Below the pieces are notes generated by a model that was not told the DNA's origin, ran no database searches, and was given only the letters and a program-made list of their open reading frames with translations. This document shows positions 1-64,000 of a DNA stretch of 64,000 nt, in pieces. Source of the stretch: a bacterium (GTDB taxonomy: Bacteria; JAJVIF01); NCBI GenBank assembly GCA_022072165.1, contig JAJVIF010000002.1:186001-250000 (forward strand). The letters are read 5' to 3'. The position numbers and the translations under genes are program-made. The number at the start of each line of letters is the position of its first letter. Position 1 is the stretch's first letter.

Positions 1-225
1 GCGGTCTTCCGCACGGGCTACTCCGCCCTCGGAGAGGCCATCATGCTGACCGGGCAGCTGGGACTCCATTTCATGGTGGCGTACTACTTCCTCACGAACC
101 ACTTCATGGAGCCGATGACCCGTGAGGTGCGGCTGATTCTGATGGCCTGGCGGGTTCTGATGACCGCCTGGGTCGCCCTGCTGATCTATGGCTTCCAGCA
201 GTACCGCCATCCCTGGCAGGGATAG
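1..225 (+). CDS. C-terminal end of an unrecognised membrane protein (partial)
   Basis: The reading frame is open from base 1 to a TAG at 223-225, giving the last 74 residues of a protein whose start lies outside the window. The fragment is hydrophobic: one membrane segment covers the stretch around GQLGLHFMVAYYFL and another covers WRVLMTAWVALLIYGF, followed by a short polar tail. No family is recognised from so short a piece. It lies 33 bp upstream of gltX in the same direction. An ATG inside it (43) could be read as a start, but the frame continues upstream without a stop, so a truncated longer gene is the better reading. Confidence 0.6.
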   Translation, partial: AVFRTGYSALGEAIMLTGQLGLHFMVAYYFLTNHFMEPMTREVRLILMAWRVLMTAWVALLIYGFQQYRHPWQG

Positions 226-246
226 GCCCGACAGGTCGCTTCCCGC

Positions 247-252
247 TAGAAT
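247..252 (+). promoter_or_regulatory. Possible -10 box of gltX (short or absent leader)
   Basis: TAGAAT lies 6 bp before the gltX ATG, and no Shine-Dalgarno sequence precedes that ATG. If this is the -10 element, transcription would start at or next to the start codon and the mRNA would be leaderless. No convincing -35 element is seen at 17 bp. The assignment is inference from spacing. Confidence 0.35.
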
Positions 253-258
253 GCGGCT

Positions 259-1680
259 ATGAGTACCCGCGTCCGCTTCGCCCCCTCCCCGACCGGTTCC
301 CTGCACATCGGGTCGGCCCGTACCGCCCTCTTCAACTTTCTCTACGCCCGTGCAACTGGCGGGACCTTCATCCTCCGGATCGAGGACACCGATGAGCAGC
401 GGAGCACCGACGCGTCGCTGATCACCATCATCGAAGGCCTCCGCTGGCTTGGCATCCATTGGGATGAGGGACCAGGGGCTGATGCCACTGCCGGCGCGCT
501 GACCTCCGTGGGGGAGTACGGCCCTTACTACCAGTCGCAGCGCAAGGATCGTCATGAGCACTACGCCGCGCAACTGGTGGCCTCAGGTGCGGCGCACTGG
601 GTCGATGCGGAGTATGTCTCGCATGGCAGTGACAAGCAGGAGGGGGATGCCCTCGCCTTCCGGGTGCCAAACGAAGGCGAGACGGTGGTCTACGACAAGA
701 TCAAGGGAGAGGTCCGGTTTAAGAATGAGGACCTCCAGGACTTTGTGATCGTGAAGGCCAACGGCACCGCGCTCTACAACTTCGCGGTCGTGTGCGACGA
801 CCTCGATATGGCGATTTCACTGGTCCTGCGCGGGGATGATCACCTCTCGAACACACCAAAGCAGATTCTGCTCTATCAGGCGCTGGGCATGAAGCCGCCT
901 GCTTTTGGTCACATCCCGCTCATCCACGACGAAGAGGGGGGAAAGATTTCCAAGCGGAAGCAGTACCAGTGGGCGACACACACCGCGTGGTACCAGGAGC
1001 AGGGGTTCCTGCCCGAGGCATTCGTCAATTACCTCGCCCGCCTCTGCTGGTCCGATGGCACGGATAACGAGTTCTGGACCCTGTCGCAGCTGGAGAAAAA
1101 GTTCGGCCTCAAGGGGATCGCGTCCACCCCGGCGCGTTTCGACTTCACCAAGCTGAAGTGGTTCAACGGCAAGTACATCCGGGAGCTTTTCAAAGAGGAC
1201 CCCGCACGGTACTGGTCTCTGCTGCGTCCTCTTTTCGTGCAGGCCGGGTTCCTGGTGGAGTCCGGGGGATCAGCTGAGGAGGAGGCGCGGGCGGAGGCGA
1301 TCGGTGCACTCTTCTACGATCGCCTGGAGTACTTCGCACAGATCGCGGAACTGGCGCATTACTTCTATCATGCTCCAGCGACGTACCCCGCTGACGAGGT
1401 CGCTAAGGCGAAAGTGACCGAGGCTTCACTGACGCTGCTCGGCCATCTGGTGCCTGTGCTGGAGGGAGTCACCGACTGGAGTCACGACGCCCTGGATGCC
1501 ACGCTGCGGGAGTACACCACCGCACAGGGGGTGAAGTTTGGCGAACTGGTGCATCCCCTGCGACTGGCGCTGACTGGCAGCACCGCGAGTCCGGGGATTT
1601 TCGATGTCCTGCTGCTCCTCGGACGCGAAGAAACTCAGCGCCGGATCCAGGCGCTCTGTGCCGCTGATGTGATGAGCTGA
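259..1680 (+). CDS. gltX: Glutamate--tRNA ligase
   Basis: This class I aminoacyl-tRNA synthetase (473 aa, normal length for the family) charges tRNA-Glu with glutamate in the cytoplasm. The N-terminus RFAPSPTGSLHIGSAR contains the HIGH-type signature as HIGS (residues 16-19). The KMSKS-type loop is KISKR near residue 229, inside GGKISKRKQ. The Rossmann fold therefore comes first and the anticodon-binding helical region follows. The ATG at 259 fits the family N-terminus exactly. It has no visible ribosome binding site but has a TAGAAT box 6 bp upstream, so it may be leaderless. Whether the enzyme is discriminating or also charges tRNA-Gln cannot be told from this window. It converges with the lipoprotein gene that ends 13 bp away. 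Confidence 0.97.
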   Translation: MSTRVRFAPSPTGSLHIGSARTALFNFLYARATGGTFILRIEDTDEQRSTDASLITIIEGLRWLGIHWDEGPGADATAGALTSVGEYGPYYQSQRKDRHEHYAAQLVASGAAHWVDAEYVSHGSDKQEGDALAFRVPNEGETVVYDKIKGEVRFKNEDLQDFVIVKANGTALYNFAVVCDDLDMAISLVLRGDDHLSNTPKQILLYQALGMKPPAFGHIPLIHDEEGGKISKRKQYQWATHTAWYQEQGFLPEAFVNYLARLCWSDGTDNEFWTLSQLEKKFGLKGIASTPARFDFTKLKWFNGKYIRELFKEDPARYWSLLRPLFVQAGFLVESGGSAEEEARAEAIGALFYDRLEYFAQIAELAHYFYHAPATYPADEVAKAKVTEASLTLLGHLVPVLEGVTDWSHDALDATLREYTTAQGVKFGELVHPLRLALTGSTASPGIFDVLLLLGREETQRRIQALCAADVMS

Positions 1681-1693
1681 CGGCGCGCTGGCG

Positions 1694-4306
1694 TTAGTTG
1701 TCCGACGGTGTCACCGACGCCGGGATCACCGCTGAGGGGCTGATGCTTTCGCTCATCCCGACCAGCCCAACCCGCGGGGAAGCCTGGCGATACAGCATCA
1801 GTCGGCCCCGCAAGTTCATTTGGGTTGCCTCGCCGTCCTCTTCACCGTTCTCGAACAGCGTCTGGATGCTCCAGTCTGAGCTCAGGATCGGATGATTGCC
1901 TGCTGTACGACGTGAGGTTGCAATACGCCAGTGCCGGGGCTCCTGATCCGGCTGCTGGGCCAGGTAATCCTCGTATTTGAATCCATAGGCCAGGAAGAGT
2001 TTGCCGTTGGCTTCGAGCAGCGATGACGACCCACCACCGTCAGAGTCCAGGTCCAGGACATCCCAGTCTGCCAGTGCTGCAGGCTCTGCAACTTTGGCCA
2101 GCAACAATCGTTGCTGACGGGTTTTCGCTGTGCTCCCACTGTCACGGGTGTAATAGCTCAGGGCCGGGCGGCCATCGCTGCGGATCAGGAGTGATGGCCG
2201 GAAGTCGGCAAAGCTGTAAGTGCCGACTCCCGCATCAAAAGTCTGGAGCGACCAGTCCGCATTGGAGGCCGGGAGGGTCTCGCTTGCCCGGAAGAGGAGT
2301 TGCTCCATAGGTCCGCCGAGCTCTGACTGCGACGCTGTGATCAGCAGCCAGAGCCGGTCATTCGCCACTCCCAGGAGGGGATTCTTGTACCGGAACAAAA
2401 TCGTGCCGTTATCCAGGCTGTGCTTCGTCCAGTTGCTGGCTGGGGGATCGGTGGGAGTGCCGCTGTTGGAGATGTAGACCTGATTGCGGGCGACTGTCAC
2501 CAGGCGTCCCCCAACCGAGGCCAGCGTCAGCCGACTCCATTCCCACAGCATCTCGCTTTCCGGAGTGGCGATCGGGATGCTCGTAGCGAGCCAGTCGCCC
2601 TCGGCGATCGGGTTGTCTTTCGTGGCCTGGCGCAGTCGCATATAGGGCGTCCCGGTGTCGTTGGCTCGATAGAGCGCCACCAGGCGGTTGTTGTGGATGG
2701 CCAGGGCAGGTGTGACCGGCGCACTGGCCGGGTTCAGGGTCTCCAGTCGGAGTTTGTCCCAGTCGGTGGCACGCTGTGGATCGGCCACCTTCCCAATGTA
2801 GATATCGACCAGCGGCTGTCCCCCCTCGCCCGGGACATCAGAGAAGCCATCCACGAGGATCACAGGCTTATCCAAATAGTTGATGACCGCGTAGTCATTC
2901 GCGCTGATGTTGGGAAGTGAGTCGAAGGCGTTCCAGACACCAATCGACGTGTTGATCACGCGGACCGAGCCGGACTTGTTTGCCGACACCCGCCCACAGG
3001 CATCTCGCGCCCGGAAGGTCATCGGGAAGTAACCCGCACTGTCTGGGATACCGGAAAGGGTGGTGCCATTGATGCTGAGCCAGAGGGGGCCTGAGACCGG
3101 TTCCAGCGTTATGGCTCCTGTCCCGCCGGTGACCTCCAGCGTTGCTTCCCAGGGCTGGTTCACTCCTGCGATGGGAAGATTGAAGGACTCCAGCGTAGGA
3201 GCCGTCCCCTCACAGTCTGCAATCGTGATAGTGAAGTCCCGGGTGCCAGACTGCGGCGGGTCGCAATTGTCGGTCGCCCGCAACGTGACAGCAATCTCCT
3301 GGGGACTGGGAGGCGTTCCGACCAGTCGCCAGCTCCGGGCGTCGGGCTGTTCGAGTTGCAACCATGACGGCACCGCGCCGCCCCCCTGGAGGGTCAGGGC
3401 CAGCGTGAGCGTCCCGGTCCCGGTCAGGGTCCCGGTAGATTCGAAGAGGGAGCCAGCGGACCCGGCGAGATTCGACGGGTCACCGATGGTCGGGGGGTCG
3501 GTGCATTCATCCGGGGACTCGATCCGCATGCGGAACTTCAGATCAGCCGCTCGCCCAACCCCGCAGGCATCAATGACCGTAAGGATGAAGTCGAACATAC
3601 CACCCGTTGTCGGCGTTCCGATCAGACTACCATCGACCAGGGTTAATCCGGGCGGAAAATCTCCCCGCTGGTCAATTGTTAGCACGGGAATTTGGTACTG
3701 GAACGGCTTCACCCCAGAATCGACGAAACTCTCCAACAGCAGGTCCGTGGCGACTCCCACCGGGCGTGTGCCCAGATTGATGACCGATTGAGAGCTGAGG
3801 TACCCGGGGCGGGGTCCGCAGGTGGTCCGGGAAAATGATGCGTATTTGGCGTCTACACTGTAAAAGTCACGCGCTGGCTTTTCAGGGGTCTCCTTCGCGA
3901 GATCACTGTTGTACTTGTAGGTGAGACGCGCCTGGATGAAGAAGTTGCCTTCTAGAGAATCCGGAATCCGTGCGGTGGAGACACCATTGGGTACCCGCAC
4001 GAAGGGGATCACCGCCACCTGGTCTGCTCCGGCAGGCGATGGCCTGGAGGGATTAGTCGCGCTCGGCTTAAAGACCACGAACTCCCATCTCTGTACCGTG
4101 ATGCTTACGACATTGTTGGCAATACCGACATTCTGGAGCTGAACAAACTGCTCTTCGCCAACCTCCGCATCCTGCGCCACAACGATGATGCGGTCTGACA
4201 CCACATCAACGGTATCGCCGATGGTCCCTCCGGGGTTACAACCCAGACTCCCGAAGATCCAGCCTGTCAGAAGACCAAGAAACACCAGTGTTTGCAGGAT
4301 TCGCAT
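1694..4306 (-). CDS. Lipoprotein with Ig-like (He_PIG-type) repeats and a repetitive C-terminal region
   Basis: The 870-aa product starts at the ATG at 4306, which has GGAGG 4-5 bp upstream; an 18-codon in-frame extension further upstream lacks such a site. The signal peptide ends in a lipobox, FGSLGC, so the protein is predicted to be lipid-anchored. Residues about 200-250, 295-350 and 395-445 resemble putative Ig (He_PIG) domains, with the recurring pattern G.L.GTP...G....T....D.CG. The C-terminal half has repeats of a .ADW....L....G.....GRPALSYY type, suggesting a beta-propeller. That half resembles the C-terminal part of the lipoprotein at 58367-59917. The likely role is surface binding or adhesion (inference). 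A good promoter lies at 4392-4420. Confidence 0.85.
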   Translation of the reverse strand: MRILQTLVFLGLLTGWIFGSLGCNPGGTIGDTVDVVSDRIIVVAQDAEVGEEQFVQLQNVGIANNVVSITVQRWEFVVFKPSATNPSRPSPAGADQVAVIPFVRVPNGVSTARIPDSLEGNFFIQARLTYKYNSDLAKETPEKPARDFYSVDAKYASFSRTTCGPRPGYLSSQSVINLGTRPVGVATDLLLESFVDSGVKPFQYQIPVLTIDQRGDFPPGLTLVDGSLIGTPTTGGMFDFILTVIDACGVGRAADLKFRMRIESPDECTDPPTIGDPSNLAGSAGSLFESTGTLTGTGTLTLALTLQGGGAVPSWLQLEQPDARSWRLVGTPPSPQEIAVTLRATDNCDPPQSGTRDFTITIADCEGTAPTLESFNLPIAGVNQPWEATLEVTGGTGAITLEPVSGPLWLSINGTTLSGIPDSAGYFPMTFRARDACGRVSANKSGSVRVINTSIGVWNAFDSLPNISANDYAVINYLDKPVILVDGFSDVPGEGGQPLVDIYIGKVADPQRATDWDKLRLETLNPASAPVTPALAIHNNRLVALYRANDTGTPYMRLRQATKDNPIAEGDWLATSIPIATPESEMLWEWSRLTLASVGGRLVTVARNQVYISNSGTPTDPPASNWTKHSLDNGTILFRYKNPLLGVANDRLWLLITASQSELGGPMEQLLFRASETLPASNADWSLQTFDAGVGTYSFADFRPSLLIRSDGRPALSYYTRDSGSTAKTRQQRLLLAKVAEPAALADWDVLDLDSDGGGSSSLLEANGKLFLAYGFKYEDYLAQQPDQEPRHWRIATSRRTAGNHPILSSDWSIQTLFENGEEDGEATQMNLRGRLMLYRQASPRVGLVGMSESISPSAVIPASVTPSDN

Positions 4307-4391
4307 GTTGCCTCCGAGTGGGGGGCACCGCGTGGTTCGCACACTCCCGGCACAGACCACTCAGTTTGCTTTTCGTCTAGGGACTGTCAAA

Positions 4392-4420
4392 ACTATAGAC
4401 CAATTTTCAGGTCGTTACAA
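4392..4420 (-). promoter_or_regulatory. Promoter of the He_PIG-type lipoprotein gene
   Basis: Read on the minus strand, TTGTAA (4420-4415) and TATAGT (4397-4392) are separated by exactly 17 bp, close to the sigma-70 consensus. The predicted leader to the ATG at 4306 is about 80 nt and ends in GGAGG. Confidence 0.6.
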
Positions 4421-4450
4421 CGTTTCCTCCACGCTCGAACGTCGGAGAAC

Positions 4451-4972
4451 TCACCGCCCCCGGGCGTGACGAAAGCCGCGTGCAAGCCGTCCCAATCCAC
4501 TGATGGTCAGCGCGATGGTGATCGCAATCGTGAAGAGCGCCATGAGGAGGGCCACGACACTGAAGCCCAGCAACGGATGCACCTGCCGCACCGCCCGGGC
4601 ACCGAAGGGTGCTTCAAACGGCGGGGTGAAGGGTGTCTCCCGGGGGTCAGCTTCCCAACGAACCCGTTGCCAGGGCTCGTCGACACCGGTAGCGGATGTC
4701 GCCCCGGACCACCAAACCGGCTCCTCAACTGTGACCGGTCGACGCTGGCGGTAGATCCGCTCCCGGTCGTAACGCTCCCGCTGTACCGGGTCAGACAGCA
4801 CCTCATACGCCTCGCTAAAGCGGCGAAACCGATTCTCATAGGTTTCCCGTTCGCCTTCGGGTGCTTTGTCGGGATGCCACTGCTGTGCGAGCTTCATGAA
4901 GGCACGGCGGATGACTGCCGAGTCGGCATCCTGTGGGACCTCCAGCAATTCGTAGTAGCTCGTTGCGGGCAT
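4451..4972 (-). CDS. J-domain protein with a C-terminal membrane anchor
   Basis: The 173-aa protein begins with a J-domain (residues 1-72) carrying the HPD motif at 33-35 that stimulates the ATPase of DnaK-type chaperones. DnaJ's Gly/Phe region and zinc fingers are absent. After a linker of about 60 residues rich in charged and aromatic residues comes one hydrophobic segment (about 132-155, around FSVVALLMALFTIAITIALT) and a basic tail. It is thus predicted to be a tail-anchored co-chaperone acting at the inner face of the membrane. A related J-domain membrane protein lies at 21029-21622. The substrate is unknown. Confidence 0.85.
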   Translation of the reverse strand: MPATSYYELLEVPQDADSAVIRRAFMKLAQQWHPDKAPEGERETYENRFRRFSEAYEVLSDPVQRERYDRERIYRQRRPVTVEEPVWWSGATSATGVDEPWQRVRWEADPRETPFTPPFEAPFGARAVRQVHPLLGFSVVALLMALFTIAITIALTISGLGRLARGFRHARGR

Positions 4973-5065
4973 CGGGTGCCGGTCCTCAGGGAGTCATTAT
5001 GCCTGTAGACCGTTCACAGGGGGGAAAGGTTGCACGGGCTGGATGACAGATCCGCAAGCAATCAG

Positions 5066-5093
5066 CCCCCGGGGGAGGTCTCCCCCCCGGGGG
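5066..5093. repeat. GC-rich inverted repeat
   Basis: The arms at 5066-5077 and 5080-5093 consist of C5 and G5 runs ending in AG/CT and form a near-perfect hairpin around a 2-nt loop. It lies between the J-domain gene and the small ORF at 5163-5351. No T tract follows on either strand, so a terminator role is uncertain. Confidence 0.35.
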
Positions 5094-5162
5094 CCGTGGC
5101 GTCTGCACCTGCACTGCAAAGGAGCGAGAGAACTCCGTCGCGTCTGTCCGATGGATGTGGTG

Positions 5163-5351
5163 TCACTGCGGCAGTCCGACCTCTGGTGGAGCCGGCAACG
5201 GCGCGAGAGCGAGGCGTGGTGGACCCGGACCGGCATGCGGGTCGGGCAGTCGCCCTACTACAAGGGTCGCACCGATGGCCAGACCGAGCGCGAGCCACAT
5301 GCCGACTGTCAGGGTGGTCGAAGGGATGTCCAGTTCATCGACAGGTTGCAT
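5163..5351 (-). CDS. Small single-membrane-span protein, unrecognised
   Basis: This 62-aa ORF has an ATG preceded by AAAGGGG about 8 bp upstream on the minus strand. It contains one hydrophobic segment (about residues 14-34, around VGMWLALGLAIGATLVVG) and a Pro-rich tail. It is divergent from mrp, whose start is 128 bp away. The membrane segment and ribosome binding site support a real gene, but there is no family recognition and no coupling to neighbours, so it remains tentative. Confidence 0.4.
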   Translation of the reverse strand: MQPVDELDIPSTTLTVGMWLALGLAIGATLVVGRLPDPHAGPGPPRLALAPLPAPPEVGLPQ

Positions 5352-5479
5352 GCGATTCGCCCCTTTCGACGCTGGTACGAACCCGCCCGAAGTGAAGTGC
5401 CACCCGTATACTCAGGCAGGCAAGCCGCCACGTCCTTAACCACCTCGGGAGGCATCTGAAGGAGACTGAAGCGCAACCT

Positions 5480-6547
5480 ATGGCAGATGTAACGGAACAA
5501 CAGGTCCTTGATGCGCTCCAGGTCGTCAAAGACCCGGACCTGCACCGCTCCATTGTCGATCTCGGCTTCGTCCAGCACCTGCGAGTCTGCGACGGGATCG
5601 TCGCATTCACCATCGTACTGACCACCCCCGCCTGTCCGGTGAAGGATCAGCTCAAAGACGAAGCCATCGCGGCGGTCAAAACGCTTCCCGGCGTCTCCCA
5701 GGTGAATGTGGAGATGGACGCCAGTGTCCGCTCGTTCCAGTCGAAGGATATGGGCGCCCGTTTGCCGGGTGTCCGGAACATCCTCCTGGTCTCTTCGGCC
5801 AAAGGAGGGGTCGGCAAGAGCACGGTCGCGGCGAACATTGCCGTGGCGTTGGCCAAAACCGGCGCGAGTGTTGGACTCCTGGATGCAGACATCTATGGTC
5901 CGAGTGTCCCGATCCTCTTTGGACTGGAAGGACCGCCGGAGGTCGTGGACAACAAGATCCAGCCGTTCGAGAAGTACGGTGTCAAACTCATGTCGATCGG
6001 CTTCCTGATCACCGAGGAGCAGGCGGTCATCTGGCGCGGTCCCATGGTGATGCGGGCGCTCACGCAGTTCTTTGATGACGTGGAGTGGGGCGCGCTGGAC
6101 TACCTGGTTCTCGACCTCCCCCCCGGCACGGGGGATGCCCAGCTCACCATCGCCCAGTCGCTGGATGTCGCCGGGGCGCTCATCGTGACGACCCCGCAGG
6201 ATGTCGCGTTTGCCGATGTCCGCCGGGGGATCCAGATGTTCCGCCAGACCAGCATCAACATCCTCGGCATCATCGAGAACATGGCGTTCTTCGTCTGTCC
6301 CTGCTGTGGGGAGGCGACGGAGATTTTCCAGCCGGGGCGACGCCGCCAGGCCCGGGAGGATGTGGAAGTCCCCTTCCTTGCCCGATTGCCCATCGATCCG
6401 GCCATCGCCGATGCCACCGACAACGGGATGCCCATCGTGGTCGCCCAACCGGAAAATCCGCAGGCGCAGATTTTCCAGCAACTGGCGGGCGAGGTGGTCC
6501 GGGAGTTGGCCAAGGTGCACTACCGGGAAGAGCTGGCGACCGCCTGA
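5480..6547 (+). CDS. mrp: Mrp/NBP35-family iron-sulfur carrier ATPase
   Basis: Mrp/ApbC proteins are cytoplasmic P-loop ATPases that carry Fe-S clusters to target proteins. This 355-aa protein has the common two-part layout: an N-terminal MIP18/DUF59 domain (residues about 5-75, VLDALQVVKDPDLHRSIVDL) and a SIMIBI-class ATPase domain. The deviant Walker A motif AKGGVGKST begins near residue 107. A CPCC motif near 273-276, for cluster binding at the dimer interface, is followed by the usual iPld-type ending. The ATG at 5480 has GGAG upstream at long spacing (about 15 nt). It converges with the PKD lipoprotein array 22 bp downstream. Confidence 0.95.
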   Translation: MADVTEQQVLDALQVVKDPDLHRSIVDLGFVQHLRVCDGIVAFTIVLTTPACPVKDQLKDEAIAAVKTLPGVSQVNVEMDASVRSFQSKDMGARLPGVRNILLVSSAKGGVGKSTVAANIAVALAKTGASVGLLDADIYGPSVPILFGLEGPPEVVDNKIQPFEKYGVKLMSIGFLITEEQAVIWRGPMVMRALTQFFDDVEWGALDYLVLDLPPGTGDAQLTIAQSLDVAGALIVTTPQDVAFADVRRGIQMFRQTSINILGIIENMAFFVCPCCGEATEIFQPGRRRQAREDVEVPFLARLPIDPAIADATDNGMPIVVAQPENPQAQIFQQLAGEVVRELAKVHYREELATA

Positions 6548-6569
6548 GCCTGTTGGGAGCGACCTGCGG

Positions 6570-9260
6570 CTACTCCCAGGTGGCGTACTCGATCTCGGTG
6601 TTCTCGGTGTAGGGGTTCCCCGGGTTGTACTTCGTGGTGAGCCAGATGGCGGTGTACCGCCCATCGCCATGCGAGGCGATCTGGCACATCGGCTTCCCAA
6701 CGCCCGTCAGCCCTGGCTCGATCACCTGCTGCGTGCAGGCCGCGATGGTGGGGAGGGTGTCATCCTGCAGGAAGAACTTGGCCTGCACCGGCGCGGTGGG
6801 CTCCCGGTAGGAGACCAGCAGGCAGCCGCGTCCCTGGGAGTCGAAGCTGAACTGCGTACAGGGAAGCCGACTAAAGGTCACTCCCGTGGGACTGAAAATC
6901 TGCGTGAAGGATGGACTCCAGGATCCCCCTTCATAGGTCACCAGTCCCCAGGCATCTCCGGAGGAACCGATCCGGGCACCAAGCCAGATGCGACCGTTGG
7001 GTGACCGGGCCAGAATCGGCAGGTCGTAGTCCGGACCGTCGTTGTACAGGTCCGTCCCCTCAGCAGGCCAGGACCCAGTGGATGTCTGGCTCCAGATGAG
7101 CTTGCAGAGGCTCGGCACTCCTGTTGGTCCACCGGGGAAGGGGGTGTAGAGCGACTCCCAGACCGCCAGCCATTCACCATCCGCGGTCCCCACCAGCGCA
7201 TGACTTGGGACGCGAGCGCTGCCGCCTTCCGATGTCACGACATCGGCACCACCGATGCGGGTCAGGGGAGACCAGACACCCGCGTTGAGGGTGGAGAAGT
7301 ACATGTCGTTTGGCAGGGCGGGTAAGCCGCTCCCGGCCGGAGGCTGATCACCCCGCGACCACTGCCCGAGGAATCCCATGGTCCCGGCGGCATTCCCGAT
7401 CATCAGGCAACGATCCCATTGCCCCGGATGAATGCTCGCAGGGACAGTCGCAGGCGCACTCCAGGTCCCGCCGGATTTGCTGACGCTCTGCCGCGGGCGT
7501 CCGGCGGAGTTCAGGGTGTACATCACATGGGTGACATTGTCCGGCCCGGTCTGGCAGGAGACATGGCCCAGTCCCCCTCCACCGGAGCTGTAGATCATCT
7601 CGGGGGTATCCCAGATGATGGGGGTCGGTGAAGGCATGAAGCTCTGGTGCCAGACCTGATACGGCAGCTGCGTAAACCAGGTCAGATGCACCCGACCATC
7701 GGGACCCACCGAGAGCGCGTTGGACGTGTTCTGAGAGGTGTCAAACAGTTCCTTCTGGCTGAACGTATTGGTCAGCCTGACAGGCGCACCCCAGGCTGCA
7801 GTTGGGAGGACCGTTACCAGCGTCGTCGCCAGATCGGTCTGCGCGTCAGCAGCGCGTACCCGCAGCGCGATGACCTTCGTGGTCTCCGATGGATAGCTGG
7901 TCGAGACCAGCGCGCCGGTGGCATCGATCTGGAACAGGCTGCCGTCATAATCGAAGTCCCATTCGAAGTCGACGATCGCGCTGCTGCCCGGCAGACTGCC
8001 GGATCCATCCAGTGAAATGAGTGCGCCGGGGGCGACCGCCTCGCCGGGACAGGCGCGACTGAGCACCGCGATCGGCGGATCACCCAGGGGTGAGAAGGTC
8101 ACCTGGACCGGGAAGCACTGATACGTGGTGTACGAGGTGATCGTCACCGGGGTCCGCAGGTCTTCCAGCAACCCGACCCCGGCTGCTGCCTGATCCGTGA
8201 CAGTCACCAGCCCCCAGTATTCGCCTTCTGCGGCATTACTGGTGTTGACGACGAAAGTGGTCGCAGTCAGGGGCGACGGGTCCTGCCCGGTCCCACTCAG
8301 AGAAAGCGTCAACGGCCCAGCAGTCACACCCGGGATCTCCAATGTCGCCGACACTACATCACTGCCAAGGGAATACCCGTGCTTCCAGTCCCAGATGTCG
8401 ACTTTGTACTCCGCTGACGATGTCGGATCACCGGCTTCCAGAGAATTCGCAAGTTCAGTCACGTTGATTTTCCAGGGGGCATTCCCCGCAAATTGTGGCA
8501 GCTCGTACTGCGGATTCTGACGGGTCGCACGCACCGCGGACTGCCCATAGTCAGCGGTGAGATAGATACGAAAGCGGACCTGGCTCGCCGGGGTCAGCCG
8601 CAGCGCGAGGGTGGCTTCGGATGTCATGCCGGGGAAAAGCACATTGAAACCCGCCGGCTGCTGATAGTTAAAGGGATCCGACCCCGTGTCCTCCCGCATG
8701 AGGATGTAAGGCTGGACAGGTGCGGCTGCGAAAGCGGGAGCACTGGCGGCCGTGTCGAGCCACATGCGACCGTAGCCCGCCGCATTGGTCACGAGGTCCG
8801 GCACCGTCGCGACACCAGCCAGGTTGGTGGCGGGTTCATCGGAAACGACCCAGGCTTTGACATTGAAGATCGCCAGGTCCGGGCGAATGGCAGGCGCAAA
8901 GGGATGCCGAATCCGGAAGTCGACTTCCACATCGCCGCTCCCGCTGTGTCGCAGCCCCAGCACCTCGAAGTTCCGCCCGAACATCTCTGTAAAGGCCGGA
9001 GCCAGTCCCAACTCGCTGTAGGTATCACCGATGGCGGTGGCTGCGCGATGGGGGGTCAGCGTGGCTGAAGCAGCGACCAGATCGATGCCGAGGTCGAAGC
9101 TGCTGAGCAGCGCTCCTTCCTGCAAACGCCCCTCAGCCGGTGATGCTACTGGCGGTGCTGCGGTCCCGGTGGGACTGGCCCCCCGTTCAGCGCAACTGGT
9201 CGCCAGTGCGAGGGGGATCAGCATCAGGCCCACCAGGGGCAGGGTGTGGTGGCGGGTCAT
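6570..9260 (-). CDS. PKD-domain lipoprotein, array copy 1
   Basis: The 896-aa product starts at the ATG at 9260, with GAGGAG about 7 bp upstream; an 11-codon upstream extension has no such site. The signal peptide ends at a lipobox (ALATSC). Residues about 30-390 form the conserved front module, with AAIGDTYSELG, FRIRHPFAP, RPDLAIFNV and IWDWKHG. A PKD-like domain follows at about 395-490 (IVDFEWDFDYDG). The last 400 residues are repetitive, with phrases such as LARSPNGRIWLGARIG, and probably form a beta-propeller, closing with IEYATWE. It is predicted to be anchored to the outer membrane or cell surface. The ligand is unknown; of the five copies this has the most divergent PKD region. Confidence 0.85.
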   Translation of the reverse strand: MTRHHTLPLVGLMLIPLALATSCAERGASPTGTAAPPVASPAEGRLQEGALLSSFDLGIDLVAASATLTPHRAATAIGDTYSELGLAPAFTEMFGRNFEVLGLRHSGSGDVEVDFRIRHPFAPAIRPDLAIFNVKAWVVSDEPATNLAGVATVPDLVTNAAGYGRMWLDTAASAPAFAAAPVQPYILMREDTGSDPFNYQQPAGFNVLFPGMTSEATLALRLTPASQVRFRIYLTADYGQSAVRATRQNPQYELPQFAGNAPWKINVTELANSLEAGDPTSSAEYKVDIWDWKHGYSLGSDVVSATLEIPGVTAGPLTLSLSGTGQDPSPLTATTFVVNTSNAAEGEYWGLVTVTDQAAAGVGLLEDLRTPVTITSYTTYQCFPVQVTFSPLGDPPIAVLSRACPGEAVAPGALISLDGSGSLPGSSAIVDFEWDFDYDGSLFQIDATGALVSTSYPSETTKVIALRVRAADAQTDLATTLVTVLPTAAWGAPVRLTNTFSQKELFDTSQNTSNALSVGPDGRVHLTWFTQLPYQVWHQSFMPSPTPIIWDTPEMIYSSGGGGLGHVSCQTGPDNVTHVMYTLNSAGRPRQSVSKSGGTWSAPATVPASIHPGQWDRCLMIGNAAGTMGFLGQWSRGDQPPAGSGLPALPNDMYFSTLNAGVWSPLTRIGGADVVTSEGGSARVPSHALVGTADGEWLAVWESLYTPFPGGPTGVPSLCKLIWSQTSTGSWPAEGTDLYNDGPDYDLPILARSPNGRIWLGARIGSSGDAWGLVTYEGGSWSPSFTQIFSPTGVTFSRLPCTQFSFDSQGRGCLLVSYREPTAPVQAKFFLQDDTLPTIAACTQQVIEPGLTGVGKPMCQIASHGDGRYTAIWLTTKYNPGNPYTENTEIEYATWE

Positions 9261-9337
9261 TGGTCGCTCCTCGGATAGCGCTGACAGTCCCAACGTACGG
9301 TTGGGGAGTTACAGATGCGGGACGGCAGCATGTCGGG

Positions 9338-12016
9338 CTACTGCCAGACGCTCCAGTCGATTTCTCGGGCCGTGAACGGTCCGCCGCCGTACTTGTCGGT
9401 CAGCCAGAGTGCCATGTGACGGCCATCGGCCATCCCCAGCACCTGTTGTCCGATCCGGGCAAAGCTGCCACCCTCTACTGCCATACCAGTGATACCGCTC
9501 AGACTGCCCAACGGAGTGGTCTCAGTGAAGCGGATGTAGTTGATGTAGGTGGTGGGCTGGTTGTGGCTATGGGTGAGGACGCCCTCGCCCTGGGGATTGA
9601 ACCCGAAACCGAAGTACGCCTCCGACCCCGTGGTCACCGACCGGGCGACTGAGAGCGGCGTCCAGGAGGAGCCATTGAACTGGCCCATGCTGATCGATGA
9701 CTGCGTGCCGGACCCGACGGCCAGCCAGATGGTGCCGTTGGGTGATCGTGCCAGTACCGGGTTCGAATTGCGGCTGACGCCGTTGTACGCGAAGGACTGT
9801 GAGCCCCAGCTGCCGCCGGTCGTTTTGTTGTACTTCAGTCCTACGGTGTACGTAGAGGTGATCGATGTGACGCCGTTGTACTGCTGCTCCACGCCGGACC
9901 AGACAGCGAGCCATTCGTTGTCCGCAGTCCCAACGAAGTCCATGTCCTCGTCACTCAGGGTGTATGACCCGCAGGCTGTGGAGTTCAGCACAACGTAGCG
10001 ATCGCCAATCTGCGTGATCGGCGCCCAGGCGGTGCCATCAAAGCTGGTGAAGTAGACCGGCATCGCCGGACCCGGAATCGCCGGGCAGACCGTACCACCA
10101 CGTCGCTTGCCGGCAAAGCCCAGAGTCCCGTCGGGACGGGCCGCCAGTATGCCGCCGGTCCAGACATTCGTACCGGAGGCATAGGTCGTGATCGGCCCGA
10201 CGATGCTCCAGGTGCCGTTTTCCAGCTTCGCGTGCCGGAATTCGGGATAGGCACTCGGCATCGTTGGTCCAGTGAACGATGCATGGAGCGTATCGCCGAC
10301 CGCTGCCAGCGAACAGTTCCACTGGTAGTTACTGGTGTTCAGTGTCGATGACACCAGTGTCCGGGGCTGCCAGGTGGGCGGGCACCCGCTGTACTCCTGA
10401 TGGTAGTGCTCGAACGTGTACGCGGGGAAAGTACCCGTGACTTCCGGATAGAGCACATGGACCGCCCCATCGGCGGTCTGCACCAGGTTGTGGGTCACGT
10501 TGGAACCAAAGCCCTGGTACTGCTCATAGAGGCTGTTGTTGGTGAGCCGCTGGGTCGCGTTCCAGGTCGCACTCCCCGAGACATTGATACTGGCCGTGGT
10601 GATGTTCCAGCCCGATGGGGTGCCATCGCTGACCCGAAGCGCGACCGTCCGGGTCCCAGCGCTGGGGTACGCCTGCGCCACCAGCATCCCTGAGGCATCC
10701 ACTGTGAAGTTGCTGCCGTCATAGTCCCAGTCCCATTCGTACGCCGTGATCGGATTCGAACCGGGAGTGCTGGGCGATGCATCGAAGGTGTCGCCGATCC
10801 CCACTTTCATGTCGCCGCCATAACAGCGACTGAAGGCAGCAGTCGGAGGCAGGCTGGTGTTGCCAACCGCGACCGGGAAGAGCTGATACGTCACATAGCT
10901 GGTGATGGTGACCGGCGAGGTGAGATTCTCCTGCAGCGCGACCCCACTGGTGGCACTGTCCGTGACTGTCACGAGCCCCCAGTAGTCACCCTCGAGGCCC
11001 CCAGCAAGATTTGTCACCAGCACAGTGCCTGTCAGCGGTGTCGGGTCGGTCCCTGTGCCACTGAGGGAGACAGTCAGCGGACTCGTGGTGACTCCCGGCA
11101 CCTGCAGCGTGGCCGATGCGACATCGCTCCCCAGCTGCTGGCCATGCTTCCAGTCCCAGATATCGACCTGGTACTGAGCGGTGGAGGCGGTCTGCCCGGC
11201 TTCCAGATTGTTAGCGAGTTCCGTCACTGCCACTTTCCAGGCGGCGTTGCCCGCAAATTTCGGCAGTTCATATTGCGGGGTCTGGCGGGTCGCCCGGACT
11301 GCAGACTGCCCATAGTCAGCGGTCAGATAGAGCCGGAGGGTGACCGCGCTGGCGTTGCTGAGCTGGAGCGACAGGGTCGCCGTCGATTCCATGCCGGGGA
11401 AGAAGACGTTGTAGCCAGCAGGATTCTGAAAATCGAACGCTCCAGCCGCAGCATCTTCCCGGAGCAGAATGTAGGGCTGGACCGGTGCAGCATTGAACCC
11501 GGGAGCTGCGGATGCCGTGTCAAGCCACATCCGGCCATAACCTGCCGCATTAGTCACGATTCCCGGGAGCGCCGAGACTCCGCCAAGATTCACCGCCGGC
11601 AGGTCGCTGACCGCCCAGCACTTCAGGTTGAAGATGGCGAGGTCCGGACGGGCGGTTGGGGCGAAGGGATGCCGGATCCCGAGTTCCACCTCCACTTCCC
11701 CATTCGGCCCGAACTGGAACCCGCGCACCTGGAAGTTGCGACCAAACATCGTCGTAAAGGCCGGTGCCAGCCCCAGTTCGCTGTAGGTGTCGCCGATGGC
11801 GGCAGTCGCCTTGTCAGCGGCGAGTGTCACCTGCTGGCTCACGGGATCCAGGTGCAGATCGAATCCTCCCAGCAGGCCCCCTTCACGAGGAACTCCCGGC
11901 GCGAAGGGGTCCGACCCCGTAACGGCCGCTGGTGCCAGTGGAGCGGAACCTCCCTGGCAGCCGAGAAGCAGGGTCGAGACCGCCAGGAGTCCGATGGTGG
12001 TGCTGTGAGTCCTCAT
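9338..12016 (-). CDS. PKD-domain lipoprotein, array copy 2
   Basis: The 892-aa product starts at ATG 12016, with GGAGG about 9 bp upstream. Its signal peptide ends in LLLGC, a clear lipobox. The order is the same as in copy 1: front module (AAIGDTYSELG, LGIRHPFAP, IWDWKHG), then a PKD domain (ITAYEWDWDYDG) near residues 395-485. The C-terminal region contains LARSPNGTIWLAVGSG and ends REIDWSVWQ. The C-terminal half differs strongly from the sister copies while the front half is close to them. It lies 77 bp from copy 1, with no clear terminator between. Confidence 0.85.
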   Translation of the reverse strand: MRTHSTTIGLLAVSTLLLGCQGGSAPLAPAAVTGSDPFAPGVPREGGLLGGFDLHLDPVSQQVTLAADKATAAIGDTYSELGLAPAFTTMFGRNFQVRGFQFGPNGEVEVELGIRHPFAPTARPDLAIFNLKCWAVSDLPAVNLGGVSALPGIVTNAAGYGRMWLDTASAAPGFNAAPVQPYILLREDAAAGAFDFQNPAGYNVFFPGMESTATLSLQLSNASAVTLRLYLTADYGQSAVRATRQTPQYELPKFAGNAAWKVAVTELANNLEAGQTASTAQYQVDIWDWKHGQQLGSDVASATLQVPGVTTSPLTVSLSGTGTDPTPLTGTVLVTNLAGGLEGDYWGLVTVTDSATSGVALQENLTSPVTITSYVTYQLFPVAVGNTSLPPTAAFSRCYGGDMKVGIGDTFDASPSTPGSNPITAYEWDWDYDGSNFTVDASGMLVAQAYPSAGTRTVALRVSDGTPSGWNITTASINVSGSATWNATQRLTNNSLYEQYQGFGSNVTHNLVQTADGAVHVLYPEVTGTFPAYTFEHYHQEYSGCPPTWQPRTLVSSTLNTSNYQWNCSLAAVGDTLHASFTGPTMPSAYPEFRHAKLENGTWSIVGPITTYASGTNVWTGGILAARPDGTLGFAGKRRGGTVCPAIPGPAMPVYFTSFDGTAWAPITQIGDRYVVLNSTACGSYTLSDEDMDFVGTADNEWLAVWSGVEQQYNGVTSITSTYTVGLKYNKTTGGSWGSQSFAYNGVSRNSNPVLARSPNGTIWLAVGSGTQSSISMGQFNGSSWTPLSVARSVTTGSEAYFGFGFNPQGEGVLTHSHNQPTTYINYIRFTETTPLGSLSGITGMAVEGGSFARIGQQVLGMADGRHMALWLTDKYGGGPFTAREIDWSVWQ

Positions 12017-12073
12017 GGTCTGGAGCCTCCGGCTCAGGGCAAGTGTGGTGTGGCGAAAAAAGTGGCGAACGAG

Positions 12074-14740
12074 TTACTGATAGAGCGCGGCATCCAGTTC
12101 GAAGCCGGAGAAGAACGCCCCACCGTACTTCAGGGTCGACCAGACCGCCACATAGCGGCCATCGTGCAGCCCGGCGATCATCGCGGGATACCGAAAAGTT
12201 GAAAGTGTCGGCTCCACCAGATGCGGTGTAAAACCGGAAATGGCAGCAGGGGTGTCAGTCTGACGGAAGCGCTTGCTGTTGAACGGCACATTGCTGTTCT
12301 GGTAAGTGACGGCGAAGGTGCCCCGGCCATCGTCATCGAAATTCAGGCTGAAGTAGGGCGTACTCCCCAGTCCACCGGGCAGGACGATGGTCATATCACT
12401 GTCCCAGGTGCCGCTGGAGTAGCGGGCCAGCCCGATGGGACTGCCCGTGCTGCCAGCGCGAGCGATGAGCCACAGCGTACCGTTGGGGGAGCGTTCGAGA
12501 ATCGGATGACGGTACTGTCCGGCACTGGTGTAGAGATTCGCTTCTGCCTGCCAGACCCCACCAACAGTCTGCGCCCAGGAGAGCTTGCTCGGGCCGGTGT
12601 TCTGATCGGTGAAGCCATCGAAGGGGGTGACTACCTCGTCCCAGACTGCGACCCATTCATTCGTGGCGGTCGCGGCCAGCGTGGCACCGTAGCCATACAT
12701 GTGTCCGGTGTTGCCACAGGTGGGAATGTTGACCACGATGTCACCCAGGCCGATGGTGCTCACGGAGCCCCAGGACCCGCTGGTTCGTTTTACGAACTGC
12801 AACTGCCACGGAATGGCCGGAGTTCCCGGACAACTGGGCTGCGTGGTCCGCAGGACTGTCAGGACCCCCAGCGTCCCATCCGGACTCGCCGCGATCGTCG
12901 AGCCGGTGAGCCTTTCGGTGTTGTTGGTATGGGTCATCACCACTTCCTGCGTGCCCCAGCCACCGGCGGTCCGGGGGCGATAGATCAGCTGATCGCGGCT
13001 GGAGCCATCCCGCTGGTTGAGCAGCGCATGGACGGTGTTGTCGCTGGTCGCGGCGAGGGAGAACTTCCGGGTGATCTGCTGCGAGGCGGGGGTCGTGAAG
13101 AAGTTCTCCGGGGCGGTCCAGCTGCCAGCGACATCGCAGGTGCTGGGGAGCTGCATGTACCAGTACTCAGTGGCGAATGGACTGGCACTCTGCACGATGC
13201 TGAAGACCAGATGCGCGGTGCCATCAGAAGTCACGACCAGGCTGTCCGGTGACTCGGTCAGCTCGCAGAGGACTTCCTGAATGCTGTTCGTCGTGAGTCG
13301 CAGCGGTGTCTGCCAGACCGGGGGTCCTGAAACTGACACCGGCCGCACCAGCGTATGGCTGTTGCCGAAACCGTCACTCACTCGCAGCGCGGTCTGGTAG
13401 TTCCCCGCTGCCGGGAACTCGTAGTCCACGGTGGAACCAGTCGCCATGACATCGAAAGTGGGATCGATGTAGTCGAAGTCCCACTCGTAGCTGACAATCG
13501 GATGCGTGCCGGGCGTGCTGAGGCTGCCATCGAAGTGGGTGTCGGTCTCGGCCTTAATGGAAAGGAAATTGCACGCGGTGAACTCTGCGGTCGGGGGCAC
13601 CGCCGTGGCGCCGGCGACACTCACCGGGAAACATTGCCAGGTGGAGTAGTTGGTAATGGTGACCGGCTCGAAGTCTTCGTTCAGCCCGACACCGCTGGTC
13701 GCCTGATCCGTCACACTCACCAGCCCCCAGTAGTCGCCGGCGGTCACCGACGGGTCACAGAATGCCGAGATGGTGCCTGTGAGGGGGGTCGGGTCGGTCC
13801 CGGTCCCGGTCAGCGCCAGCGTCACCGGAGCAGCCATCACGCCCGGGATATCCAGGGTCGCGTCGATGACATCGCTCCCCAGCGACTCCCCATGCTTCCA
13901 GTCCCAGATGTCGACCTGGTAATCCGCGGAGGAGAGCTGCCCCGCCTCGAAAAAGTTGTTGAGTTCCGTGACTGCGATCTTCCAGGGGGCGTTGCCCGCG
14001 AACTTCGGCAATTCGTATTGCGGATTCTGACGGGTCGCCCGGACCGCGGACTGCCCGTAGTCGGCGGTGAGGTAGATCCGCAACTGGACAGAGGTCGCGG
14101 TGCCGAGATCAAGCGCGACCGTATCAACGCTGGTCATGCCGGGGAAAAAAACGTTGTATCCCGCAGGATTCAGGTGCGAGAACGCGCCGGCCGTGGGGTC
14201 TTCGCGGAGCACGACATAGGGCTGCACGACCGCCGCGCTGAACGCCGGCGAAGTGACCGCAGTCTCGGCCCAGAGGCGACCATAGCCATCGGCATTCGTG
14301 ACCAGGCCGGGGGCCACCTGAACACCTCCCAGATTCGTGGCTGGCTGACTGCTCACCACCCAGCACTTGAGGTTGAAGATCGCGAGGTCCGGACGGGTGG
14401 CCGCACTAAAGGGATGTGTGGTCTCAAAATCGACTTCAATGGTGGTCGGCCCGGTCGAGCGAAGCCCCCGGACCCGGAAGTTTTTCCCGAAGCGTTCCTG
14501 CAACGCGGGTCCGAGTCCAATCTCACTGAAGGTGTCGCCGATGGCAGCAGCGGTCGCATCTGGCAGGAGCGCGACTGTTCCAGCCTCCCGGTCGATGTCC
14601 AGCACGAATCCGCCAAGGAAGCCCCCTTCCATCGGCAATTGCAGCTGGGGCGCCCGCAAGGAGGATGTTGTCGGTGTCGACGCGGCACAGGCGGTGAGCG
14701 CCAGGGCCAACACGGGACTACAGCGAAGCCAAGAGCGCAT
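12074..14740 (-). CDS. PKD-domain lipoprotein, array copy 3
   Basis: The 888-aa product begins at ATG 14740, where GGAGG lies about 6 bp upstream; the 39-codon upstream extension of the frame is rejected because it crosses a terminator-like hairpin and has no signal sequence. The lipobox is ALTAC. The front module (AAIGDTFSEIG, ETTHPFSAA, IWDWKHG) is followed by a PKD domain (IVSYEWDFDYID). The C-terminal half contains LERSPNGTLWLIARAG and ends FELDAALYQ. A terminator-like hairpin at 14804-14837 separates it from copy 4, so it probably has its own promoter. Confidence 0.85.
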   Translation of the reverse strand: MRSWLRCSPVLALALTACAASTPTTSSLRAPQLQLPMEGGFLGGFVLDIDREAGTVALLPDATAAAIGDTFSEIGLGPALQERFGKNFRVRGLRSTGPTTIEVDFETTHPFSAATRPDLAIFNLKCWVVSSQPATNLGGVQVAPGLVTNADGYGRLWAETAVTSPAFSAAVVQPYVVLREDPTAGAFSHLNPAGYNVFFPGMTSVDTVALDLGTATSVQLRIYLTADYGQSAVRATRQNPQYELPKFAGNAPWKIAVTELNNFFEAGQLSSADYQVDIWDWKHGESLGSDVIDATLDIPGVMAAPVTLALTGTGTDPTPLTGTISAFCDPSVTAGDYWGLVSVTDQATSGVGLNEDFEPVTITNYSTWQCFPVSVAGATAVPPTAEFTACNFLSIKAETDTHFDGSLSTPGTHPIVSYEWDFDYIDPTFDVMATGSTVDYEFPAAGNYQTALRVSDGFGNSHTLVRPVSVSGPPVWQTPLRLTTNSIQEVLCELTESPDSLVVTSDGTAHLVFSIVQSASPFATEYWYMQLPSTCDVAGSWTAPENFFTTPASQQITRKFSLAATSDNTVHALLNQRDGSSRDQLIYRPRTAGGWGTQEVVMTHTNNTERLTGSTIAASPDGTLGVLTVLRTTQPSCPGTPAIPWQLQFVKRTSGSWGSVSTIGLGDIVVNIPTCGNTGHMYGYGATLAATATNEWVAVWDEVVTPFDGFTDQNTGPSKLSWAQTVGGVWQAEANLYTSAGQYRHPILERSPNGTLWLIARAGSTGSPIGLARYSSGTWDSDMTIVLPGGLGSTPYFSLNFDDDGRGTFAVTYQNSNVPFNSKRFRQTDTPAAISGFTPHLVEPTLSTFRYPAMIAGLHDGRYVAVWSTLKYGGAFFSGFELDAALYQ

Positions 14741-14803
14741 GTGCGCCTCCTGCAGGGAGTGACATTGAGGACGTGAACCGGGGAACGGCGTCGGAACCCC
14801 AAT

Positions 14804-14837
14804 GGTAACAAAACGAGCCGGGAAGTATCCCGGCTCG
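14804..14837 (-). terminator. Rho-independent terminator after PKD lipoprotein copy 4
   Basis: The stem CGAGCCGGGA / TCCCGGCTCG (14814-14823 with 14828-14837, 4-nt loop) is followed on the minus strand by TTTTGTTACC. It lies 27 bp past the stop of the gene at 14864-17503. Confidence 0.8.
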
Positions 14838-14863
14838 TGACTGCAGTTTGTCAGCAATTTGGG

Positions 14864-17503
14864 CTATTCCCAGAACAGGGCTTCCAGCTCCTGGCCTTCA
14901 GTAAACGCCCCGAAGCGGGTCGACTGGAACACCATCGCCCAGCGTCGATCCGCCAGACGGACTGTTACCGGGAAGCGCTGCAGGATCCCAGTCGCAGACG
15001 GCACCATCGTGGTGTTCGGCATGGCTGCAATCGTAGCGATGGAGTCGGATTGCTGGAAGATCTTGCTGGTCATGGGCGTGCCGAAGTTTGAGCCGCCGGA
15101 CATCAGCATCCCCTGCCCATCCGGGGCGAAGGCCAGGTACGGCTGTGCGCTCCCGAGAATGCCAGTCAACGCGGTGGTGGAGGCGGTCCAGACAGTGCCG
15201 TCATAGGTCATCAGCCGGATGTTGGTCAGGTCGCAGTGCGTCAGCCAGATGGTTCCATTCGGGCTGGTCGCCATGACGATCCGGAAGGAGTCAACCGGAA
15301 CGCTGGTCAGAACGGACTCCGAACCCCAGACGCCCCCGGTGGTCCGGTTCCACTTGGTCATACAGGCACTGCTGACCGCGGAACCACCCAGGTGCGGGGT
15401 CTTGAGGGTATCCCAGGCCGTGATCCACTCGTTGGAGAGAGTCGAAGTCAGGGAGGCCGACAGGATGCGACCGCTCCAGCCTCCACCTCCGGACTGCGAT
15501 GTCACATAAGACGTTGTGCCGATCAGTTCCTGCGGCTGCCAAACTCCCCCGACGGTCCGGATGGCATACATCTGCCCCGACACCGCCGGGATGCCGCCAC
15601 CATTGACCGCAGCCGGGTCTTGTGGTGGCTGGAAGTGCGCGACATAGCCGAGTTCATCGGCATAGTTGCGGGCAATCCAGCCGTAGTTCCAGCCCCCGGT
15701 TCCGGGGGTGGAGGTGATGTTCACCGGGGCCGACCAGACGCCTCCGGTGTTGTGGATGTACCGGACGTTGTTCACACTCGCCAGGAACGACACATGGAGC
15801 CGGTCATCGCTGGTGATCGCCATCCCCACCGGGAAGACGCCACCACCGCCTGATGTGAAAATCTCGGTGGGAGCAGACCAGTCCGAGGAGCAGGGCGCGA
15901 GGGTCTGGTGGAAGATACTGTACGGCGACCCGGCGCGGTAATGAATCAGATGCGCGGTGCCGGTGCTGTCGATGCCAATCACCGGCGATGTCCGGGACTG
16001 ATCTTCCCAGCGGTTCCAGTAGGTGTCGTTGGTGATCCGGATCGGCGTGGTGGACCAGGAGGGGGGGCCGGTGATCGCCAGCAGCGAGCTGGCGATGTCG
16101 AATCCCGCCGGACTCCCATCACTCACCCGCAGCGCGACAGTGGGGGTCCCCACTGCACTGAACGACTGGGTCGCGATGACACCCGTGGCATCGACCGTGA
16201 AGTTGCTGCCGTCGTAATCCCAGTCCCATTCGTAAGAGACGATCGGATTGGTGCCCGGCACGCTGCTGGAGGCATCGAAAGTTTCGATGATGCCGATGGA
16301 GAGGTCTCCCCCCAAACAGCGAGTGAAAGCGGCGGTCGGCGGCTCGGCCACATCCTCCACCGACACATCAAAGACCTGATAGGTCACATAGCTGCCAAAG
16401 CTGACGGGCGTGGTGAGATTCTCTTCGAGCCCGACTCCTTGATTCGAGTCGGTGACCGTCACCAGCCCGAAGTAGTCCCCTTCACCGGCCGAGGCTCCAT
16501 TCGTGATGAGGGTCGAGGCAGTGAGTGGGGTCGGGTCGCTGCCGGTTCCGCTGAGACTCAGGGTCACCGGCGCGGAGGTCACCCCCGGCACCTGCAGTGT
16601 GGCAGAAGCAACATCACTCCCGAGTCCCAGGCCATGTTTCCAGTCCCAGATGTCGACCTGGTACTGCGCGGTCGAACTCGGCTGCCCGGCCTGCAGATCA
16701 TTCGCAAGTTCGGTCACCGCGACTTTCCACGCGGCATTGCCGGCGAACTTCGGCAGGTCGTACTGTGGATTCTGGCGAGTCGCCCGGACCGCTGACTGCC
16801 CATAGTCCGCCGTGAGATAGAGCCGCGCCTGGAACGTGTTGCCCGTGGAGAGGGTCAGCGCGAGGGTATCGATGCTGGTCTGGCCGGGGAAGAGGACGTT
16901 GAAGCCGGCGGGCGACTGATAGTTAAACGGCGCGGATGAAGGGTCCTCCCGCAGGATCACATAGGGCTGGACCGGGGCGGCGGTGTAGTCCGGCTGGCTT
17001 CCTGGATGCGTCACGAGCCAGGTGTTGGAATACCCATCGGCGTTGGCCAGGACTCCGGGGGCGGCACTGACACCACTCAGATTCACCGGAGCCCGGTCTG
17101 TGACCACGAAGCACTTCACATTGAAGATCCCCAGGTCCGGGCGATTCGCCGGGCTGAAGGGATGCGTGATTTGTACATCGACTTCGATGGTGTCCGGCGC
17201 GGGACGCCGGACCGCGATCACTCTGAAGTTGTCGCCGAATGTTTTGTTGAACGCCGGGGTAAGTCCAAGTTCGCTGTAGTCATCGCCGATGGCGGCGGAC
17301 TGACGTACGGGGGTGAGCTCGGCATGATTCGTCGTCAGATCGATCATCAGATCGGCGGCGAACAGCGGCCCGGTGGAAGGGTCCTGTGCCAGTGCCAGCG
17401 CTGCCGACTGCTCCTGGGCTGCCGGAGAAACCGGGGTCGCACTCCGCTGACAGGAAAGCAGGAAGAGGGCAGGCACCATGAGGGCCAGAGCTGGGGTACG
17501 CAT
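14864..17503 (-). CDS. PKD-domain lipoprotein, array copy 4
   Basis: The 879-aa product starts at ATG 17503 with AAGGAG about 6 bp upstream. The signal peptide ends with the lipobox LFLLSC. The first ~410 residues, up to the PKD domain, are nearly identical to copy 5 (for example SAAIGDDYSELGLTPAF and ITHPFSPA). The PKD domain carries IVSYEWDWDYDG. After about residue 490 the two copies diverge, here with ATSPNGTIWLTHCDL and the ending ELEALFWE. A terminator follows. It is predicted to be surface-anchored with unknown ligand. Confidence 0.85.
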   Translation of the reverse strand: MRTPALALMVPALFLLSCQRSATPVSPAAQEQSAALALAQDPSTGPLFAADLMIDLTTNHAELTPVRQSAAIGDDYSELGLTPAFNKTFGDNFRVIAVRRPAPDTIEVDVQITHPFSPANRPDLGIFNVKCFVVTDRAPVNLSGVSAAPGVLANADGYSNTWLVTHPGSQPDYTAAPVQPYVILREDPSSAPFNYQSPAGFNVLFPGQTSIDTLALTLSTGNTFQARLYLTADYGQSAVRATRQNPQYDLPKFAGNAAWKVAVTELANDLQAGQPSSTAQYQVDIWDWKHGLGLGSDVASATLQVPGVTSAPVTLSLSGTGSDPTPLTASTLITNGASAGEGDYFGLVTVTDSNQGVGLEENLTTPVSFGSYVTYQVFDVSVEDVAEPPTAAFTRCLGGDLSIGIIETFDASSSVPGTNPIVSYEWDWDYDGSNFTVDATGVIATQSFSAVGTPTVALRVSDGSPAGFDIASSLLAITGPPSWSTTPIRITNDTYWNRWEDQSRTSPVIGIDSTGTAHLIHYRAGSPYSIFHQTLAPCSSDWSAPTEIFTSGGGGVFPVGMAITSDDRLHVSFLASVNNVRYIHNTGGVWSAPVNITSTPGTGGWNYGWIARNYADELGYVAHFQPPQDPAAVNGGGIPAVSGQMYAIRTVGGVWQPQELIGTTSYVTSQSGGGGWSGRILSASLTSTLSNEWITAWDTLKTPHLGGSAVSSACMTKWNRTTGGVWGSESVLTSVPVDSFRIVMATSPNGTIWLTHCDLTNIRLMTYDGTVWTASTTALTGILGSAQPYLAFAPDGQGMLMSGGSNFGTPMTSKIFQQSDSIATIAAMPNTTMVPSATGILQRFPVTVRLADRRWAMVFQSTRFGAFTEGQELEALFWE

Positions 17504-17643
17504 TCGGGACTCCTTCGCAGGACGCGGAGATGCTCAAGGGACGACAGAGCGTTGGATGGCTCCATCTTACTGCGAATCTTGATGCCACGACCAGCAGAAG
17601 GCCGCTTGTGGCCTCGAACCGTCGGTAGCGGGGACAGTCAGAC

Positions 17644-20286
17644 TTACTGCCAGAACGAGCTTTCGAGCTCCATACCGCTCTGCCAGGCACCGTAGGTTTC
17701 GCCCTCCCAGAGGGTTACCCAGCGGCCATGACCGAGGGAACCGACCTGCGGGAAGAAGCGTCGCCCAGTCCCGGCGGCCAGGACTGTCAGGTCCGGCGAG
17801 GCGGCGATGGCGGCTGGTGTGTCGGTCTGGAGGAAGCGCTTTGCCCGGACCACCTGTCCGGTGGAAGCCACGGAACTGGTGACGAGCATCCCAGCTCCAG
17901 TCGCCTGATCAAAGGCAATCTGGAAATGCCCGGAGCCGCTCACCGAGTGAATCAGGGTCAGGGTCGGACTCCAGGCCGCGCCATCGTAGGTCGCCAACCG
18001 GACCTGAGCGGAGGTTTCTACGCCCATGAACAGTGTCCCGCTCGGAGCGCGGCGCAGATGTGGCCGGTCATGCAACGACAGGGCGGTGTAGAGCGATGCC
18101 GGAGCCTGCCAGGTGCCGCTGTTAGTACGTGCCCACATGACATTGGAACTGGAAGAGACCGTACCCGCTCCCAGGAACGGATTCTTGAGGTTGGACCAGG
18201 CCGCGACCCAGTCGCTGCCGCTGGTCCCCTCGAGGGTCAGACTCGGGACAGACCCCTGTGAGTGATTGAGCTTGTGGTCCATCGCCCCGATCTGCTGGAG
18301 GGCGGTCCAGCTCCCAGAGACATAGCGTGTGAAGTAAATCGGCGACGGGGGCTCGGGGATGCCATCCGTGGGGCCGCCACCACTGGCCGATGGCAACTCC
18401 CGCAACAGCGCGAAGCCCAGCTGCCCCGATCCATTCACCGCCAGATTGGGGGTAGACCAGTACCCCGGTCCAACGTTGGTCGTAATCGGCACCATGGCCG
18501 ACCAGGTCCCATTGGTCTCCCGGGCCATCCACCCCTGCTCGGTGCCGTTGTAGGTCCCGGTCACATGCAGGCGATCATCGGGTCCGATGGCGAGACTGAT
18601 GGGAACCCAGAGCTGATTCCCGATCGTGTGAATCTGCTGAGCCGCGGTCCAGGTGCTGGTGCAGGGGTCCAGGGACTGGTAGTACATGGTGAAATCGTAG
18701 AGCGGTGCGACACTGCCGTAGTCGTAGTAGACGATGTGCACCACGTTATTGGAGTCGGTCACCATCCCGTTCCCGATTTCGCTGTAGTCCCCGAACTGAT
18801 CCCAGAAGCTGTTGTTGGTGACCCGCATCGGCGTCCGCCAGGAGGCAGTCGGATTGATCGCCATGATGGTCGTGGCGATGTCCCAGCCGGTAGGCGTGCC
18901 ATCACTGACCCGGAGTGCGACGGTCGGCGTTCCTGCGGCGCTGAACGGATGGGTCGCGGTGATACCCATGGCATCGACCGTGAAGTTGCTGCCGTCGTAA
19001 TCCCAGTCCCATTCGTAGCTCGTGATGGCGTTGGTGCCAGGTGTGCTGCCTGACGCATCGAACGTCTCCCCGATGCCCGTCCCCAGGTCCCCGCCGATGC
19101 AGCGCGTGATCGCGGCGGTCGGCGGCACGCCGACAACTTCCACTGCGACAGGAAAGACCTGATAGGTCACATAGCTGCCGAAACTGACGGGCGTGGTGAG
19201 ATTCTCTTCGAGCCCGACTCCCTGATTCGAGTCGGTGACGGTCACCAGCCCCCAATAATCGCCTTCACTGGACGAGGCTCCATTCGTGATGAGGGTCGAA
19301 GCGGTCAGCGGGGTCGGGTCACTCCCGGTCCCGCTGAGACTCAGGGTCACCGGCGCGGAGGTCACGCCCGGGACCTGCAGAGTGGCGGATGCGACATCGC
19401 TCCCGAGGCCCTGCCCATGCTTCCAGTCCCAGATGTCCACCTGGTACTGCGCGGTGGAGGCAGGCTGCCCGGCCTGCAGGTCGTTCGCAAGCTCGGTCAC
19501 CGCGACCTTCCATGCGGCGTTGCCGGCGAACTTCGGCAGGTCGTACTGCGGCGTCTGACGAGTCGCCCGGACCGCAGACTGCCCATAGTCCGCCGTCAGA
19601 TAGAGCCGCGCCTGGAAGGTATTGCCCGTGGTGAGGGTCAGTGCGAGGGTGTCGATGCTGGTCTGGCCGGGGAAGAGGACATTGAAGCCAGCGGGCGACT
19701 GATAGCTAAACGGAGCGGAGGAGGGGTCTTCCCGCAGGATCACATAGGGCTGAACCGGGGCGGCGGTGAACTCCGGCTGGCTCCCGGGATGGGTCGCGAG
19801 CCAGGTGTTGGAGTACCCATCGACATTGGCCAAAACGCCCGGTGCAATGCTGACGCCACTGAGATTCGCAGGTGTCCGGTCAGTCACCACGAAGCACTTC
19901 ACATTGAAGATCCCCAGGTCCGGGCGACTCGCCGGACTGAAGGGATGCGTAATCTGCACATCGACTTCGATCGTGCCTGGCGCGGGGCGTCGGACCGCCA
20001 CGACCCTGAAGTTGTTGCCGAAGGTTTTGGTGAACGCCGGAGTCAATCCAAGCTCGCTGTAGTCATCGCCAATGGCGGCGGACTGACGTACCGGGGTCAG
20101 TTCGGCGTGATTCGTCGTCAGGTCGATCATCAGATCGGCGGCGAACAGCGGCCCGGTCGCCGGATCCTGCGCCAGCGTCGGAGCTGCTGATTGCTCCTGG
20201 GCTGCCGGAGCAACCGGTGTCGCGCTTCGCTGACAGGAGAGCAGAAAGAGTCCGGGCAGTAGCAATGCCAGCGAGAGGATGCGCAT
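17644..20286 (-). CDS. PKD-domain lipoprotein, array copy 5
   Basis: The 880-aa product starts at ATG 20286, giving an N-terminus MRILSLALLLPGLFLLSC with a lipobox; a 13-codon upstream extension would bury the signal peptide. A weak GAGG lies about 13 bp upstream of the ATG. Its front module and PKD domain (ITSYEWDWDYDG) are almost the same as copy 4. The C-terminal region is different, with LRRAPSGTLFMGVETS and the ending ELESSFWQ. It is the first gene of the array in the direction of transcription. A TACACT -10-like box lies at 20328-20333. Confidence 0.85.
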   Translation of the reverse strand: MRILSLALLLPGLFLLSCQRSATPVAPAAQEQSAAPTLAQDPATGPLFAADLMIDLTTNHAELTPVRQSAAIGDDYSELGLTPAFTKTFGNNFRVVAVRRPAPGTIEVDVQITHPFSPASRPDLGIFNVKCFVVTDRTPANLSGVSIAPGVLANVDGYSNTWLATHPGSQPEFTAAPVQPYVILREDPSSAPFSYQSPAGFNVLFPGQTSIDTLALTLTTGNTFQARLYLTADYGQSAVRATRQTPQYDLPKFAGNAAWKVAVTELANDLQAGQPASTAQYQVDIWDWKHGQGLGSDVASATLQVPGVTSAPVTLSLSGTGSDPTPLTASTLITNGASSSEGDYWGLVTVTDSNQGVGLEENLTTPVSFGSYVTYQVFPVAVEVVGVPPTAAITRCIGGDLGTGIGETFDASGSTPGTNAITSYEWDWDYDGSNFTVDAMGITATHPFSAAGTPTVALRVSDGTPTGWDIATTIMAINPTASWRTPMRVTNNSFWDQFGDYSEIGNGMVTDSNNVVHIVYYDYGSVAPLYDFTMYYQSLDPCTSTWTAAQQIHTIGNQLWVPISLAIGPDDRLHVTGTYNGTEQGWMARETNGTWSAMVPITTNVGPGYWSTPNLAVNGSGQLGFALLRELPSASGGGPTDGIPEPPSPIYFTRYVSGSWTALQQIGAMDHKLNHSQGSVPSLTLEGTSGSDWVAAWSNLKNPFLGAGTVSSSSNVMWARTNSGTWQAPASLYTALSLHDRPHLRRAPSGTLFMGVETSAQVRLATYDGAAWSPTLTLIHSVSGSGHFQIAFDQATGAGMLVTSSVASTGQVVRAKRFLQTDTPAAIAASPDLTVLAAGTGRRFFPQVGSLGHGRWVTLWEGETYGAWQSGMELESSFWQ

Positions 20287-20366
20287 GAAGCCTGGGCCTC
20301 GTGGAGGGGCAGATATGCAGTGCACTCAGTGTACGTCTGAACCGTGCCGGAACTGACCCTCCAGGA

Positions 20367-20401
20367 TGAGAAAGTCCCTGTCAGTTGTGCTGACAGGGAC
20401 T
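20367..20401 (-). terminator. Rho-independent terminator after the exported protein gene at 20429-20902
   Basis: A perfect 12-bp stem AGTCCCTGTCAG / CTGACAGGGACT (20373-20384 with 20390-20401, loop of 5) lies 28 bp past the stop codon. It is followed on the minus strand by TTTCTC, a short U-rich tail. Confidence 0.7.
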
Positions 20402-20428
20402 GTATTCCGTACGTTTTGGTGCAGAGGC

Positions 20429-20902
20429 TTAGATTTTGATATCGATGATGGCGCTGACCGCCACCCCCTGGACCCGCCTGATGTTGCTCGGATTCTCATT
20501 GGAGACCGGCACCATGGCCCGGATCCGGATCCCTTTCCTGAAGTCCTTTTCCAGTTGCACGACCGCTTTCACTTTCGCCACTGCCGCTGTCGGGCCTGTC
20601 ACCTGCGCCGCCCCGACATAGCCCCCATCGGGTGAGAGGATGATGACGACCTTGGTGGAGGCGTTGGTTTCCGCGTCGTTGTTGTCCAGCAGCTGATTGA
20701 TAGCCCGATTGATCTCCGGGCCGTACTCCTGCACGACCAGAAGGATCCCGCCGACTTTGAGGGCATCACCAAGATCGACCCCCAGGATTTTGGGGAGGCT
20801 GACGACAACATCGACGGGGACCGCATCCGGGAGCGGTGCCGCCTTCACAGGGACAGTGCCGGCGAGCAGAGTCAGCAGGACGAGGGTGAGTGTCAGACGC
20901 AT
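20429..20902 (-). CDS. Small exported protein, unrecognised
   Basis: The start is the ATG at 20902, with GGAGG 8-9 bp upstream; the longer in-frame ORF upstream is not coding in appearance. The product has 157 aa, with a signal peptide of about 22 residues (MRLTLTLVLLTLLAGTVPVKA) and no lipobox. The mature part is a small mixed alpha/beta protein, with SLPKILGVDLGDALKVGG and VVQEYGPEINRAINQLL. Its C-terminal half (KAVVQLEKDFRKGIRIRAMVPV) looks like one compact domain. No family is recognised. It is expressed as a single gene with its own terminator. Confidence 0.75.
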   Translation of the reverse strand: MRLTLTLVLLTLLAGTVPVKAAPLPDAVPVDVVVSLPKILGVDLGDALKVGGILLVVQEYGPEINRAINQLLDNNDAETNASTKVVIILSPDGGYVGAAQVTGPTAAVAKVKAVVQLEKDFRKGIRIRAMVPVSNENPSNIRRVQGVAVSAIIDIKI

Positions 20903-21028
20903 GGGCAGGACCTCCAGGTCGACGAAATGGCTTTGCCTAAAGATACTCAATCCAGCGCAGTAGCGACGTCTGAGACCTAAGCGAATCCGCGCTATCAACA
21001 CGCCATGAGCGGCGTACACTCCCCCCTT

Positions 21029-21622
21029 ATGGCCGGGGCGCGTCGCGATTACTACACGCTGCTGGGGGTCCGTCCGGACGCCACCGCACCGGAAATCCGG
21101 GCGGCCTTTCTGGCGCTCGCCCGGGCCTGGCATCCCGACAAGGCGACCAATGAAGATCGCCCCGCTGCTGAAGCTCGCTTTCGGGAACTGACCGAAGCGT
21201 ATGAAACGCTGTCTGATCCGGCGCGTCGGCGCGACTACGACACCCGACGTCGGCTGGAGCAGGTCTGGAAGCCCCCGCCAGCCCCATCCGGACTCTGGTC
21301 GCAGACACGAGAGAGGGTGGTCCAGCGCTGGGGACTGGAGCGGGTACCCTGGCATGGCTGGCTGGTGCTCGGACCGGTCATGCTGGGGGTGGCGGCGGTC
21401 ATCGCAGCCCAGTTTTTCTTCTATTACGTCTTCGTCTACGGGACACTTATCGCTGTCCCCCTCATCGCTGCGTGGTACGCCTGGCTCCTCTGGAAGCCCC
21501 TGGCGCTGATAGTCCTCGCGCCGACTTTCTGGCTCTGGGGCTTTTTGTTACAGGGGCTGTATCGGAACTGGCGACGCGAAGAGGCGGACCGGACGGCCCC
21601 CCGCTACCGGGAGTCGCTTTGA
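21029..21622 (+). CDS. J-domain membrane protein
   Basis: The 197-aa product, read from the second ATG, has an N-terminal J-domain (DYYTLLGVRPDATAPEIR, HPD at residues 35-37, AYETLSDPARRRDYD). Two hydrophobic segments follow (about 108-150, around WLVLGPVMLGVAAVIAAQFF and YGTLIAVPLIAAWYAWLLW) and a third hydrophobic stretch lies near the C-terminus. It is probably a membrane co-chaperone of DnaK. The ATG at 21029 is chosen because a TACACT -10-like box lies 8 bp upstream, which makes the ATG at 21005 unlikely to be transcribed. It has no DnaJ zinc fingers and is a cousin of the protein at 4451-4972. Confidence 0.8.
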   Translation: MAGARRDYYTLLGVRPDATAPEIRAAFLALARAWHPDKATNEDRPAAEARFRELTEAYETLSDPARRRDYDTRRRLEQVWKPPPAPSGLWSQTRERVVQRWGLERVPWHGWLVLGPVMLGVAAVIAAQFFFYYVFVYGTLIAVPLIAAWYAWLLWKPLALIVLAPTFWLWGFLLQGLYRNWRREEADRTAPRYRESL

Positions 21623-21635
21623 TCTCTTAAAAAAA

Positions 21636-23054
21636 TTAACGACGCACAGGACCCGGCTGTGCCAGAGGCTGACGAATGGTGATGATGCGCTGCCCATCCG
21701 TGCCATATCCCACCAGCAGGAACTCATTGGACCGGGTGCGGTAGTAGAAGTAGTCGCCCGGCGAGCGCTCGGTGGGCGAAGAGATCGACATGGCGTAGCG
21801 CCCGGCGAGCAGGTTGGGGAATCCGACATGGGCAAAGCCCAGCAGTTCCAGCTGCGACACCGCGCTGGGGAGATAGCCATGCTCGTTGTGGAAGAGTTCC
21901 AGCAGTTTCGCGATCTGGAAGACCATGCGACGGGTCTGCTGCTCAGCCGGGGTCCACGCCCCTTCGCCGAGCTGTCCCATCGCTGAAACTCCGGGCCGCA
22001 GCGGCGCGGTCTCTACTTTGAGTCGTCGGACCGGCCCGTTTGTCGGAGTCGCAAGCACCACCCCCGTGGTCGGCGTCCCGCGCTCATACGCCAGGCCCCC
22101 TGGCTGTCGGCTGTTCATGGGATGCCAGATGCCCCCAGCGACTGGATCGCGCAGGACCAGCAACAAGTGTCCCGCTTCCGCCAGGGCTTCCAGAGTGGGG
22201 GGCAACTCGCCCTTTTCGGAGCGATAACTGAGCAGACTCGCAATCAGATTACGGCTGTTCATGTCCAGGAGCTGATTTGGTCGGGAATCGAGACCCGAGA
22301 GTCCGGCAGCCCGACTCAAGGTTAGTTCCCGGCGACTCTCTACAGGGCCAGACAGAGCAGCATCCGGGGTCGGAGGATTTTCTGCAGCAGCGTTTGACGC
22401 CATCTTGTTCGCGGCATCTCCCGGGACCGTCTCTTCGATGGCATCGTGATCGTCAGGGTCGACTTCGAGTGCCGCCATGGCCTGATGCGCGAGGTCGGCA
22501 TCGGCCCCACCATCACTGAGGGCTTCACGCTGCTGGTTCAGGACCGCCGGTGGAATCCCCAGCGTATCCCGCAACTGTTGTTCCTGCGCCCGGGGCATCA
22601 CGCCCTGATCCGGTAGGAACTGACGGAACCGGATGATCGCCTCGTTTTCGAGCATGAGGGCGTTCTGGTCCGCCATCGATTCAAAGAACCCGGTCAGGCG
22701 GATCACCACTTCCCCCCCCCGAAAGCGCAGGAGGTCGCTGACAAAGAGATCCGCCCGCTCCCCTTCCAGCGGCAGGGCCAAAGAGGTCGCAATCGCCTGG
22801 GGGTCGCCGGTCAGGGCACTCTCTCGGGTGAGAACCCAAAAATCAAGGAAGTCGAGGAGGATGCGATTCCGGTCCGAGAGGATGGTGCCCCGGGGGAGCG
22901 TGAGAGTGAACTCCAGCCAGTGCCCCGCGCGATTCTGCCACCGGGCACTCCGGTACTCCGTAAAGGCGTAGGTCGGCTGGTGCACCTCGGCGAAAGCCAG
23001 CACCGACGGGAGCCACAGGAGGAGCGTGAGCCAGCAGAGTCGCCATCGATGCAT
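21636..23054 (-). CDS. Secreted protein with two pseudopilin-like C-terminal segments
   Basis: The start ATG 23054 has GGAGG about 8 bp upstream. The 472-aa product has a cleavable signal peptide (LLLWLPSVLAFAE). Residues about 263-320 (LLSYRSEKGELPPTLEALAEAG) and 375-460 (LLELFHNEHGYLPSAVSQLELLG, then EFLLVGYGTDGQR) each resemble the globular part of type II secretion or type IV pilin-like proteins. That part normally has a helix, a Gly-Tyr-Leu-Pro turn and a final Y.LVSYG.DG. There is no N-terminal pilin helix. It may interact with pilin-like components (inference). It is downstream of, and co-oriented with, the sigma factor gene at 23746-24348. Confidence 0.75.
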   Translation of the reverse strand: MHRWRLCWLTLLLWLPSVLAFAEVHQPTYAFTEYRSARWQNRAGHWLEFTLTLPRGTILSDRNRILLDFLDFWVLTRESALTGDPQAIATSLALPLEGERADLFVSDLLRFRGGEVVIRLTGFFESMADQNALMLENEAIIRFRQFLPDQGVMPRAQEQQLRDTLGIPPAVLNQQREALSDGGADADLAHQAMAALEVDPDDHDAIEETVPGDAANKMASNAAAENPPTPDAALSGPVESRRELTLSRAAGLSGLDSRPNQLLDMNSRNLIASLLSYRSEKGELPPTLEALAEAGHLLLVLRDPVAGGIWHPMNSRQPGGLAYERGTPTTGVVLATPTNGPVRRLKVETAPLRPGVSAMGQLGEGAWTPAEQQTRRMVFQIAKLLELFHNEHGYLPSAVSQLELLGFAHVGFPNLLAGRYAMSISSPTERSPGDYFYYRTRSNEFLLVGYGTDGQRIITIRQPLAQPGPVRR

Positions 23055-23183
23055 GTCGCTGCCTCCTGTGTGGGATGTCGTAGTCACTGACCGGTGTCGG
23101 CCGCTAGTGTAGCGACCCCATGCCGGACCCGCTCCATCTACTTGGGATGCGGTTGGAACGGTGCCAGTTCAGGGAAGGGAGAT

Positions 23184-23666
23184 TCAGGGGTAGGTGAGGG
23201 AGGCTGGGACCGCCAGGTCATCCGCGGGATAGCTTCCGGACTGCTCTGCCAACAACATCTGCAGTTCTTCCAGCGCATCTGCCCGGAGTTGCTCCTGGTC
23301 ATCTGCCGCCAACTGGCGATCCATTACTGCCATCAGGCGTCCATCAGGCGTACTAATCAGCAGGTAGCCCGGAGGGAGATGCAGGGCTTCCGGCGGACGT
23401 TGCGCCTGCTGCCAGGAGTAGCCAATCCAGGAACCGGCCGCGAGCAGCGTCGCGACACAGCCAGAAACAACAGCCCGATAGGTCCGGGGGTTGAGCACGA
23501 GGGTACCGAGGGTCCGGGCTTTCCATGCCGGCTCCGGAGTGATATCGGCCCGGGCAAGTTCAGCTTCCAGTCGGGCGAAAAATGCCGCCTGCTCCTCCGG
23601 CGCGATGCCGGTGGGGTCACAGGACGGATCAGGATCGGTCGGTGGGATGCTGGGCGACGTCGTCAT
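23184..23666 (-). CDS. Single-span membrane protein, candidate anti-sigma partner
   Basis: The 160-aa product has a cytoplasmic-looking N-terminus of about 60 residues (PEEQAAFFARLEAELARADI), one membrane segment near residues 62-85 (VVSGCVATLLAAGSWIGYSW) and an outside domain of about 75 residues. This layout, and its place 79 bp downstream of an ECF sigma factor on the same strand, is typical of membrane anti-sigma factors. The zinc-binding HxxxCxxC motif is absent, so the role rests on context. The ATG at 23666 has AAGGAG at long spacing (about 13 bp). Confidence 0.7.
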   Translation of the reverse strand: MTTSPSIPPTDPDPSCDPTGIAPEEQAAFFARLEAELARADITPEPAWKARTLGTLVLNPRTYRAVVSGCVATLLAAGSWIGYSWQQAQRPPEALHLPPGYLLISTPDGRLMAVMDRQLAADDQEQLRADALEELQMLLAEQSGSYPADDLAVPASLTYP

Positions 23667-23745
23667 CGGTCAGGGAAGGCTCCTTGGTCAGCACCGCTTC
23701 CTGCGCCAGGAAATCGGTGGAAGGAGCGCGGGCATCCAGAGCCCT

Positions 23746-24348
23746 TTAGCTGGCGTATTCGGTCTCCAGGGCGGACCCGAGGTCGGTCTCCATCAGCTGG
23801 GACTTCAGGCGCTTGCGGGCATAGTGCAGGCGGCTCTTCACGGTCCCGGGGCTGATCTGGAGGATCTTCGCGGTCTCCTCGATGCTGAAGCCCCTTAGCT
23901 CGAACAGCACCAGCGCTTCACGCATCTTGGGATCCAGCGATTCGATGGCGGACTGCACCCGCACCGCCTGGTCCCGGCGCTCAGCGATGACATCGGGGTC
24001 ATCGCCCGGCTGCTGCGGAATGTGTCCCGCCTGCTCGAACTCGTCCACAAAATAAAGCTGCTCGCGCTTGCGGCGCTTCAGCGTGTTGCGGAACTGGTTC
24101 GCCGTGATCTGGAAGATCCACTCTTTGAACTTGGAGCGGTCCCGCAGCTGATGGAAGTACTTGTACGCCTTGAAGTAGCTTTCCTGCAGCAGATCCTCGG
24201 CATCCTCTCGGGTGCCAGTGAGGCGGTAGGCGAAGTTATAGAGCTCCGTCCGGATCCCATCCATCTTGGCCTGGAAAATCCGACGGGTTTCCTCACGGGT
24301 CTCCGCAGCAGCGAGCTGCTGCGGACGGGCGAGAATGTGCTGCAGCAT
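23746..24348 (-). CDS. RNA polymerase sigma factor, ECF type
   Basis: The 200-aa protein has the two ECF sigma domains: region 2 (residues about 30-100, with FAYRLTGTREDAEDLLQESY and the DNA-melting stretch FKEWIFQITANQFRNTLKRR) and region 4 (about 130-185, with ALVLFELRGFSIEETAKIL and the recognition helix near ISPGTVKSRLHYARKRLK). It directs RNA polymerase to a special promoter set. The ATG at 24348 has GAGGAAGG about 9 bp upstream. It appears to start a cluster with the membrane protein at 23184-23666 and perhaps the secreted protein beyond. The stimulus is unknown. Confidence 0.93.
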   Translation of the reverse strand: MLQHILARPQQLAAAETREETRRIFQAKMDGIRTELYNFAYRLTGTREDAEDLLQESYFKAYKYFHQLRDRSKFKEWIFQITANQFRNTLKRRKREQLYFVDEFEQAGHIPQQPGDDPDVIAERRDQAVRVQSAIESLDPKMREALVLFELRGFSIEETAKILQISPGTVKSRLHYARKRLKSQLMETDLGSALETEYAS

Positions 24349-24508
24349 GGCGTCTGTCCTTCCTCGTAGACCAGCCCATCGGGGAGAGACTGATCACTAG
24401 GTTACCCCAAATACTACGGGGGTAGACGACCCATACGATGCCGGGTTGCATCGGCGGGGTTCAACAGGGCGACAGAATGTCGCAAAATGATACAGGCGGG
24501 ATGGGGAA

Positions 24509-25327
24509 TTAGCTCCCTGACGACTCATAGCTCCGCAATCCGATGCTCCACAAGCCATAGCCGAGCCCCGCACAGCAGGCCCCCACCAGCGGACTCACCC
24601 AGCCGATCCAGACCGCGCTGCCGGCCACTTCGCTTCCACCAAAGAAGAGATGCGCAGGGTAAAACGCCACGAATCCCAGGGGAATGCCGAAGGTGAAGGC
24701 CAAACGGAGCGCCGAGGGATAAATGCTCAGGGGATAGGTCGCCAGCTGGTCCCCCACCATCAACATGATCTGCATCAGACCCGTGCGATCTTTCAGCCAG
24801 AAGCTCAGGGCGGCGGTCCCGGTCAGCATCCCGAGGTAAACCAGACTGCCGCTCCAGATCGCCAGGAAGAGCAGCACGACACTGACCGCGTGAAGCGGTA
24901 CGTCGAGCTGCTGCAGCGCCCAGAGGCTGACCAGCGTACCGGTCACAACCGTGATGGTGTCCTCAAAGGACATCCGCTCCATCAGGAGCTGGAAGTAGGG
25001 ATTCAGCGGACGCAGCAGCAGGCGGTCGAGTTGCCCCTCCAGGATGTAGCTGCCGGGGAGATAAAAGAGATTCACACCGATGGTGAAGAAGAGTCCCAGC
25101 GCTGCCATGTGGATGCCGAAGATGAGGAGCACTTGCGGCAGGCTCCAGCCCCCCAGATGTCCCGCCGGGAGGAGCACAAACCAGATGAGGGCGGCATCGG
25201 TGATGATCCAGAGGATGTACGAGAACATCTCCACGGCGACACTGCCGCGGTACTCAAGAACCGTCTTCAGATACTGCGCCAGATAGCGCCAGGCTAGGGC
25301 GGGATAACGCCCGAGAGCAGCAGTCAT
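24509..25327 (-). CDS. ABC-2 family transporter permease
   Basis: The 272-aa product has about six membrane segments and the layout of the ABC-2 (DUF990-like) permeases, with WRYLAQYLKTVLEYRGSVAVEMFSYILW at the N-terminus and a conserved GQLDRLLLRPLNPYFQLL loop. Such permeases pair with a second permease and an ATPase to export substrates. The pair partner is the gene 57 bp upstream. The ATG at 25327 has GGGGAAG about 9 bp upstream. No ATP-binding subunit is in the window, so substrate and direction remain unknown. Confidence 0.85.
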   Translation of the reverse strand: MTAALGRYPALAWRYLAQYLKTVLEYRGSVAVEMFSYILWIITDAALIWFVLLPAGHLGGWSLPQVLLIFGIHMAALGLFFTIGVNLFYLPGSYILEGQLDRLLLRPLNPYFQLLMERMSFEDTITVVTGTLVSLWALQQLDVPLHAVSVVLLFLAIWSGSLVYLGMLTGTAALSFWLKDRTGLMQIMLMVGDQLATYPLSIYPSALRLAFTFGIPLGFVAFYPAHLFFGGSEVAGSAVWIGWVSPLVGACCAGLGYGLWSIGLRSYESSGS

Positions 25328-25384
25328 ATCGTAGGCTTCCCCCTTTCGCGGAAGTTGCGGCGCTTTTGCGGGACCTGCAGTCCC

Positions 25385-26245
25385 CTAGCCTCCCTGTAAA
25401 TGCGCCATGCGTCGCGCAACCCGCTCCATCCCTGCTCCCAAAAGCCAGAAGATCAGGGTCCAGCCCCCCTGCACGAGAAGCAGGGTCGCGAGGCGGTCCG
25501 GCGGCAGAGTCCCCAGATAGCACTGTGCCGGGACGTAGTAGAGATACGGAAAGGGTGTCAGAAGGCACCACTCACGATAAGTGTCCGGCAAGAGGCTCAA
25601 CGGCAGCACGAGCCCCCCCAGCCCCCGCATCAGGGAGATTTTCATCACCACGACCCCGTTGTTGTTCTCAAAGAAGAGGGCGGAGAGGCCGACTATGAAA
25701 TTCATGCTGAACTTCAGGACCGCCGCGAGGGCGAGGCTGATGGCGAAGTACCCCACATGCAGCCACGAGGGGGGTGACTGCAGTCCGAAGAGGAGCACAC
25801 CCATCGCGAGGAGTGGCCCGCCCAGAACCAGCCCCCGAATCGCCATTTCGCCCGCCGCTTCCCACCACATGAACGCCTGAAGCGAAATTGGGCGGAGGAA
25901 CCAGACGACGATTTGGCCTTTCCGCATGTCCTCTCCCAGATGCTCATCGGAACTGTTCGCCAGGACCCCCTCGATGAGCCAGACCAGGGTGACATAGGTG
26001 AGGGTCGCTGCCAGGGTGAGTCCACCCACCGCCTCCTGGCCTGTCGGCAGGGAGGCATAGAGTGCCCGGAACAGAAAGCTGTAGACCACGATCAGGAGGG
26101 GGAACTCGAAGAACTTCAGGAAGCCGCTCAGACGATAGGCGAGCCATTTCAGGGCCCCAATACGCAACAAGCCCGCCCAGGCCAGGGGGCGGGTCGTGGG
26201 ACTGGCAACGGGCCAGACAACTGACACACCCCTGATTCTATCCAA
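25385..26245 (-). CDS. ABC-2 family transporter permease
   Basis: The product of up to 286 aa resembles the other permease in layout, with six hydrophobic segments and the loop GEDMRKGQIVVWFLRPISLQAFMWWEA, which corresponds to GQLDRLLLRPLNPYF in its partner. The two probably form a heterodimeric channel. The start is uncertain: the longest frame begins with TTG at 26245 and an internal GTG at 26227 is possible; neither has a good ribosome binding site. The cognate ATPase is not next to it, since a divergent lipoprotein gene lies upstream. Confidence 0.8.
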   Translation of the reverse strand: MDRIRGVSVVWPVASPTTRPLAWAGLLRIGALKWLAYRLSGFLKFFEFPLLIVVYSFLFRALYASLPTGQEAVGGLTLAATLTYVTLVWLIEGVLANSSDEHLGEDMRKGQIVVWFLRPISLQAFMWWEAAGEMAIRGLVLGGPLLAMGVLLFGLQSPPSWLHVGYFAISLALAAVLKFSMNFIVGLSALFFENNNGVVVMKISLMRGLGGLVLPLSLLPDTYREWCLLTPFPYLYYVPAQCYLGTLPPDRLATLLLVQGGWTLIFWLLGAGMERVARRMAHLQGG

Positions 26246-26416
26246 CTCGACATTGCCAGGGGGGGTATTGCCGCGGAGGGCCAGGAGCGGCGAAACAGGC
26301 GCGAATGGCCCGCGGGATGCTGTAACGCCCCTGCCGCTTAGGTATCTTTAGCCCGATACCCGTCACTGCCGACGTCACGCTGGTAGTCCGACTCCCCGTT
26401 CGGAGGCCCTGCCGTT

Positions 26417-29023
26417 ATGACTCACCATCCCGCCCCTGTGGCCTGGCGCACCCTCTGTTTCCTGGCCTTGCTCCTCCCCGCCTGCCAGCGTCTGGCCACC
26501 ACGCCCACACCGACCGCGACACCACCAGTCGCCTCAGCCACGCTTCCCGGAGGGGAGGCCGCAGGCGGGGAACGTCCGCTGCAGGTCCTGCGGGTGGTGC
26601 TCCATCCTGAGAGCGGGCTGGTCGATGTGGAGCCCCTGCGTCAGGGACAGGCCGGTCTGCAGGATGTGCTGGAGACGGTCGATGTCACGCAATACTTCAC
26701 CAATGCTCCTTGTACGAGCTGCCTGAAGATTGTGGGAGTCGGGACCAGTGTCGCAGGACGTCCCACCCTCGCCGTCCAGGTCCGGCATCCGTTCACGAGT
26801 CCGGCCCCCGGCACGCAGCAGCGACAGGACCTCGCGGTCTTCAATGTGGAAGCGGTGGTCCGCTTTGATGAAACAGAGCAAAGCCTCACCAGCTTTCCTG
26901 GCACCGGCGTCTCGGCGGTCACGAGCACCCGCCTGGTGAACGCCGATGGCTATACGGGCAATCTGGATGCGGCCTACGATGAAGATTACCGCCCGACAGT
27001 CGCGACGATTCATCCCTACCGGCTCTTTTTCCGCGACTACTCCCGGGGGACATTTGATGCGGCGAGTCCCCAGGGGTTTCCAGACTACAGCGACATCCGG
27101 GGCTTCCTGGCGATGGGCCAGGGCCAGGGTCCGGATGAACAGCTGTTCGAGTTTCAGGTCCCCGCTGGCGGCGGTCCCATCCGCTTTGATCTGGTGCTGC
27201 AGGCGAGCTTCGGTGTGGCCTCGGCCAATGTTGGTGAACGGGCCGCACCGGAGTATCGCCTTCCGCAGTACAACAAAAAGGCGGCGAGCGAAGTCCGGGT
27301 CGGGCTGTCGGATATCGTGCCGGGGAATCTGAGTGGACGCGGCCTGCTATCGGGGATCGGGACCAGCGGGGCGCAGGTCCGGCTGTCGGTCCTCGACATC
27401 ACCGATGCCTCGACCGGGGTCACTGTCGGGCCAGACCTGGACCAGCTCCGGGCGGTCTCGGATGTCGCGCAACTGCGGATTGAGATTCCGGGCGTCCTCA
27501 ACAGCGCGATCACTATCAACAATCCGGCGTCGGTCTTCGAGGGGGGCACGGGCGATGATCCGGTGCAGCCGCTGACCTACGGTGTCGGGATCACTAACCA
27601 GGCTGCCGCAACCCAGGGGACCTACTTTGGGGTGGTCCGGGTCGGCGATTCCTACCCGGTTGGAGGGAACACGGTCCTGCCGCAGGATGCCCATCGCAAA
27701 GGGGTCGTGCCGGGCTTCACCGATCCCTTCCCCCTGGCTGAAGTAGCGACCTATCAGGTCTTTGAGGTTCCGGTCAAGGCCAACACCATTACGCGCTTTG
27801 AGGATGCGTCGGCGGGCGACGCCCTGGGCACGAGTCTGGCCTATGGCGACTTCAACGGCGATGGACTGCTGGATCTTGCCGTGGGGGCTTTCGAGGCGGA
27901 TCCAGGGGGTGTCAGCAATGGCGGGCAGGTCCGGGTCTACTACCAGCTCCCCAACGGCTTTTTGCCCGTCCCGGTGGTGCTGCAGGAAGCGACGCCGGTG
28001 CTGAACAACCGCCTCGGATTCTGCGTCGCTGCCGGGGATGTCACGGGTGACGGCAAAGATGATCTCCTCGCGAGCGCCATCAACGGCAACATCCCGGGAC
28101 GAGTCGCGGTCTTCCGGTCACAGGGGATCGGCTTCCTGCCGCCCCTGACAGTCCAGGATCTCTCCCTGCCGGTCAACAGTCGCTTCGGCTGGACAATCAC
28201 CCTGGCGGACATCAATGGCGATGGACGTCAGGATGCCTACATCGGCGCGCCGGAAGCCCTGGGGAGCTTTTTGCGGGAGGGGCTGGTCTATCGCTACCTG
28301 GGAGGTCCCGGCGGGATTTCCACGCCGCAGACTCTTTCAACTCCGGATCCGCAGCTGGATGCGTACTTTGGCTCCAGCATCGCGGTCCTCAGGGAGCCCT
28401 CCGGGACCCCCTCACATCTCGCCATCGGAATGCCGGGATACAACAGTGCCACCGGACGGGTCTATGTTTATCCCATTAACGCTGGCGGGACGCTTGGGAC
28501 GGCGGTGGTGGTGAATCCGACCAGCGGTGGTCCGAACGACGCCTACGGTTACAGCCTCGCGACGGCCGACTTTACGCAGGATGGCCGGATGGACCTCGTG
28601 GTCGGTGCACCAGGATCGGCGAGCACCATGACAGGACGGGTCGATCTGGAAGTGCACCTGCCAGGCGGGAGCTTTGTCCGGGGGGCGACGCTCACCGCGA
28701 CTGGCGCGGACACCTTCACCTTCGGCTCGTCGCTCGCCATCGGCGACTTCGACTTCGATGCTCGCATGGACATAGCGGCGGGCGGAATCATGCTCGAAGC
28801 GAGCGGGGTCCCGGCTTCCGGTCGAGTCGCGGTCTTCCCCGGGGGACGGAGCCTCGGCGGGAATGCCCTGGAGTTCCACGCCCCGATTGTCTCCACCGAT
28901 CAGCTCTTCGCCCGATCGCTGCTGGGCTTCCCACAACCGGGGAAGGCGGACCTGCTGCTCGTGGGAGCCCCCGGCGATGATCCGGGAGGGGCGACCAACG
29001 CCGGCAGTGTGTATCTGTATTAG
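26417..29023 (+). CDS. FG-GAP repeat lipoprotein with the shared front module
   Basis: The 868-aa product has a signal peptide with lipobox (LLLPAC). Residues about 50-450 match the front module of the PKD lipoproteins: VQVRHPFTS, RQDLAVFNVEA, a GYTGNLDAAY stretch and GTYFGVVRVGD. From about residue 465 to the end it is an integrin-like beta-propeller built of FG-GAP/VCBS repeats. Calcium-binding loops are DFNGDGLLD (about 477), DVTGDGKDD (541), DINGDGRQD (597), DFTQDGRMD (717) and a degraded DFDFDARMD (777). It is predicted to be surface-anchored. The ATG at 26417 has GGAGG about 10 bp upstream. It is divergent from the ABC permeases, 171 bp away. Confidence 0.88.
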   Translation: MTHHPAPVAWRTLCFLALLLPACQRLATTPTPTATPPVASATLPGGEAAGGERPLQVLRVVLHPESGLVDVEPLRQGQAGLQDVLETVDVTQYFTNAPCTSCLKIVGVGTSVAGRPTLAVQVRHPFTSPAPGTQQRQDLAVFNVEAVVRFDETEQSLTSFPGTGVSAVTSTRLVNADGYTGNLDAAYDEDYRPTVATIHPYRLFFRDYSRGTFDAASPQGFPDYSDIRGFLAMGQGQGPDEQLFEFQVPAGGGPIRFDLVLQASFGVASANVGERAAPEYRLPQYNKKAASEVRVGLSDIVPGNLSGRGLLSGIGTSGAQVRLSVLDITDASTGVTVGPDLDQLRAVSDVAQLRIEIPGVLNSAITINNPASVFEGGTGDDPVQPLTYGVGITNQAAATQGTYFGVVRVGDSYPVGGNTVLPQDAHRKGVVPGFTDPFPLAEVATYQVFEVPVKANTITRFEDASAGDALGTSLAYGDFNGDGLLDLAVGAFEADPGGVSNGGQVRVYYQLPNGFLPVPVVLQEATPVLNNRLGFCVAAGDVTGDGKDDLLASAINGNIPGRVAVFRSQGIGFLPPLTVQDLSLPVNSRFGWTITLADINGDGRQDAYIGAPEALGSFLREGLVYRYLGGPGGISTPQTLSTPDPQLDAYFGSSIAVLREPSGTPSHLAIGMPGYNSATGRVYVYPINAGGTLGTAVVVNPTSGGPNDAYGYSLATADFTQDGRMDLVVGAPGSASTMTGRVDLEVHLPGGSFVRGATLTATGADTFTFGSSLAIGDFDFDARMDIAAGGIMLEASGVPASGRVAVFPGGRSLGGNALEFHAPIVSTDQLFARSLLGFPQPGKADLLLVGAPGDDPGGATNAGSVYLY

Positions 29024-29055
29024 AAGTCACGGGTTTGTCATCGAAGGGGGGCGAG

Positions 29056-29077
29056 GCTTGTGATACTTTTCACAAGC
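29056..29077. promoter_or_regulatory. CRP/FNR-family operator-like palindrome
   Basis: GCTTGTGA and TCACAAGC are perfect inverted arms around six bases (29056-29063, 29070-29077). The core TGTGA-N6-TCACA equals the consensus half-sites of CRP-type regulators. It lies 45 bp before the acyl-CoA dehydrogenase start codon and overlaps a possible -10 box (TGTGAT, 18 bp after TTGTCA), so repression would be as likely as activation. It could also act as an RNA hairpin. Confidence 0.5.
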
Positions 29078-29121
29078 GTCCGGGCCACCAGGCCCCCACT
29101 CTCGCTGGTCAGGAGCCAGAC

Positions 29122-30285
29122 ATGCTGAACTTCACCCTCGGCGATGAACACCAGATGATTGTGGAGATGGTGCGCGGCTTTGCCGAGGAGGTCCTGGGAC
29201 CCGGCGCGGAGCATCGTGATCGCCACAAGGAGTACCCCACAGCAGAACTGGCACAGGCGGCGGATCTCGGACTCCTGGGAGCCACGATCCCCGAAGAGTG
29301 GGGCGGCGCGGGGATGGATGCGATTTCCTATCTCCTGATCAATCGCGAGATCTCCCGCCGGGATGCCGCCTTCTGCACCATCATGGGGGGCAACGTGTCG
29401 CTCTTCTGCGAGGGGCTGCGGCTCTTCGGGACCGACGCGCAAAAGGAAGAGTGGCTGAAGCCCTGTGCCTCCGGCCAGATGATCGGCGCGTTCGCGACCA
29501 CTGAGCCGCACATGGGGTCCGACCTCGCGGGCATGAAGGCGACCTATCGGCCATCCGACAAGGGCTGGGTCCTCAATGGCCAGAAGGCGTACATCACCAA
29601 CGCGAAACATGGCAAGGTCATGCTGGTCTTCGCCTCGAAAGACCTGAGCCTGCGGCATAAGGGGCTCTCCTGCTTCATCGTCCCCACCGATGCCCCCGGG
29701 GTGGAAGTCTCGGAGCCCTACGACAAAATGGGTATCCGCTCCTCCGATACCTGCGATGTCTATCTGACAGACTGTGAAGTCCCCGCGGCTGCGCTGCTCG
29801 GCGGTACGGAAGGGGAAGGCTTTAAGCAGGCGATTGCAATTCTGTCGGGGGGGCGGGGCGCGATCGCCGGCCAGGCCTGGGGGATCGCGCAGGCCGCGTT
29901 TGAGGCAGCGGTGCAGTACGCCCAGGAGCGCGAGACCTTCGGTCAGCCGATCTATAAGCACCAGACCATCGCGAACTACCTTGCGGACATGCAGGTCGAG
30001 CTGACCAACACTGAACTCATCTCCCTGCGGGCTGCCTGGCTTAAGGCGAACGGCCAGGACTACTACCAGGCTGCGAGCATGGCGAAACTCTACGCGTCCG
30101 AAGCCGCCTGCCGGATCTGCGATCTGGCGCTGCAGATTCATGGGGGCTATGGCTACGTCAAGGAATACCCGGTGGAGCGGTACTACCGCGATGCCCGGGT
30201 CATCCGGGTGTATGAGGGGACCAGCGAGATTCAGCGGTCCATCATCGCCGGCGAAGTAATCAAGCAGCACCCCATCGGCGGGTAG
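29122..30285 (+). CDS. Acyl-CoA dehydrogenase
   Basis: This 387-aa FAD enzyme oxidises acyl-CoA thioesters to 2-enoyl-CoA and passes electrons to electron-transfer flavoprotein in fatty-acid or branched amino-acid breakdown. Visible marks are FATTEPHMGSD (acyl-CoA/FAD contact), the family block ALQIHGGYGYVKEYPVERYYRD, and YEGTSEIQR, whose Glu is the position of the catalytic base in short- and medium-chain members. The start ATG 29122 is supported by AGGAG 6 bp upstream; the 29-codon upstream extension contains the palindrome and is rejected. Substrate chain length cannot be told. Its neighbours do not include other beta-oxidation genes. Confidence 0.95.
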   Translation: MLNFTLGDEHQMIVEMVRGFAEEVLGPGAEHRDRHKEYPTAELAQAADLGLLGATIPEEWGGAGMDAISYLLINREISRRDAAFCTIMGGNVSLFCEGLRLFGTDAQKEEWLKPCASGQMIGAFATTEPHMGSDLAGMKATYRPSDKGWVLNGQKAYITNAKHGKVMLVFASKDLSLRHKGLSCFIVPTDAPGVEVSEPYDKMGIRSSDTCDVYLTDCEVPAAALLGGTEGEGFKQAIAILSGGRGAIAGQAWGIAQAAFEAAVQYAQERETFGQPIYKHQTIANYLADMQVELTNTELISLRAAWLKANGQDYYQAASMAKLYASEAACRICDLALQIHGGYGYVKEYPVERYYRDARVIRVYEGTSEIQRSIIAGEVIKQHPIGG

Positions 30286-30313
30286 TCAGGCACGCGCAAA
30301 GGCGACATCACCC

Positions 30314-30583
30314 ATGACCCTCCACCTGGACGAGCATCATCGGGCGCTCAATGCACTGCTGACCCTCCTGCGGGAGCGGGGGGGCTTTGCGCTGGCGGGG
30401 CAATTCATGCAGTTGCACCCGAAGAGCGACTGGGCCGGGATGCGGCAACTCGCAGCGGAAACTGAAGCAAGTCATCCCGATGTCGATGTCTGCGATGCAG
30501 CTGAACGACTGAAAGTGGCCCTGGATGACGGCCCGCTTCAGGACGGCTGGGTGGCACCAGAGAGTAGAGATGGCTCCGGGTGA
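30314..30583 (+). CDS. Small hypothetical protein
   Basis: The 89-aa product is soluble and acidic-helical (HHRALNALLTLLRERGGFALAGQF, then AAERLKVALDD). No motif or family is recognised. It follows the acyl-CoA dehydrogenase by 28 bp in the same direction and its 3' end overlaps the convergent hydrolase gene by 46 bp. A weak AAAGG lies upstream. Codon use looks like that of its neighbours, so it is probably real. Confidence 0.5.
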   Translation: MTLHLDEHHRALNALLTLLRERGGFALAGQFMQLHPKSDWAGMRQLAAETEASHPDVDVCDAAERLKVALDDGPLQDGWVAPESRDGSG

Positions 30584-31395
30584 TAGGTCACCTGCTGTAG
30601 ATCTCCAGTCAGAGCTATCTTGAGGGCTAACTGACGTTCTCGTCCCAGAAGAGTGTCATCCATTTGAATAAGTGTCAGATGTTGCGTCTGGGGGACCTCC
30701 CAGCAGCGTCCTTTGGGATGGCCCCGAAAGTCCGACACCATCCAGGGCGCGATGAATTCATCATCGGCACCATTTATCTGGATCATCCAGGGGAGCTGGT
30801 CGCACTGGGTCGAGTCCTGCCACCGAAGCTGCCATCGCTGACGCAGCTTCCGGGCAAAGGGGCGGTGGTACTGACAGGATCGGACGGTCGCAGCGATGCC
30901 GGCTTGTGCCATCCCCAGCATGAGCTGGCGCGTGAGGAAGCGTAAGAAAGGTGCCATCCGCGGGGGAGTCGGCCAGAGGGACCAGCCGAAGTTTGTCCCT
31001 GCCAGCGACACAATCCGGGTGAGCCCAGGGGGCCGGCCTTCCCAGAGCTCAGCCACGCGCAGGGCGAGACACCCACCGAGGCTGTACCCGATCACCAGCA
31101 GTTCGTCGTACGGCTGGCCGGTCGCAGCGCGATCATTCGTGGCGTGCTGGAGCAGGCTCCGGATGTCCTGCGCTATGCGCTCGGCGTGGGGACGTGCAAA
31201 GAAGCCGGAAAGGTAATGCGGTGCGAGCTGGTCGGCATCCGGAAGAATCCAGCCCACGGCTTCCCGGACCTGTAGCAGCAGGTCGGGAAGCCCCCAGGCT
31301 CCATGCAGCAACAGCACGAGCTGTCGGGATGCCCCCTGGGGCTGGAGAGAAGTCCGGCTCAGGTAACGAAAATCCGTATCGGACCATGGAGTCAT
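30538..31395 (-). CDS. Alpha/beta-hydrolase fold protein
   Basis: The 285-aa product has the oxyanion-hole motif HGAWG (LVLLLHGAWGLPDLL) and the nucleophile elbow GYSLGG with Ser at residue 105, after a beta-strand LLVIGYSL. A late Asp (DDEFIAP) and His (QTQHLTL) can complete a Ser-Asp-His triad. It is probably an esterase or thioesterase with unknown substrate and no signal peptide. Its ATG overlaps the stop of the L,D-transpeptidase gene (ATGA), so the two are translationally coupled. Confidence 0.85.
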   Translation of the reverse strand: MTPWSDTDFRYLSRTSLQPQGASRQLVLLLHGAWGLPDLLLQVREAVGWILPDADQLAPHYLSGFFARPHAERIAQDIRSLLQHATNDRAATGQPYDELLVIGYSLGGCLALRVAELWEGRPPGLTRIVSLAGTNFGWSLWPTPPRMAPFLRFLTRQLMLGMAQAGIAATVRSCQYHRPFARKLRQRWQLRWQDSTQCDQLPWMIQINGADDEFIAPWMVSDFRGHPKGRCWEVPQTQHLTLIQMDDTLLGRERQLALKIALTGDLQQVTYHPEPSLLSGATQPS

Positions 31396-32087
31396 GGCTT
31401 CGGCGCAGGGAGCCGAAGCGGGTATTGCTTCAGGTCATCGCGAATGCTCTCCCATAACTCGAGGGTCCAGTCCGGCAAATGCGCCGGCACGTCATGCACG
31501 ACCCGGGTCCGGAAGTCCATCGGCGCGATGAGCACATCGATGTTGGCGAGCCCGGTGTCGGCCGCCAGGACGAAGAGTTCCTCAATCGCCGGGTCCCCCA
31601 TCGCCAGGCAGCCAATGGAAACAGCGTTGCCGTGGATCATGATGTCGCCACCGAGGTTGGTCCGGCCTTCCTTACGGGCACGGGCCTTGTCCGCAGGGCT
31701 GGGATAGTTCACGCGCAGGGAAAGGTGAAAGCGGGAATTCGGATTCAGTAACTCAATGCGATAGCGCCCCTCAGGGACCTGCAGGTCGCCCTCCCGGAGC
31801 TTGGGTCCCGGTCCACCGGAAGCCGCCAGGATCGGGTACTCCCGGACATAGACCCACGGATCCGCCCCCTTTTGACGGGCATACAGCTGCAGGACCTTTT
31901 CCTCTTTGAGCGCGACCAATGCCAGTTTGCCTGATGGGTACGGCACATCAGCCTTCAGAAAGTGGGGCTGCAGTCGGGTACGGGCGGCAGGGCCGTGCTC
32001 CTGCAGGCGATCCGCGATGCTGGCAGCGTGTACAGGTGTCACCATGAGGAGTCCGAGACAGAGGAGGGGGACGCCAGAGAATTGCAT
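31392..32087 (-). CDS. L,D-transpeptidase (YkuD domain), exported
   Basis: The 231-aa product starts at ATG 32087, with GGAAG upstream and a signal peptide (LLCLGLLMVTPVHAA). The YkuD signature is HGNAVSIGC, with catalytic Cys at 160 and His at 152. These periplasmic enzymes make 3-3 peptidoglycan cross-links or attach lipoproteins to the wall; some instead hydrolyse. The preceding block YRIELLNPNSRFHLSLRVNYP matches the family substrate groove. The long ORF upstream of this ATG is a frame extension without coding character. It is coupled by ATGA to the hydrolase downstream. Confidence 0.92.
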   Translation of the reverse strand: MQFSGVPLLCLGLLMVTPVHAASIADRLQEHGPAARTRLQPHFLKADVPYPSGKLALVALKEEKVLQLYARQKGADPWVYVREYPILAASGGPGPKLREGDLQVPEGRYRIELLNPNSRFHLSLRVNYPSPADKARARKEGRTNLGGDIMIHGNAVSIGCLAMGDPAIEELFVLAADTGLANIDVLIAPMDFRTRVVHDVPAHLPDWTLELWESIRDDLKQYPLRLPAPKP

Positions 32088-32131
32088 GGTGCTTCCGACA
32101 TCCTCTCGACTGAAATGGTTCGCACGAATCG

Positions 32132-33037
32132 ATGGTACCCCGTGCGGCACAATACCGCCCAGTGATTGTCCCGCCACCACCCTATCTGGCTGAAGCGCGC
32201 GCCTGGTATGACCAGACCTATCTCCCGTGGGTGACCGGGAGTATCGGCGGAGTGACACCTGCGGGGGGCGCCGACTCCCTCCTGGGGCCGGGGCGGAGTC
32301 CAGACCCGGTGTCGGCAAAGGAGGTCGCGTCGGCGGGACTGCTGACCTGGCTGGACCCCTCGCAATGGATCGCACCCTGGGACCTGCTGGAGCATCTGGA
32401 TGACCTGTGGGACAACTGTGTCGGGATGGGTTGCGGCTGCCTGGTAGTGCTCCTCCTGCTTCCCTGCCTTCTCCCCTGGGCGCTGCTGGTCTTGATCGCG
32501 GTGGCGTTTGGGGCAAGACCGCTGCAACGTCCCCGCAGCGCCACCACTTCGGTAACGAGCGGACCGGCCACGCCGGACCCTTTACCGGGCTGGCTGGCCG
32601 AACGGGGACTGATCAATCCCGCCACGCCTCTTCCACCGTGGTGGGGTGCGGTCTGTCAGGATGCCGGACGGCACGGCGTACAACCGGCGAGCTGGCAGCC
32701 GGTCCTCGCCCATCACATGATCGATGCCGAGAGTGGCGCGGAGTGGTATCAGACGCTGTTGCGTCGGGAAGAAGGCAACGGAGTCGTACAGCTCTGGAGT
32801 CTCTGCGTCTGGCCAGCCGCCACGGAACAGGCGTCGGAGTCACCGGAGCGGCTGACACGATTGCTGCTACAGATGACGTTTTTGCCCGACGGTGTCGCCT
32901 ATGGAGTGCTGCCCCACGCGCCGCTCAGGATCCCCCTGAGTGCCGCCCCAGTGAGTTGGTCGGAGCTGGAGGAGTACCTACGATTACGCGCTGAGATCGC
33001 CGGGACGTTCCGCCGGTTGAAGCAGGACCCAGGCTAG
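32132..33037 (+). CDS. Hypothetical protein with one membrane hairpin
   Basis: The product (301 aa from ATG 32132, 291 aa from GTG 32162) has a hydrophobic stretch of about 35 residues near 100-130, including GMGCGCLVVLLLLPCLLPWA, that may be one long span or a hairpin. The rest is soluble, with a C-terminal region of about 150 aa (residues 150-300). No family is recognised. Neither start has a ribosome binding site; a CACAAT box 8 bp before the GTG suggests a leaderless mRNA starting there. It is divergent from the transpeptidase and its stop codon shares CTAG with that of gcvT. Confidence 0.65.
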   Translation: MVPRAAQYRPVIVPPPPYLAEARAWYDQTYLPWVTGSIGGVTPAGGADSLLGPGRSPDPVSAKEVASAGLLTWLDPSQWIAPWDLLEHLDDLWDNCVGMGCGCLVVLLLLPCLLPWALLVLIAVAFGARPLQRPRSATTSVTSGPATPDPLPGWLAERGLINPATPLPPWWGAVCQDAGRHGVQPASWQPVLAHHMIDAESGAEWYQTLLRREEGNGVVQLWSLCVWPAATEQASESPERLTRLLLQMTFLPDGVAYGVLPHAPLRIPLSAAPVSWSELEEYLRLRAEIAGTFRRLKQDPG

Positions 33038-34158
33038 CGCTTGTTCCACTGCTTTACGAAGGGGGTCTCGACCAGGGTGGCATCCACCATGTCAGTCCCG
33101 GCTTCCACCTGCAGGGTCGAGCCGACCACCGCGTTTGCAACCGGGACATACGCCAGGGCGATGTTGCGCTCCAGCGATGGCGAAAAGGAACCGCTGGTGA
33201 CGTAGCCAATTTCGGCACCGTCGGCGAAGACCCGGGCATTGTCCCGGACCGGCCGCTTCCCTTCGGGAAAGAGTCCCACCAGCTTACGGGTCAGTCCGGC
33301 CGCTTTGAAGGCGGTCAGGCTGTCCGAGCCCATGAACTCCCCCTTGTTGAGCTTCGTCACCCAGCCGAGATTCGCCTCGAAGGGGTTGGTTTCGTCGGTG
33401 ATTTCGTGCCCATAGAGGGAATAGCAGAGTTCGAGGCGCAGGGTGTTGCGGGCCCCCAGCCCGGCAGGCACCAGCTGGCCATTGCCCACCTCCAGGAGCC
33501 GATGCCAGTACTCCAGCGCCAGCCCATTGGGGACATAGAGCTCAAAGCCATCTTCCCCGGTGTAGCCGGTGCGGGAGAGGAGCAGATGCCCGGCATCGCT
33601 GTGTCCTGGAATCCGCTCGGAGGCGTGGCAGTAGTACTTCAGACCCCGGGCCTCTTCCGCATTGGGATAGACCCTGCAGACAATCTCTTCGGCCAGCGGC
33701 CCCTGAATCGCCAGCAGCGACATGTCATCGGACGCATCGGTCATCAGCTCCGGCTGCCGCATATGCTCCTGGAACCACGCGACATCCTTGGCGATGTTTG
33801 CGGCGTTTACCACCATGAGGTAGCTCTCTTCGCCGAGGCGGTAGAGGACGATGTCATCGACGATCCCGCCATCGGGGCGCGGGATGAACGAATACTGTGC
33901 GTCGCCGACCCCGAGCTTTGTCACGGCATTGGCGGTGAGACGCTCCAGTTCGCCGATGACCCCTGGTCCACGGAAGTAGAGTTCGCCCATGTGGGAGAGA
34001 TCAAACAGCCCCGCCGTGGTACGGACCGCCATGTGCTCCGCGATGGTGGAGGAGTACCAGACCGGCATTTCGAAGCCGCCGAATTCGATCAGGCGCGCAC
34101 CGAGTTCCTTGTGGGCATCGTAGAGTGCGGTTCGCTTGAGGGTGGCAGCGCCAGTCAT
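33034..34158 (-). CDS. gcvT: Aminomethyltransferase (glycine cleavage T protein)
   Basis: GcvT transfers the methylene group from the H-protein-bound aminomethyl arm to tetrahydrofolate, releasing ammonia. The 374-aa length is normal. N-terminal landmarks are LYDAHKELGARLIEFGGFEMPVWY and AGLFDLSHMGE; GYTGEDGFELYVPN carries the folate-binding region and LGARNTLRLE follows. GcvH and GcvP are not in this window, so the complex is encoded in separate places. No glycine riboswitch is seen upstream (34159-34250). Confidence 0.96.
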   Translation of the reverse strand: MTGAATLKRTALYDAHKELGARLIEFGGFEMPVWYSSTIAEHMAVRTTAGLFDLSHMGELYFRGPGVIGELERLTANAVTKLGVGDAQYSFIPRPDGGIVDDIVLYRLGEESYLMVVNAANIAKDVAWFQEHMRQPELMTDASDDMSLLAIQGPLAEEIVCRVYPNAEEARGLKYYCHASERIPGHSDAGHLLLSRTGYTGEDGFELYVPNGLALEYWHRLLEVGNGQLVPAGLGARNTLRLELCYSLYGHEITDETNPFEANLGWVTKLNKGEFMGSDSLTAFKAAGLTRKLVGLFPEGKRPVRDNARVFADGAEIGYVTSGSFSPSLERNIALAYVPVANAVVGSTLQVEAGTDMVDATLVETPFVKQWNKR

Positions 34159-34250
34159 GGGTCGGGTCCTTTAAGGTCAGGGTTCAGGTGCCCCCGGATT
34201 GTAGCGAAGGGGTCGGCCGGCGATGAGACCAAGTATGCTCTCTGGCCGAG

Positions 34251-35207
34251 ATGCCTGAGACGGCACCGGTCTGGCCCCCCCTGGGGGTCGCGCTCCTCAC
34301 CAGCCTGCTGGCCTTCGGCTTCGGGCTCGTTCCCTTTATCCTGCCACGCCCGGATCGCTATGCCCACTGGCTGGTCGGGTTTGCCTGTGGGGCAGTGCTG
34401 GGACTCAGCATCTGGCATCTGTTGCCCCATGCAGTGGAGGGCTTTCATGGCGAACCCCTCGCCATCTGGGAAGTCAGCGCTTTTGCCCTCGTCGGGGCCG
34501 GCCTCCTCTACTTCATCGAGCATGTCCTGCTGCCGCATCAGCACCATGTCCATCAGATTCCTGCACATGATGGGCACGGGATCCACCACATCGCGAGCGG
34601 GCACGAGGTGACCCACGACCACTCGCACTGTGCGCCCGATGCCCCCCAGGAAGCGCTCGAAGAGGGAGACCTCTGCCAGGTCTGCGACATCGGCTTTTAC
34701 TCGGTGGCGAGCTTCATCGGGCTGTCGATGCACAGCTTCGTCGATGGTCTCTACATCGCCCTCTTCTCCGCTTTCTCGACCAGCTTTTTGCCCTATCTCG
34801 GGATCCTGCTGCACAAGCTCGGTGAGGCCTTTGTCCTCACGACCATTTTCCATCTGGCCGGGTACCAGCGTCGACGAACCACCGTGATCCTCGCGGTCTT
34901 CCTCTGCATGACCCCCCTGGGGACTCTCCTTGGATCGGAAGCGATTCACAATCTCACATCGCAGATGGGCTATCTCTCAGCTCTGGCGGCGGGGGGCTTT
35001 CTCTACATCGCCGGGCATGGCCTCCTTCCCGCGCTCTGGAGTCAGCCCCGACATCGTCTGCCGAGCGCGATTGCGGTGCTGCTGGGCATTGGCTTTATCT
35101 ATGTCGCACAAACGATGGCGGAACCCGGCGGACATGCCCATCATCAGCATGGCGCGCCGGCTGTCCAGAGCGCGCAAGATGACCACGACCATGACCACGC
35201 GCACTAG
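34251..35207 (+). CDS. ZIP-family metal ion transporter
   Basis: The 318-aa protein has about eight membrane segments and a His-rich loop (residues about 90-125) between the third and fourth, plus a His/Asp-rich C-terminal tail. Both are usual metal-sensing or metal-binding regions in ZIP transporters. The transport motif of TM4 appears as HSFVDGLYIALFSAF and that of TM5 as HKLGEAFVLTTIFHLAG. It is predicted to import zinc or another divalent metal. A TATGCT box lies 11 bp before the ATG. Its stop shares CTAG with the convergent acyltransferase gene. Confidence 0.88.
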   Translation: MPETAPVWPPLGVALLTSLLAFGFGLVPFILPRPDRYAHWLVGFACGAVLGLSIWHLLPHAVEGFHGEPLAIWEVSAFALVGAGLLYFIEHVLLPHQHHVHQIPAHDGHGIHHIASGHEVTHDHSHCAPDAPQEALEEGDLCQVCDIGFYSVASFIGLSMHSFVDGLYIALFSAFSTSFLPYLGILLHKLGEAFVLTTIFHLAGYQRRRTTVILAVFLCMTPLGTLLGSEAIHNLTSQMGYLSALAAGGFLYIAGHGLLPALWSQPRHRLPSAIAVLLGIGFIYVAQTMAEPGGHAHHQHGAPAVQSAQDDHDHDHAH

Positions 35208-35953
35208 CGGACCCTGGTCATGTCCTCCCAGATGCGGGGACGCTGATCTGCCTGGCGGTAGAGATGCTCAAACGGCGCGATGGGCTCGTAGGGGGCCGGC
35301 GCGACCAGTTCCTTGGCGCGTCCTTTGAGCGCGAAAATCCGATCCATCACCTCTTTGGAAGCGGCTGCCATTTTTTCTTCATCTTTAAATTCTGCCCGGG
35401 TGAGCGGGAGCGTAAACGGCTCTCCGTAGACCACCGCAATCTGGTGCATCGGACGCGGAAGGTACTTCTTTGGTGGGAGGGACTTGGCGGTCCCCTCGCA
35501 ATAGACCGGGAGCATCGGTACGCCGGCCCGCAGCGCCAGCTGCACTGCACCATTTTTTGGAATGCGACGCTCATACTCCTGCACGAGATCGCCATGCGGG
35601 AAAATCCCCACCGCTTCCCCTTCCTGCAGCGACTTGAGCGCCTGACGAAACGCGTTGTGGCCTACGGCTTTCCGGTCGACCCGGATCATCCCGGCTCCCC
35701 GCAGATAAAGCCGGAGGACCGGCACGCCAAAGAGGATTTCCGCGGCCATGAAGCGAACCGGGCGGGGCGACGTCACGATGATGCCGGCGGGGTCGAAAAG
35801 CGAGGGGTGATTTCCCACCACCAGGACGCCCCCGGTCCGGGGAAAGTGCTCGCGTCCGGCCACCACCAGTCCATGCCCCACTCGCAGGTACGCCCACATG
35901 AAGAGGCGACCTGCCTGATAGACGCCATACTCAAGCCGGGTGCGGAAGGACAT
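35204..35953 (-). CDS. 1-acyl-glycerol-3-phosphate acyltransferase-like protein (PlsC domain)
   Basis: The 249-aa product carries the acyltransferase HxxxxD motif as NHPSLFD (His49, Asp54), followed by the second block GAGMIRVDRKA and the third block GIFPHGDLV. These enzymes add the second acyl chain to lysophosphatidate in membrane lipid synthesis, though many homologues act on other acceptors. It is one of two such proteins here (the other at 41628-42317). Convergent with the ZIP transporter gene. Confidence 0.88.
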   Translation of the reverse strand: MSFRTRLEYGVYQAGRLFMWAYLRVGHGLVVAGREHFPRTGGVLVVGNHPSLFDPAGIIVTSPRPVRFMAAEILFGVPVLRLYLRGAGMIRVDRKAVGHNAFRQALKSLQEGEAVGIFPHGDLVQEYERRIPKNGAVQLALRAGVPMLPVYCEGTAKSLPPKKYLPRPMHQIAVVYGEPFTLPLTRAEFKDEEKMAAASKEVMDRIFALKGRAKELVAPAPYEPIAPFEHLYRQADQRPRIWEDMTRVR

Positions 35954-35977
35954 GCGCGAGATTGTAGAGCGAAAGGG

Positions 35978-36859
35978 TCAGATGCCCCGGAGCCAGGCCA
36001 GGACCCGCCGTCGCAGCACGGGCTGTCGCAGGAGCCCCAGCCCATGCTCCCGCCCCTCGCTGCTCAGGACCTCCGGATCTCCGGTCGTCAGCGCAGCCAT
36101 CCGGAGCGCTTCCCGTCGCTCTTCCTGGTCCGTCACGAAGAGGACATCTCTTGGGGTAAACGGGGAGACTTCGCGCCCCATCAGGGTGAAGCCGGGCGCG
36201 GGATAGTAGGGCGAGATGCAGACATGCCGGGTGGCGTCATACATCGCCGAGGCGACCCAGGCGGCGTTTGCCCCGACGCTGCCACCGATGATCCCCCAGC
36301 GCTCCGGATCGATTCGTCCGGACGCGCGGCAATACTGCCGGACCTCCCAGAGGTCGCGCAAAAACTGGACATTCGCGCCCAGCGGTGGGCCCTGGACTGA
36401 CAACCGTGCCATGACTTCCCCACGCTCCGGCATCGGCAACTGACGGGCGGCGACCCAGTCGGCGTACCGGGCGCAATGGGGCTCGCCCTCGCTCTCCCCG
36501 TGCCAGCGAAAGTCGATGGCGCACCAGGCAAAGTCGAGTTCGCTCAGGTCGTCCAGAAAGCCGGGAGCCCGTCGGTTCCAGGAGTCAGCATCCATGCCCC
36601 ACATGTGGAGCAACAGGAGCCAGCGTGGCTGAGCAACACCTGTGGGGAGGAACATCCGCGCCCGTAGGGTGCAGCCATCGCTCAGGCGAATCTTGTGGAT
36701 AAACACCTCGCCCATGGGCCAGGTGGCGGCATCCAGCGGTACCGGACAGACCGCAGGCGACGGGAAGTACTCCACTGGCGCGAGAGCCACCGGCCGGAAT
36801 CCCCGGGGATTCGGCAGTCGCCACCAGTCATCGGGGATCAGGTCCGGAGCGCCGGTCAT
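35978..36859 (-). CDS. Alpha/beta-hydrolase fold protein
   Basis: The 293-aa product has strands and loops of the fold: an oxyanion-type motif LLLLHMWGMD, the strand CAIDFRWHGESEG, and the nucleophile elbow GGSVGANAA with Ser at 194. A late Asp in FVTDQEE and His in EGREHG can complete the triad. No signal peptide is seen. The N-terminal 60 residues are specific to this protein. It lies 24 bp upstream of the acyltransferase and co-oriented with it, so they may be an operon. The substrate is unknown. Confidence 0.8.
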   Translation of the reverse strand: MTGAPDLIPDDWWRLPNPRGFRPVALAPVEYFPSPAVCPVPLDAATWPMGEVFIHKIRLSDGCTLRARMFLPTGVAQPRWLLLLHMWGMDADSWNRRAPGFLDDLSELDFAWCAIDFRWHGESEGEPHCARYADWVAARQLPMPERGEVMARLSVQGPPLGANVQFLRDLWEVRQYCRASGRIDPERWGIIGGSVGANAAWVASAMYDATRHVCISPYYPAPGFTLMGREVSPFTPRDVLFVTDQEERREALRMAALTTGDPEVLSSEGREHGLGLLRQPVLRRRVLAWLRGI

Positions 36860-36870
36860 GGGGGGGCTGA

Positions 36871-37443
36871 TTACTCCGCTGGTGGCGGGGCATCGAAGTC
36901 GGCGAAGGGGTCTGGTTCTGCGTCAGGTCCATCACCGAAATCCTCGTCCAGGCCTCCGGAGAGCCCTTCTTCCTCGGTCACTTCCCCCTTTTCGGTGATC
37001 CGATAGGCGGGCATGTTGACATCCGGAAACTCGATGGATGCCTGCGAGTTGGGAAACGCCAGGAGGATGTAATGCTCGGGCCCGGCGTGGAGTTCGAGGT
37101 CGTAGTACCGCACGAACGCCACCCCGCTGGGGTCATCCTCGCGGGCGCTGTAACCTGCGGGAATGGAACCATCGGCCACCAGTTCTTCAAAGGTGGCATA
37201 GCGACCAAAGCGCTGGTGATAGGCCAGCTGCATCATGTGAATCTGCTTCAGCGAATGAATGGTGGTGGCATTCCCGAAGCTGGGATTGGTCACGGAGGCG
37301 GAACCCTGTCCCGGATTCAGCCCCTTTGTTGCTGACTGCATCGATTGCAACTGGAAGACGACCAGGATGCCAATGATGGCGACACTGATCAGGATGCTGA
37401 TCATCGAGAAGCCGCGCTGCCGCTGTCCCAGTTTCTGCCTCAT
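36871..37443 (-). CDS. Type IV pilin-like protein lacking Glu5
   Basis: The 190-aa product has a basic leader and a prepilin peptidase site G/FSMIS followed by a hydrophobic helix ILISVAIIGILVVFQLQ. The glutamate normally found at position 5 after the cleavage site is serine. The globular part contains HMMQLAYHQRFGRYATFEELVADG, as in pseudopilins. The C-terminus is very acidic (TEEEGLSGGLDEDFGDG and on). The ATG at 37443 has AGGAGG about 6 bp upstream. It is downstream of alaS by 21 bp. Minor pseudopilins of GspK type also lack Glu5. Confidence 0.85.
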   Translation of the reverse strand: MRQKLGQRQRGFSMISILISVAIIGILVVFQLQSMQSATKGLNPGQGSASVTNPSFGNATTIHSLKQIHMMQLAYHQRFGRYATFEELVADGSIPAGYSAREDDPSGVAFVRYYDLELHAGPEHYILLAFPNSQASIEFPDVNMPAYRITEKGEVTEEEGLSGGLDEDFGDGPDAEPDPFADFDAPPPAE

Positions 37444-37464
37444 GTCGTCCTCCTGTCGCTGCGT

Positions 37465-40152
37465 TTAGCTTGTCAGCATACGGGACCGGAAGAGTTCCAG
37501 GGCGTCCGGAATCTGTGACCCGTCCTTACCCCCGCCCTGTGCCATGTCCGGACGTCCGCCGCCCCCGGCTCCCAGGAGCTTGCCGACCTCGCCGATCAGC
37601 TTGCCTGCCTGATGCCCCGCAGCGATGACATCCTCTGAGAGGGCCACCAGGGTGTTGTACTTGCCTTCCTCGCCGCCGATCAGCAGGATGGCGCAGCTGG
37701 CCTCCCGGTCGCGGATCGCCTGCGCGATGGTCCGGAGGGTCTCGGCACTCGCTCCCTCGATCTGTGATGCGAGGACCAGGGTCTGGTCGCGACGGTTCCC
37801 CTTCGCGATGAGGTCACCGACCTGGCTCAGCGCCAGTTGTTCCTTGAGCGTCGCCAGCTCCGTCCGGAGAGCTTTGGATTCTTCCCGGAGGCGATCCAGG
37901 CCCCCCAGGAGATCCTCGAGGGTCCGCTTCGCTTTGAGTTCGCCGGCGAGCCGCGCCACCATCGCTTCCTGTTCGAAGAGATACTCCATCGCCCGCATAC
38001 CGGTGTAGCCCGTGACCCGCCGGGTCCCCGCCGCGATGGATTCTTCCCGCACGAGGACAAATGCCCCCGCCTCCGCTGTATGGTCCAGATGGGTGCCACC
38101 GCAGAGTTCCAGCGACACCGGTCCCATGCGCAGGACCCGCACCTGGTCGCCATACTTTTCCCCGAAGAGGGCAACTGCCCCCATCGCCCGGGCATCGGCG
38201 ATGGGCATCTCCATTTTTTCGACCGGGAAGTCCGCCAGGATCCACTCATTGACGAGCGCATCGACCTGGGCGATCTGTTTTGCGGTCATCGCCTCGAAGT
38301 GCTTGAAGTCGAAGCGGACCCTGTCCGGCTCCACCAGCGACCCCGCCTGCTCCACATGCTCCCCCAGGACCTGCTTCAAAGCGCTGTGCAAAAGATGCGC
38401 GGTGGAGTGCGCCCGCATGGTGGGGGTCCGACGCTGCGTGTCAATCTCGGCCCGGACCGGTGTCTCCGGCTCCAGCGCTTCGGTGGCGCCGCTGACCAGT
38501 TTGCACCGATGCAGGAACACGCCGCCGGGGGTTTTCTGCGTATCGAGGACCTCCAGCACGAAGCGTCCGTCCATGGCGGAGATAGTGCCGCGATCGCCAA
38601 TCTGCCCCCCAGACTCGGCATAGAAAGGCGTCTGCTCCAGTGCCACCAAAACTTCGGCCTCACCAGCACTGATAGCCCCCAGCAGGAGGGTGTCGCCGCT
38701 GGTTGCGCCGGAGTAGCCCAGGAACAGTGTCGGAGGGAACTGGTCGAAGGCCTGCATGATCGAGGCGGCATCGCTGCCGGACCCTATCGCGCCGAGCTTG
38801 GCTTTGGTATCGGCCTTGGAGCGGGCGCGCTGTTCTGCCAGGGCAGCCTGAAACGCCGCCTCATCGACCGTCATACCGTGGTCTTCCACCAGGTCTTTGG
38901 TGAGATCCAGCGGGAAGCCATAGGTGTCGAAGAGGGTAAAGGCCTTGTCGCCGGGGAAGGTCGCAGGGAGAGTTCCGGCATTGGACGTTTGCAGATCTTC
39001 CAGTTCCCGGGCTAGCAGGGTCTCCCCGCGATGCAGGGTGCGGAGGAAGAGTTCTTCTTCGGTCGCAATGCGATCCGCGATGAAGGCTCCCTTCTGTACG
39101 ATCTCGGGATACTGGGTCCCCATGAGGTCGCGCAGGATCGGCAATGCCCCGGCCCAGACTCCGGGTCCGAAGCCGAGGCGATTCCCCCAACTCATGGCGC
39201 GACGCATGATGCGGCGCAGGACATACCCCCGTCCTACGCGATCCGGCAGGACCCCGTCCGCCATCAGGAACGCGGTCGCCCGGAGATGGTCCGCCAGGAC
39301 GTAGTAAGGATTGACCCGGGCTCCTGCTAGCTGGTTTTTGGTTTCGGTCTTGAAGTAGCCAATCAGCGGCTGGAATCCGTCGGTCTCAAAGACCGTGTCC
39401 TTTTGCTGCATCACCACACACATCCGCTCCAGCCCGGCGCCGGTGTCGACATTCTTCTTCGGCAGTTCCACCAGGGAGCCATCCGCCTGCCGATCAAACT
39501 GGGTGAAGACCAGGTTCCAGATTTCGATCCAGCGGCCATAGGCCGACCCGGGACCGTCATACTCCCCGTTGGTGGAGCCGAAGCGGGGACCGAGGTCGTA
39601 GAAGATTTCGGTATCCGGACCACAGGGGCCGGTCTCTGCCATCACCCAAAAGTTGTCTTCATCGCCAAGGCGGACAATCTTCGATTCGGGCAGGCCGACT
39701 TTGCTCCGCCAGAGGTCGTAGGCCTCCTGATCGTTTTCATGCACCGAGACCATGAGCTTCTCGGTGGGGATGCCCAGGACTTCGGTCAGGAAGGTCCAGG
39801 CCCAGGGGATGATCTCCGCCTTGAAGTAGTCCCCGATGCTGAAGTTCCCCAGCATTTCGAAGAAGGTGCAGTGCCGGGGAGTCCGTCCCACCTGCTCGAT
39901 GTCGAGGGTCCGGATGCACTTCTGGATACTCACCATGCGTGGCGATGGTGGAGTTTCCTGGCCGGTGAAGTACTTCTTCAGGGGCGTCATGCCGGCATTG
40001 ATCAGCAGGATGGTCGGATCATCGAAGGGGACCAGGGGCGCGGAGGCCAGGATGTGATGCTCCGAGCCGGGGAGGTCGCGGAAGTTCTCGAGGAAGAGGG
40101 TCCGGATTTCCTGGGCGGACCGGACCGGCATCTGGGTGGTGGAAGTGGCCAT
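37465..40152 (-). CDS. alaS: Alanine--tRNA ligase
   Basis: The 895-aa class II synthetase charges tRNA-Ala. Early blocks are FLENFRDLPGSEHHILASAP, the motif-2 region PRHCTFFEMLGNFSIGD, and TGAGLERM. The editing domain has HSTAHLLHSALK (HxxxH near 581) and CGGTHLDHT (near 683), the zinc-binding site that removes mischarged serine. The C-Ala domain ends the protein with GGGGRPDMAQGG. The ATG at 40152 is chosen because the 13-codon extension has no signal; an AAGGAG lies about 14 bp upstream. It is normal in length and complete. Confidence 0.97.
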   Translation of the reverse strand: MATSTTQMPVRSAQEIRTLFLENFRDLPGSEHHILASAPLVPFDDPTILLINAGMTPLKKYFTGQETPPSPRMVSIQKCIRTLDIEQVGRTPRHCTFFEMLGNFSIGDYFKAEIIPWAWTFLTEVLGIPTEKLMVSVHENDQEAYDLWRSKVGLPESKIVRLGDEDNFWVMAETGPCGPDTEIFYDLGPRFGSTNGEYDGPGSAYGRWIEIWNLVFTQFDRQADGSLVELPKKNVDTGAGLERMCVVMQQKDTVFETDGFQPLIGYFKTETKNQLAGARVNPYYVLADHLRATAFLMADGVLPDRVGRGYVLRRIMRRAMSWGNRLGFGPGVWAGALPILRDLMGTQYPEIVQKGAFIADRIATEEELFLRTLHRGETLLARELEDLQTSNAGTLPATFPGDKAFTLFDTYGFPLDLTKDLVEDHGMTVDEAAFQAALAEQRARSKADTKAKLGAIGSGSDAASIMQAFDQFPPTLFLGYSGATSGDTLLLGAISAGEAEVLVALEQTPFYAESGGQIGDRGTISAMDGRFVLEVLDTQKTPGGVFLHRCKLVSGATEALEPETPVRAEIDTQRRTPTMRAHSTAHLLHSALKQVLGEHVEQAGSLVEPDRVRFDFKHFEAMTAKQIAQVDALVNEWILADFPVEKMEMPIADARAMGAVALFGEKYGDQVRVLRMGPVSLELCGGTHLDHTAEAGAFVLVREESIAAGTRRVTGYTGMRAMEYLFEQEAMVARLAGELKAKRTLEDLLGGLDRLREESKALRTELATLKEQLALSQVGDLIAKGNRRDQTLVLASQIEGASAETLRTIAQAIRDREASCAILLIGGEEGKYNTLVALSEDVIAAGHQAGKLIGEVGKLLGAGGGGRPDMAQGGGKDGSQIPDALELFRSRMLTS

Positions 40153-40187
40153 GAGACTCGCGCAAGGCTCCTTGAGGACCGGGCATG

Positions 40188-40217
40188 ACAACGCCCTCCG
40201 CCAGTACCGGAGGGCGT
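40188..40217 (-). terminator. Hairpin between the DUF6265-like gene and alaS
   Basis: ACGCCCTCCG (40191-40200) pairs with CGGAGGGCGT (40208-40217) across a 7-nt loop, 44 bp past the stop of the gene at 40261-40803. On the minus strand it is followed by TGTCATG, a poor T tract, so termination may be partial. Confidence 0.5.
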
Positions 40218-40260
40218 CAGTGATTCTACCAGTCCTGCCGGTGCCGGTTAGCCGGTGATG

Positions 40261-40803
40261 CTACTCCGGGGTGGCTGGCGACCGACGGTGGGAAACAAAC
40301 TCGACGACCATTTCGCCCTCCTCGCCCCGGAGCACGACCACCGACTTCATCTCATCTTTGCCCGTCCGCTCAATGAAGGCTTCTTTCATGCTGAACGTGG
40401 GGTCATCGTGCCAGTACCGGACCCGTCCATCGGCCAGGACTTCCAGGTTGTAGGTCCCCTTGTGCCCAAAGGGGGTCTCGGTGAGGGGGGTCATGCCGGG
40501 GCCATAGATGGCGTAGTGCCAGCGGAGCCCGTCGGGGGTCGCCTCGATGAGGTCGTACTCGATGATGCTGCAGGTGCCATCGGGGTCCACCACCTGATAC
40601 ACCCCGGCCATCGTGTGACCTGCCGGGGCGTGGACGGTCATGATCGCGAGACTGCCGAAATGCTCCCCTTCCCAGGTCCCCACCAGCCAGGCGAGGTCTT
40701 TAAGGTCCGGCTTTCCTTCTGCGACGGCATCTGCGGTTGGTTCTGCCGCCACCGGGACCAGGAGAGAAAACATGAGCAGGAGACTGAGCCACCAGGGTCG
40801 CAT
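40261..40803 (-). CDS. Exported lipocalin-like protein (DUF6265-like)
   Basis: The 180-aa product starts at ATG 40803, with GGAAG about 6 bp upstream, and has a signal peptide (LLLMFSLLVPVAAEP). The mature part opens with LAWLVGTWEGEHFG and continues with regularly spaced strands (AGHTMAGVYQVVD, EYDLIEATPDG). This is the look of DUF6265/DUF1579-type calycin-like beta-barrels, which bind unknown small ligands. No catalytic site is visible. It is divergent from the ATPase gene at 40974. Confidence 0.75.
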   Translation of the reverse strand: MRPWWLSLLLMFSLLVPVAAEPTADAVAEGKPDLKDLAWLVGTWEGEHFGSLAIMTVHAPAGHTMAGVYQVVDPDGTCSIIEYDLIEATPDGLRWHYAIYGPGMTPLTETPFGHKGTYNLEVLADGRVRYWHDDPTFSMKEAFIERTGKDEMKSVVVLRGEEGEMVVEFVSHRRSPATPE

Positions 40804-40973
40804 AGAGCACTTCCTTTCGGGTTGTAGGCAGGAGTCAGGCATCCCGGGACTGGCAACACGGCACCGAGGCCAGCGCGATTGTACCGATGTCCGCCGATGT
40901 GTTGCCCAACGGGGAAGACTCGTGGAGAACCGACGCTTGCTCCGCTGACAGGGAGCCCGTACCGTGCTCCCTT

Positions 40974-41621
40974 ATGGCCGGTACCCGCATCTACATCATG
41001 GGCGCGCATTCGACAGGCAAAACGACCCTGGCGCGGTACATCTCGCAGCGGTGGCAGGTGCCGCTGGTCACGGAAGTAGCGCGGACAGTCCTGGCAGAAC
41101 ACGAGCTGAAGCTGGCCTCCCTGCGGACCGACCTCAAAACGGTGAATGCGTATCAGCGAGCCGTGTTCGAGCGCCAGCTGGCGGCGGAGCGGGAACATGC
41201 AGCGGCGGGGTTTGTTTCGGACCGGAGTTTCGACAACCTGGCCTACGCGGCGATGTACTCCACCATCACCCAGCAGCTGATGGACTCTACCCTCATGCAG
41301 GAGTGGTTCCAGCTGATGGAAGGCTCCCTCATCTTTTTTGTGCGACCGCATCCCTCCCTGGTGGCAGAGGATGGAACCCGGGCGAGCACGAACTGGGACG
41401 ACCTGGTCGCCATCGATGGCATGGTGAAGTTCCTCCTGGAGATGAGTGGCCTGCGGTACATCCCCATTCACGCGCAAAAAATGCAGGAACGGGTCCGGAT
41501 CGTGGAAGCGGTCCTGGCGCTGGCGGACCCCCGGTTCCGGGATGCCCCGGAACAGATCACGCTCTTTCCCGAAACCATCAGCACCAATGGGGTCGCAGCG
41601 GGCCTGAAGCACCGGGGCTAA
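40974..41621 (+). CDS. AAA-type P-loop ATPase or kinase, NadR-like
   Basis: The 215-aa product starts at ATG 40974, which puts the P-loop near the N-terminus (GAHSTGKTT, residues 10-18). DRSFDNLAY and a HPSLVAEDGTR segment follow, as in the AAA_28 family that includes the kinase part of NadR. A longer frame starting at 40887 runs through a non-coding looking stretch. No other domain is present, so it is a stand-alone ATPase or nucleoside/nicotinamide-type kinase; the substrate is not known. Confidence 0.8.
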   Translation: MAGTRIYIMGAHSTGKTTLARYISQRWQVPLVTEVARTVLAEHELKLASLRTDLKTVNAYQRAVFERQLAAEREHAAAGFVSDRSFDNLAYAAMYSTITQQLMDSTLMQEWFQLMEGSLIFFVRPHPSLVAEDGTRASTNWDDLVAIDGMVKFLLEMSGLRYIPIHAQKMQERVRIVEAVLALADPRFRDAPEQITLFPETISTNGVAAGLKHRG

Positions 41622-41627
41622 GCCAGC

Positions 41628-42317
41628 TCATTCGATGGCGTAGATCCGATCCATGATCGCCTGCGACACGGTCGCCACCCGCTCCGGGTCCTTCAGATCG
41701 CCCCGCGTGATGTCAGGCTGAAACACCGGTCCGAAGCGGATCCGCACCGCTCGCCCCGGACGGGGAAGTGTCTTGCCATAGGGCAACGCCACGTCGGTGC
41801 CGAAGGTCCGGACCGGCAAAATCGAGGCCCCACTGAGCGCCGCCATCTGCACCAGCCCTTCTTTCACCGCCCGTCCTTCGCTGTCCGCCACCAGAGTGCC
41901 GGCGGGATAAATCCCAATCGCCCATCCCTGTTCCAGCATCCTGAGTGCCTGACGCAGGGCGGTGGCCCCTCCCTTTTGACGATCGACAAAGATCATGCCG
42001 GTCCCCCGCATGATGCGCCGCAGCACGGGGTAGGAGAAGGTCCACTCGGCGGCCAGGACAGCGGTGCGTCGGGGCAACGCTGCCAGCAGGCAGGGGGGAT
42101 CGAGAAGCGAGGGGTGATTCCCCGCCACCAGCAGCGGTCCCGCCAATGGCACCAGGTCTTCGTCTTCGATAAAGAGCTGGTGGGCGGTCCGGAGATACCC
42201 CCGGAGTCCCAGCCTCAGTTGCCGATACGCCCGCCCGGAGCGTCGCCACGGATGAAACAGCGGCAACCCAGAGGGATCCCAGGTGGGGGGCGGAATGGGT
42301 CCGGCAGGAAGCGGCAT
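41628..42317 (-). CDS. 1-acyl-glycerol-3-phosphate acyltransferase-like protein (PlsC domain)
   Basis: The 229-aa product contains NHPSLLD (His68, Asp73), the block GTGMIFVDRQKG and the third block GIYPAGTLV, so all the usual motifs of the PlsC family are present. An N-terminal Pro-rich extension of about 25 residues is present. It is a paralogue of the protein at 35204-35953. It converges with the ATPase gene 7 bp away and is co-oriented with the small membrane protein 37 bp upstream. Confidence 0.87.
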   Translation of the reverse strand: MPLPAGPIPPPTWDPSGLPLFHPWRRSGRAYRQLRLGLRGYLRTAHQLFIEDEDLVPLAGPLLVAGNHPSLLDPPCLLAALPRRTAVLAAEWTFSYPVLRRIMRGTGMIFVDRQKGGATALRQALRMLEQGWAIGIYPAGTLVADSEGRAVKEGLVQMAALSGASILPVRTFGTDVALPYGKTLPRPGRAVRIRFGPVFQPDITRGDLKDPERVATVSQAIMDRIYAIE

Positions 42318-42353
42318 GGCTGGAGCGTACCGAATCTGCTACTGGAGAGCGAA

Positions 42354-42587
42354 TCAGGCCATCGGACTGGGGGTGCGATGTCGATGGGGCCAGAGGACCG
42401 CGTCCATCTGCGCCAGATAGCCCGTACCGAAGAGGAGATAGAGGGGCCATCCGGCAAAGGGGAGCAGCACCTGGGCCGTGCACCAGAGGAGGCGGTGCGG
42501 CCAGCAGGGCAACTCGCTCTCGAGGATCACGAGGATTGCGACAAAGGTCCAGAGGACCCACAAGGCCAGCAAGAACATGGTCGTCAT
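42354..42587 (-). CDS. Small membrane protein, PLDc_N-like
   Basis: The 77-aa product has two hydrophobic segments (MFLLALWVLWTFVAILVIL and LLPFAGWPLYLLFG) separated by a short loop with Pro-Cys-Trp-Pro. This matches the PLDc_N domain (phospholipase D N-terminal) that also occurs alone as a small two-span protein. It lies 37 bp upstream of the acyltransferase gene and may be co-transcribed. AAGGG precedes the ATG. Confidence 0.6.
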   Translation of the reverse strand: MTTMFLLALWVLWTFVAILVILESELPCWPHRLLWCTAQVLLPFAGWPLYLLFGTGYLAQMDAVLWPHRHRTPSPMA

Positions 42588-42674
42588 CCCTTGTCATCCG
42601 GTCGAAGTCCCAGATGGGCATCACCCTGGAAGGTGTACGCTAAGGATACCCTATGTAGCGACATATCGCCGCGG

Positions 42675-42706
42675 GAAAAACGAGTGCCCCTGGGGTCAGG
42701 GGCACT
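42675..42706 (-). terminator. Rho-independent terminator after the zinc-ribbon gene
   Basis: AGTGCCCCT (42683-42691) pairs with AGGGGCACT (42698-42706) around GGGGTC; on the minus strand CGTTTTTCCC follows. It lies 42 bp past the stop of the zinc-ribbon gene. Confidence 0.8.
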
Positions 42707-42747
42707 GGAGGACTATGCGTGCAACTCGAAGTGGGTGCTTTACGTCC

Positions 42748-42981
42748 TCACCGGGTCACGATGGGGGCGCGACGGGGACGTGCTTTGGCAGCTGGTCGCA
42801 CTGCTTCGGTTTCCTGCTCCGGACGGAAGTAGCGTCGCCATGAATTTTTTCCGCATCCACTGCAGCGATTGAGCGATACTGGATGCTTCCCGAAGACCTT
42901 ATGGCCACACTTCATACACTGATAGTCGGCCCGAAACGAAGCGTCATACCCCCCGGTCGCGGTCAGAAGCCCTGTGGTCAC
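42748..42981 (-). CDS. Small zinc-ribbon protein
   Basis: The start is taken as the GTG at 42981, which has AAAGGGGG about 8 bp upstream; a longer frame to 43152 has no site and a non-coding look. The 77-aa product has a Cys4 zinc ribbon, CMKCGHKVFGKHPVSLNRCSGC in outline (C-x2-C-x13-C-x2-C), followed by a basic tail (AKARPRRAP). Zinc ribbons of this kind bind nucleic acid or protein partners. A terminator supports a one-gene transcript. The function is unknown. Confidence 0.65.
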   Translation of the reverse strand: MTTGLLTATGGYDASFRADYQCMKCGHKVFGKHPVSLNRCSGCGKNSWRRYFRPEQETEAVRPAAKARPRRAPIVTR

Positions 42982-43313
42982 GGAGTTCCCCCTTTGGGCG
43001 ATCACTGGCCAGTCCTTTGAGATCAACCCCTGATCCCAGGACCGCGTCAGCCGCGCTGGATGGCTGGTGATCGGGGCAGCCACCCCACCGGTACCTACCG
43101 TACCAGCAGATCTTTCGCGTGCAAAGTATCCCAACGGATACCGGCAGGCCAAAGAAAACGCGAGCCATTCCTAAGATGCGGTTGCCCAGGGTTTGGTTCA
43201 TCTGTCCAGAGAAATCTCAGGCTGGCAGGCGGCTCCCAGCCCTGTGGTGGAGGGGGGAGTAGAATGCGACCCGTCCGCCGCCATCGGTCAATCCGCGAAG
43301 GAGCGCTGCTGCT

Positions 43314-44120
43314 GTGTCCGCTACGCCCCCCCTCCCGCCGTTATGTACCCGCGCCACCGTCCGACTCGTCGGCAAGCAGGTGGTCGACACCGCAGCCCTT
43401 GCGGACTTCCTCACCGATGAAGGCTATGTCTGGGAGCCCTCGACCAGCAACGCCCCCGACCTCATTCCCGAGATCGCCGGGCGCCTCTGTTACATGAGCT
43501 ATGGCAAGGGGCGGAAGGAAAACCGGGACTATCTGGACAACATCCTGAGTGTCCGTCACGGCTCCGTGCTGGAGCACTCGGTCTTCAACTTTCTCATCAC
43601 CGGAGTCTCCCGGTCCCTCACGCACGAACTCGTACGCCACCGGGCGGGATTTGGGTATTCCCAGCTCTCCCAGCGCTATGTCGATGAGTCCGACACCGCC
43701 TTCGTCGAGCCCGCCATCATTGCCGCGGACCCCGAAGCCCATCAGATTTTTGTCGAAGCCGTGACAGCGGCCCGGGAGTGGTACATCGCGCTGGGAGATC
43801 GCCTGGAAGCGGTGATTGCGGCGAAGGGGCTCGAAGGGGATCTGAGCAAAACGCGGCTCCGGAAGCTCGCCCGGGAAGCCGCCCGGGCGGTCCTGCCCAA
43901 TGCCACGGAAACCAAGATCTTTGTGACGGCCAACGCCCGGGCGTTGCGACACTTCATTGAGCTGCGCGCCAGTCGGGAAGCGGAGCCGGAAATCCGGGCC
44001 CTGGCGGTCCAGATCTGCCGGATGCTGCAGGCAGAAGCGCCGAATCTGTTCGGGGACTATCACGTCATGACCCTCCCTGACGGCACCGAAGCCTGCAGCA
44101 CGGCGAATCCCAAAGTCTAA
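43314..44120 (+). CDS. thyX: FAD-dependent thymidylate synthase
   Basis: ThyX makes dTMP from dUMP using methylenetetrahydrofolate and reduced flavin. The 268-aa product has the ThyX signature RHR (residues 108-110) followed by SQLSQRY, and the preceding block HGSVLEHSVFNFLITGVSR. The C-terminal part carries LPNATETKIFVTANARALRHFIELR. Translation begins at the GTG at 43314 with AAGGAG about 10 bp upstream, and TAGAAT (43259-43264) is the probable -10 box. Its presence suggests that thyA may be missing, which cannot be checked here. Confidence 0.96.
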   Translation: MSATPPLPPLCTRATVRLVGKQVVDTAALADFLTDEGYVWEPSTSNAPDLIPEIAGRLCYMSYGKGRKENRDYLDNILSVRHGSVLEHSVFNFLITGVSRSLTHELVRHRAGFGYSQLSQRYVDESDTAFVEPAIIAADPEAHQIFVEAVTAAREWYIALGDRLEAVIAAKGLEGDLSKTRLRKLAREAARAVLPNATETKIFVTANARALRHFIELRASREAEPEIRALAVQICRMLQAEAPNLFGDYHVMTLPDGTEACSTANPKV

Positions 44121-44265
44121 AACGGCTTCCTGCCTCTGCTTGCCGGCCTCACTTCGTGTCCCGCCAGGGATACAACCTTCTGTGCCTGAACAGCGTCTGA
44201 GTGAATGCGCTGTGCCGGGTCAGCGAGACTCTACGCACATCACTGCATCAGGAAGGTTCGTCTCC

Positions 44266-45318
44266 ATGTTGATCCCCACCACCCGTCAGGCATGTTCCAT
44301 CGCCGCCGCCATCGGTGCGATGGCCCTGGGGGCTGCGCTCCTGCCGCCGACGTTTGCTGAAAAAGCTCCAGAAGCGAAGCAGGAAAAGAAGATTGTGGTC
44401 CGCAAGGAACTCCGGGGCGGGAAGCCCGATGCGGCGTCGCTCAAGTCCCGCATCGCCGATGCGAAAGCCTCGATGGAAGCGCGGTCCGAAGACCTGACCG
44501 AGGCGAAAGCTCTGCTGCAGCAGGCGGAAGACGCGCTGAAGCGTCAGGACGAGACCGTAGCGCGGGCGCTCCTGCACGAAGCCGAGCGACTGCTGGGTCC
44601 CGACTTCATGGGATTCCCGTTCCCGGAAGCTGTACGGTTCCATGGGGGCGGCCCTGGGCATGATCCCGGCTGGTTCGGCGCGTTCGCCCCAGGGCTGGAC
44701 ATCGATGTCGATGTCGACTGGCAGCATGGTGATCCCGGCCTCACCGACGAGATGTTCACCTGGAGCAGCGGTGCAGAGACCCCCGCCGCCCGAAAGCTGG
44801 AGATCCGGATCGATGGCGATCAGATGACGGTCGATGGCGAAGACGCTGATGGCCAGCCGTTCCATCTGAAAGGCAGCAAGGCTGAGGTGAAAGCGCAGCT
44901 GAAGGGCCGCGGCATCGGCTTGCAGGATGTGGATGGGAGAGCACCCTTCCGGCTGCAGATGCCTGGCTCGCCAGTCCCGCCGTTTTTCGCGCCACATGGT
45001 TCCTTCCATTCCAAAGGGCTCCCGGAACTGAGCAAGGAAGCACGTCATGATCTGGAACAGCAGATCGCGCAGCTGGCCGCCGAGGCTGCGGAACTGCTGA
45101 AACAAGGGAAGACCGACGAGGGACTGGAGAAGCTCCGGGAGGCCTTCGGGCAATCTGTCAGGCTCGGCATCGGTATGGATGGGCAGCACATCCGGATCGA
45201 GAAGCGGGTCATCGAGAGCGATGAAGCTGACGCTCCCCGAGTAACGCGGAAGCAAAAAGTCGAAAAAGAGGTCTCCGCGACGCAACCTGAAGTCTCCGAC
45301 GAACGTCTCACCCGGTAA
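44266..45318 (+). CDS. Exported coiled-coil protein, unrecognised
   Basis: The 350-aa product starts at ATG 44266, with GGAAGG about 9 bp upstream; the 42-codon extension is rejected. It has a signal peptide (AIGAMALGAALLPPTFAE), then a coiled-coil region (about 45-110: SLKSRIADAKASMEARSEDL), then a Gly/Asp-rich middle section (about 125-180) and a second helical region (about 255-310: DLEQQIAQLAAEAAELLKQG). It is likely periplasmic. The middle block AEVKAQLKGRGIGLQDV recalls PDZ-adjacent or DUF-type repeats but no domain is assigned. A strong terminator follows. Confidence 0.75.
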   Translation: MLIPTTRQACSIAAAIGAMALGAALLPPTFAEKAPEAKQEKKIVVRKELRGGKPDAASLKSRIADAKASMEARSEDLTEAKALLQQAEDALKRQDETVARALLHEAERLLGPDFMGFPFPEAVRFHGGGPGHDPGWFGAFAPGLDIDVDVDWQHGDPGLTDEMFTWSSGAETPAARKLEIRIDGDQMTVDGEDADGQPFHLKGSKAEVKAQLKGRGIGLQDVDGRAPFRLQMPGSPVPPFFAPHGSFHSKGLPELSKEARHDLEQQIAQLAAEAAELLKQGKTDEGLEKLREAFGQSVRLGIGMDGQHIRIEKRVIESDEADAPRVTRKQKVEKEVSATQPEVSDERLTR

Positions 45319-45345
45319 CAAGCTACCCCTCAACTGGATGAAGAG

Positions 45346-45395
45346 GTGCCCCAGCACACCGGGGCGGCCCCTGGTTCGCCGGGGGCACTCTTTTT
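45346..45395 (+). terminator. Rho-independent terminator
   Basis: GTGCCCC (45346-45352) and GGGGCAC (45382-45388) form the stem of a larger GC-rich structure, followed by TCTTTTT. It ends transcription of the exported coiled-coil protein gene. Confidence 0.8.
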
Positions 45396-45420
45396 ATAGT
45401 GGGGGGGACGAGCGCCTCTG

Positions 45421-45450
45421 TTGAACGCATCTGAGGGATGGCAGTACACT
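45421..45450 (+). promoter_or_regulatory. Promoter of the YjfB-like gene
   Basis: TTGAAC (45421-45426) and TACACT (45445-45450) are 18 bp apart. The start codon at 45460 lies 9 bp after the -10 box, so the mRNA would have almost no leader, which agrees with the missing ribosome binding site. Confidence 0.5.
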
Positions 45451-45459
45451 GCTGATTCG

Positions 45460-45657
45460 ATGGATATCGCCCTGGCCCAGACCTCGACCCAGCTCGCCCA
45501 GACCGCTGTCCAGGCGGCAGCGACTGTCGCCCTGCTGAAGAAGTCCGCAACGCTGCCGCAGCAGGCGATGCTGCAGCTCATCCAGCGATCCGTGGTCCCG
45601 CCGCCCCCAGCGGCGAATCCGCCCGGGGTCGGCACCCTCCTCGACATCCGGGCCTGA
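45460..45657 (+). CDS. YjfB-like small protein
   Basis: The 65-aa product is MDIALAQTSTQLAQT followed by a helical segment (VQAAATVALLKKSATLPQQAMLQLI) and a Pro-rich tail. The opening MDI and the amphipathic helix with KK fit the YjfB family (putative motility protein), whose role is poorly known. No flagellar genes are in the window. No Shine-Dalgarno site precedes the ATG, but a promoter is placed for a leaderless mRNA. Confidence 0.55.
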   Translation: MDIALAQTSTQLAQTAVQAAATVALLKKSATLPQQAMLQLIQRSVVPPPPAANPPGVGTLLDIRA

Positions 45658-45739
45658 ACCCCGCATCCCCGGGCGAAACTGCTGCCCTGTCGACAACATG
45701 CCCTCTTTTGTTCCACGGGGGAACGCCAATCGTTGTCCC

Positions 45740-45769
45740 TTGCCCTCGCACAACCGTGGGGCGTATCCT
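45740..45769 (+). promoter_or_regulatory. Promoter of the cobalamin riboswitch operon
   Basis: TTGCCC (45740-45745) and TATCCT (45764-45769) are separated by 18 bp. The expected start near 45776 lies just before the closing stem of the riboswitch at 45781. Confidence 0.5.
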
Positions 45770-45780
45770 TGCATCCTCCT

Positions 45781-45929
45781 CATCGGCATGATGGGAACCC
45801 GGTGTGAATCCGGGACGGACGAGCCGCTGTAAGCGGGGAGTCGGCAGCCACGATGCCAGTGTGTCCGGACAGGACATGCGAAGGCGGCTGACCGATGGTG
45901 ATCCGCGAGTCAGAAGACCGATGCCGATG
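45781..45929 (+). promoter_or_regulatory. Cobalamin (B12) riboswitch aptamer
   Basis: The sequence shows the signatures of the cobalamin aptamer: GGGAACCCGGTGTGAATCC, then GACGGACGAGCCGCTGTAA, a GCCACGATGCCA segment, and the 3' box around GAGTCAGAAGACC. The closing helix P1 is perfect over 9 bp: CATCGGCAT (45781-45789) with ATGCCGATG (45921-45929). The length of 149 nt is within the family range. It lies directly upstream of a surface lipoprotein operon, so it should lower the operon's expression when cobalamin is plentiful. Confidence 0.9.
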
Positions 45930-45939
45930 CCATTGCCGA

Positions 45940-45982
45940 CCTTTTCTGCCGTCGTACGGTCTCGACTTGCCGTACAGAAAGG
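45940..45982 (+). promoter_or_regulatory. Riboswitch expression platform: Shine-Dalgarno-sequestering hairpin
   Basis: GTACGG (45954-45959) pairs with CCGTAC (45970-45975), and outside it CTTTTCT (45941-45947) can pair with AGAAAGG (45976-45982), which contains the ribosome binding site AAAGG. The ATG follows at 45994. No long T run follows the hairpin, so control is probably at translation rather than termination (inference). Confidence 0.6.
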
Positions 45983-45993
45983 CGCTCCCGCCC

Positions 45994-48216
45994 ATGTTCA
46001 TCCCTGCCCACAGACGCTGGTGGCTGGCCACCTGCAGTCTGTTGCTCTGCAGCCTGCTGCTGATGAGTTGCAGTCGTACGACCTCCTTCATCCCACATAA
46101 CCCCGTCGATGTCACACCACATTTGGCATCTCTGCCACTCGCGGCGGCGGACCTGGTCATCGATGCCGACACCGGCACGTTGAGTCTGCTGGAGCGCGAA
46201 GGCATGGCCGCCGGCGACCCGCTGGTCTTTGCCGCGACTCCCCTCTTCCGACGATCCGCTCTGCGTCTGGAGGGGATTCGACGCCTTTCCGATAATCGGC
46301 TGGGACTGACCCTGGCGATCCGGCATCCACTGGCAGCGCCGGAGCCGGGGACGATCGATCCGTCGTTTCACGCCACTGATGTCCTGGGCATCCTGGTGTT
46401 TGATGGGTCCGGCACAATCTCTATAGGGAGCGAGCGAGTACATGCTGGCTGGCTGGACGCGCATGGCTACACCGATCTGTTGCAGCAGCAACTGACCAAT
46501 GGATTTCAGACCACTGCCACCTGGCATCCCTATGTACTTCTGAGCGCCGACGGGCGTCAGCCAAACTACGATCCCGCGACCCTGCATGGCTGGACCGATC
46601 TGGTAGCCCCCCGGGGTCTGAACGTTTTGCCGCAAGGGTGCGACTGGCGTTCCACAGAGCTCATCCTGGATTTGCCTCCAGGAGAGCATCGGGTCCGGCT
46701 GGCGATCCAGGCCTCGATTCAGCAGGTGCCGGTGGGCAACACGGAAGCACCGCTCCCGGCGCAGTACGCCTATCCCGAAGGGAATCTGGCAGCCGCATGG
46801 GGAGTCGGGGCGGAGATTTGGAACAACGATCTGACCGCCGGGACACCGGCGAGCGGTGCCGAGCTCGATGTCCTGGTCTACGACTGGCAGCATGGGACCC
46901 CCGCCACAAGTCCCTGGTCCATCAGCGACCACAAAAGCATGGTGCGACAGGTCAGCGATGTCGCCAGTGTCCGGGTCCTGGTCCCAGCGCTGGGCCTCGA
47001 CCTCACACAGCCAGGGAGTGCGGCGGTGAGCGGCACAGGACGTCCGGGGAGCCCGCTACGTTTCACGTTCCCCCTGACCAATCAGACGGGAGTCGGCGCG
47101 GGGACCTACTGGGCGCTGATCGATGTCCGCGACACCCGGAGCGCGGAAGGGCTGCGTGACAGCGATGGTCAGGTGCTGACTGCTCCCCAGGGCTTCCGCA
47201 CTGGGCAGATTGTCCCGGTGTCCGTGTTCCCTGCAACGGGTCCTGAGCGACTGGTTGGACTGCAACTCGCGACACAGCATCAGATTTTTGTCGGACCCCA
47301 CCTGCCGGTCTCGCTGACTGCCCGAGGGCGACTCAGTACCGGTGCGCTGATCCCACTGGACCAGGGGAGCATCGAACATCGCCTGCTGAGCGGGACTGGC
47401 GCGATGCTGACTGGTGCCACGGTCGAGCGGACCCTCCCTCGCGATGAGCGGGGGACCGCACTCCTGGAGTCGCGGCTCACAGAAGGACCAGCCCTGATTC
47501 GGGGTCGCACGACTTTGGTGTTGGGGGATCCTTATGCCGATCAGGTGGTGGACTATGCGCCGCTCTGCGGAGCGGGCGGGAGTGGCGCGAATCCGCAGCT
47601 GGCGCTGGGGGGGCCCCGTGGCGCAGGACGCTTTTCCGGCAACGCGGATCACATTGTGTCGCTGGGATATGGCGGCAGTCTGACCCTGGCGTTCACCGAT
47701 GGGGGCATGCTGGATCGTCCGGGTCCAGACTTCATCGTCTTCGAAAACGCGTTTGAAATCGGGCAGGACCCGGACCAGGTCTTCACGGAAACTGTACGGG
47801 TGGAAGTCTCCGCGAATGGCACCGACTGGGTTGCCTTCCCGATGGACTATCGCCCCATCGGAGAACTGCCGTGGCGTCGCCCCTGGAACTTCACGGGCGT
47901 CGCCGGGATTGCCCCCGTACTGGCCAATGTAGTCACCAACAGCCTCGACCCCACCAATCCGGCGGAAGCCGGAGGCGACCTCTTCGACCTCGCGACCATC
48001 GGGCTCCCCTACGCCGCCTTCGTACGACTCACCGGGACCGGCATCGACAGCACCAGCCCCTGCTACAGCGGCTGCCCGCTGTCGAACCGGATGACTGACG
48101 TGGATGGTGATCTCATTGATGACGAAGGCAAACGGGCGACCTGCAGTTCGGTGATCGGCGGCCCTGACATTGACGCGGTCGCGATTGTTGCGGGGCATCA
48201 GGGCTTCCCGGAATGA
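45994..48216 (+). CDS. Cobalamin-riboswitch-controlled surface lipoprotein
   Basis: The 740-aa product starts at ATG 45994 after AAAGG; the ORF extension upstream is the riboswitch itself. The signal peptide ends in the lipobox LLMSC (Cys26). Residues about 40-400 are the front module shared with the PKD and FG-GAP lipoproteins: LAIRHPLAA, GYTDLLQQQ, VLVYDWQHG and GTYWALIDVRD. The C-terminal ~200 residues form a different domain: VSLGYGGSLTLAFTDGG, PGPDFIVFENAFE, VEVSANGTDW, and an ending PDIDAVAIVAG. As far as I recall, domains of this pattern occur as cell-surface proteins in B12-regulated loci. It is coupled by ATGA to the next gene. A role in capturing cobalamin or holding a transporter partner is inferred. 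Confidence 0.85.
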   Translation: MFIPAHRRWWLATCSLLLCSLLLMSCSRTTSFIPHNPVDVTPHLASLPLAAADLVIDADTGTLSLLEREGMAAGDPLVFAATPLFRRSALRLEGIRRLSDNRLGLTLAIRHPLAAPEPGTIDPSFHATDVLGILVFDGSGTISIGSERVHAGWLDAHGYTDLLQQQLTNGFQTTATWHPYVLLSADGRQPNYDPATLHGWTDLVAPRGLNVLPQGCDWRSTELILDLPPGEHRVRLAIQASIQQVPVGNTEAPLPAQYAYPEGNLAAAWGVGAEIWNNDLTAGTPASGAELDVLVYDWQHGTPATSPWSISDHKSMVRQVSDVASVRVLVPALGLDLTQPGSAAVSGTGRPGSPLRFTFPLTNQTGVGAGTYWALIDVRDTRSAEGLRDSDGQVLTAPQGFRTGQIVPVSVFPATGPERLVGLQLATQHQIFVGPHLPVSLTARGRLSTGALIPLDQGSIEHRLLSGTGAMLTGATVERTLPRDERGTALLESRLTEGPALIRGRTTLVLGDPYADQVVDYAPLCGAGGSGANPQLALGGPRGAGRFSGNADHIVSLGYGGSLTLAFTDGGMLDRPGPDFIVFENAFEIGQDPDQVFTETVRVEVSANGTDWVAFPMDYRPIGELPWRRPWNFTGVAGIAPVLANVVTNSLDPTNPAEAGGDLFDLATIGLPYAAFVRLTGTGIDSTSPCYSGCPLSNRMTDVDGDLIDDEGKRATCSSVIGGPDIDAVAIVAGHQGFPE

Positions 48217-49343
48217 TCCGCACCGGTCTGTTCACCACAGGAGTGTTGTTCATCGCCGGGTGTGCCGTCGGCAACAGCGGCATCGGACCAGCCACACCAT
48301 CGGGCGAGTTGCCGGCGGTGCCGCAGGGCGGGACTGTGCTCATTGCCAACAGCCTGAGCGAAACGCTCTCTCGTCTGGACCTCACCACGACGCCTGCCCG
48401 GATGGAACCGCAGGTAGCGCTGACGGGTCAAGCGCCGAACGCGCTGCTGCTTTATGGGTCAGAGATTCTGGTGGTGAATTCGCTGTCGAACTCCGTGCAG
48501 CTACTCGATCGTCAGACGCTCTCGCAGGTGGCGGAGTACAGCCTCGGGAGTCGCACGAATCCCTGGGACGCCGTCATCGTGGGCGACACCGCCTGGGTCT
48601 CCTGCTGGGTGAGCCAGGAAGTCGTTGGGCTGGACCTCACCGATGGCACGATCCACCAGCGGATTGCGGCACCCACCAGCGACGGGTTGCCTCATGTGCC
48701 GGGAGTCACGACCCGGGCGTATCCGCAGGGGATGGCGCAGGACCTGAACGAGTCGCGGATCTACGTGGCGTTGCCGAATCTGAACGCTCAATTTTTGCCG
48801 GCGGGTGCGGGAGTCCTCTGGACCCTGACCCGGGATGGTGACTCTTTTCAGTCCGATGGCATCACGGTGCTGGAGCCTGCGGCGAACGCGGCCGATGTCA
48901 CGGTGAGCAACATCGGGGGGCGTCCGGCGGTCATCGTGGCCTGCGCTGGCGACTTTGAGTCGGGGACTGGCTATCGGGAAAACGGCACCCTGACCTGGCT
49001 CGATGGCGTGACCTTGCAAGTGCGCGAGCACAGGCTGGTGGAGAGCGCACCGGTCCGGGTGACCGCTCGTGGCCCCTGGGCGTATGCGCCAGGAGCGCAG
49101 ACAGGAGATGTGGTCGCGCTGGAGTTTGGGGCCACTGCTGCCCCGGTGCGCATCACCCTCCCGGACGCGGGGGCGGGGCAGAACTACGCTTCCGCCGTGG
49201 CCTTTGGCGATGACACGACCCTGCTTGCGTTGCAGTTCAACAGCGATCGCCTGTATGCCATCGATGTGCGGACCTGGACGGTCAGTGGTGGCGTGACGAC
49301 CGGCGATGGTCCGGTCGCTCTGCTGGTGCTCCCCCGGGAGTGA
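48213..49343 (+). CDS. BtuG-like YVTN/YncE-type beta-propeller lipoprotein
   Basis: The 376-aa product has a lipobox (FIAGC, Cys17). The mature part is built of repeats typical of YncE/YVTN seven-bladed propellers: GGTVLIANSLSETLSRLD, SEILVVNSLSNSVQLLD, TAWVSCWVSQEVVGLD, and later NSDRLYAIDVRTW. In Bacteroides the surface lipoprotein BtuG is a beta-propeller of this type that binds B12 with very high affinity. The riboswitch and coupling to the preceding lipoprotein make a BtuG-like role the best guess. No BtuB-type receptor or BtuCDF lies next to it. Its ATG overlaps the upstream stop by 4 bp. Confidence 0.85.
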   Translation: MIRTGLFTTGVLFIAGCAVGNSGIGPATPSGELPAVPQGGTVLIANSLSETLSRLDLTTTPARMEPQVALTGQAPNALLLYGSEILVVNSLSNSVQLLDRQTLSQVAEYSLGSRTNPWDAVIVGDTAWVSCWVSQEVVGLDLTDGTIHQRIAAPTSDGLPHVPGVTTRAYPQGMAQDLNESRIYVALPNLNAQFLPAGAGVLWTLTRDGDSFQSDGITVLEPAANAADVTVSNIGGRPAVIVACAGDFESGTGYRENGTLTWLDGVTLQVREHRLVESAPVRVTARGPWAYAPGAQTGDVVALEFGATAAPVRITLPDAGAGQNYASAVAFGDDTTLLALQFNSDRLYAIDVRTWTVSGGVTTGDGPVALLVLPRE

Positions 49344-49358
49344 CCGACACGGGCCGGG

Positions 49359-50264
49359 TCACCACTTAATGGGGTCTTTCACCTTGCCAGTGGGGGCCGC
49401 CTTTTCGACAAATTCGATGATCTTCCCGGAGACATCGACTCCGCTGGCGGTTTCGATTCCCTCGAGGCCCGGGGTGGAGTTCACTTCCATCACGACCGGG
49501 CCATGATTCGAGCGGAGCATGTCGACCCCGGCGACGCCGAGTCCCATGGTGGCGGCCGCCCGGATGGCAGTGGAGCGTTCGGCAGGCGTCAGCTTCACGG
49601 CCTTCGCAGTCCCGCCGCGATGCAGGTTGCTCCGGAATTCGCCGGGGGCGCCGGTCCGCATCATCGACGCCACCACTTTGCCCCCCACCACGAAGGCCCG
49701 GATGTCGCTCCCCCCGGCTTCTTTGATGAATTCCTGCACGAGGATGTTGGCGTTGAGCTCCCGAAAGGCCTCGATGACCGACTTCGCCGCTTTGTTGGTC
49801 TCTGCCAGGACCACCCCGATCCCCTGGGTCCCTTCCAGGAGCTTGATCACCAGGGGCGCGCCGCCGACTGTGGCGATGAGACCATCGATGTCCTTGGTGG
49901 CATGGGCATAGCCAGTCACCGGAAGACCGATCCCCTTGCGGGCCAGGAGCTGCAGGGACCGGAGCTTGTCCCGGGACCGGGTGATGGCCTGCGATTCGTT
50001 CGTTGGGAAAACACCCATCATTTCAAACTGACGGACCACCGCCGTGCCATAGAAGGTGTAGCTGGCACCGATGCGGGGAATGATGGCATCGAAGCCGGTG
50101 AGTTCTTCCCCCTGGAAGTAGATCTGCGGCTTGAGGCTGGTGATGTTCATGTAGCAACGGAGATAGTCGATCACATGGATGTCGTGGCCCCGGGCCTTCC
50201 CTGCTTCCACCAGCCGTCGGGTGGAATAGAGGGCGCGATTGCGGGAGAGGATGGCGATCTTCAT
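49359..50264 (-). CDS. rimK: RimK-type ATP-grasp ligase
   Basis: The 301-aa product has the length and fold marks of RimK, which adds glutamate to the C-terminus of ribosomal protein S6 or makes poly-glutamate. The N-terminus is [24 protein letters not shown]-grasp features are [13 protein letters not shown], the metal site in [10 protein letters not shown] and [14 protein letters not shown]. The ATG at 50264 is chosen since the family begins exactly there, with GGAG 11 bp upstream. It overlaps the stop of the RimB-like gene by 4 bp (ATGA). Confidence 0.93.
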
Positions 50265-50752
50265 CGGGGGGTGGGCTCCTCCGGTCGGGACCGGCGGGAT
50301 ATACGGCGGGGCCGTTTGCTGAGGAGATACGAATGGCCGGGATCCACCAGGAAGCGGCCGCGAATCGCCTCCCGTCCGAGCAACAGGCGAAAGCCCATTT
50401 CCGGACGGGGGGTCAGGGTCAGCTCGATAGGCCAGAGCCACGCACCGAGCTGGAGAGCGGTCTGGATCACGGGACGCTCTTCCGCGTGTCCGCTGGAGCT
50501 GCGGATGATACGGACAGATACCAGGGGGGCTTCGGCCGGTTCAGCGATTTCGGGATGTCGATGAAAGGGGTGAAAGAGAAAGCGGACCACCCGTCCGGAG
50601 GGCGACTCGGCGATCTCGATGTCGGAGGCATGGAGGGCACTGGTCCGGGCCCCGGTGTCGATCTTCGCCTGCAGGGGCGACAGATGGAGGTCCGGGAACA
50701 GCACCCACTCACGCCAGCCAATGACCGGAAGCTCAGTTGCGGGAACGGGCAC
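50261..50752 (-). CDS. RimK-associated aspartic protease-like protein (RimB/Zn_protease family)
   Basis: The family (PF05618, often annotated ATP-dependent zinc protease) has a retropepsin-like fold with the motif [14 protein letters not shown], here following [27 protein letters not shown] closes the domain. It is commonly next to or fused with RimK, as here with an ATGA overlap. The start is taken as GTG 50752 (163 aa). A longer frame reaching 50887 would overlap the tRNA gene and is rejected. No perfect ribosome binding site is seen. Confidence 0.85.
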
Positions 50753-50812
50753 GATGGAGCGGTCCCCTGGTCCTTGGGTGGCAAAGTGAGCAACAGCGGC
50801 CGGGCGGGTCGG

Positions 50813-50841
50813 TTGACAGGGCCGATGCCGGAGAGTATAAG
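50813..50841 (+). promoter_or_regulatory. Promoter of the initiator tRNA gene
   Basis: TTGACA (50813-50818) and TATAAG (50836-50841) are 17 bp apart, nearly the perfect sigma-70 consensus. The predicted start near 50848 is a few bases before the tRNA. Confidence 0.85.
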
Positions 50842-50852
50842 GATTCGGTTGC

Positions 50853-50924
<72 letters not shown>

Positions 50925-50935
50925 AAGCTGACCGG

Positions 50936-50965
50936 CCGCCCCATCGTCATCGGTGGGGCGGTTTT
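50936..50965 (+). terminator. Rho-independent terminator after the initiator tRNA
   Basis: CCGCCCCA (50936-50943) pairs with TGGGGCGG (50954-50961), followed by TTTTG. Confidence 0.85.
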
Positions 50966-51063
50966 GTTCTGCAGGTTTTACTCGCTAAACGCATCAGCGC
51001 GTCCTGATCGCAATATGGGACATTCACGTCGGGCAGTTCCAGGTGTGGCCACCGACAATGATG

Positions 51064-51095
51064 AAAAAGATGAACCCCGGCCAATGACCGGGGTT
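51064..51095 (-). terminator. Rho-independent terminator on the minus strand
   Basis: AACCCCGG (51073-51080) pairs with CCGGGGTT (51088-51095), and the minus strand continues with CATCTTTTT. It would end a transcript that starts somewhere between here and about 51340. Confidence 0.75.
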
Positions 51096-51116
51096 CTGGT
51101 TCCTCAGGTCGCCCCG

Positions 51117-51182
51117 CTATGCGGGGCTGCCTATGCAACCCTCGCCGCAGTGCGCGACGCGCGGGATAGAAAAGCGCTTCAT
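51117..51182 (-). CDS. Possible 21-residue peptide with two cysteines
   Basis: ATG 51182 has AAGGAGG 7-8 bp upstream. The product begins MKRFSIPRVAHCGEGC and ends IGSPA. The stop is followed 22 bp later by a terminator hairpin. A strong ribosome binding site and a terminator for so short an ORF suggest a leader peptide or small peptide gene, but a chance match cannot be excluded. Confidence 0.35.
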   Translation of the reverse strand: MKRFSIPRVAHCGEGCIGSPA

Positions 51183-51471
51183 GTGAGGGCCTCCTTCCTT
51201 CGACGCTCGAACCTGAGCCGGCAAGGGTTGCCCCTGACGGCGTGCCTTGTTTGCCGCCGGACCGCCCCTGGTGGAGAGTCCGGAGACCTCAGTCTGCAGG
51301 GACTGGTCGTCGGTGACGCCGGTCCTGACTGCGGGCTGATGTGCGTATTGTCTCCACTCTCAGGTTTCCGTCAAGGATTAGGGCGCCTACTGAAACTTTG
51401 GTATCCAGCGGATACCGTGGATGCGATCCGGATTCAGGCTATGCTGTACGTCCCATCTGAGGAGGTGCTGC

Positions 51472-51654
51472 ATGTCCCCGGCCGACGCGACCCCATCCAC
51501 CAGAGCCCCCAAAAAGGGTCCGGCCTGCCCCAAATGCGGCTCGGCTGATACACGGCAGACGGATGTCTATGAGGACGCCTACGGGCATCTGGTGACAGAA
51601 AACGTGTGTGACGCCTGCGGGCATGAATTCGACACCAAAATCGGCGGCCTGTAG
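51472..51654 (+). CDS. Small zinc-ribbon protein
   Basis: The 60-aa product starts at ATG 51472, with GAGGAGG about 6 bp upstream. It has the ribbon CPKCGSADTRQTD and CDACGHEFDTKIGG, that is Cys-x2-Cys twice with 23 residues between, as in many rubredoxin/zinc-ribbon small proteins. It is likely to be a zinc-binding accessory protein; function unknown. A longer frame starting at 51421 is not needed. Confidence 0.75.
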   Translation: MSPADATPSTRAPKKGPACPKCGSADTRQTDVYEDAYGHLVTENVCDACGHEFDTKIGGL

Positions 51655-51686
51655 TCGACAAAGACAAGTGGAGCAACGGTAGTGGA

Positions 51687-51706
51687 CGACGGCGCTTGCG
51701 CCGTCG
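51687..51706. terminator. Hairpin between convergent genes
   Basis: CGACGGCG (51687-51694) pairs with CGCCGTCG (51699-51706), loop CTTG. It sits between the convergent zinc-ribbon and membrane protein genes. No T tract follows, so it may be only a weak bidirectional terminator. Confidence 0.4.
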
Positions 51707-51714
51707 ACTGAGGC

Positions 51715-51963
51715 CTAGTGGCCACCCATGACATGCTCCGAGACCCGTTCCCCGGACTTAATGGCGCGACGGGTATCAGCAGCGCCCTTCGCCATGCCAA
51801 TAAGCCCGACCAGCAGCAAAATCAACGCTGTCGCAATGATGCTCCCGATCCACCAGCGTTCCGCCCCCGGATGTCGCACGATTTCGCCCCCATCAGGGTC
51901 GAGCTGCAACTCCTCCAGTTCCTCTTCTGAAAGAAGAGAAATGTCGGTCAGGTGAGGCGTCAT
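51715..51963 (-). CDS. Small single-span membrane protein
   Basis: From the ATG at 51963 the product has 82 aa: an acidic N-terminal part (LLSEEELEELQLDPDGGEIV), one membrane segment (WIGSIIATALILLLVGLIGM) and a short C-terminal tail. The true start may be further upstream in the same frame; no clear ribosome binding site decides. No family is recognised. It is divergent from the gene at 52042. Confidence 0.6.
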   Translation of the reverse strand: MTPHLTDISLLSEEELEELQLDPDGGEIVRHPGAERWWIGSIIATALILLLVGLIGMAKGAADTRRAIKSGERVSEHVMGGH

Positions 51964-52041
51964 GCTGCGCACAGCATACTGGCTCCATGACCCGACGGTC
52001 GACACCCGCACCAGCAGCGTTTCGTTGCGACAACCCGGATA

Positions 52042-52521
52042 ATGCTCCCCATGTGGCGATCCTTGCGACGCTGGCTCGTACGGCAGTGGCTCCCGGCCGC
52101 GTTCAAAGTGCGGGGAGTCCGGATGGCGTACATGCGCTACCTCGGGGCGCTGGCCTCGGATCCGGAAGCCGATCGCGCAGCGCTGGTGCGGGCAGCGACC
52201 CACCTCGGGGTTGCCCTCGCCGAAGATCTCCAGGCGGAGCTGGAGCTGGGGGACTCCGTGGCCGATGCCGATGCCGCCTGGGGACTCGGGTGTCAGGTGC
52301 TGGGACTCACCCATCAGCGGAGTGTGGAAGGGGGGCGTGTGACCTACGACCACACCGGCTGCGACTGGCATCAGTTCAACGCACGTCAGGGAGCCTGTCA
52401 CTGCGAGACCCTCTGCCTGCCGATGGTCCGGAGCCTCACGGCGACCCTGGCCCCCTCGGTGACGGTGACTGTCGATCGCGTCCCTACGCGGGAGCGCGGC
52501 TGCCGCAAGTCGTTGTCGTAA
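52042..52521 (+). CDS. Hypothetical cytoplasmic protein with a Cys-rich motif
   Basis: The 159-aa product starts at ATG 52042 (or at 52051). Visible are an Arg-rich start (WRSLRRWLVRQWLPAAFK), a helix-rich middle, then TYDHTGCDWHQFNARQGACHCETLCLPMV. Several Cys and His in this stretch could bind a metal. The late part TLAPSVTVTVDRVPTRERGC adds one more Cys. This recalls the small DUF6125/L-2-amino-thiazoline-type families, but no assignment is made. Confidence 0.65.
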   Translation: MLPMWRSLRRWLVRQWLPAAFKVRGVRMAYMRYLGALASDPEADRAALVRAATHLGVALAEDLQAELELGDSVADADAAWGLGCQVLGLTHQRSVEGGRVTYDHTGCDWHQFNARQGACHCETLCLPMVRSLTATLAPSVTVTVDRVPTRERGCRKSLS

Positions 52522-52536
52522 GCTCTTGGCGTCGGC

Positions 52537-52563
52537 TTGACATCACATAGTTTTTTTTACATT
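52537..52563 (+). promoter_or_regulatory. Possible promoter with a T8 run in the spacer
   Basis: A perfect -35 hexamer TTGACA (52537-52542) is followed by a T8 run (52551-52558) and TACATT (52558-52563) at a spacing of 15 bp, two short of the optimum. Length change in the T run could alter promoter strength. The lipoprotein gene starts at 52619. Confidence 0.4.
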
Positions 52564-52618
52564 TGTCACTGGGAAACGGCACAGCACTTCAAGACAAGTT
52601 CGAGAGGTTCCAACTCTG

Positions 52619-53646
52619 ATGAACCTGCCACTTTCCGCAGTGCCCGCACTGGTTGCAGCGGCGATGCTTTCAGCGACCGGATGTACCAACGACTTACGGA
52701 CCCCTCCCGGCGACCCGACGGATGCCGATAGCCTGACCAGCGCGCCAGCGGTCACCGACGAGGCTCGGCGCACCACCCAGCAACTACCGAACGCCACACA
52801 AATGGTGGAACTGACACTCCCGCAGGGATCCCGCCCCGGAGCTGACCTCCTCTCGGATGCGATGCTCGATTCGGGCTCTGGGGCAAAGAGGTGCTGCGTG
52901 CGGCAGCCCTCTGGACCCACATGGAAGGGAGCCCCCAGGTCGACTCGCGCTTCTGGGAGGCGGGGCTGATCCCGACTCGCCCTGTGAGCGAAGCAGGTGC
53001 GGTTCTTCCCTGGGAGAACGGCCCCTCCTCCTCCACCCCTGCAGCGATTTACTGGTGGACCGATGCACAGGGACTCTGGTTCGACTGCCAGGCGGCCCGG
53101 TTCATCGATGGCACCGCTCCCCGGACAACCGGGTTCTATCGCTGGGACTCGATCGCCCAGGTGCAGCAGCAGCGAGTCGCGCACATGCCTGTTGGGGCCG
53201 AATATGACTACGCACGTCGGCGACACACCACCATCCCTACCACGCCACCGCAGATTGCCTCCGCCATCAGTGAGTACTGGGAGCAGTGCATCGAGTCCCG
53301 GATTCTGGACTATGTGCGTGAAGCGGGCAGCCCGCCAACGGATATGGACCAGATCTTCGCTGCTCAGGGAGTCGCCCTGATGCCATCGACTATCGAGGTG
53401 AGTGCTCTTGGGGTTTTAGGCAACACGGGAGCTGCAGGTGACCAGATGTTGGTCCTGCAGTACGACCCCGTGTGGTCTCAAATCGCCCTGATCCGCTGGA
53501 GCGCTACAGGGCATCACGTTGGCCGCCTGCTGCGGCTGACTCTCACCTCCGATGGTGCGACTGCCAGCTTCCATGCATTGCGGGAAGTCGGATCGCTGGA
53601 TCCGGCGTTGGTCTATCGGGCCTGGCGAGTCCCCGGCAGCCTGTAA
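52619..53646 (+). pseudogene. Lipoprotein gene interrupted by a GATGC tandem duplication
   Basis: The first part (ATG 52619, lipobox SATGC, Cys22) is read up to about residue 80, then the frame turns to nonsense. The rest of the protein is open in another frame from about 52853 to 53646 (DARFGLWGKEVLRAAALW to the end VYRAWRVPGSL). The junction has GATGC twice in tandem (52856-52860, 52861-52865); with one copy the frame joins perfectly as LSDARFGLWGKE. The restored product would be about 341 aa, secreted and lipid-anchored, of unknown function. A terminator follows the gene. It may be a real inactive or phase-varying state or a sequence error. Confidence 0.8.
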
Positions 53647-53704
53647 CCGCGCAGCATGCTTACAGTCGCCAGTCGTCAGCATCGTGAGGAGTTTTGTACG
53701 ATAT

Positions 53705-53730
53705 CGTCAGCCGAGAGGCTGACGTTTCGT
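53705..53730 (+). terminator. Rho-independent terminator after the broken lipoprotein gene
   Basis: CGTCAGCC (53705-53712) pairs with GGCTGACG (53717-53724) around a GAGA tetraloop, followed by TTTCGTTCG. Confidence 0.75.
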
Positions 53731-53785
53731 TCGTCCAACCAGCCTACCGGCGGACGTATCGTCGGGTAGATCGAAGGAGGATCGC

Positions 53786-54037
53786 ATGGCCTGGCATCGC
53801 ATTACATCCTGGCGCGGCAACTTCGACTGGCTGCGCGCGACCGGGCATCTGTTGTTGCAGACTCCTGATGGCAACTACGACACCACTGCGCTGAAGGCGG
53901 AGGAGTTTCACGCACTGGTCCACCTGCTGCAAACCACCGTCGAGTTGTACACCGATGGAAACGGGAAAATTGTGACCGCCGAAGTCCCTACGGGGTCGCT
54001 GGTGCGGCGTCAGCCGACGCCGCCACATGCACCTTGA
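53786..54037 (+). CDS. Small hypothetical protein
   Basis: The 83-aa product is well supported by AAGGAGG 6 bp before the ATG. It has HRITSWRGNFDWLRATGHLLLQ, then a mixed helix-strand region (LKAEEFHALVHLLQTTVEL) and a Pro-rich end. No family is recognised. Its 3' end overlaps the convergent pyruvate kinase gene by 50 bp. Confidence 0.65.
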   Translation: MAWHRITSWRGNFDWLRATGHLLLQTPDGNYDTTALKAEEFHALVHLLQTTVELYTDGNGKIVTAEVPTGSLVRRQPTPPHAP

Positions 54038-55610
54038 GCAGATTCGTACTCCCCGCCTGACGTATCGGATAACCAGCCGTAAAGAGGAAGCGTTCCCCCG
54101 CCTGGAGGAGTCCGGCGCGGAGGGCCGCATGCTGGGCCGCCCTCAGGAGGTCCTCGGCCGTGGCATCCGGCGACGCTTCCACCACCAGCGGCGTGATGCC
54201 GTAGCTGAGCAGCAACTGCCGCGCCCGGGCGGGGTCCTCCACCGCCCCGATGATCTGGGCGCTCGGACGGAACCGGGCCACCAGTCGCGGGGTCATGCCG
54301 GAGGTGGTGGGACAGAGGATGCAGCGGAGTCCCAGTTGCTCCGCGACATCAGCGGCCGCCCGCGACAGGGCATCGGACACCTGCCGGTCGGTGCTGACCG
54401 GGTACGCCCCGGCCTGCCTCAGGCGCTGGATCGCCGCTTCGAGCTTGAAGTTCCGTTCTTTGTAGTTGAGCCGGTATGCGTGGGTCCGGACAACGCTTTC
54501 CCAGGGATGATCATCGTCCCGGGGATGCTCGGTATGGAAGGGTCCCGCCGCTCCCTCGATGCGTCGCGCCACCGAGACCAGCGTCTGGATGGACTCCACG
54601 GCAAAGCTCCCCTTCGCGGTCTCGCCGGAGAGCATCAGCGCATCGGTGCCATCGAGGACCGCGTTGGCGATGTCGGTGACTTCCGCCCGGGTCGGAATCG
54701 GGCGCGTTTCCATGCTGTCGAGCATCTGGGTTGCTGTAATCACCGGGATCCCCAGGACATTGCAGCGCTCGATGATGCTCTTTTGCACCAGCGGGACTTC
54801 TTCCAGGGGGAGCCGGGCTCCCAGGTCGCCACGCGCCACCATCGCGCCATCCAGGACACCGAGCAGCGCATCGAGATTGGTCACCGCCTCGGCGGTCTCG
54901 ATTTTCCCGATGAGCGGAATCCGCTGGTCTCTCATCAGTGCCCGGACCGCAAGCACATCGGCAGGCTTCCGGACATAGGAGAGGGCGATGAAGTCGACCT
55001 GCTGATCGCAGAGGAACGCAAGGTCCGCGATGTCCTTGGGGGTCATCTGGGGGAGCGGGGGATCGACCCCGCGAAAGATGATCCCCTGTCGCGACCCGAT
55101 GACTCCGCCGGTATCGACCCGGGCTTCGATCCGGTCAGGCTCCGACCGGCTCACGGTCAGCTGGACCAGCCCATCCACCAGCCAGATGGGCGTGAGGGGG
55201 ATGACCGCCGGCTGGATGAGGGCGAAGTCCTGGAGGGGAACGCCCTTCGCATCGCCGGGATGCGCCGGGTCCGCCCAGAAAGTAAAGCGCTGCCCCGCCA
55301 CCAGGGTGACATCGCCATCGGCGAACTCGCCGAGCCGGATTTTCGGTCCCTGAAGGTCGCCCAGAATCGCCACCGGATGACCGATGCTGGCGCTGGCATC
55401 GCGGATGGCATTGAGTCGCCAGCGGTCCGCCTCGTAGGAGTCTCCCCGGACATAGGCGCCGTGCTGCGCGAAGGACCGGGAGTGGGACATGTTGACCCTG
55501 GCCACGTCCATGCCCGCCTGGATGAGACGGGCGACCGCCGCCATGCTGTCGCGGCCACTGCCGGTACCGAGGGTGCAGACAATCTTGGTGCGGATCGGTC
55601 GCTTCAGCAT
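53988..55610 (-). CDS. pyk: Pyruvate kinase
   Basis: Pyruvate kinase converts phosphoenolpyruvate and ADP to pyruvate and ATP. From ATG 55610 the product has 540 aa, longer than the usual ~470. Landmarks are RTKIVCTLGTGSG at the N-terminus, VARVNMSHS, LGDLQGPKIRLGEF, the catalytic block IGKIETAEAV and the ATP/metal block MVARGDLGARLPLEEVP, then MLSGETAKGSFAVES. The C-terminal effector domain is present (TTSGMTPRLVARFRPS) with some extra residues at the end. A CATAAT box lies 6 bp before the ATG, with no ribosome binding site, so the mRNA may be leaderless. Confidence 0.95.
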   Translation of the reverse strand: MLKRPIRTKIVCTLGTGSGRDSMAAVARLIQAGMDVARVNMSHSRSFAQHGAYVRGDSYEADRWRLNAIRDASASIGHPVAILGDLQGPKIRLGEFADGDVTLVAGQRFTFWADPAHPGDAKGVPLQDFALIQPAVIPLTPIWLVDGLVQLTVSRSEPDRIEARVDTGGVIGSRQGIIFRGVDPPLPQMTPKDIADLAFLCDQQVDFIALSYVRKPADVLAVRALMRDQRIPLIGKIETAEAVTNLDALLGVLDGAMVARGDLGARLPLEEVPLVQKSIIERCNVLGIPVITATQMLDSMETRPIPTRAEVTDIANAVLDGTDALMLSGETAKGSFAVESIQTLVSVARRIEGAAGPFHTEHPRDDDHPWESVVRTHAYRLNYKERNFKLEAAIQRLRQAGAYPVSTDRQVSDALSRAAADVAEQLGLRCILCPTTSGMTPRLVARFRPSAQIIGAVEDPARARQLLLSYGITPLVVEASPDATAEDLLRAAQHAALRAGLLQAGERFLFTAGYPIRQAGSTNLLKVHVAASADAAPATP

Positions 55611-55840
55611 GGGGAGATTATGGGGTCTGGAGCCAGGGTGATCCGGAATGTGGCAAAGACTGAGGCTGGAGAGCGCTGAGGCACGAACTACTCCCTGACA
55701 CAACACAAGACCTGTTGGTGTTCTACAGGAATGCTCTACCCCTCTTGCGCGGCTATCATCTTTATGGCAAAATGCGCACAGAACGGATACGACCTCGTGG
55801 GCACATGCCCCAGCCAAAAAAAGGAGAAGAAAAAATTATG

Positions 55841-55852
55841 CCCCCCCCCCCC
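55841..55852 (+). repeat. C12 homopolymer tract directly after an ATG
   Basis: An AAGGAG site (within AAAAAAAGGAGAAG) precedes ATG 55838, which is followed by exactly twelve C. With 12 C the frame ends after 18 codons. With 10 or 13 C the same ATG would be in frame with the 808-codon ORF starting at 55927, because that frame is open through the stretch (LTVSTADEVPGQV and on). This is the layout of a phase-variable start. The whole gap 55611-55926 holds this, a possible promoter (TTGCGC / CAAAAT) and a 17-nt imperfect repeat around 55890-55920. Confidence 0.7.
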
Positions 55853-55926
55853 TCACGGTATCCACAGCAGACGAGGTTCCTGGGCAAGTCCTGAATTCTG
55901 GGCAGGCCCTGAATCCTGGGAGAGTA

Positions 55927-58353
55927 ATGAACTTCCCATGGAAATTCGGGGTGCCGTTGCTGATGTGGTGGGATAGCCTCGATGCCTATCCGGACGAAAG
56001 TTCCTCGGGCTATGGGAGAAACCACAGTGTCTCCGGCTCTGCCCAAGCCAACTATCCCCCCGAACGTTTCTTTAATGCCGTCACCGCCCCGCAAGGCTCC
56101 CGCTGCACGGACATCGACTGTCCGCCCCTGCCAGGCCAACCGCAACAGTGGCAAGATGCCAGCCTCATCGACGCTATTGCGGAGACGGTGAACTGGTTCA
56201 ACACCTATGTGCAGCCCTCAACCACACTAAACGGTTGGGGCGTGCGCACTGGTGCCTGGGCGCAGATACCAGAACGGTCGCTACTGTGGTGCTATGTGCG
56301 CGGCATTCGGGAAACCAAAGGGTGTTTAAGATGGTGGGAGAAAAACTTGGGTGATCTTGCGGCAGAAATCTGGAGTCCGCTTGATGAGTTCCTGGATGGC
56401 ATCCTTTCGGATGCCGATGTGCAAGACCGCATCGCAGGTTGGTTGCTCATCGACGAAGCCGAGGTCAGCAGCAGCCGACGACTTCCGCGCCCGATAGAAG
56501 TCCCCCAGATCCTGGGCATCAGCGGCCCCCTGGTGGAAGTGGGGACAAACATCGAACTGACGGCCTGGGCGACCGGTGATCCTTACGATTGGGAGTGGAC
56601 CTTTTCCGGGCCGGTGGTGATGTATTCTCAGACGGGCAACAAAGCCGTGATCAATGCCTTCGCCCCCGGCACGATTGTGGCCACCGTGGTGGAGCGCAAT
56701 TGGTGGGGAGAATCGGTTGAGTATCACCAGACTTTTATAGCGGTCGCCAGCAGTGCTGTAACCGACCCAGAAGTCCGGCTGATGGCCACCAGCGGACCGG
56801 AAGGCCTGGTGCGCCACGCGTTGATCGATGACGGCAGTGGGACGCTTGTTGGGCAAGCCCTGATCCCTGAATTAGGTGAACTCATTCTCCGCCCCCTGAT
56901 CCTGGGCTCTCCTCTGACCGGGGCTGGCGGAGCTACGTTGAAGGTTGAGTGGACAGATGTTTCTCTCGGAGATCCTAGCTCGCCAGAGTTTGAGTTAGCG
57001 ATTCCACGAACGCTCCTTTCCACCGCCTCTCGTGTGACCGGTAACTTTCAGATCGAAGACCCCTCGAATCCCGGCAGCTTCCTGCCGCCGATACCCTTTG
57101 CGATCTTCCTGATCACACCTGATCCGGGGCAATGGTTGCCCCCCAACTGGGTCCACCCCCGCTTTCTGGAGGCCGCCGCGCATCGCGTCCAAAGCGTTGC
57201 CACGGCCTACGGTGTCGGCGGGCTCCCGTTCCTCTCCACCCACGCCGCCTGCATCGTTCCCGCACATTTCTACGGTGCAGAGGTGCCCAGGGTCGCAAAT
57301 GTCGAAGAGACTAAGGAGATCGATATCCCCGGCTGTAAGACATACGGGACCGAAGCGCCGCCCGCTCCCTCGGCATTCAGTTACCGAATGCAACCAGCAG
57401 CAAATGGCTCGGCGTTCCAGGACTGTCATGCACTGGATGACTACATCATTCAGGCGGGGGTCCCCACGTTGCGGTCCGAACTCGCCTGGCAGCAATCGCA
57501 GGGCATCATTCGGGATGCCGACGAGTTTCTGGAGAACTCCGTCCCGATCTTCGACCCGCTCTGGGCCTATCGACGCCTGGAGCAGTTTCGGGCCGCCCTG
57601 AATCCCCCCGGAGTGGACGCTTTCCCGTTCCTGCTCACGCTCCAGGCGTACGGCCACCCCTACATCCGCGATGCCTCGGACGATCCATTTGAGCCGACGC
57701 GGATGGATGGCTGGAACCTGCAGAAGCCCACCAACATCACCGGGGACGGGGTAGATGCGGCCTACGCAGCGCGGTTCCTGTTCTGGTACGCCATCTTCAA
57801 AGGTACCGAGGGTGCGCTCTGGTTTGCGCAGCTCTTTGTCAACGATGCCTGGCTCGAAGAGGTCTACAACCTGATCGCGGCTGAACTGTTCGAGTACTTC
57901 GATCTGCGGTTCAACGGATTTCTCCTCAGCAACCAGGGCCCTTCGCAAGTCGTGTTTCCCGAAGGAGCAGTTCCCCGAGGCCGAAGCACCATGGGGTTCA
58001 CGGTGGTGCCAGGAGTGCTGCAGGATCAGGTCATCACCCTGCCGGGCAATGCGGGCACGACCACCGGCCGGACTGAGCAGCCGCCCGTGGCGGCTATGAT
58101 TGAGCGGAAAGACCTCTACGCTGGCACCCGCCCTGCGGGCCAACGGATCGTCTTTCTGCTGAACCCGAGTTATCGGGCACGGACTTTCCACCTCGATTTT
58201 CAGTCTGACTACGCGGGCAGCGTGCTGCGCGAGTGGCGGCTGGGAACTCACATCGGAGACATCAGCATCGTGACCACTGCGGGGGAGGACACGCCTGTGC
58301 GACTCCGCCCCTATGAAGTCCGAATCTTCGAAGTTGTGCCACCGTCGCCATAG
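55927..58353 (+). CDS. Large protein with a possible PKD-like domain, glycosidase-like in places
   Basis: The 808-aa ORF is written from ATG 55927, which has GGGAGAG at close spacing. The frame is open further upstream to 55699 without another standard start, and the strong ATG at 55838 is separated by a C12 tract. A beta-sandwich-like stretch (residues about 200-275, with PYDWEWTFSGPV) lies in the N-terminal third. Trp-rich segments (GWGVRTGAWAQIPERSLLW; FLFWYAIFKGTEGALWF) suggest a TIM-barrel-like enzyme, but this is a guess. No signal peptide is seen from either start, unlike its neighbour lipoprotein genes. The first ~1.2 kb looks less GC-rich than its surroundings. Confidence 0.6.
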   Translation: MNFPWKFGVPLLMWWDSLDAYPDESSSGYGRNHSVSGSAQANYPPERFFNAVTAPQGSRCTDIDCPPLPGQPQQWQDASLIDAIAETVNWFNTYVQPSTTLNGWGVRTGAWAQIPERSLLWCYVRGIRETKGCLRWWEKNLGDLAAEIWSPLDEFLDGILSDADVQDRIAGWLLIDEAEVSSSRRLPRPIEVPQILGISGPLVEVGTNIELTAWATGDPYDWEWTFSGPVVMYSQTGNKAVINAFAPGTIVATVVERNWWGESVEYHQTFIAVASSAVTDPEVRLMATSGPEGLVRHALIDDGSGTLVGQALIPELGELILRPLILGSPLTGAGGATLKVEWTDVSLGDPSSPEFELAIPRTLLSTASRVTGNFQIEDPSNPGSFLPPIPFAIFLITPDPGQWLPPNWVHPRFLEAAAHRVQSVATAYGVGGLPFLSTHAACIVPAHFYGAEVPRVANVEETKEIDIPGCKTYGTEAPPAPSAFSYRMQPAANGSAFQDCHALDDYIIQAGVPTLRSELAWQQSQGIIRDADEFLENSVPIFDPLWAYRRLEQFRAALNPPGVDAFPFLLTLQAYGHPYIRDASDDPFEPTRMDGWNLQKPTNITGDGVDAAYAARFLFWYAIFKGTEGALWFAQLFVNDAWLEEVYNLIAAELFEYFDLRFNGFLLSNQGPSQVVFPEGAVPRGRSTMGFTVVPGVLQDQVITLPGNAGTTTGRTEQPPVAAMIERKDLYAGTRPAGQRIVFLLNPSYRARTFHLDFQSDYAGSVLREWRLGTHIGDISIVTTAGEDTPVRLRPYEVRIFEVVPPSP

Positions 58354-58366
58354 GAGGGCTGTTTCC

Positions 58367-59917
58367 ATGCGTCCGTTTGCCTTACTCGCTGCTTGTGCCA
58401 TCTTCTTACTGACCGGATGTCCTGGTGGCGGCACGACAGACCCGCCACCAGCGCGGCCCCGGGTGCTGAGCGTTTCCCCCGCAGGATTGGTGGGCAAAGC
58501 CGGCGCGACCGTGCAGTTTGCTGCGGCGGTCGAGGGGAGTGTCGAGAGCTATGCCTGGGAGTTCACCGGCGCTACCCCTGGCACGTCCAGCGCCGCCACG
58601 CCGGAAGTGCAGTTAACCGCTGATGGGGACTACACCGGATCTCTACAGGTTGCTGGCCCGACTGGCATCTCGGATGCCTTTTCGTTTACTTACTCCGTTG
58701 GGGAGACTGGGGCCCCAGTCTGGGAGCGCTTCCCGGTGCAGGCAGCGGGCATGGATGCCGCCACGAATGTGCGCGCAGGCCTCTTTGATAATCATCTAGT
58801 AGTAGTTTACAGTACGGCACAACCATCTCTTCTACCAACCCTTGAAGTGTTCGTGGCTGTCAGTTCCTTGGCGCGTCCTGAGCATCCAGCAGACTGGACC
58901 AGTTACAAACTCAGCGCCGCCGCACACCTGGGTCTTAACACGAGCATGATTTCCCTGCATGGACGGCCTGCGCTGGAGTACCAGAACAGAGACTATAGTC
59001 CGGGGATCGATACCCGCCGCATCCTGTGGGCAAACACCCCGAATCCGCAGAGTCCGGGCGATTGGCAAACTTTTCGGGTGTTTGATCCTGCTGATACTCC
59101 ACAACAACCTAACATGTTATGGTACAAATCCATCATCCCCCTTTCGAATGGGGGTTTGGGCGTCGCCGCCCATTCACTCACCACCAAGCGGGCCTACTGG
59201 ATTTCCACCACCACCCTGCCCCCGACGTCCGATGCCGACTGGTCGTACATTGAACTCAGCTTGAACGTGAATGAAGATTACGCCATGGCGGAGCTCGATG
59301 GGGGCCTCAGTCTCGCCTACGGAAGTTCAGGATTTTGGGGAGGTGTGTCATGGAGGCACGCGCCGACGCTGAGTCCGGCGTCTGCCGCGGAGTTCCAGAT
59401 CGTCACCTCCAGCAATGGAATATCCGGCAAGGAAAGCGAGGAAGTAATCCAGGGCTTCACGGTCCTGCCTGACCGGGCGCTGCTGATCACGACTTTTGGC
59501 ACCTCTCGCTTTGCTCCCGGGCTGCACAGCGCCCGGCATCAGGTGATAGCGCGCTCGTTCCCCATCCTGCCCCCCGCCCCACCTACCATTTTTGACGCCT
59601 TCGTGACCGGCCCATCCGAAGAATACTGGGACCCAGGATTCTTTGAGCGCTCCATCCTGTGGGATGGGCGCCTCCTCGGCCATTTGTATCTGCGGGATGA
59701 GATCTTTCTCCTCCGGGCACTCACTCCCACCCCAACGAGTGCAGAAGACTTCGAGTCGTACGGCCTGGTTGCAAACCTGCCGTATTTCATTGGTGGGGGC
59801 GTGCGTTCGCTGGCGATGACCCCGCTCGCGGATGGCGGGGCGGCGGTACTGACCTGTGCCCGGCCCGACGATCCGCCGCAGCCGCTGGAGATCTGGTACC
59901 CCAGCGGCCCGTGGTAG
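58367..59917 (+). CDS. Lipoprotein with Ig/PKD-like and propeller-like regions
   Basis: The 516-aa product starts at ATG 58367 after AGGAGG, which overlaps the stop of the preceding gene. The lipobox is FLLTGC. Residues about 35-110 form an Ig/PKD-like domain (VSPAGLVGKAGATVQFAAAV, then SYAWEFTG). The rest has repeats with ADWTSYKLS, GRPALEYQNRD and PASAAEFQIV, resembling the C-terminal half of the lipoprotein at 1694-4306. It is likely to be transcribed with the upstream 808-aa gene, since 13 bp separate them. Confidence 0.8.
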   Translation: MRPFALLAACAIFLLTGCPGGGTTDPPPARPRVLSVSPAGLVGKAGATVQFAAAVEGSVESYAWEFTGATPGTSSAATPEVQLTADGDYTGSLQVAGPTGISDAFSFTYSVGETGAPVWERFPVQAAGMDAATNVRAGLFDNHLVVVYSTAQPSLLPTLEVFVAVSSLARPEHPADWTSYKLSAAAHLGLNTSMISLHGRPALEYQNRDYSPGIDTRRILWANTPNPQSPGDWQTFRVFDPADTPQQPNMLWYKSIIPLSNGGLGVAAHSLTTKRAYWISTTTLPPTSDADWSYIELSLNVNEDYAMAELDGGLSLAYGSSGFWGGVSWRHAPTLSPASAAEFQIVTSSNGISGKESEEVIQGFTVLPDRALLITTFGTSRFAPGLHSARHQVIARSFPILPPAPPTIFDAFVTGPSEEYWDPGFFERSILWDGRLLGHLYLRDEIFLLRALTPTPTSAEDFESYGLVANLPYFIGGGVRSLAMTPLADGGAAVLTCARPDDPPQPLEIWYPSGPW

Positions 59918-59946
59918 CGCTGCCGCTTTTCCCTCTGTGACGGCCC

Positions 59947-61593
59947 TCAGTACGCCAGCACCGCTTCGGCATCCAGTGCCCGCTCGATAGGGACCTGCTC
60001 GGTGGCGAGGTCGAGGAAGACCGGCTCTGGCAGGACTCCCCCCGCCGCATCGCGCAGGAGACTGACCTGCGGCTGGAAGGGGCGCCCGAAGGTGGCCTCC
60101 CGGACGACCGCCAGTTCCCGGCTTCGGAGCTGCACCAGAGTCCCGGGAGGGTACATGCCGAAGACCTGCAGGAACGCCCGGGTGATCTCCGGGGCTACCA
60201 GCTGCCCCCCGGACTGCACAATCGCCTGGGCAGCCCGATGGAACGACCGCTTCACGCCGTGGACCGGGTCGGTGCAGAGGGTGTCGTAGGTGTTGGCGAC
60301 AATCAACAGTTGGGTCGCCTGGCTCAGCTGCGCGCCCCGGAGTCCCCGGGCGAAGCCCCGGCCATCGACCCGTTCGTGATGATCGCGGACCATCTCCAGG
60401 AACCGCGTGTCGAAGCCCCCCTGCTCCAGCAGATACTCATACCCCCGCTGCGGGTGCCGTCGATAGGCCGCGGCAGTGGTGTCGCCCTCTTCCAGGGGGA
60501 GGATGCGTCCGATGTCGTGGAACAGCGCGCACTCGCCGGCCGCCGCCAGGTGATCGGCGGAGAGATTCAGGGCGCGTCCGAGGCTGACAAAGGTCACCAG
60601 GGTGTTGAAGCAGTGGGAGAAGACCTGGCTGGAGACCAGGAAGAGGTCGGCGAGGCTGCAGGTCTTCTGCGGGTCCGCCAGAATCTCGCCAATGATCTGG
60701 GCGCTGGTCTGACGCACCGGTGCGAGGTCGGTGACCCCCGCTTCCTTCAGCTCGGTGAGGCTCCGTTCCAGCTGGGTGTAGGCCCGGAGCTTGGTCGCCT
60801 GGCTGATGCTCGGCTCGGCCTGGGCGACAAAGAGGAGGTCGCGGTAGTCATTGGGGTGAAATTTGCGGGGCTGTCCCCGGGTCCCGAAGTAGAACCCTTC
60901 GGGGATTTCCACGGGAATGTCGGCCACCAGGTCATCGCCCGGCTGATCGAAGACGAAGGCGATGTCATGACCGGGGAGGTCGGCCACCACCGGATCGGCC
61001 GCTGGCACCGCTGGAGTCGCGCTGACCGCGTTGCCAGCTCCCTGATCCGCATCCTGGAGATAAAGGAATGGATGGCCGTCATTTTCCTGCACCGCCACTG
61101 GCGGGAGGTCCGGCAGGACCTCCTCAGCGGGGGCTGCCGCGACCGGAGTCGCGGCGGGGAGGGTGGCAGCCGCGAGCTCGTCGGGGGTCGGGGGGGTGCC
61201 GACAAAGACGAGGTCGATGCCCCGCGCCTGCAGGGCGTCGATGATGGTGGGGGAGATCAGGGTCCCTTCCATGAGGAGGAGAGCGCCGGTCCGGTCATAG
61301 ACATCCGCGGTCAGGCGTTCCCCTGGTGGGAGGTCGGACACCCGCAGGCCGCGCCCGGTCGCGGCGACACCAAAAGGGGACTGGTCGGTGAGTCCCTGGA
61401 GGACCTGATCGCGGATGAGGGCATCCAGGAAGAGGAGGTCGGCGGCGAGGGCAATGCAATGGGGGCAGATCCGGATGTGGCGGAGGTATTGCTCGGCCAG
61501 CAGTCCGCGCAGCTCGCCATCGGCCAGCTGCATCAAAATGCCATCCCGCTCGATGACCCGACAGAGGTCAGTCGGCGGAGGGGCAGCCGTCAT
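59947..61593 (-). CDS. Anti-sigma-type zinc-finger domain fused to an HD-GYP-like domain
   Basis: The 548-aa product (ATG 61593; a GTG at 61602 is an alternative with a better AAGAAGG site) begins with a zinc-binding anti-sigma motif: MQLADGELRGLLAEQYLRH, then His39-x3-Cys43-x2-Cys46. A short all-beta domain (DRTGALLLMEGTLISPT) follows, and then an HD-GYP domain with FHDIGRI (about 358) and HHERVDGRGF (about 403-412). HD-GYP proteins hydrolyse cyclic-di-GMP, but here GYP is replaced by GFA, so activity is uncertain. It is downstream of an ECF sigma gene (195 bp away), which may be its partner. Confidence 0.8.
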   Translation of the reverse strand: MTAAPPPTDLCRVIERDGILMQLADGELRGLLAEQYLRHIRICPHCIALAADLLFLDALIRDQVLQGLTDQSPFGVAATGRGLRVSDLPPGERLTADVYDRTGALLLMEGTLISPTIIDALQARGIDLVFVGTPPTPDELAAATLPAATPVAAAPAEEVLPDLPPVAVQENDGHPFLYLQDADQGAGNAVSATPAVPAADPVVADLPGHDIAFVFDQPGDDLVADIPVEIPEGFYFGTRGQPRKFHPNDYRDLLFVAQAEPSISQATKLRAYTQLERSLTELKEAGVTDLAPVRQTSAQIIGEILADPQKTCSLADLFLVSSQVFSHCFNTLVTFVSLGRALNLSADHLAAAGECALFHDIGRILPLEEGDTTAAAYRRHPQRGYEYLLEQGGFDTRFLEMVRDHHERVDGRGFARGLRGAQLSQATQLLIVANTYDTLCTDPVHGVKRSFHRAAQAIVQSGGQLVAPEITRAFLQVFGMYPPGTLVQLRSRELAVVREATFGRPFQPQVSLLRDAAGGVLPEPVFLDLATEQVPIERALDAEAVLAY

Positions 61594-61788
61594 GGTGACC
61601 ACACAGCACCTTCTTTCGGGGGTCGCGGCACGGTGTCGCGACTGGCTCTGTGCGGGTTTGCCCTCTCGCACAGGTTCCCACTAAGTGTGTACAAACTCCC
61701 GCGTCGCGACGCTCATTGGCAGCGTCGGGAGGAGCACCGGGCCTGACACCGGTGACCTCCTGGAGCCGGGGGGATCCGGTCGCCTTGC

Positions 61789-62481
61789 TCAGGCGGCCAT
61801 CGCGACCCCGACCTGCATGAGTTCCCGGAGGGCCAGGAGCGCCTTTTGCAGTTGCGCCCCGACACTCCCTTCGGGGATGCCGAGTTCCTCGGCGATCTCC
61901 CGGTACTTGAGATTTTGGTGGTAGCGCAATTCGATCACCTGACGCAGGTCGGGTGCCAAACGCGCCATCGCGGCCCGGAGATGATCATGCTCCACCTGTT
62001 CGAAGGCCAGGGTTTCGGGCTGCTGGGCGGACTCATCCGGGAGGTCGTACTCGATTTCGTCCAGGGAGCACTTCTCGACCTCGCCCCCCCGCTTGATGGT
62101 CTGGACCCGGCGGAAATGCTGCCGCACCCGGTTAATGGTGAGGGTGTGGATGAATGTTTTCAGGAGCGATTTGCGCTGGAAGGTCGAGAGGCCCTTGACG
62201 AGGTCCTCGAAGACCTCGTGGCAGATATCCTCCGCATCCTCATCGGGCATCCCGGAGTTCCGGCCCTTCACCAGCTGATAGATGTACGAATAGAACCGCT
62301 CATAGACCAAAGTCCAGGCATCATGGTCGCCGGCATTGCAGCGCTCGATCAGTTCAGCTTCCGAGAGTCCGCCAAAGCGGGAGCCCACGGTGCTGCGCTG
62401 CAGGCCGCTGGGCTGCCGATCCGTGGCGGTCTCCAGCGAGGGGGTCGCTGCCGGGTGCCAGCGAAGGGCTGGTTCGCTCAT
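61789..62481 (-). CDS. RNA polymerase sigma factor, ECF type
   Basis: From ATG 62481 (AGGAT about 8 bp upstream) the product has 230 aa. It has an N-terminal tail of about 40 residues, region 2 (FYSYIYQLVKGRNSGMPDEDAEDICHEVFEDL and KTFIHTLTINRVRQHFRR) and region 4 (LRQVIELRYHQNLKYREIAEELGIPEGSVGAQLQKALLAL in outline). It should direct RNA polymerase to an envelope or signal-linked promoter set. Its partner may be the zinc-finger HD-GYP protein encoded downstream. Confidence 0.9.
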   Translation of the reverse strand: MSEPALRWHPAATPSLETATDRQPSGLQRSTVGSRFGGLSEAELIERCNAGDHDAWTLVYERFYSYIYQLVKGRNSGMPDEDAEDICHEVFEDLVKGLSTFQRKSLLKTFIHTLTINRVRQHFRRVQTIKRGGEVEKCSLDEIEYDLPDESAQQPETLAFEQVEHDHLRAAMARLAPDLRQVIELRYHQNLKYREIAEELGIPEGSVGAQLQKALLALRELMQVGVAMAA

Positions 62482-62579
62482 GAGCACATCCTGTGCGTGT
62501 TACCCGCAGCACCGGCGTGTGCGCCGGGCCTACGAACTCATACCTAATGTCAGCAACCATCCCGGTTTCTGTGCCGCAG

Positions 62580-64000
62580 CTATTTATTGTTTGCTGATGG
62601 GTGCGCCGGGGACTCTGCTGAAGTGGGGCGGCGCTGGAGGGGATCGATGAGTTCCAGGACCACATAGTCGCCGGTGTCGTGGGTGTCGCGGACCGCCAGT
62701 GACCCCAGGTGGAGCCAGAGTTCCGCCGGCTCCCGACGTCCAGACTGCAGCTCGCTGAGGCGGAGGATCGGTTGCGCCGCCGAGAAGGGAGGCTGACCGC
62801 TGGCAGGACGTCCCTGGCTCACCAGCAGCCGGGGTCCGAGGTCGGGGAGTCGGGCATGACCTGCGCGCAGTCGCTCCGCCAGGGGGATGGTGCCGAACCG
62901 GGAGCGGGCGTACTCGGCCTCTGTGAACTGCTGCAGCTTGTAGATCGGACGCTCTGGCAGCAGCAGGCGGGCAAAGTGCATCTCCTCGAACGCATCGGGC
63001 ATTGTCGCGAAGAGGAGCGGTCCCTCCGGGAGCCGGGTCAGGCTCAGGATCGTGGCCAGGGTCGGGTTGCAGGTGGCCTGCATCCGGGGGAGATAGCCAT
63101 AGGCCGCGTTCAGACTCGCGAGGAATATCAGCAGACTGATAGTGAAGCTGAGGCCGATGGTGTGCCAGCCCGGTCCGGGGAGTCGGCTCACAGGGAGCAG
63201 CAGCAATGGCAGGGCCAGGGGCCAGTAGTAGAGACGATAAAAGGGCTGCTGCGGCTCAAAGACGGTACAAAACAGCAGCAGCGGGAGAGTCCAGGCGACC
63301 ACCAGACGGAGTATCTGACGCGCACGCTCGTCGCCTGCGTTCCAGCGCATCACCCCCCCGATGAGCGTGAGGAACGCCAGGGTCGGGACCAGCCAACACC
63401 AGAGCCCCCAGAGTCGCGGCGCGGGCCAGGCCGCCTGGATCGACTGCGCGACCACCGACCCCGTGATCGGATCGAAGCGCTCGCCGATGGGCGAGGCCAT
63501 GATGAGGCGTCCGTGCCCCTCTACGACTCCCTGCCAGATGACTTGTGCCAGCGACTGCTCCGGAGTCGACCGATGCCAGACCCAGTGATGCGCCTGCTGG
63601 CCATAGCGGAACAGCCAACGTCCGAGGGCCTCCATCGTGAAAGTCCCCTGCCCCTGAAACGCGATGGCGAAGCCGAGGGCATAGGCAACCACCAGCGGCA
63701 GCAGGGTGCCCAGCAGGGCGACGCGCAACAGAGGCGAGGGCGCAACCCCCTGAACGCGGGCGCGGACGGTGCACCACCAGGCGAGCGGCAGGGCAAAGAG
63801 AATCGCGAGTTCATGCAGCAGCGTCGCGACCACCAGGAGCGCGACGCCTTGTCCGACACTGACGCGGGTCGGGGGGGTCTCGCTCCAGCGGAGGACCACC
63901 AGCAGCAGCGCCAGGAGGAGCGCGAGGGTCGGGAGGTAGACCGCGGCGTTGGTGCCATAGGACCAGGTGGCGAACGAGAGTCCGAGCGCAAGCTGGCAGA
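62580..64000 (-). CDS. Polytopic membrane protein (partial, runs off the window)
   Basis: The frame is open from the window end to the stop at 62580, giving at least 473 residues; the GTG at 63899 is internal to it. It has about eight hydrophobic segments (for example LALLLALLLVV, VVAYALGFAIAFQ, LLIFLASLNAAYGYLP) and a C-terminal soluble part of about 130 aa. The overall look is that of a glycosyltransferase family 39-like or other polytopic envelope protein, but no catalytic motif is visible in the part present. The true start lies beyond base 64000. Confidence 0.7.
   Translation of the reverse strand, partial: CQLALGLSFATWSYGTNAAVYLPTLALLLALLLVVLRWSETPPTRVSVGQGVALLVVATLLHELAILFALPLAWWCTVRARVQGVAPSPLLRVALLGTLLPLVVAYALGFAIAFQGQGTFTMEALGRWLFRYGQQAHHWVWHRSTPEQSLAQVIWQGVVEGHGRLIMASPIGERFDPITGSVVAQSIQAAWPAPRLWGLWCWLVPTLAFLTLIGGVMRWNAGDERARQILRLVVAWTLPLLLFCTVFEPQQPFYRLYYWPLALPLLLLPVSRLPGPGWHTIGLSFTISLLIFLASLNAAYGYLPRMQATCNPTLATILSLTRLPEGPLLFATMPDAFEEMHFARLLLPERPIYKLQQFTEAEYARSRFGTIPLAERLRAGHARLPDLGPRLLVSQGRPASGQPPFSAAQPILRLSELQSGRREPAELWLHLGSLAVRDTHDTGDYVVLELIDPLQRRPTSAESPAHPSANNK

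Follow-up and report, generated by a model that had tools for sequence, protein, structure and literature searches.

The analysed sequence is a 64 kb window (contig JAJVIF010000002.1, assembly GCA_022072165.1) from a bacterium of the JAJVIF01 lineage, a little-known phylum; its genome is hereafter G000, and three relatives from the same phylum are G001, G002 and G003. As can be read directly from the sequence, a cobalamin riboswitch is followed on the same strand by two lipoprotein genes (Table 1).

Table 1. Features of the riboswitch-controlled locus (positions in the window)
Feature	Position	Strand	Details
Cobalamin riboswitch aptamer (RF00174)	45767..45942	+	78.0 bits, E 1.6e-17, full model 1-189
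P1 closing stem, 5' arm (9 bp)	45781..45789	+	CATCGGCAT, exact reverse complement of 45921-45929
P1 closing stem, 3' arm	45921..45929	+	ATGCCGATG
Short expression platform and ribosome-binding region	45943..45993	+	GTACGG/CCGTAC hairpin directly 5' of AGAAAGG
Gene 1, 740-aa lipoprotein P0001	45994..48216	+	lipobox LMS-C26; same-architecture homologues in G002 and G003
P0001 N-terminal module (about residues 45-415)	46126..47238	+	common to many other large lipoproteins of the genome
P0001 C-terminal domain (about residues 513-740)	47530..48213	+	distant NF033170 relative; riboswitch linkage; 22-sequence alignment
Gene 2, 376-aa BtuG-like beta-propeller lipoprotein P0002	48213..49343	+	lipobox IAG-C17; ATGA overlap with gene 1

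Riboswitch and gene layout

The covariance-model search placed the aptamer well above the RF00174 gathering score (31.5 bits) and recovered it as the sole non-tRNA Rfam match in the whole window. The cobalamin aptamer of the initial annotation is confirmed over the full length of the model, as are its perfect 9-bp closing stem and the two genes joined by ATGA (48213-48216), both of which carry lipoboxes. The best start of gene 1 is the ATG at 45994; the alternative 773-aa ORF (starting at 45895) would begin within the aptamer.

The expression platform folds at -16 kcal/mol with a z-score of only -0.70, which is no better than shuffled sequences. Within the scanned region (45640-46020) we found neither an intrinsic terminator nor a terminator-like hairpin, and a consensus scan of the same region gave no sigma-70 promoter boxes, so that the promoter-like boxes described earlier did not hold. 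As no intrinsic terminator was found, the riboswitch probably controls the operon at the level of translation rather than transcription; considering that the hairpin is also on par with shuffles, we put forward the switching mechanism as a proposal only.

The protein encoded by gene 1 has 48 matches in G000 and 72 in G001; almost all are limited to its N-terminal part, by sequence comparison a generic lipoprotein module that is greatly expanded. As a candidate B12 element this module was rejected, because only three of the 48 genome matches lie behind riboswitches; one riboswitch-linked protein (P0016) consists of the N-terminal lipoprotein module fused to a BtuG-like propeller.

The propeller lipoprotein

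Direct sequence searches gave no useful match to solved structures for either P0001 or P0002, and profiles were required. The AlphaFold2 model of P0002 (mean pLDDT 83.9, pTM 0.85) is a beta-propeller, in agreement with the YVTN/YncE-like propeller first recognised from the sequence, and a Foldseek search with this model returned BtuG-type structures at all ranks from 2 to 17 (the nearest match being one archaeal S-layer protein), which upholds the proposed likeness to BtuG. Correspondingly, a profile of 11 riboswitch-linked propellers matched all BtuG chains (E 1e-10 to 5e-14), with only the archaeal S-layer propeller 1l0q ahead of them. A four-sequence profile aligned by hhalign to BtuG2 alone was blade-shifted and meaningless, while the profile of 11 sequences brought the blades into a plausible register. 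In VIA-align, numerous unrelated propellers with seven blades scored on a par with BtuG (Z about 33), and the modelled propeller fold alone is thus without specificity for BtuG. Taken at the level of the predicted structure, P0002 has a seven-bladed propeller fold and is close to BtuG.

The Pfam model of BtuG (DUF5074, PF16819) found no match at E 1 in P0002-P0005 (70.9 bits for the BtuG2 control). In a low-identity alignment, the counterparts of the BtuG2 pocket residues Tyr316 and Tyr335 are Tyr325 and Phe342, Tyr239 is matched by a Phe in P0002 only, and neither Trp194 nor Trp272 of the pocket is paired with an aromatic residue.

Operon conservation and predicted B12 transport

A scan of the genome collection for homologues found only the three relatives, and plasmid records contained none. 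In G003 the riboswitch is followed, nearly without gaps, by a P0001-like lipoprotein, a TonB receptor and a propeller; in G002 these three genes stand at the edge of a contig that stops before the riboswitch position. The operon is conserved, and in these two relatives a BtuB-like TonB receptor sits between the P0001 and P0002 homologues. In G001, one riboswitch lies 5' of a TonB receptor that scores best with the BtuB model TIGR01779 (178 bits, against 129 for the runner-up family), and a second lies 5' of the propeller. Every RF00174 site in the four phylum genomes precedes a gene for a lipoprotein, a propeller or a TonB receptor. The B12 model ranks first among the family matches of three of the four linked TonB receptors and is one of the best for the fourth.

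That no BtuB lies nearby, as initially noted, is true at the locus, but the genome search located a single TonB receptor (P0006) on another contig, without a riboswitch, for which TIGR01779 was the best family, if weakly so (135 bits against a cut-off of 599.7; Plug and barrel domains present). BtuC-type or FecCD permeases were absent from the genome, and its only PF01497 protein was discarded as BtuF (no signal peptide by eye, 33 bits against a BtuF cut-off of 234). A third cobalamin riboswitch (iii) precedes ECF-type transporter genes, among them a CbiQ-type T component (P0015; PF02361, 80.8 bits, above cut-off) and a double ECF-like ATPase, in which they resemble the ECF transporters of the CbiQ/CbiO group; they differ in the putative S component (P0013), which matched no family and has a large extracytoplasmic, lipoprotein-like part preceding the membrane part. 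The riboswitch-controlled ECF-type transporter, to which we ascribe a corrinoid substrate by inference, probably replaces BtuCD. The genome encodes a ribonucleotide reductase that depends on AdoCbl (1440.5 bits against a cut-off of 859) and has no CbiC, a combination that fits B12 scavenging.

The C-terminal domain of gene 1

The remaining part of P0001 matched NF033170 (the LIC_13355 family) at 64.3 bits (E 1e-17 to 1e-18), under the curated cut-off of 120 bits; every other genome match to this model also fell below it. By this score the domain is a relative of the LIC_13355 family and not a member, and all 22 aligned domains match NF033170 (best E 4e-20). It has no Pfam name, and a 22-sequence profile found no relatives in a library of solved structures that included BtuG1-BtuH (8blw); the structure model, made from a three-sequence alignment, was unusable (pLDDT 31).

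At 20 loci from other phyla, chosen by the P0001 C-terminal domain alone, RF00174 was present upstream on the same strand in 19 (0.11 expected), and three of three further genomes showed riboswitch, TonB receptor, propeller and C-terminal domain in that order, so that the domain lies downstream of a cobalamin riboswitch in 22 of the 23 other-phyla genomes checked. P0001 is more than the anchor protein of the first proposal: only its N-terminal module is generic, and its C-terminal domain has a linkage of its own to cobalamin riboswitches across phyla. We found no description of a link between this domain and B12 in open-access papers, and its distribution points to a widespread component of how bacteria scavenge B12 that has not been described before.

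In three proteins (L095, L098, L100) the domain is fused to a propeller. This recalls the B. theta BtuG1/BtuGH fusion of BtuG and BtuH (PMC10404256, PMC12751083), as does the propeller fusion of P0016; the second domain here is not BtuH, given that the 22-sequence profile had no solved match even with 8blw in the library. A further parallel is offered by the B12-binding jelly-roll proteins DUF4465/BtuJ (PMC13398666, PMC12751083), likewise small extracytoplasmic domains, frequently held by a lipid or C-terminal sorting anchor and encoded beside TonB receptors and propellers. None of the 22 domain sequences matched DUF4465 (Pfam model, run without a positive control, and solved structures), and the two may have a fold in common.

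Predicted role of the operon

We interpret the locus, with a probability of about 0.8, as a B12 capture operon. Low intracellular cobalamin would permit, through the riboswitch, expression of both lipoproteins, which would trap corrinoids at the envelope; P0002, as a BtuG-type protein, would hold the corrinoid on its central face and pass it to a BtuB-like TonB receptor (supplied by the same operon in relatives and from another contig in the window genome). In turn, P0001 would act as a lineage-specific lipoprotein stalk displaying a second domain specific to B12 loci, whose probable function is to bind corrinoid or to dock on the pair of receptor and propeller, and import across the inner membrane would probably proceed via the ECF-type transporter under the third riboswitch, not BtuCD. 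Corrinoid binding, location on the outer surface and hand-over to the receptor are what we infer from these sequences. The predicted surface-type cobalamin capture with a BtuG-like propeller is well supported, because the riboswitch, the fold, the BtuB-like receptor in the same operon of two relatives and the recurrence of this gene set behind RF00174 in other phyla all agree with it; the capture pair first proposed is supported in part, with the amendments that the partner is more than an anchor and that a TonB receptor exists elsewhere in the genome.

The operon thus most likely represents a BtuB/BtuG-type capture system outside Bacteroidota, equipped with a new partner domain. It resembles BtuG-BtuB of Bacteroides (BtuG2 BT1954, BtuB2; PMC6143338, PMC10404256) in its lipoprotein propeller (to which BtuG structures are the closest solved after 1l0q), riboswitch-controlled locus, acidic protein (pI 4.1-4.4 here) and operon with a TonB receptor (here in relatives and other phyla), and differs in the phylum, the identity of about 15%, the unmatched DUF5074, the two pocket tryptophans that are not kept and the receptor gene that lies away from the locus in the window genome. 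BtuG and the B12 uptake that it assists were reported to be confined to Bacteroidetes, for BtuG by BlastP criteria (PMC6143338). The present data place the same arrangement of riboswitch, BtuB-like receptor and BtuG-like propeller lipoprotein in other phyla, and they reveal a partner domain, absent from Pfam and from the solved structures, that nearly always follows a cobalamin riboswitch.

For this domain, we give even odds to a broader reading, by which it would be an undescribed corrinoid-binding surface domain of many phyla, used alone, fused to propellers or mounted on lineage-specific stalks, forming with the propeller and the BtuB-like receptor the common B12 capture system of diderm bacteria outside Bacteroidota, and from which LIC_13355 would descend. 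If it binds corrinoid, many proteins annotated only as 'hypothetical' or surface proteins would turn out to scavenge B12, and a testable protein set would become available for the study of B12 competition outside the gut. It is possible, with lower probability, that only the propeller binds corrinoid and that the domain is accessory (docking of the complex, help in assembly or vesicle release, or binding of a corrinoid-carrying partner). Such a role would fit its occurrence alone behind the riboswitch in several genomes (L085, L086, L091 and L094; no propeller or receptor in the stretch examined) and the example of BtuL from B. theta, a lipoprotein encoded in an operon of this kind and regulated by a riboswitch, which does not bind cobalamin yet affects vesicle release (PMC12751083), from which it follows that operon membership alone is insufficient as proof of cobalamin binding. 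The copies of the domain that stand alone under direct riboswitch control, anchored variously by a lipobox, a PEP-CTERM-like tail or a secretion-type C-terminal tail, and the propeller fusions look, however, more like a ligand-binding module, and B. theta BtuG1 likewise fuses two B12-binding domains (PMC10404256).

We consider it improbable that the proteins form a B12-responsive substitute system handling another nutrient that is required under B12 shortage, for instance cobalt or a heme-like ligand. Cobalamin riboswitches also control B12-independent isozymes and cobalt transporters, P0015 matches CbiQ, and the heme d1 and metal binders NirN, NirF and AztD are among the Foldseek matches of P0002; these nevertheless rank below the BtuG structures, and the B12 model among the best families of the linked TonB receptors speaks against it.

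Very unlikely, finally, is a chance position of ordinary adhesion or cell-wall lipoproteins behind the riboswitch, which would suit the expanded N-terminal module and the Leptospira lipoprotein LIC_13355 (reported as laminin- and plasminogen-binding, PMC11891782) and which the linkage of the C-terminal domain to RF00174 across other phyla speaks against. The Leptospira protein is now described as an adhesin and was not studied for B12, for which a direct test becomes possible.

A riboswitch-controlled lipoprotein operon

The operon is best read as a riboswitch-controlled system for corrinoid capture, for which we infer corrinoid binding, surface exposure and hand-over. The propeller (P0002), BtuG-like in action, would take the corrinoid and pass it to a BtuB-like receptor, and the C-terminal domain (approximately residues 513-740) of the preceding lipoprotein (P0001) would serve as a second capture or docking module on a lineage-specific stalk (approximately residues 45-415).

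The cobalamin aptamer proposed in the initial annotation was recovered at full length, well over the RF00174 gathering score of 31.5, and its perfect 9-bp closing stem was borne out (45781-45789 pairs with 45921-45929). The ATGA overlap joining the two genes was likewise found, as were lipoboxes in both products (read from the sequence as LMS-C26 in P0001 and IAG-C17 in P0002). An alternative ATG upstream of the P0001 start (45895) falls within the aptamer. A consensus scan lent no support to the promoter-like boxes that had been suggested, and downstream of the aptamer no intrinsic terminator was found. Translational control of the operon is only a guess, as the hairpin near the ribosome-binding region was no more stable than shuffled sequences.

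Coordinates of the operon and of related features (L-numbers denote loci)
Feature	Location	Strand	Description
Cobalamin riboswitch	window 45767-45942	+	RF00174, 78.0 bits, E 1.6e-17
P0001 gene	window, start ATG 45994		740 aa
P0002 gene	window 48213-49343 (stop)		376 aa
Lipoprotein-type genes in a row	window 5309-20325	-	five or six genes of ~890 aa; also at L022-L050
P0016 gene	L004:5598-8021	-	driven by the second riboswitch of the genome (site ii)
Site iii operon	L005:8059-13932	+	cobalamin riboswitch; 575-aa PQQ-like lipoprotein first
TonB receptor and lipoprotein	L010:6605-9867	-	ATGA overlap
P0017-type propellers	L053:2529-3230; L054:2184-3584		second type of propeller lipoprotein

The propeller and its relation to BtuG

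Searched as a single sequence, P0002 yielded few matches: in NCBIfam the YVTN repeats of TIGR02276, and in Pfam none that passed the threshold. The propeller fold claimed for it was upheld by a good structure model built on four homologues (pLDDT 83.9, pTM 0.85), for which Foldseek ranked an archaeal S-layer propeller first among PDB entries, followed by sixteen consecutive BtuG-type chains, several with cobalamin bound. Fold by itself does not set BtuG apart from other propellers, since a second aligner scored BtuG, 6-phosphogluconolactonases and nitrous oxide reductase alike, at about Z 33. A profile of eleven riboswitch-linked propellers matched all BtuG sequences (E 1e-10 to 5e-14), with only 1l0q scoring better. 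Among the BtuG2 pocket residues (named in PMC10404256), Tyr316 and Tyr335 align with Tyr325 and Phe342 (partial conservation), and no aromatic counterparts of Trp194 and Trp272 were found in the alignment. Given this partly kept pocket, and given that Pfam DUF5074, which recognises BtuG2, matched none of P0002-P0005, we call P0002 BtuG-like and do not place it within BtuG as now defined.

BtuG was reported to be exclusive to Bacteroidetes (PMC6143338). B12 lipoproteins outside Bacteroidetes already have some precedent, since a later study found DUF4465 proteins of several clades beside TonB receptors and propellers of the BtuG type (PMC13398666). The apparent novelty lies in this propeller clade and most of all in the riboswitch-linked domain, which has no name. 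BtuG1/BtuGH of B. theta (PMC10404256, PMC12751083) offers the closest parallel to the fusion of a propeller with a second module. The closest cautionary case is BtuL, a lipoprotein that belongs to such an operon and yet fails to bind cobalamin (PMC12751083).

Riboswitch linkage of the C-terminal domain

The C-terminal domain of P0001 recurs in homologues from two relatives of the same phylum (G002 and G003; 34-37% identity), and its NCBIfam match was a distant one, under cut-off, to LIC_13355 (E 1e-17). As this model derives from Leptospira and its annotation makes no mention of B12, we used it as an unbiased probe for riboswitch linkage. It matched in 26 of 385 genomes, from which 20 loci outside this phylum were sampled (excluding two congeners and one doubtful match). 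RF00174 was present in the first stretch scanned (7-14 kb around the domain gene) at 18 of the 20 loci, in a convenience sample that holds three genomes of one family, partial aptamer matches at L087 and L102, and a weak domain match at L102. At a nineteenth locus (genome G130) it lay just past that stretch. By coordinate comparison, all 19 riboswitches are upstream of the domain gene on the same strand; with 30 RF00174 sites in 79 Mb of sampled genomes, about 0.11 linked loci would be expected. The sole exception, G330 (L099), has no cobalamin riboswitch anywhere in its genome; a different B12 regulator may operate there, or the ligand may not be the same.

A TonB receptor also occurred at 9 of the 20 loci and a propeller at most, with propeller and domain within a single ORF at L095, L098 and L100. 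Repeating the search in another phylum with a 22-sequence domain profile yielded three new strong loci, each ordered riboswitch, TonB receptor, propeller, domain. The motifs SLGxGG, VFEN, VSxDG, GGDxFDL and FDLDA are well conserved, and the 22 members had neither a Pfam family covering them nor a match among solved structures. By eye, the means of attaching the domain varies among bacteria (L085, L095, L097, L099, L103): some copies carry a PEP-CTERM-like tail, others a C-terminal tail resembling a type IX secretion sorting domain.

The N-terminal stalk of P0001 is generic, as P0001 has 48 matches in its own genome and 72 in G001, a third relative. The large lipoproteins sharing this module form a striking lineage-specific expansion of unassigned function; the genes standing in a row in the window have it in common with P0001.

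Other putative B12-related loci in this genome and in its phylum

Three RF00174 sites occur in the genome, an assembly of 3.26 Mb in four contigs with 99.1% completeness. Site ii precedes P0016, an 807-aa lipoprotein in which a P0001-like N-terminal module is fused to a P0002-family propeller (65 bits). Site iii lies downstream of a gene for a B12-dependent ribonucleotide reductase (1440.5 bits against a cut-off of 859). The genes behind it encode a lipoprotein, a membrane protein resembling a fused S component, whose N-terminal part is large and extracytoplasmic, then a double ECF-like ATPase and a CbiQ-type T component. This operon may specify an ECF transporter for B12, in a bacterium that has a TonB receptor and lacks BtuC. 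Neither a FecCD permease nor CbiC was found in the genome. The best match of its sole TonB receptor (contig C1) is the BtuB model, at a score far under cut-off, and an 18-kb stretch around the receptor gene contained no riboswitch scoring above threshold. The receptor gene overlaps that of a 397-aa lipoprotein without a family match.

The propeller is present in all four genomes of the phylum that were examined. In G003, a riboswitch, a P0001-like lipoprotein, a TonB receptor and the propeller form one run; in G002 the three genes stand together at a contig end, and in G001 the propeller and a BtuB-like receptor each follow their own riboswitch. To judge from these arrangements, a single operon seems to have been rearranged in the window's genome, leaving the receptor apart from the lipoproteins. 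G003 and G002 also encode riboswitch-controlled lipoproteins with a propeller of another type (P0017), only distantly akin to P0002.
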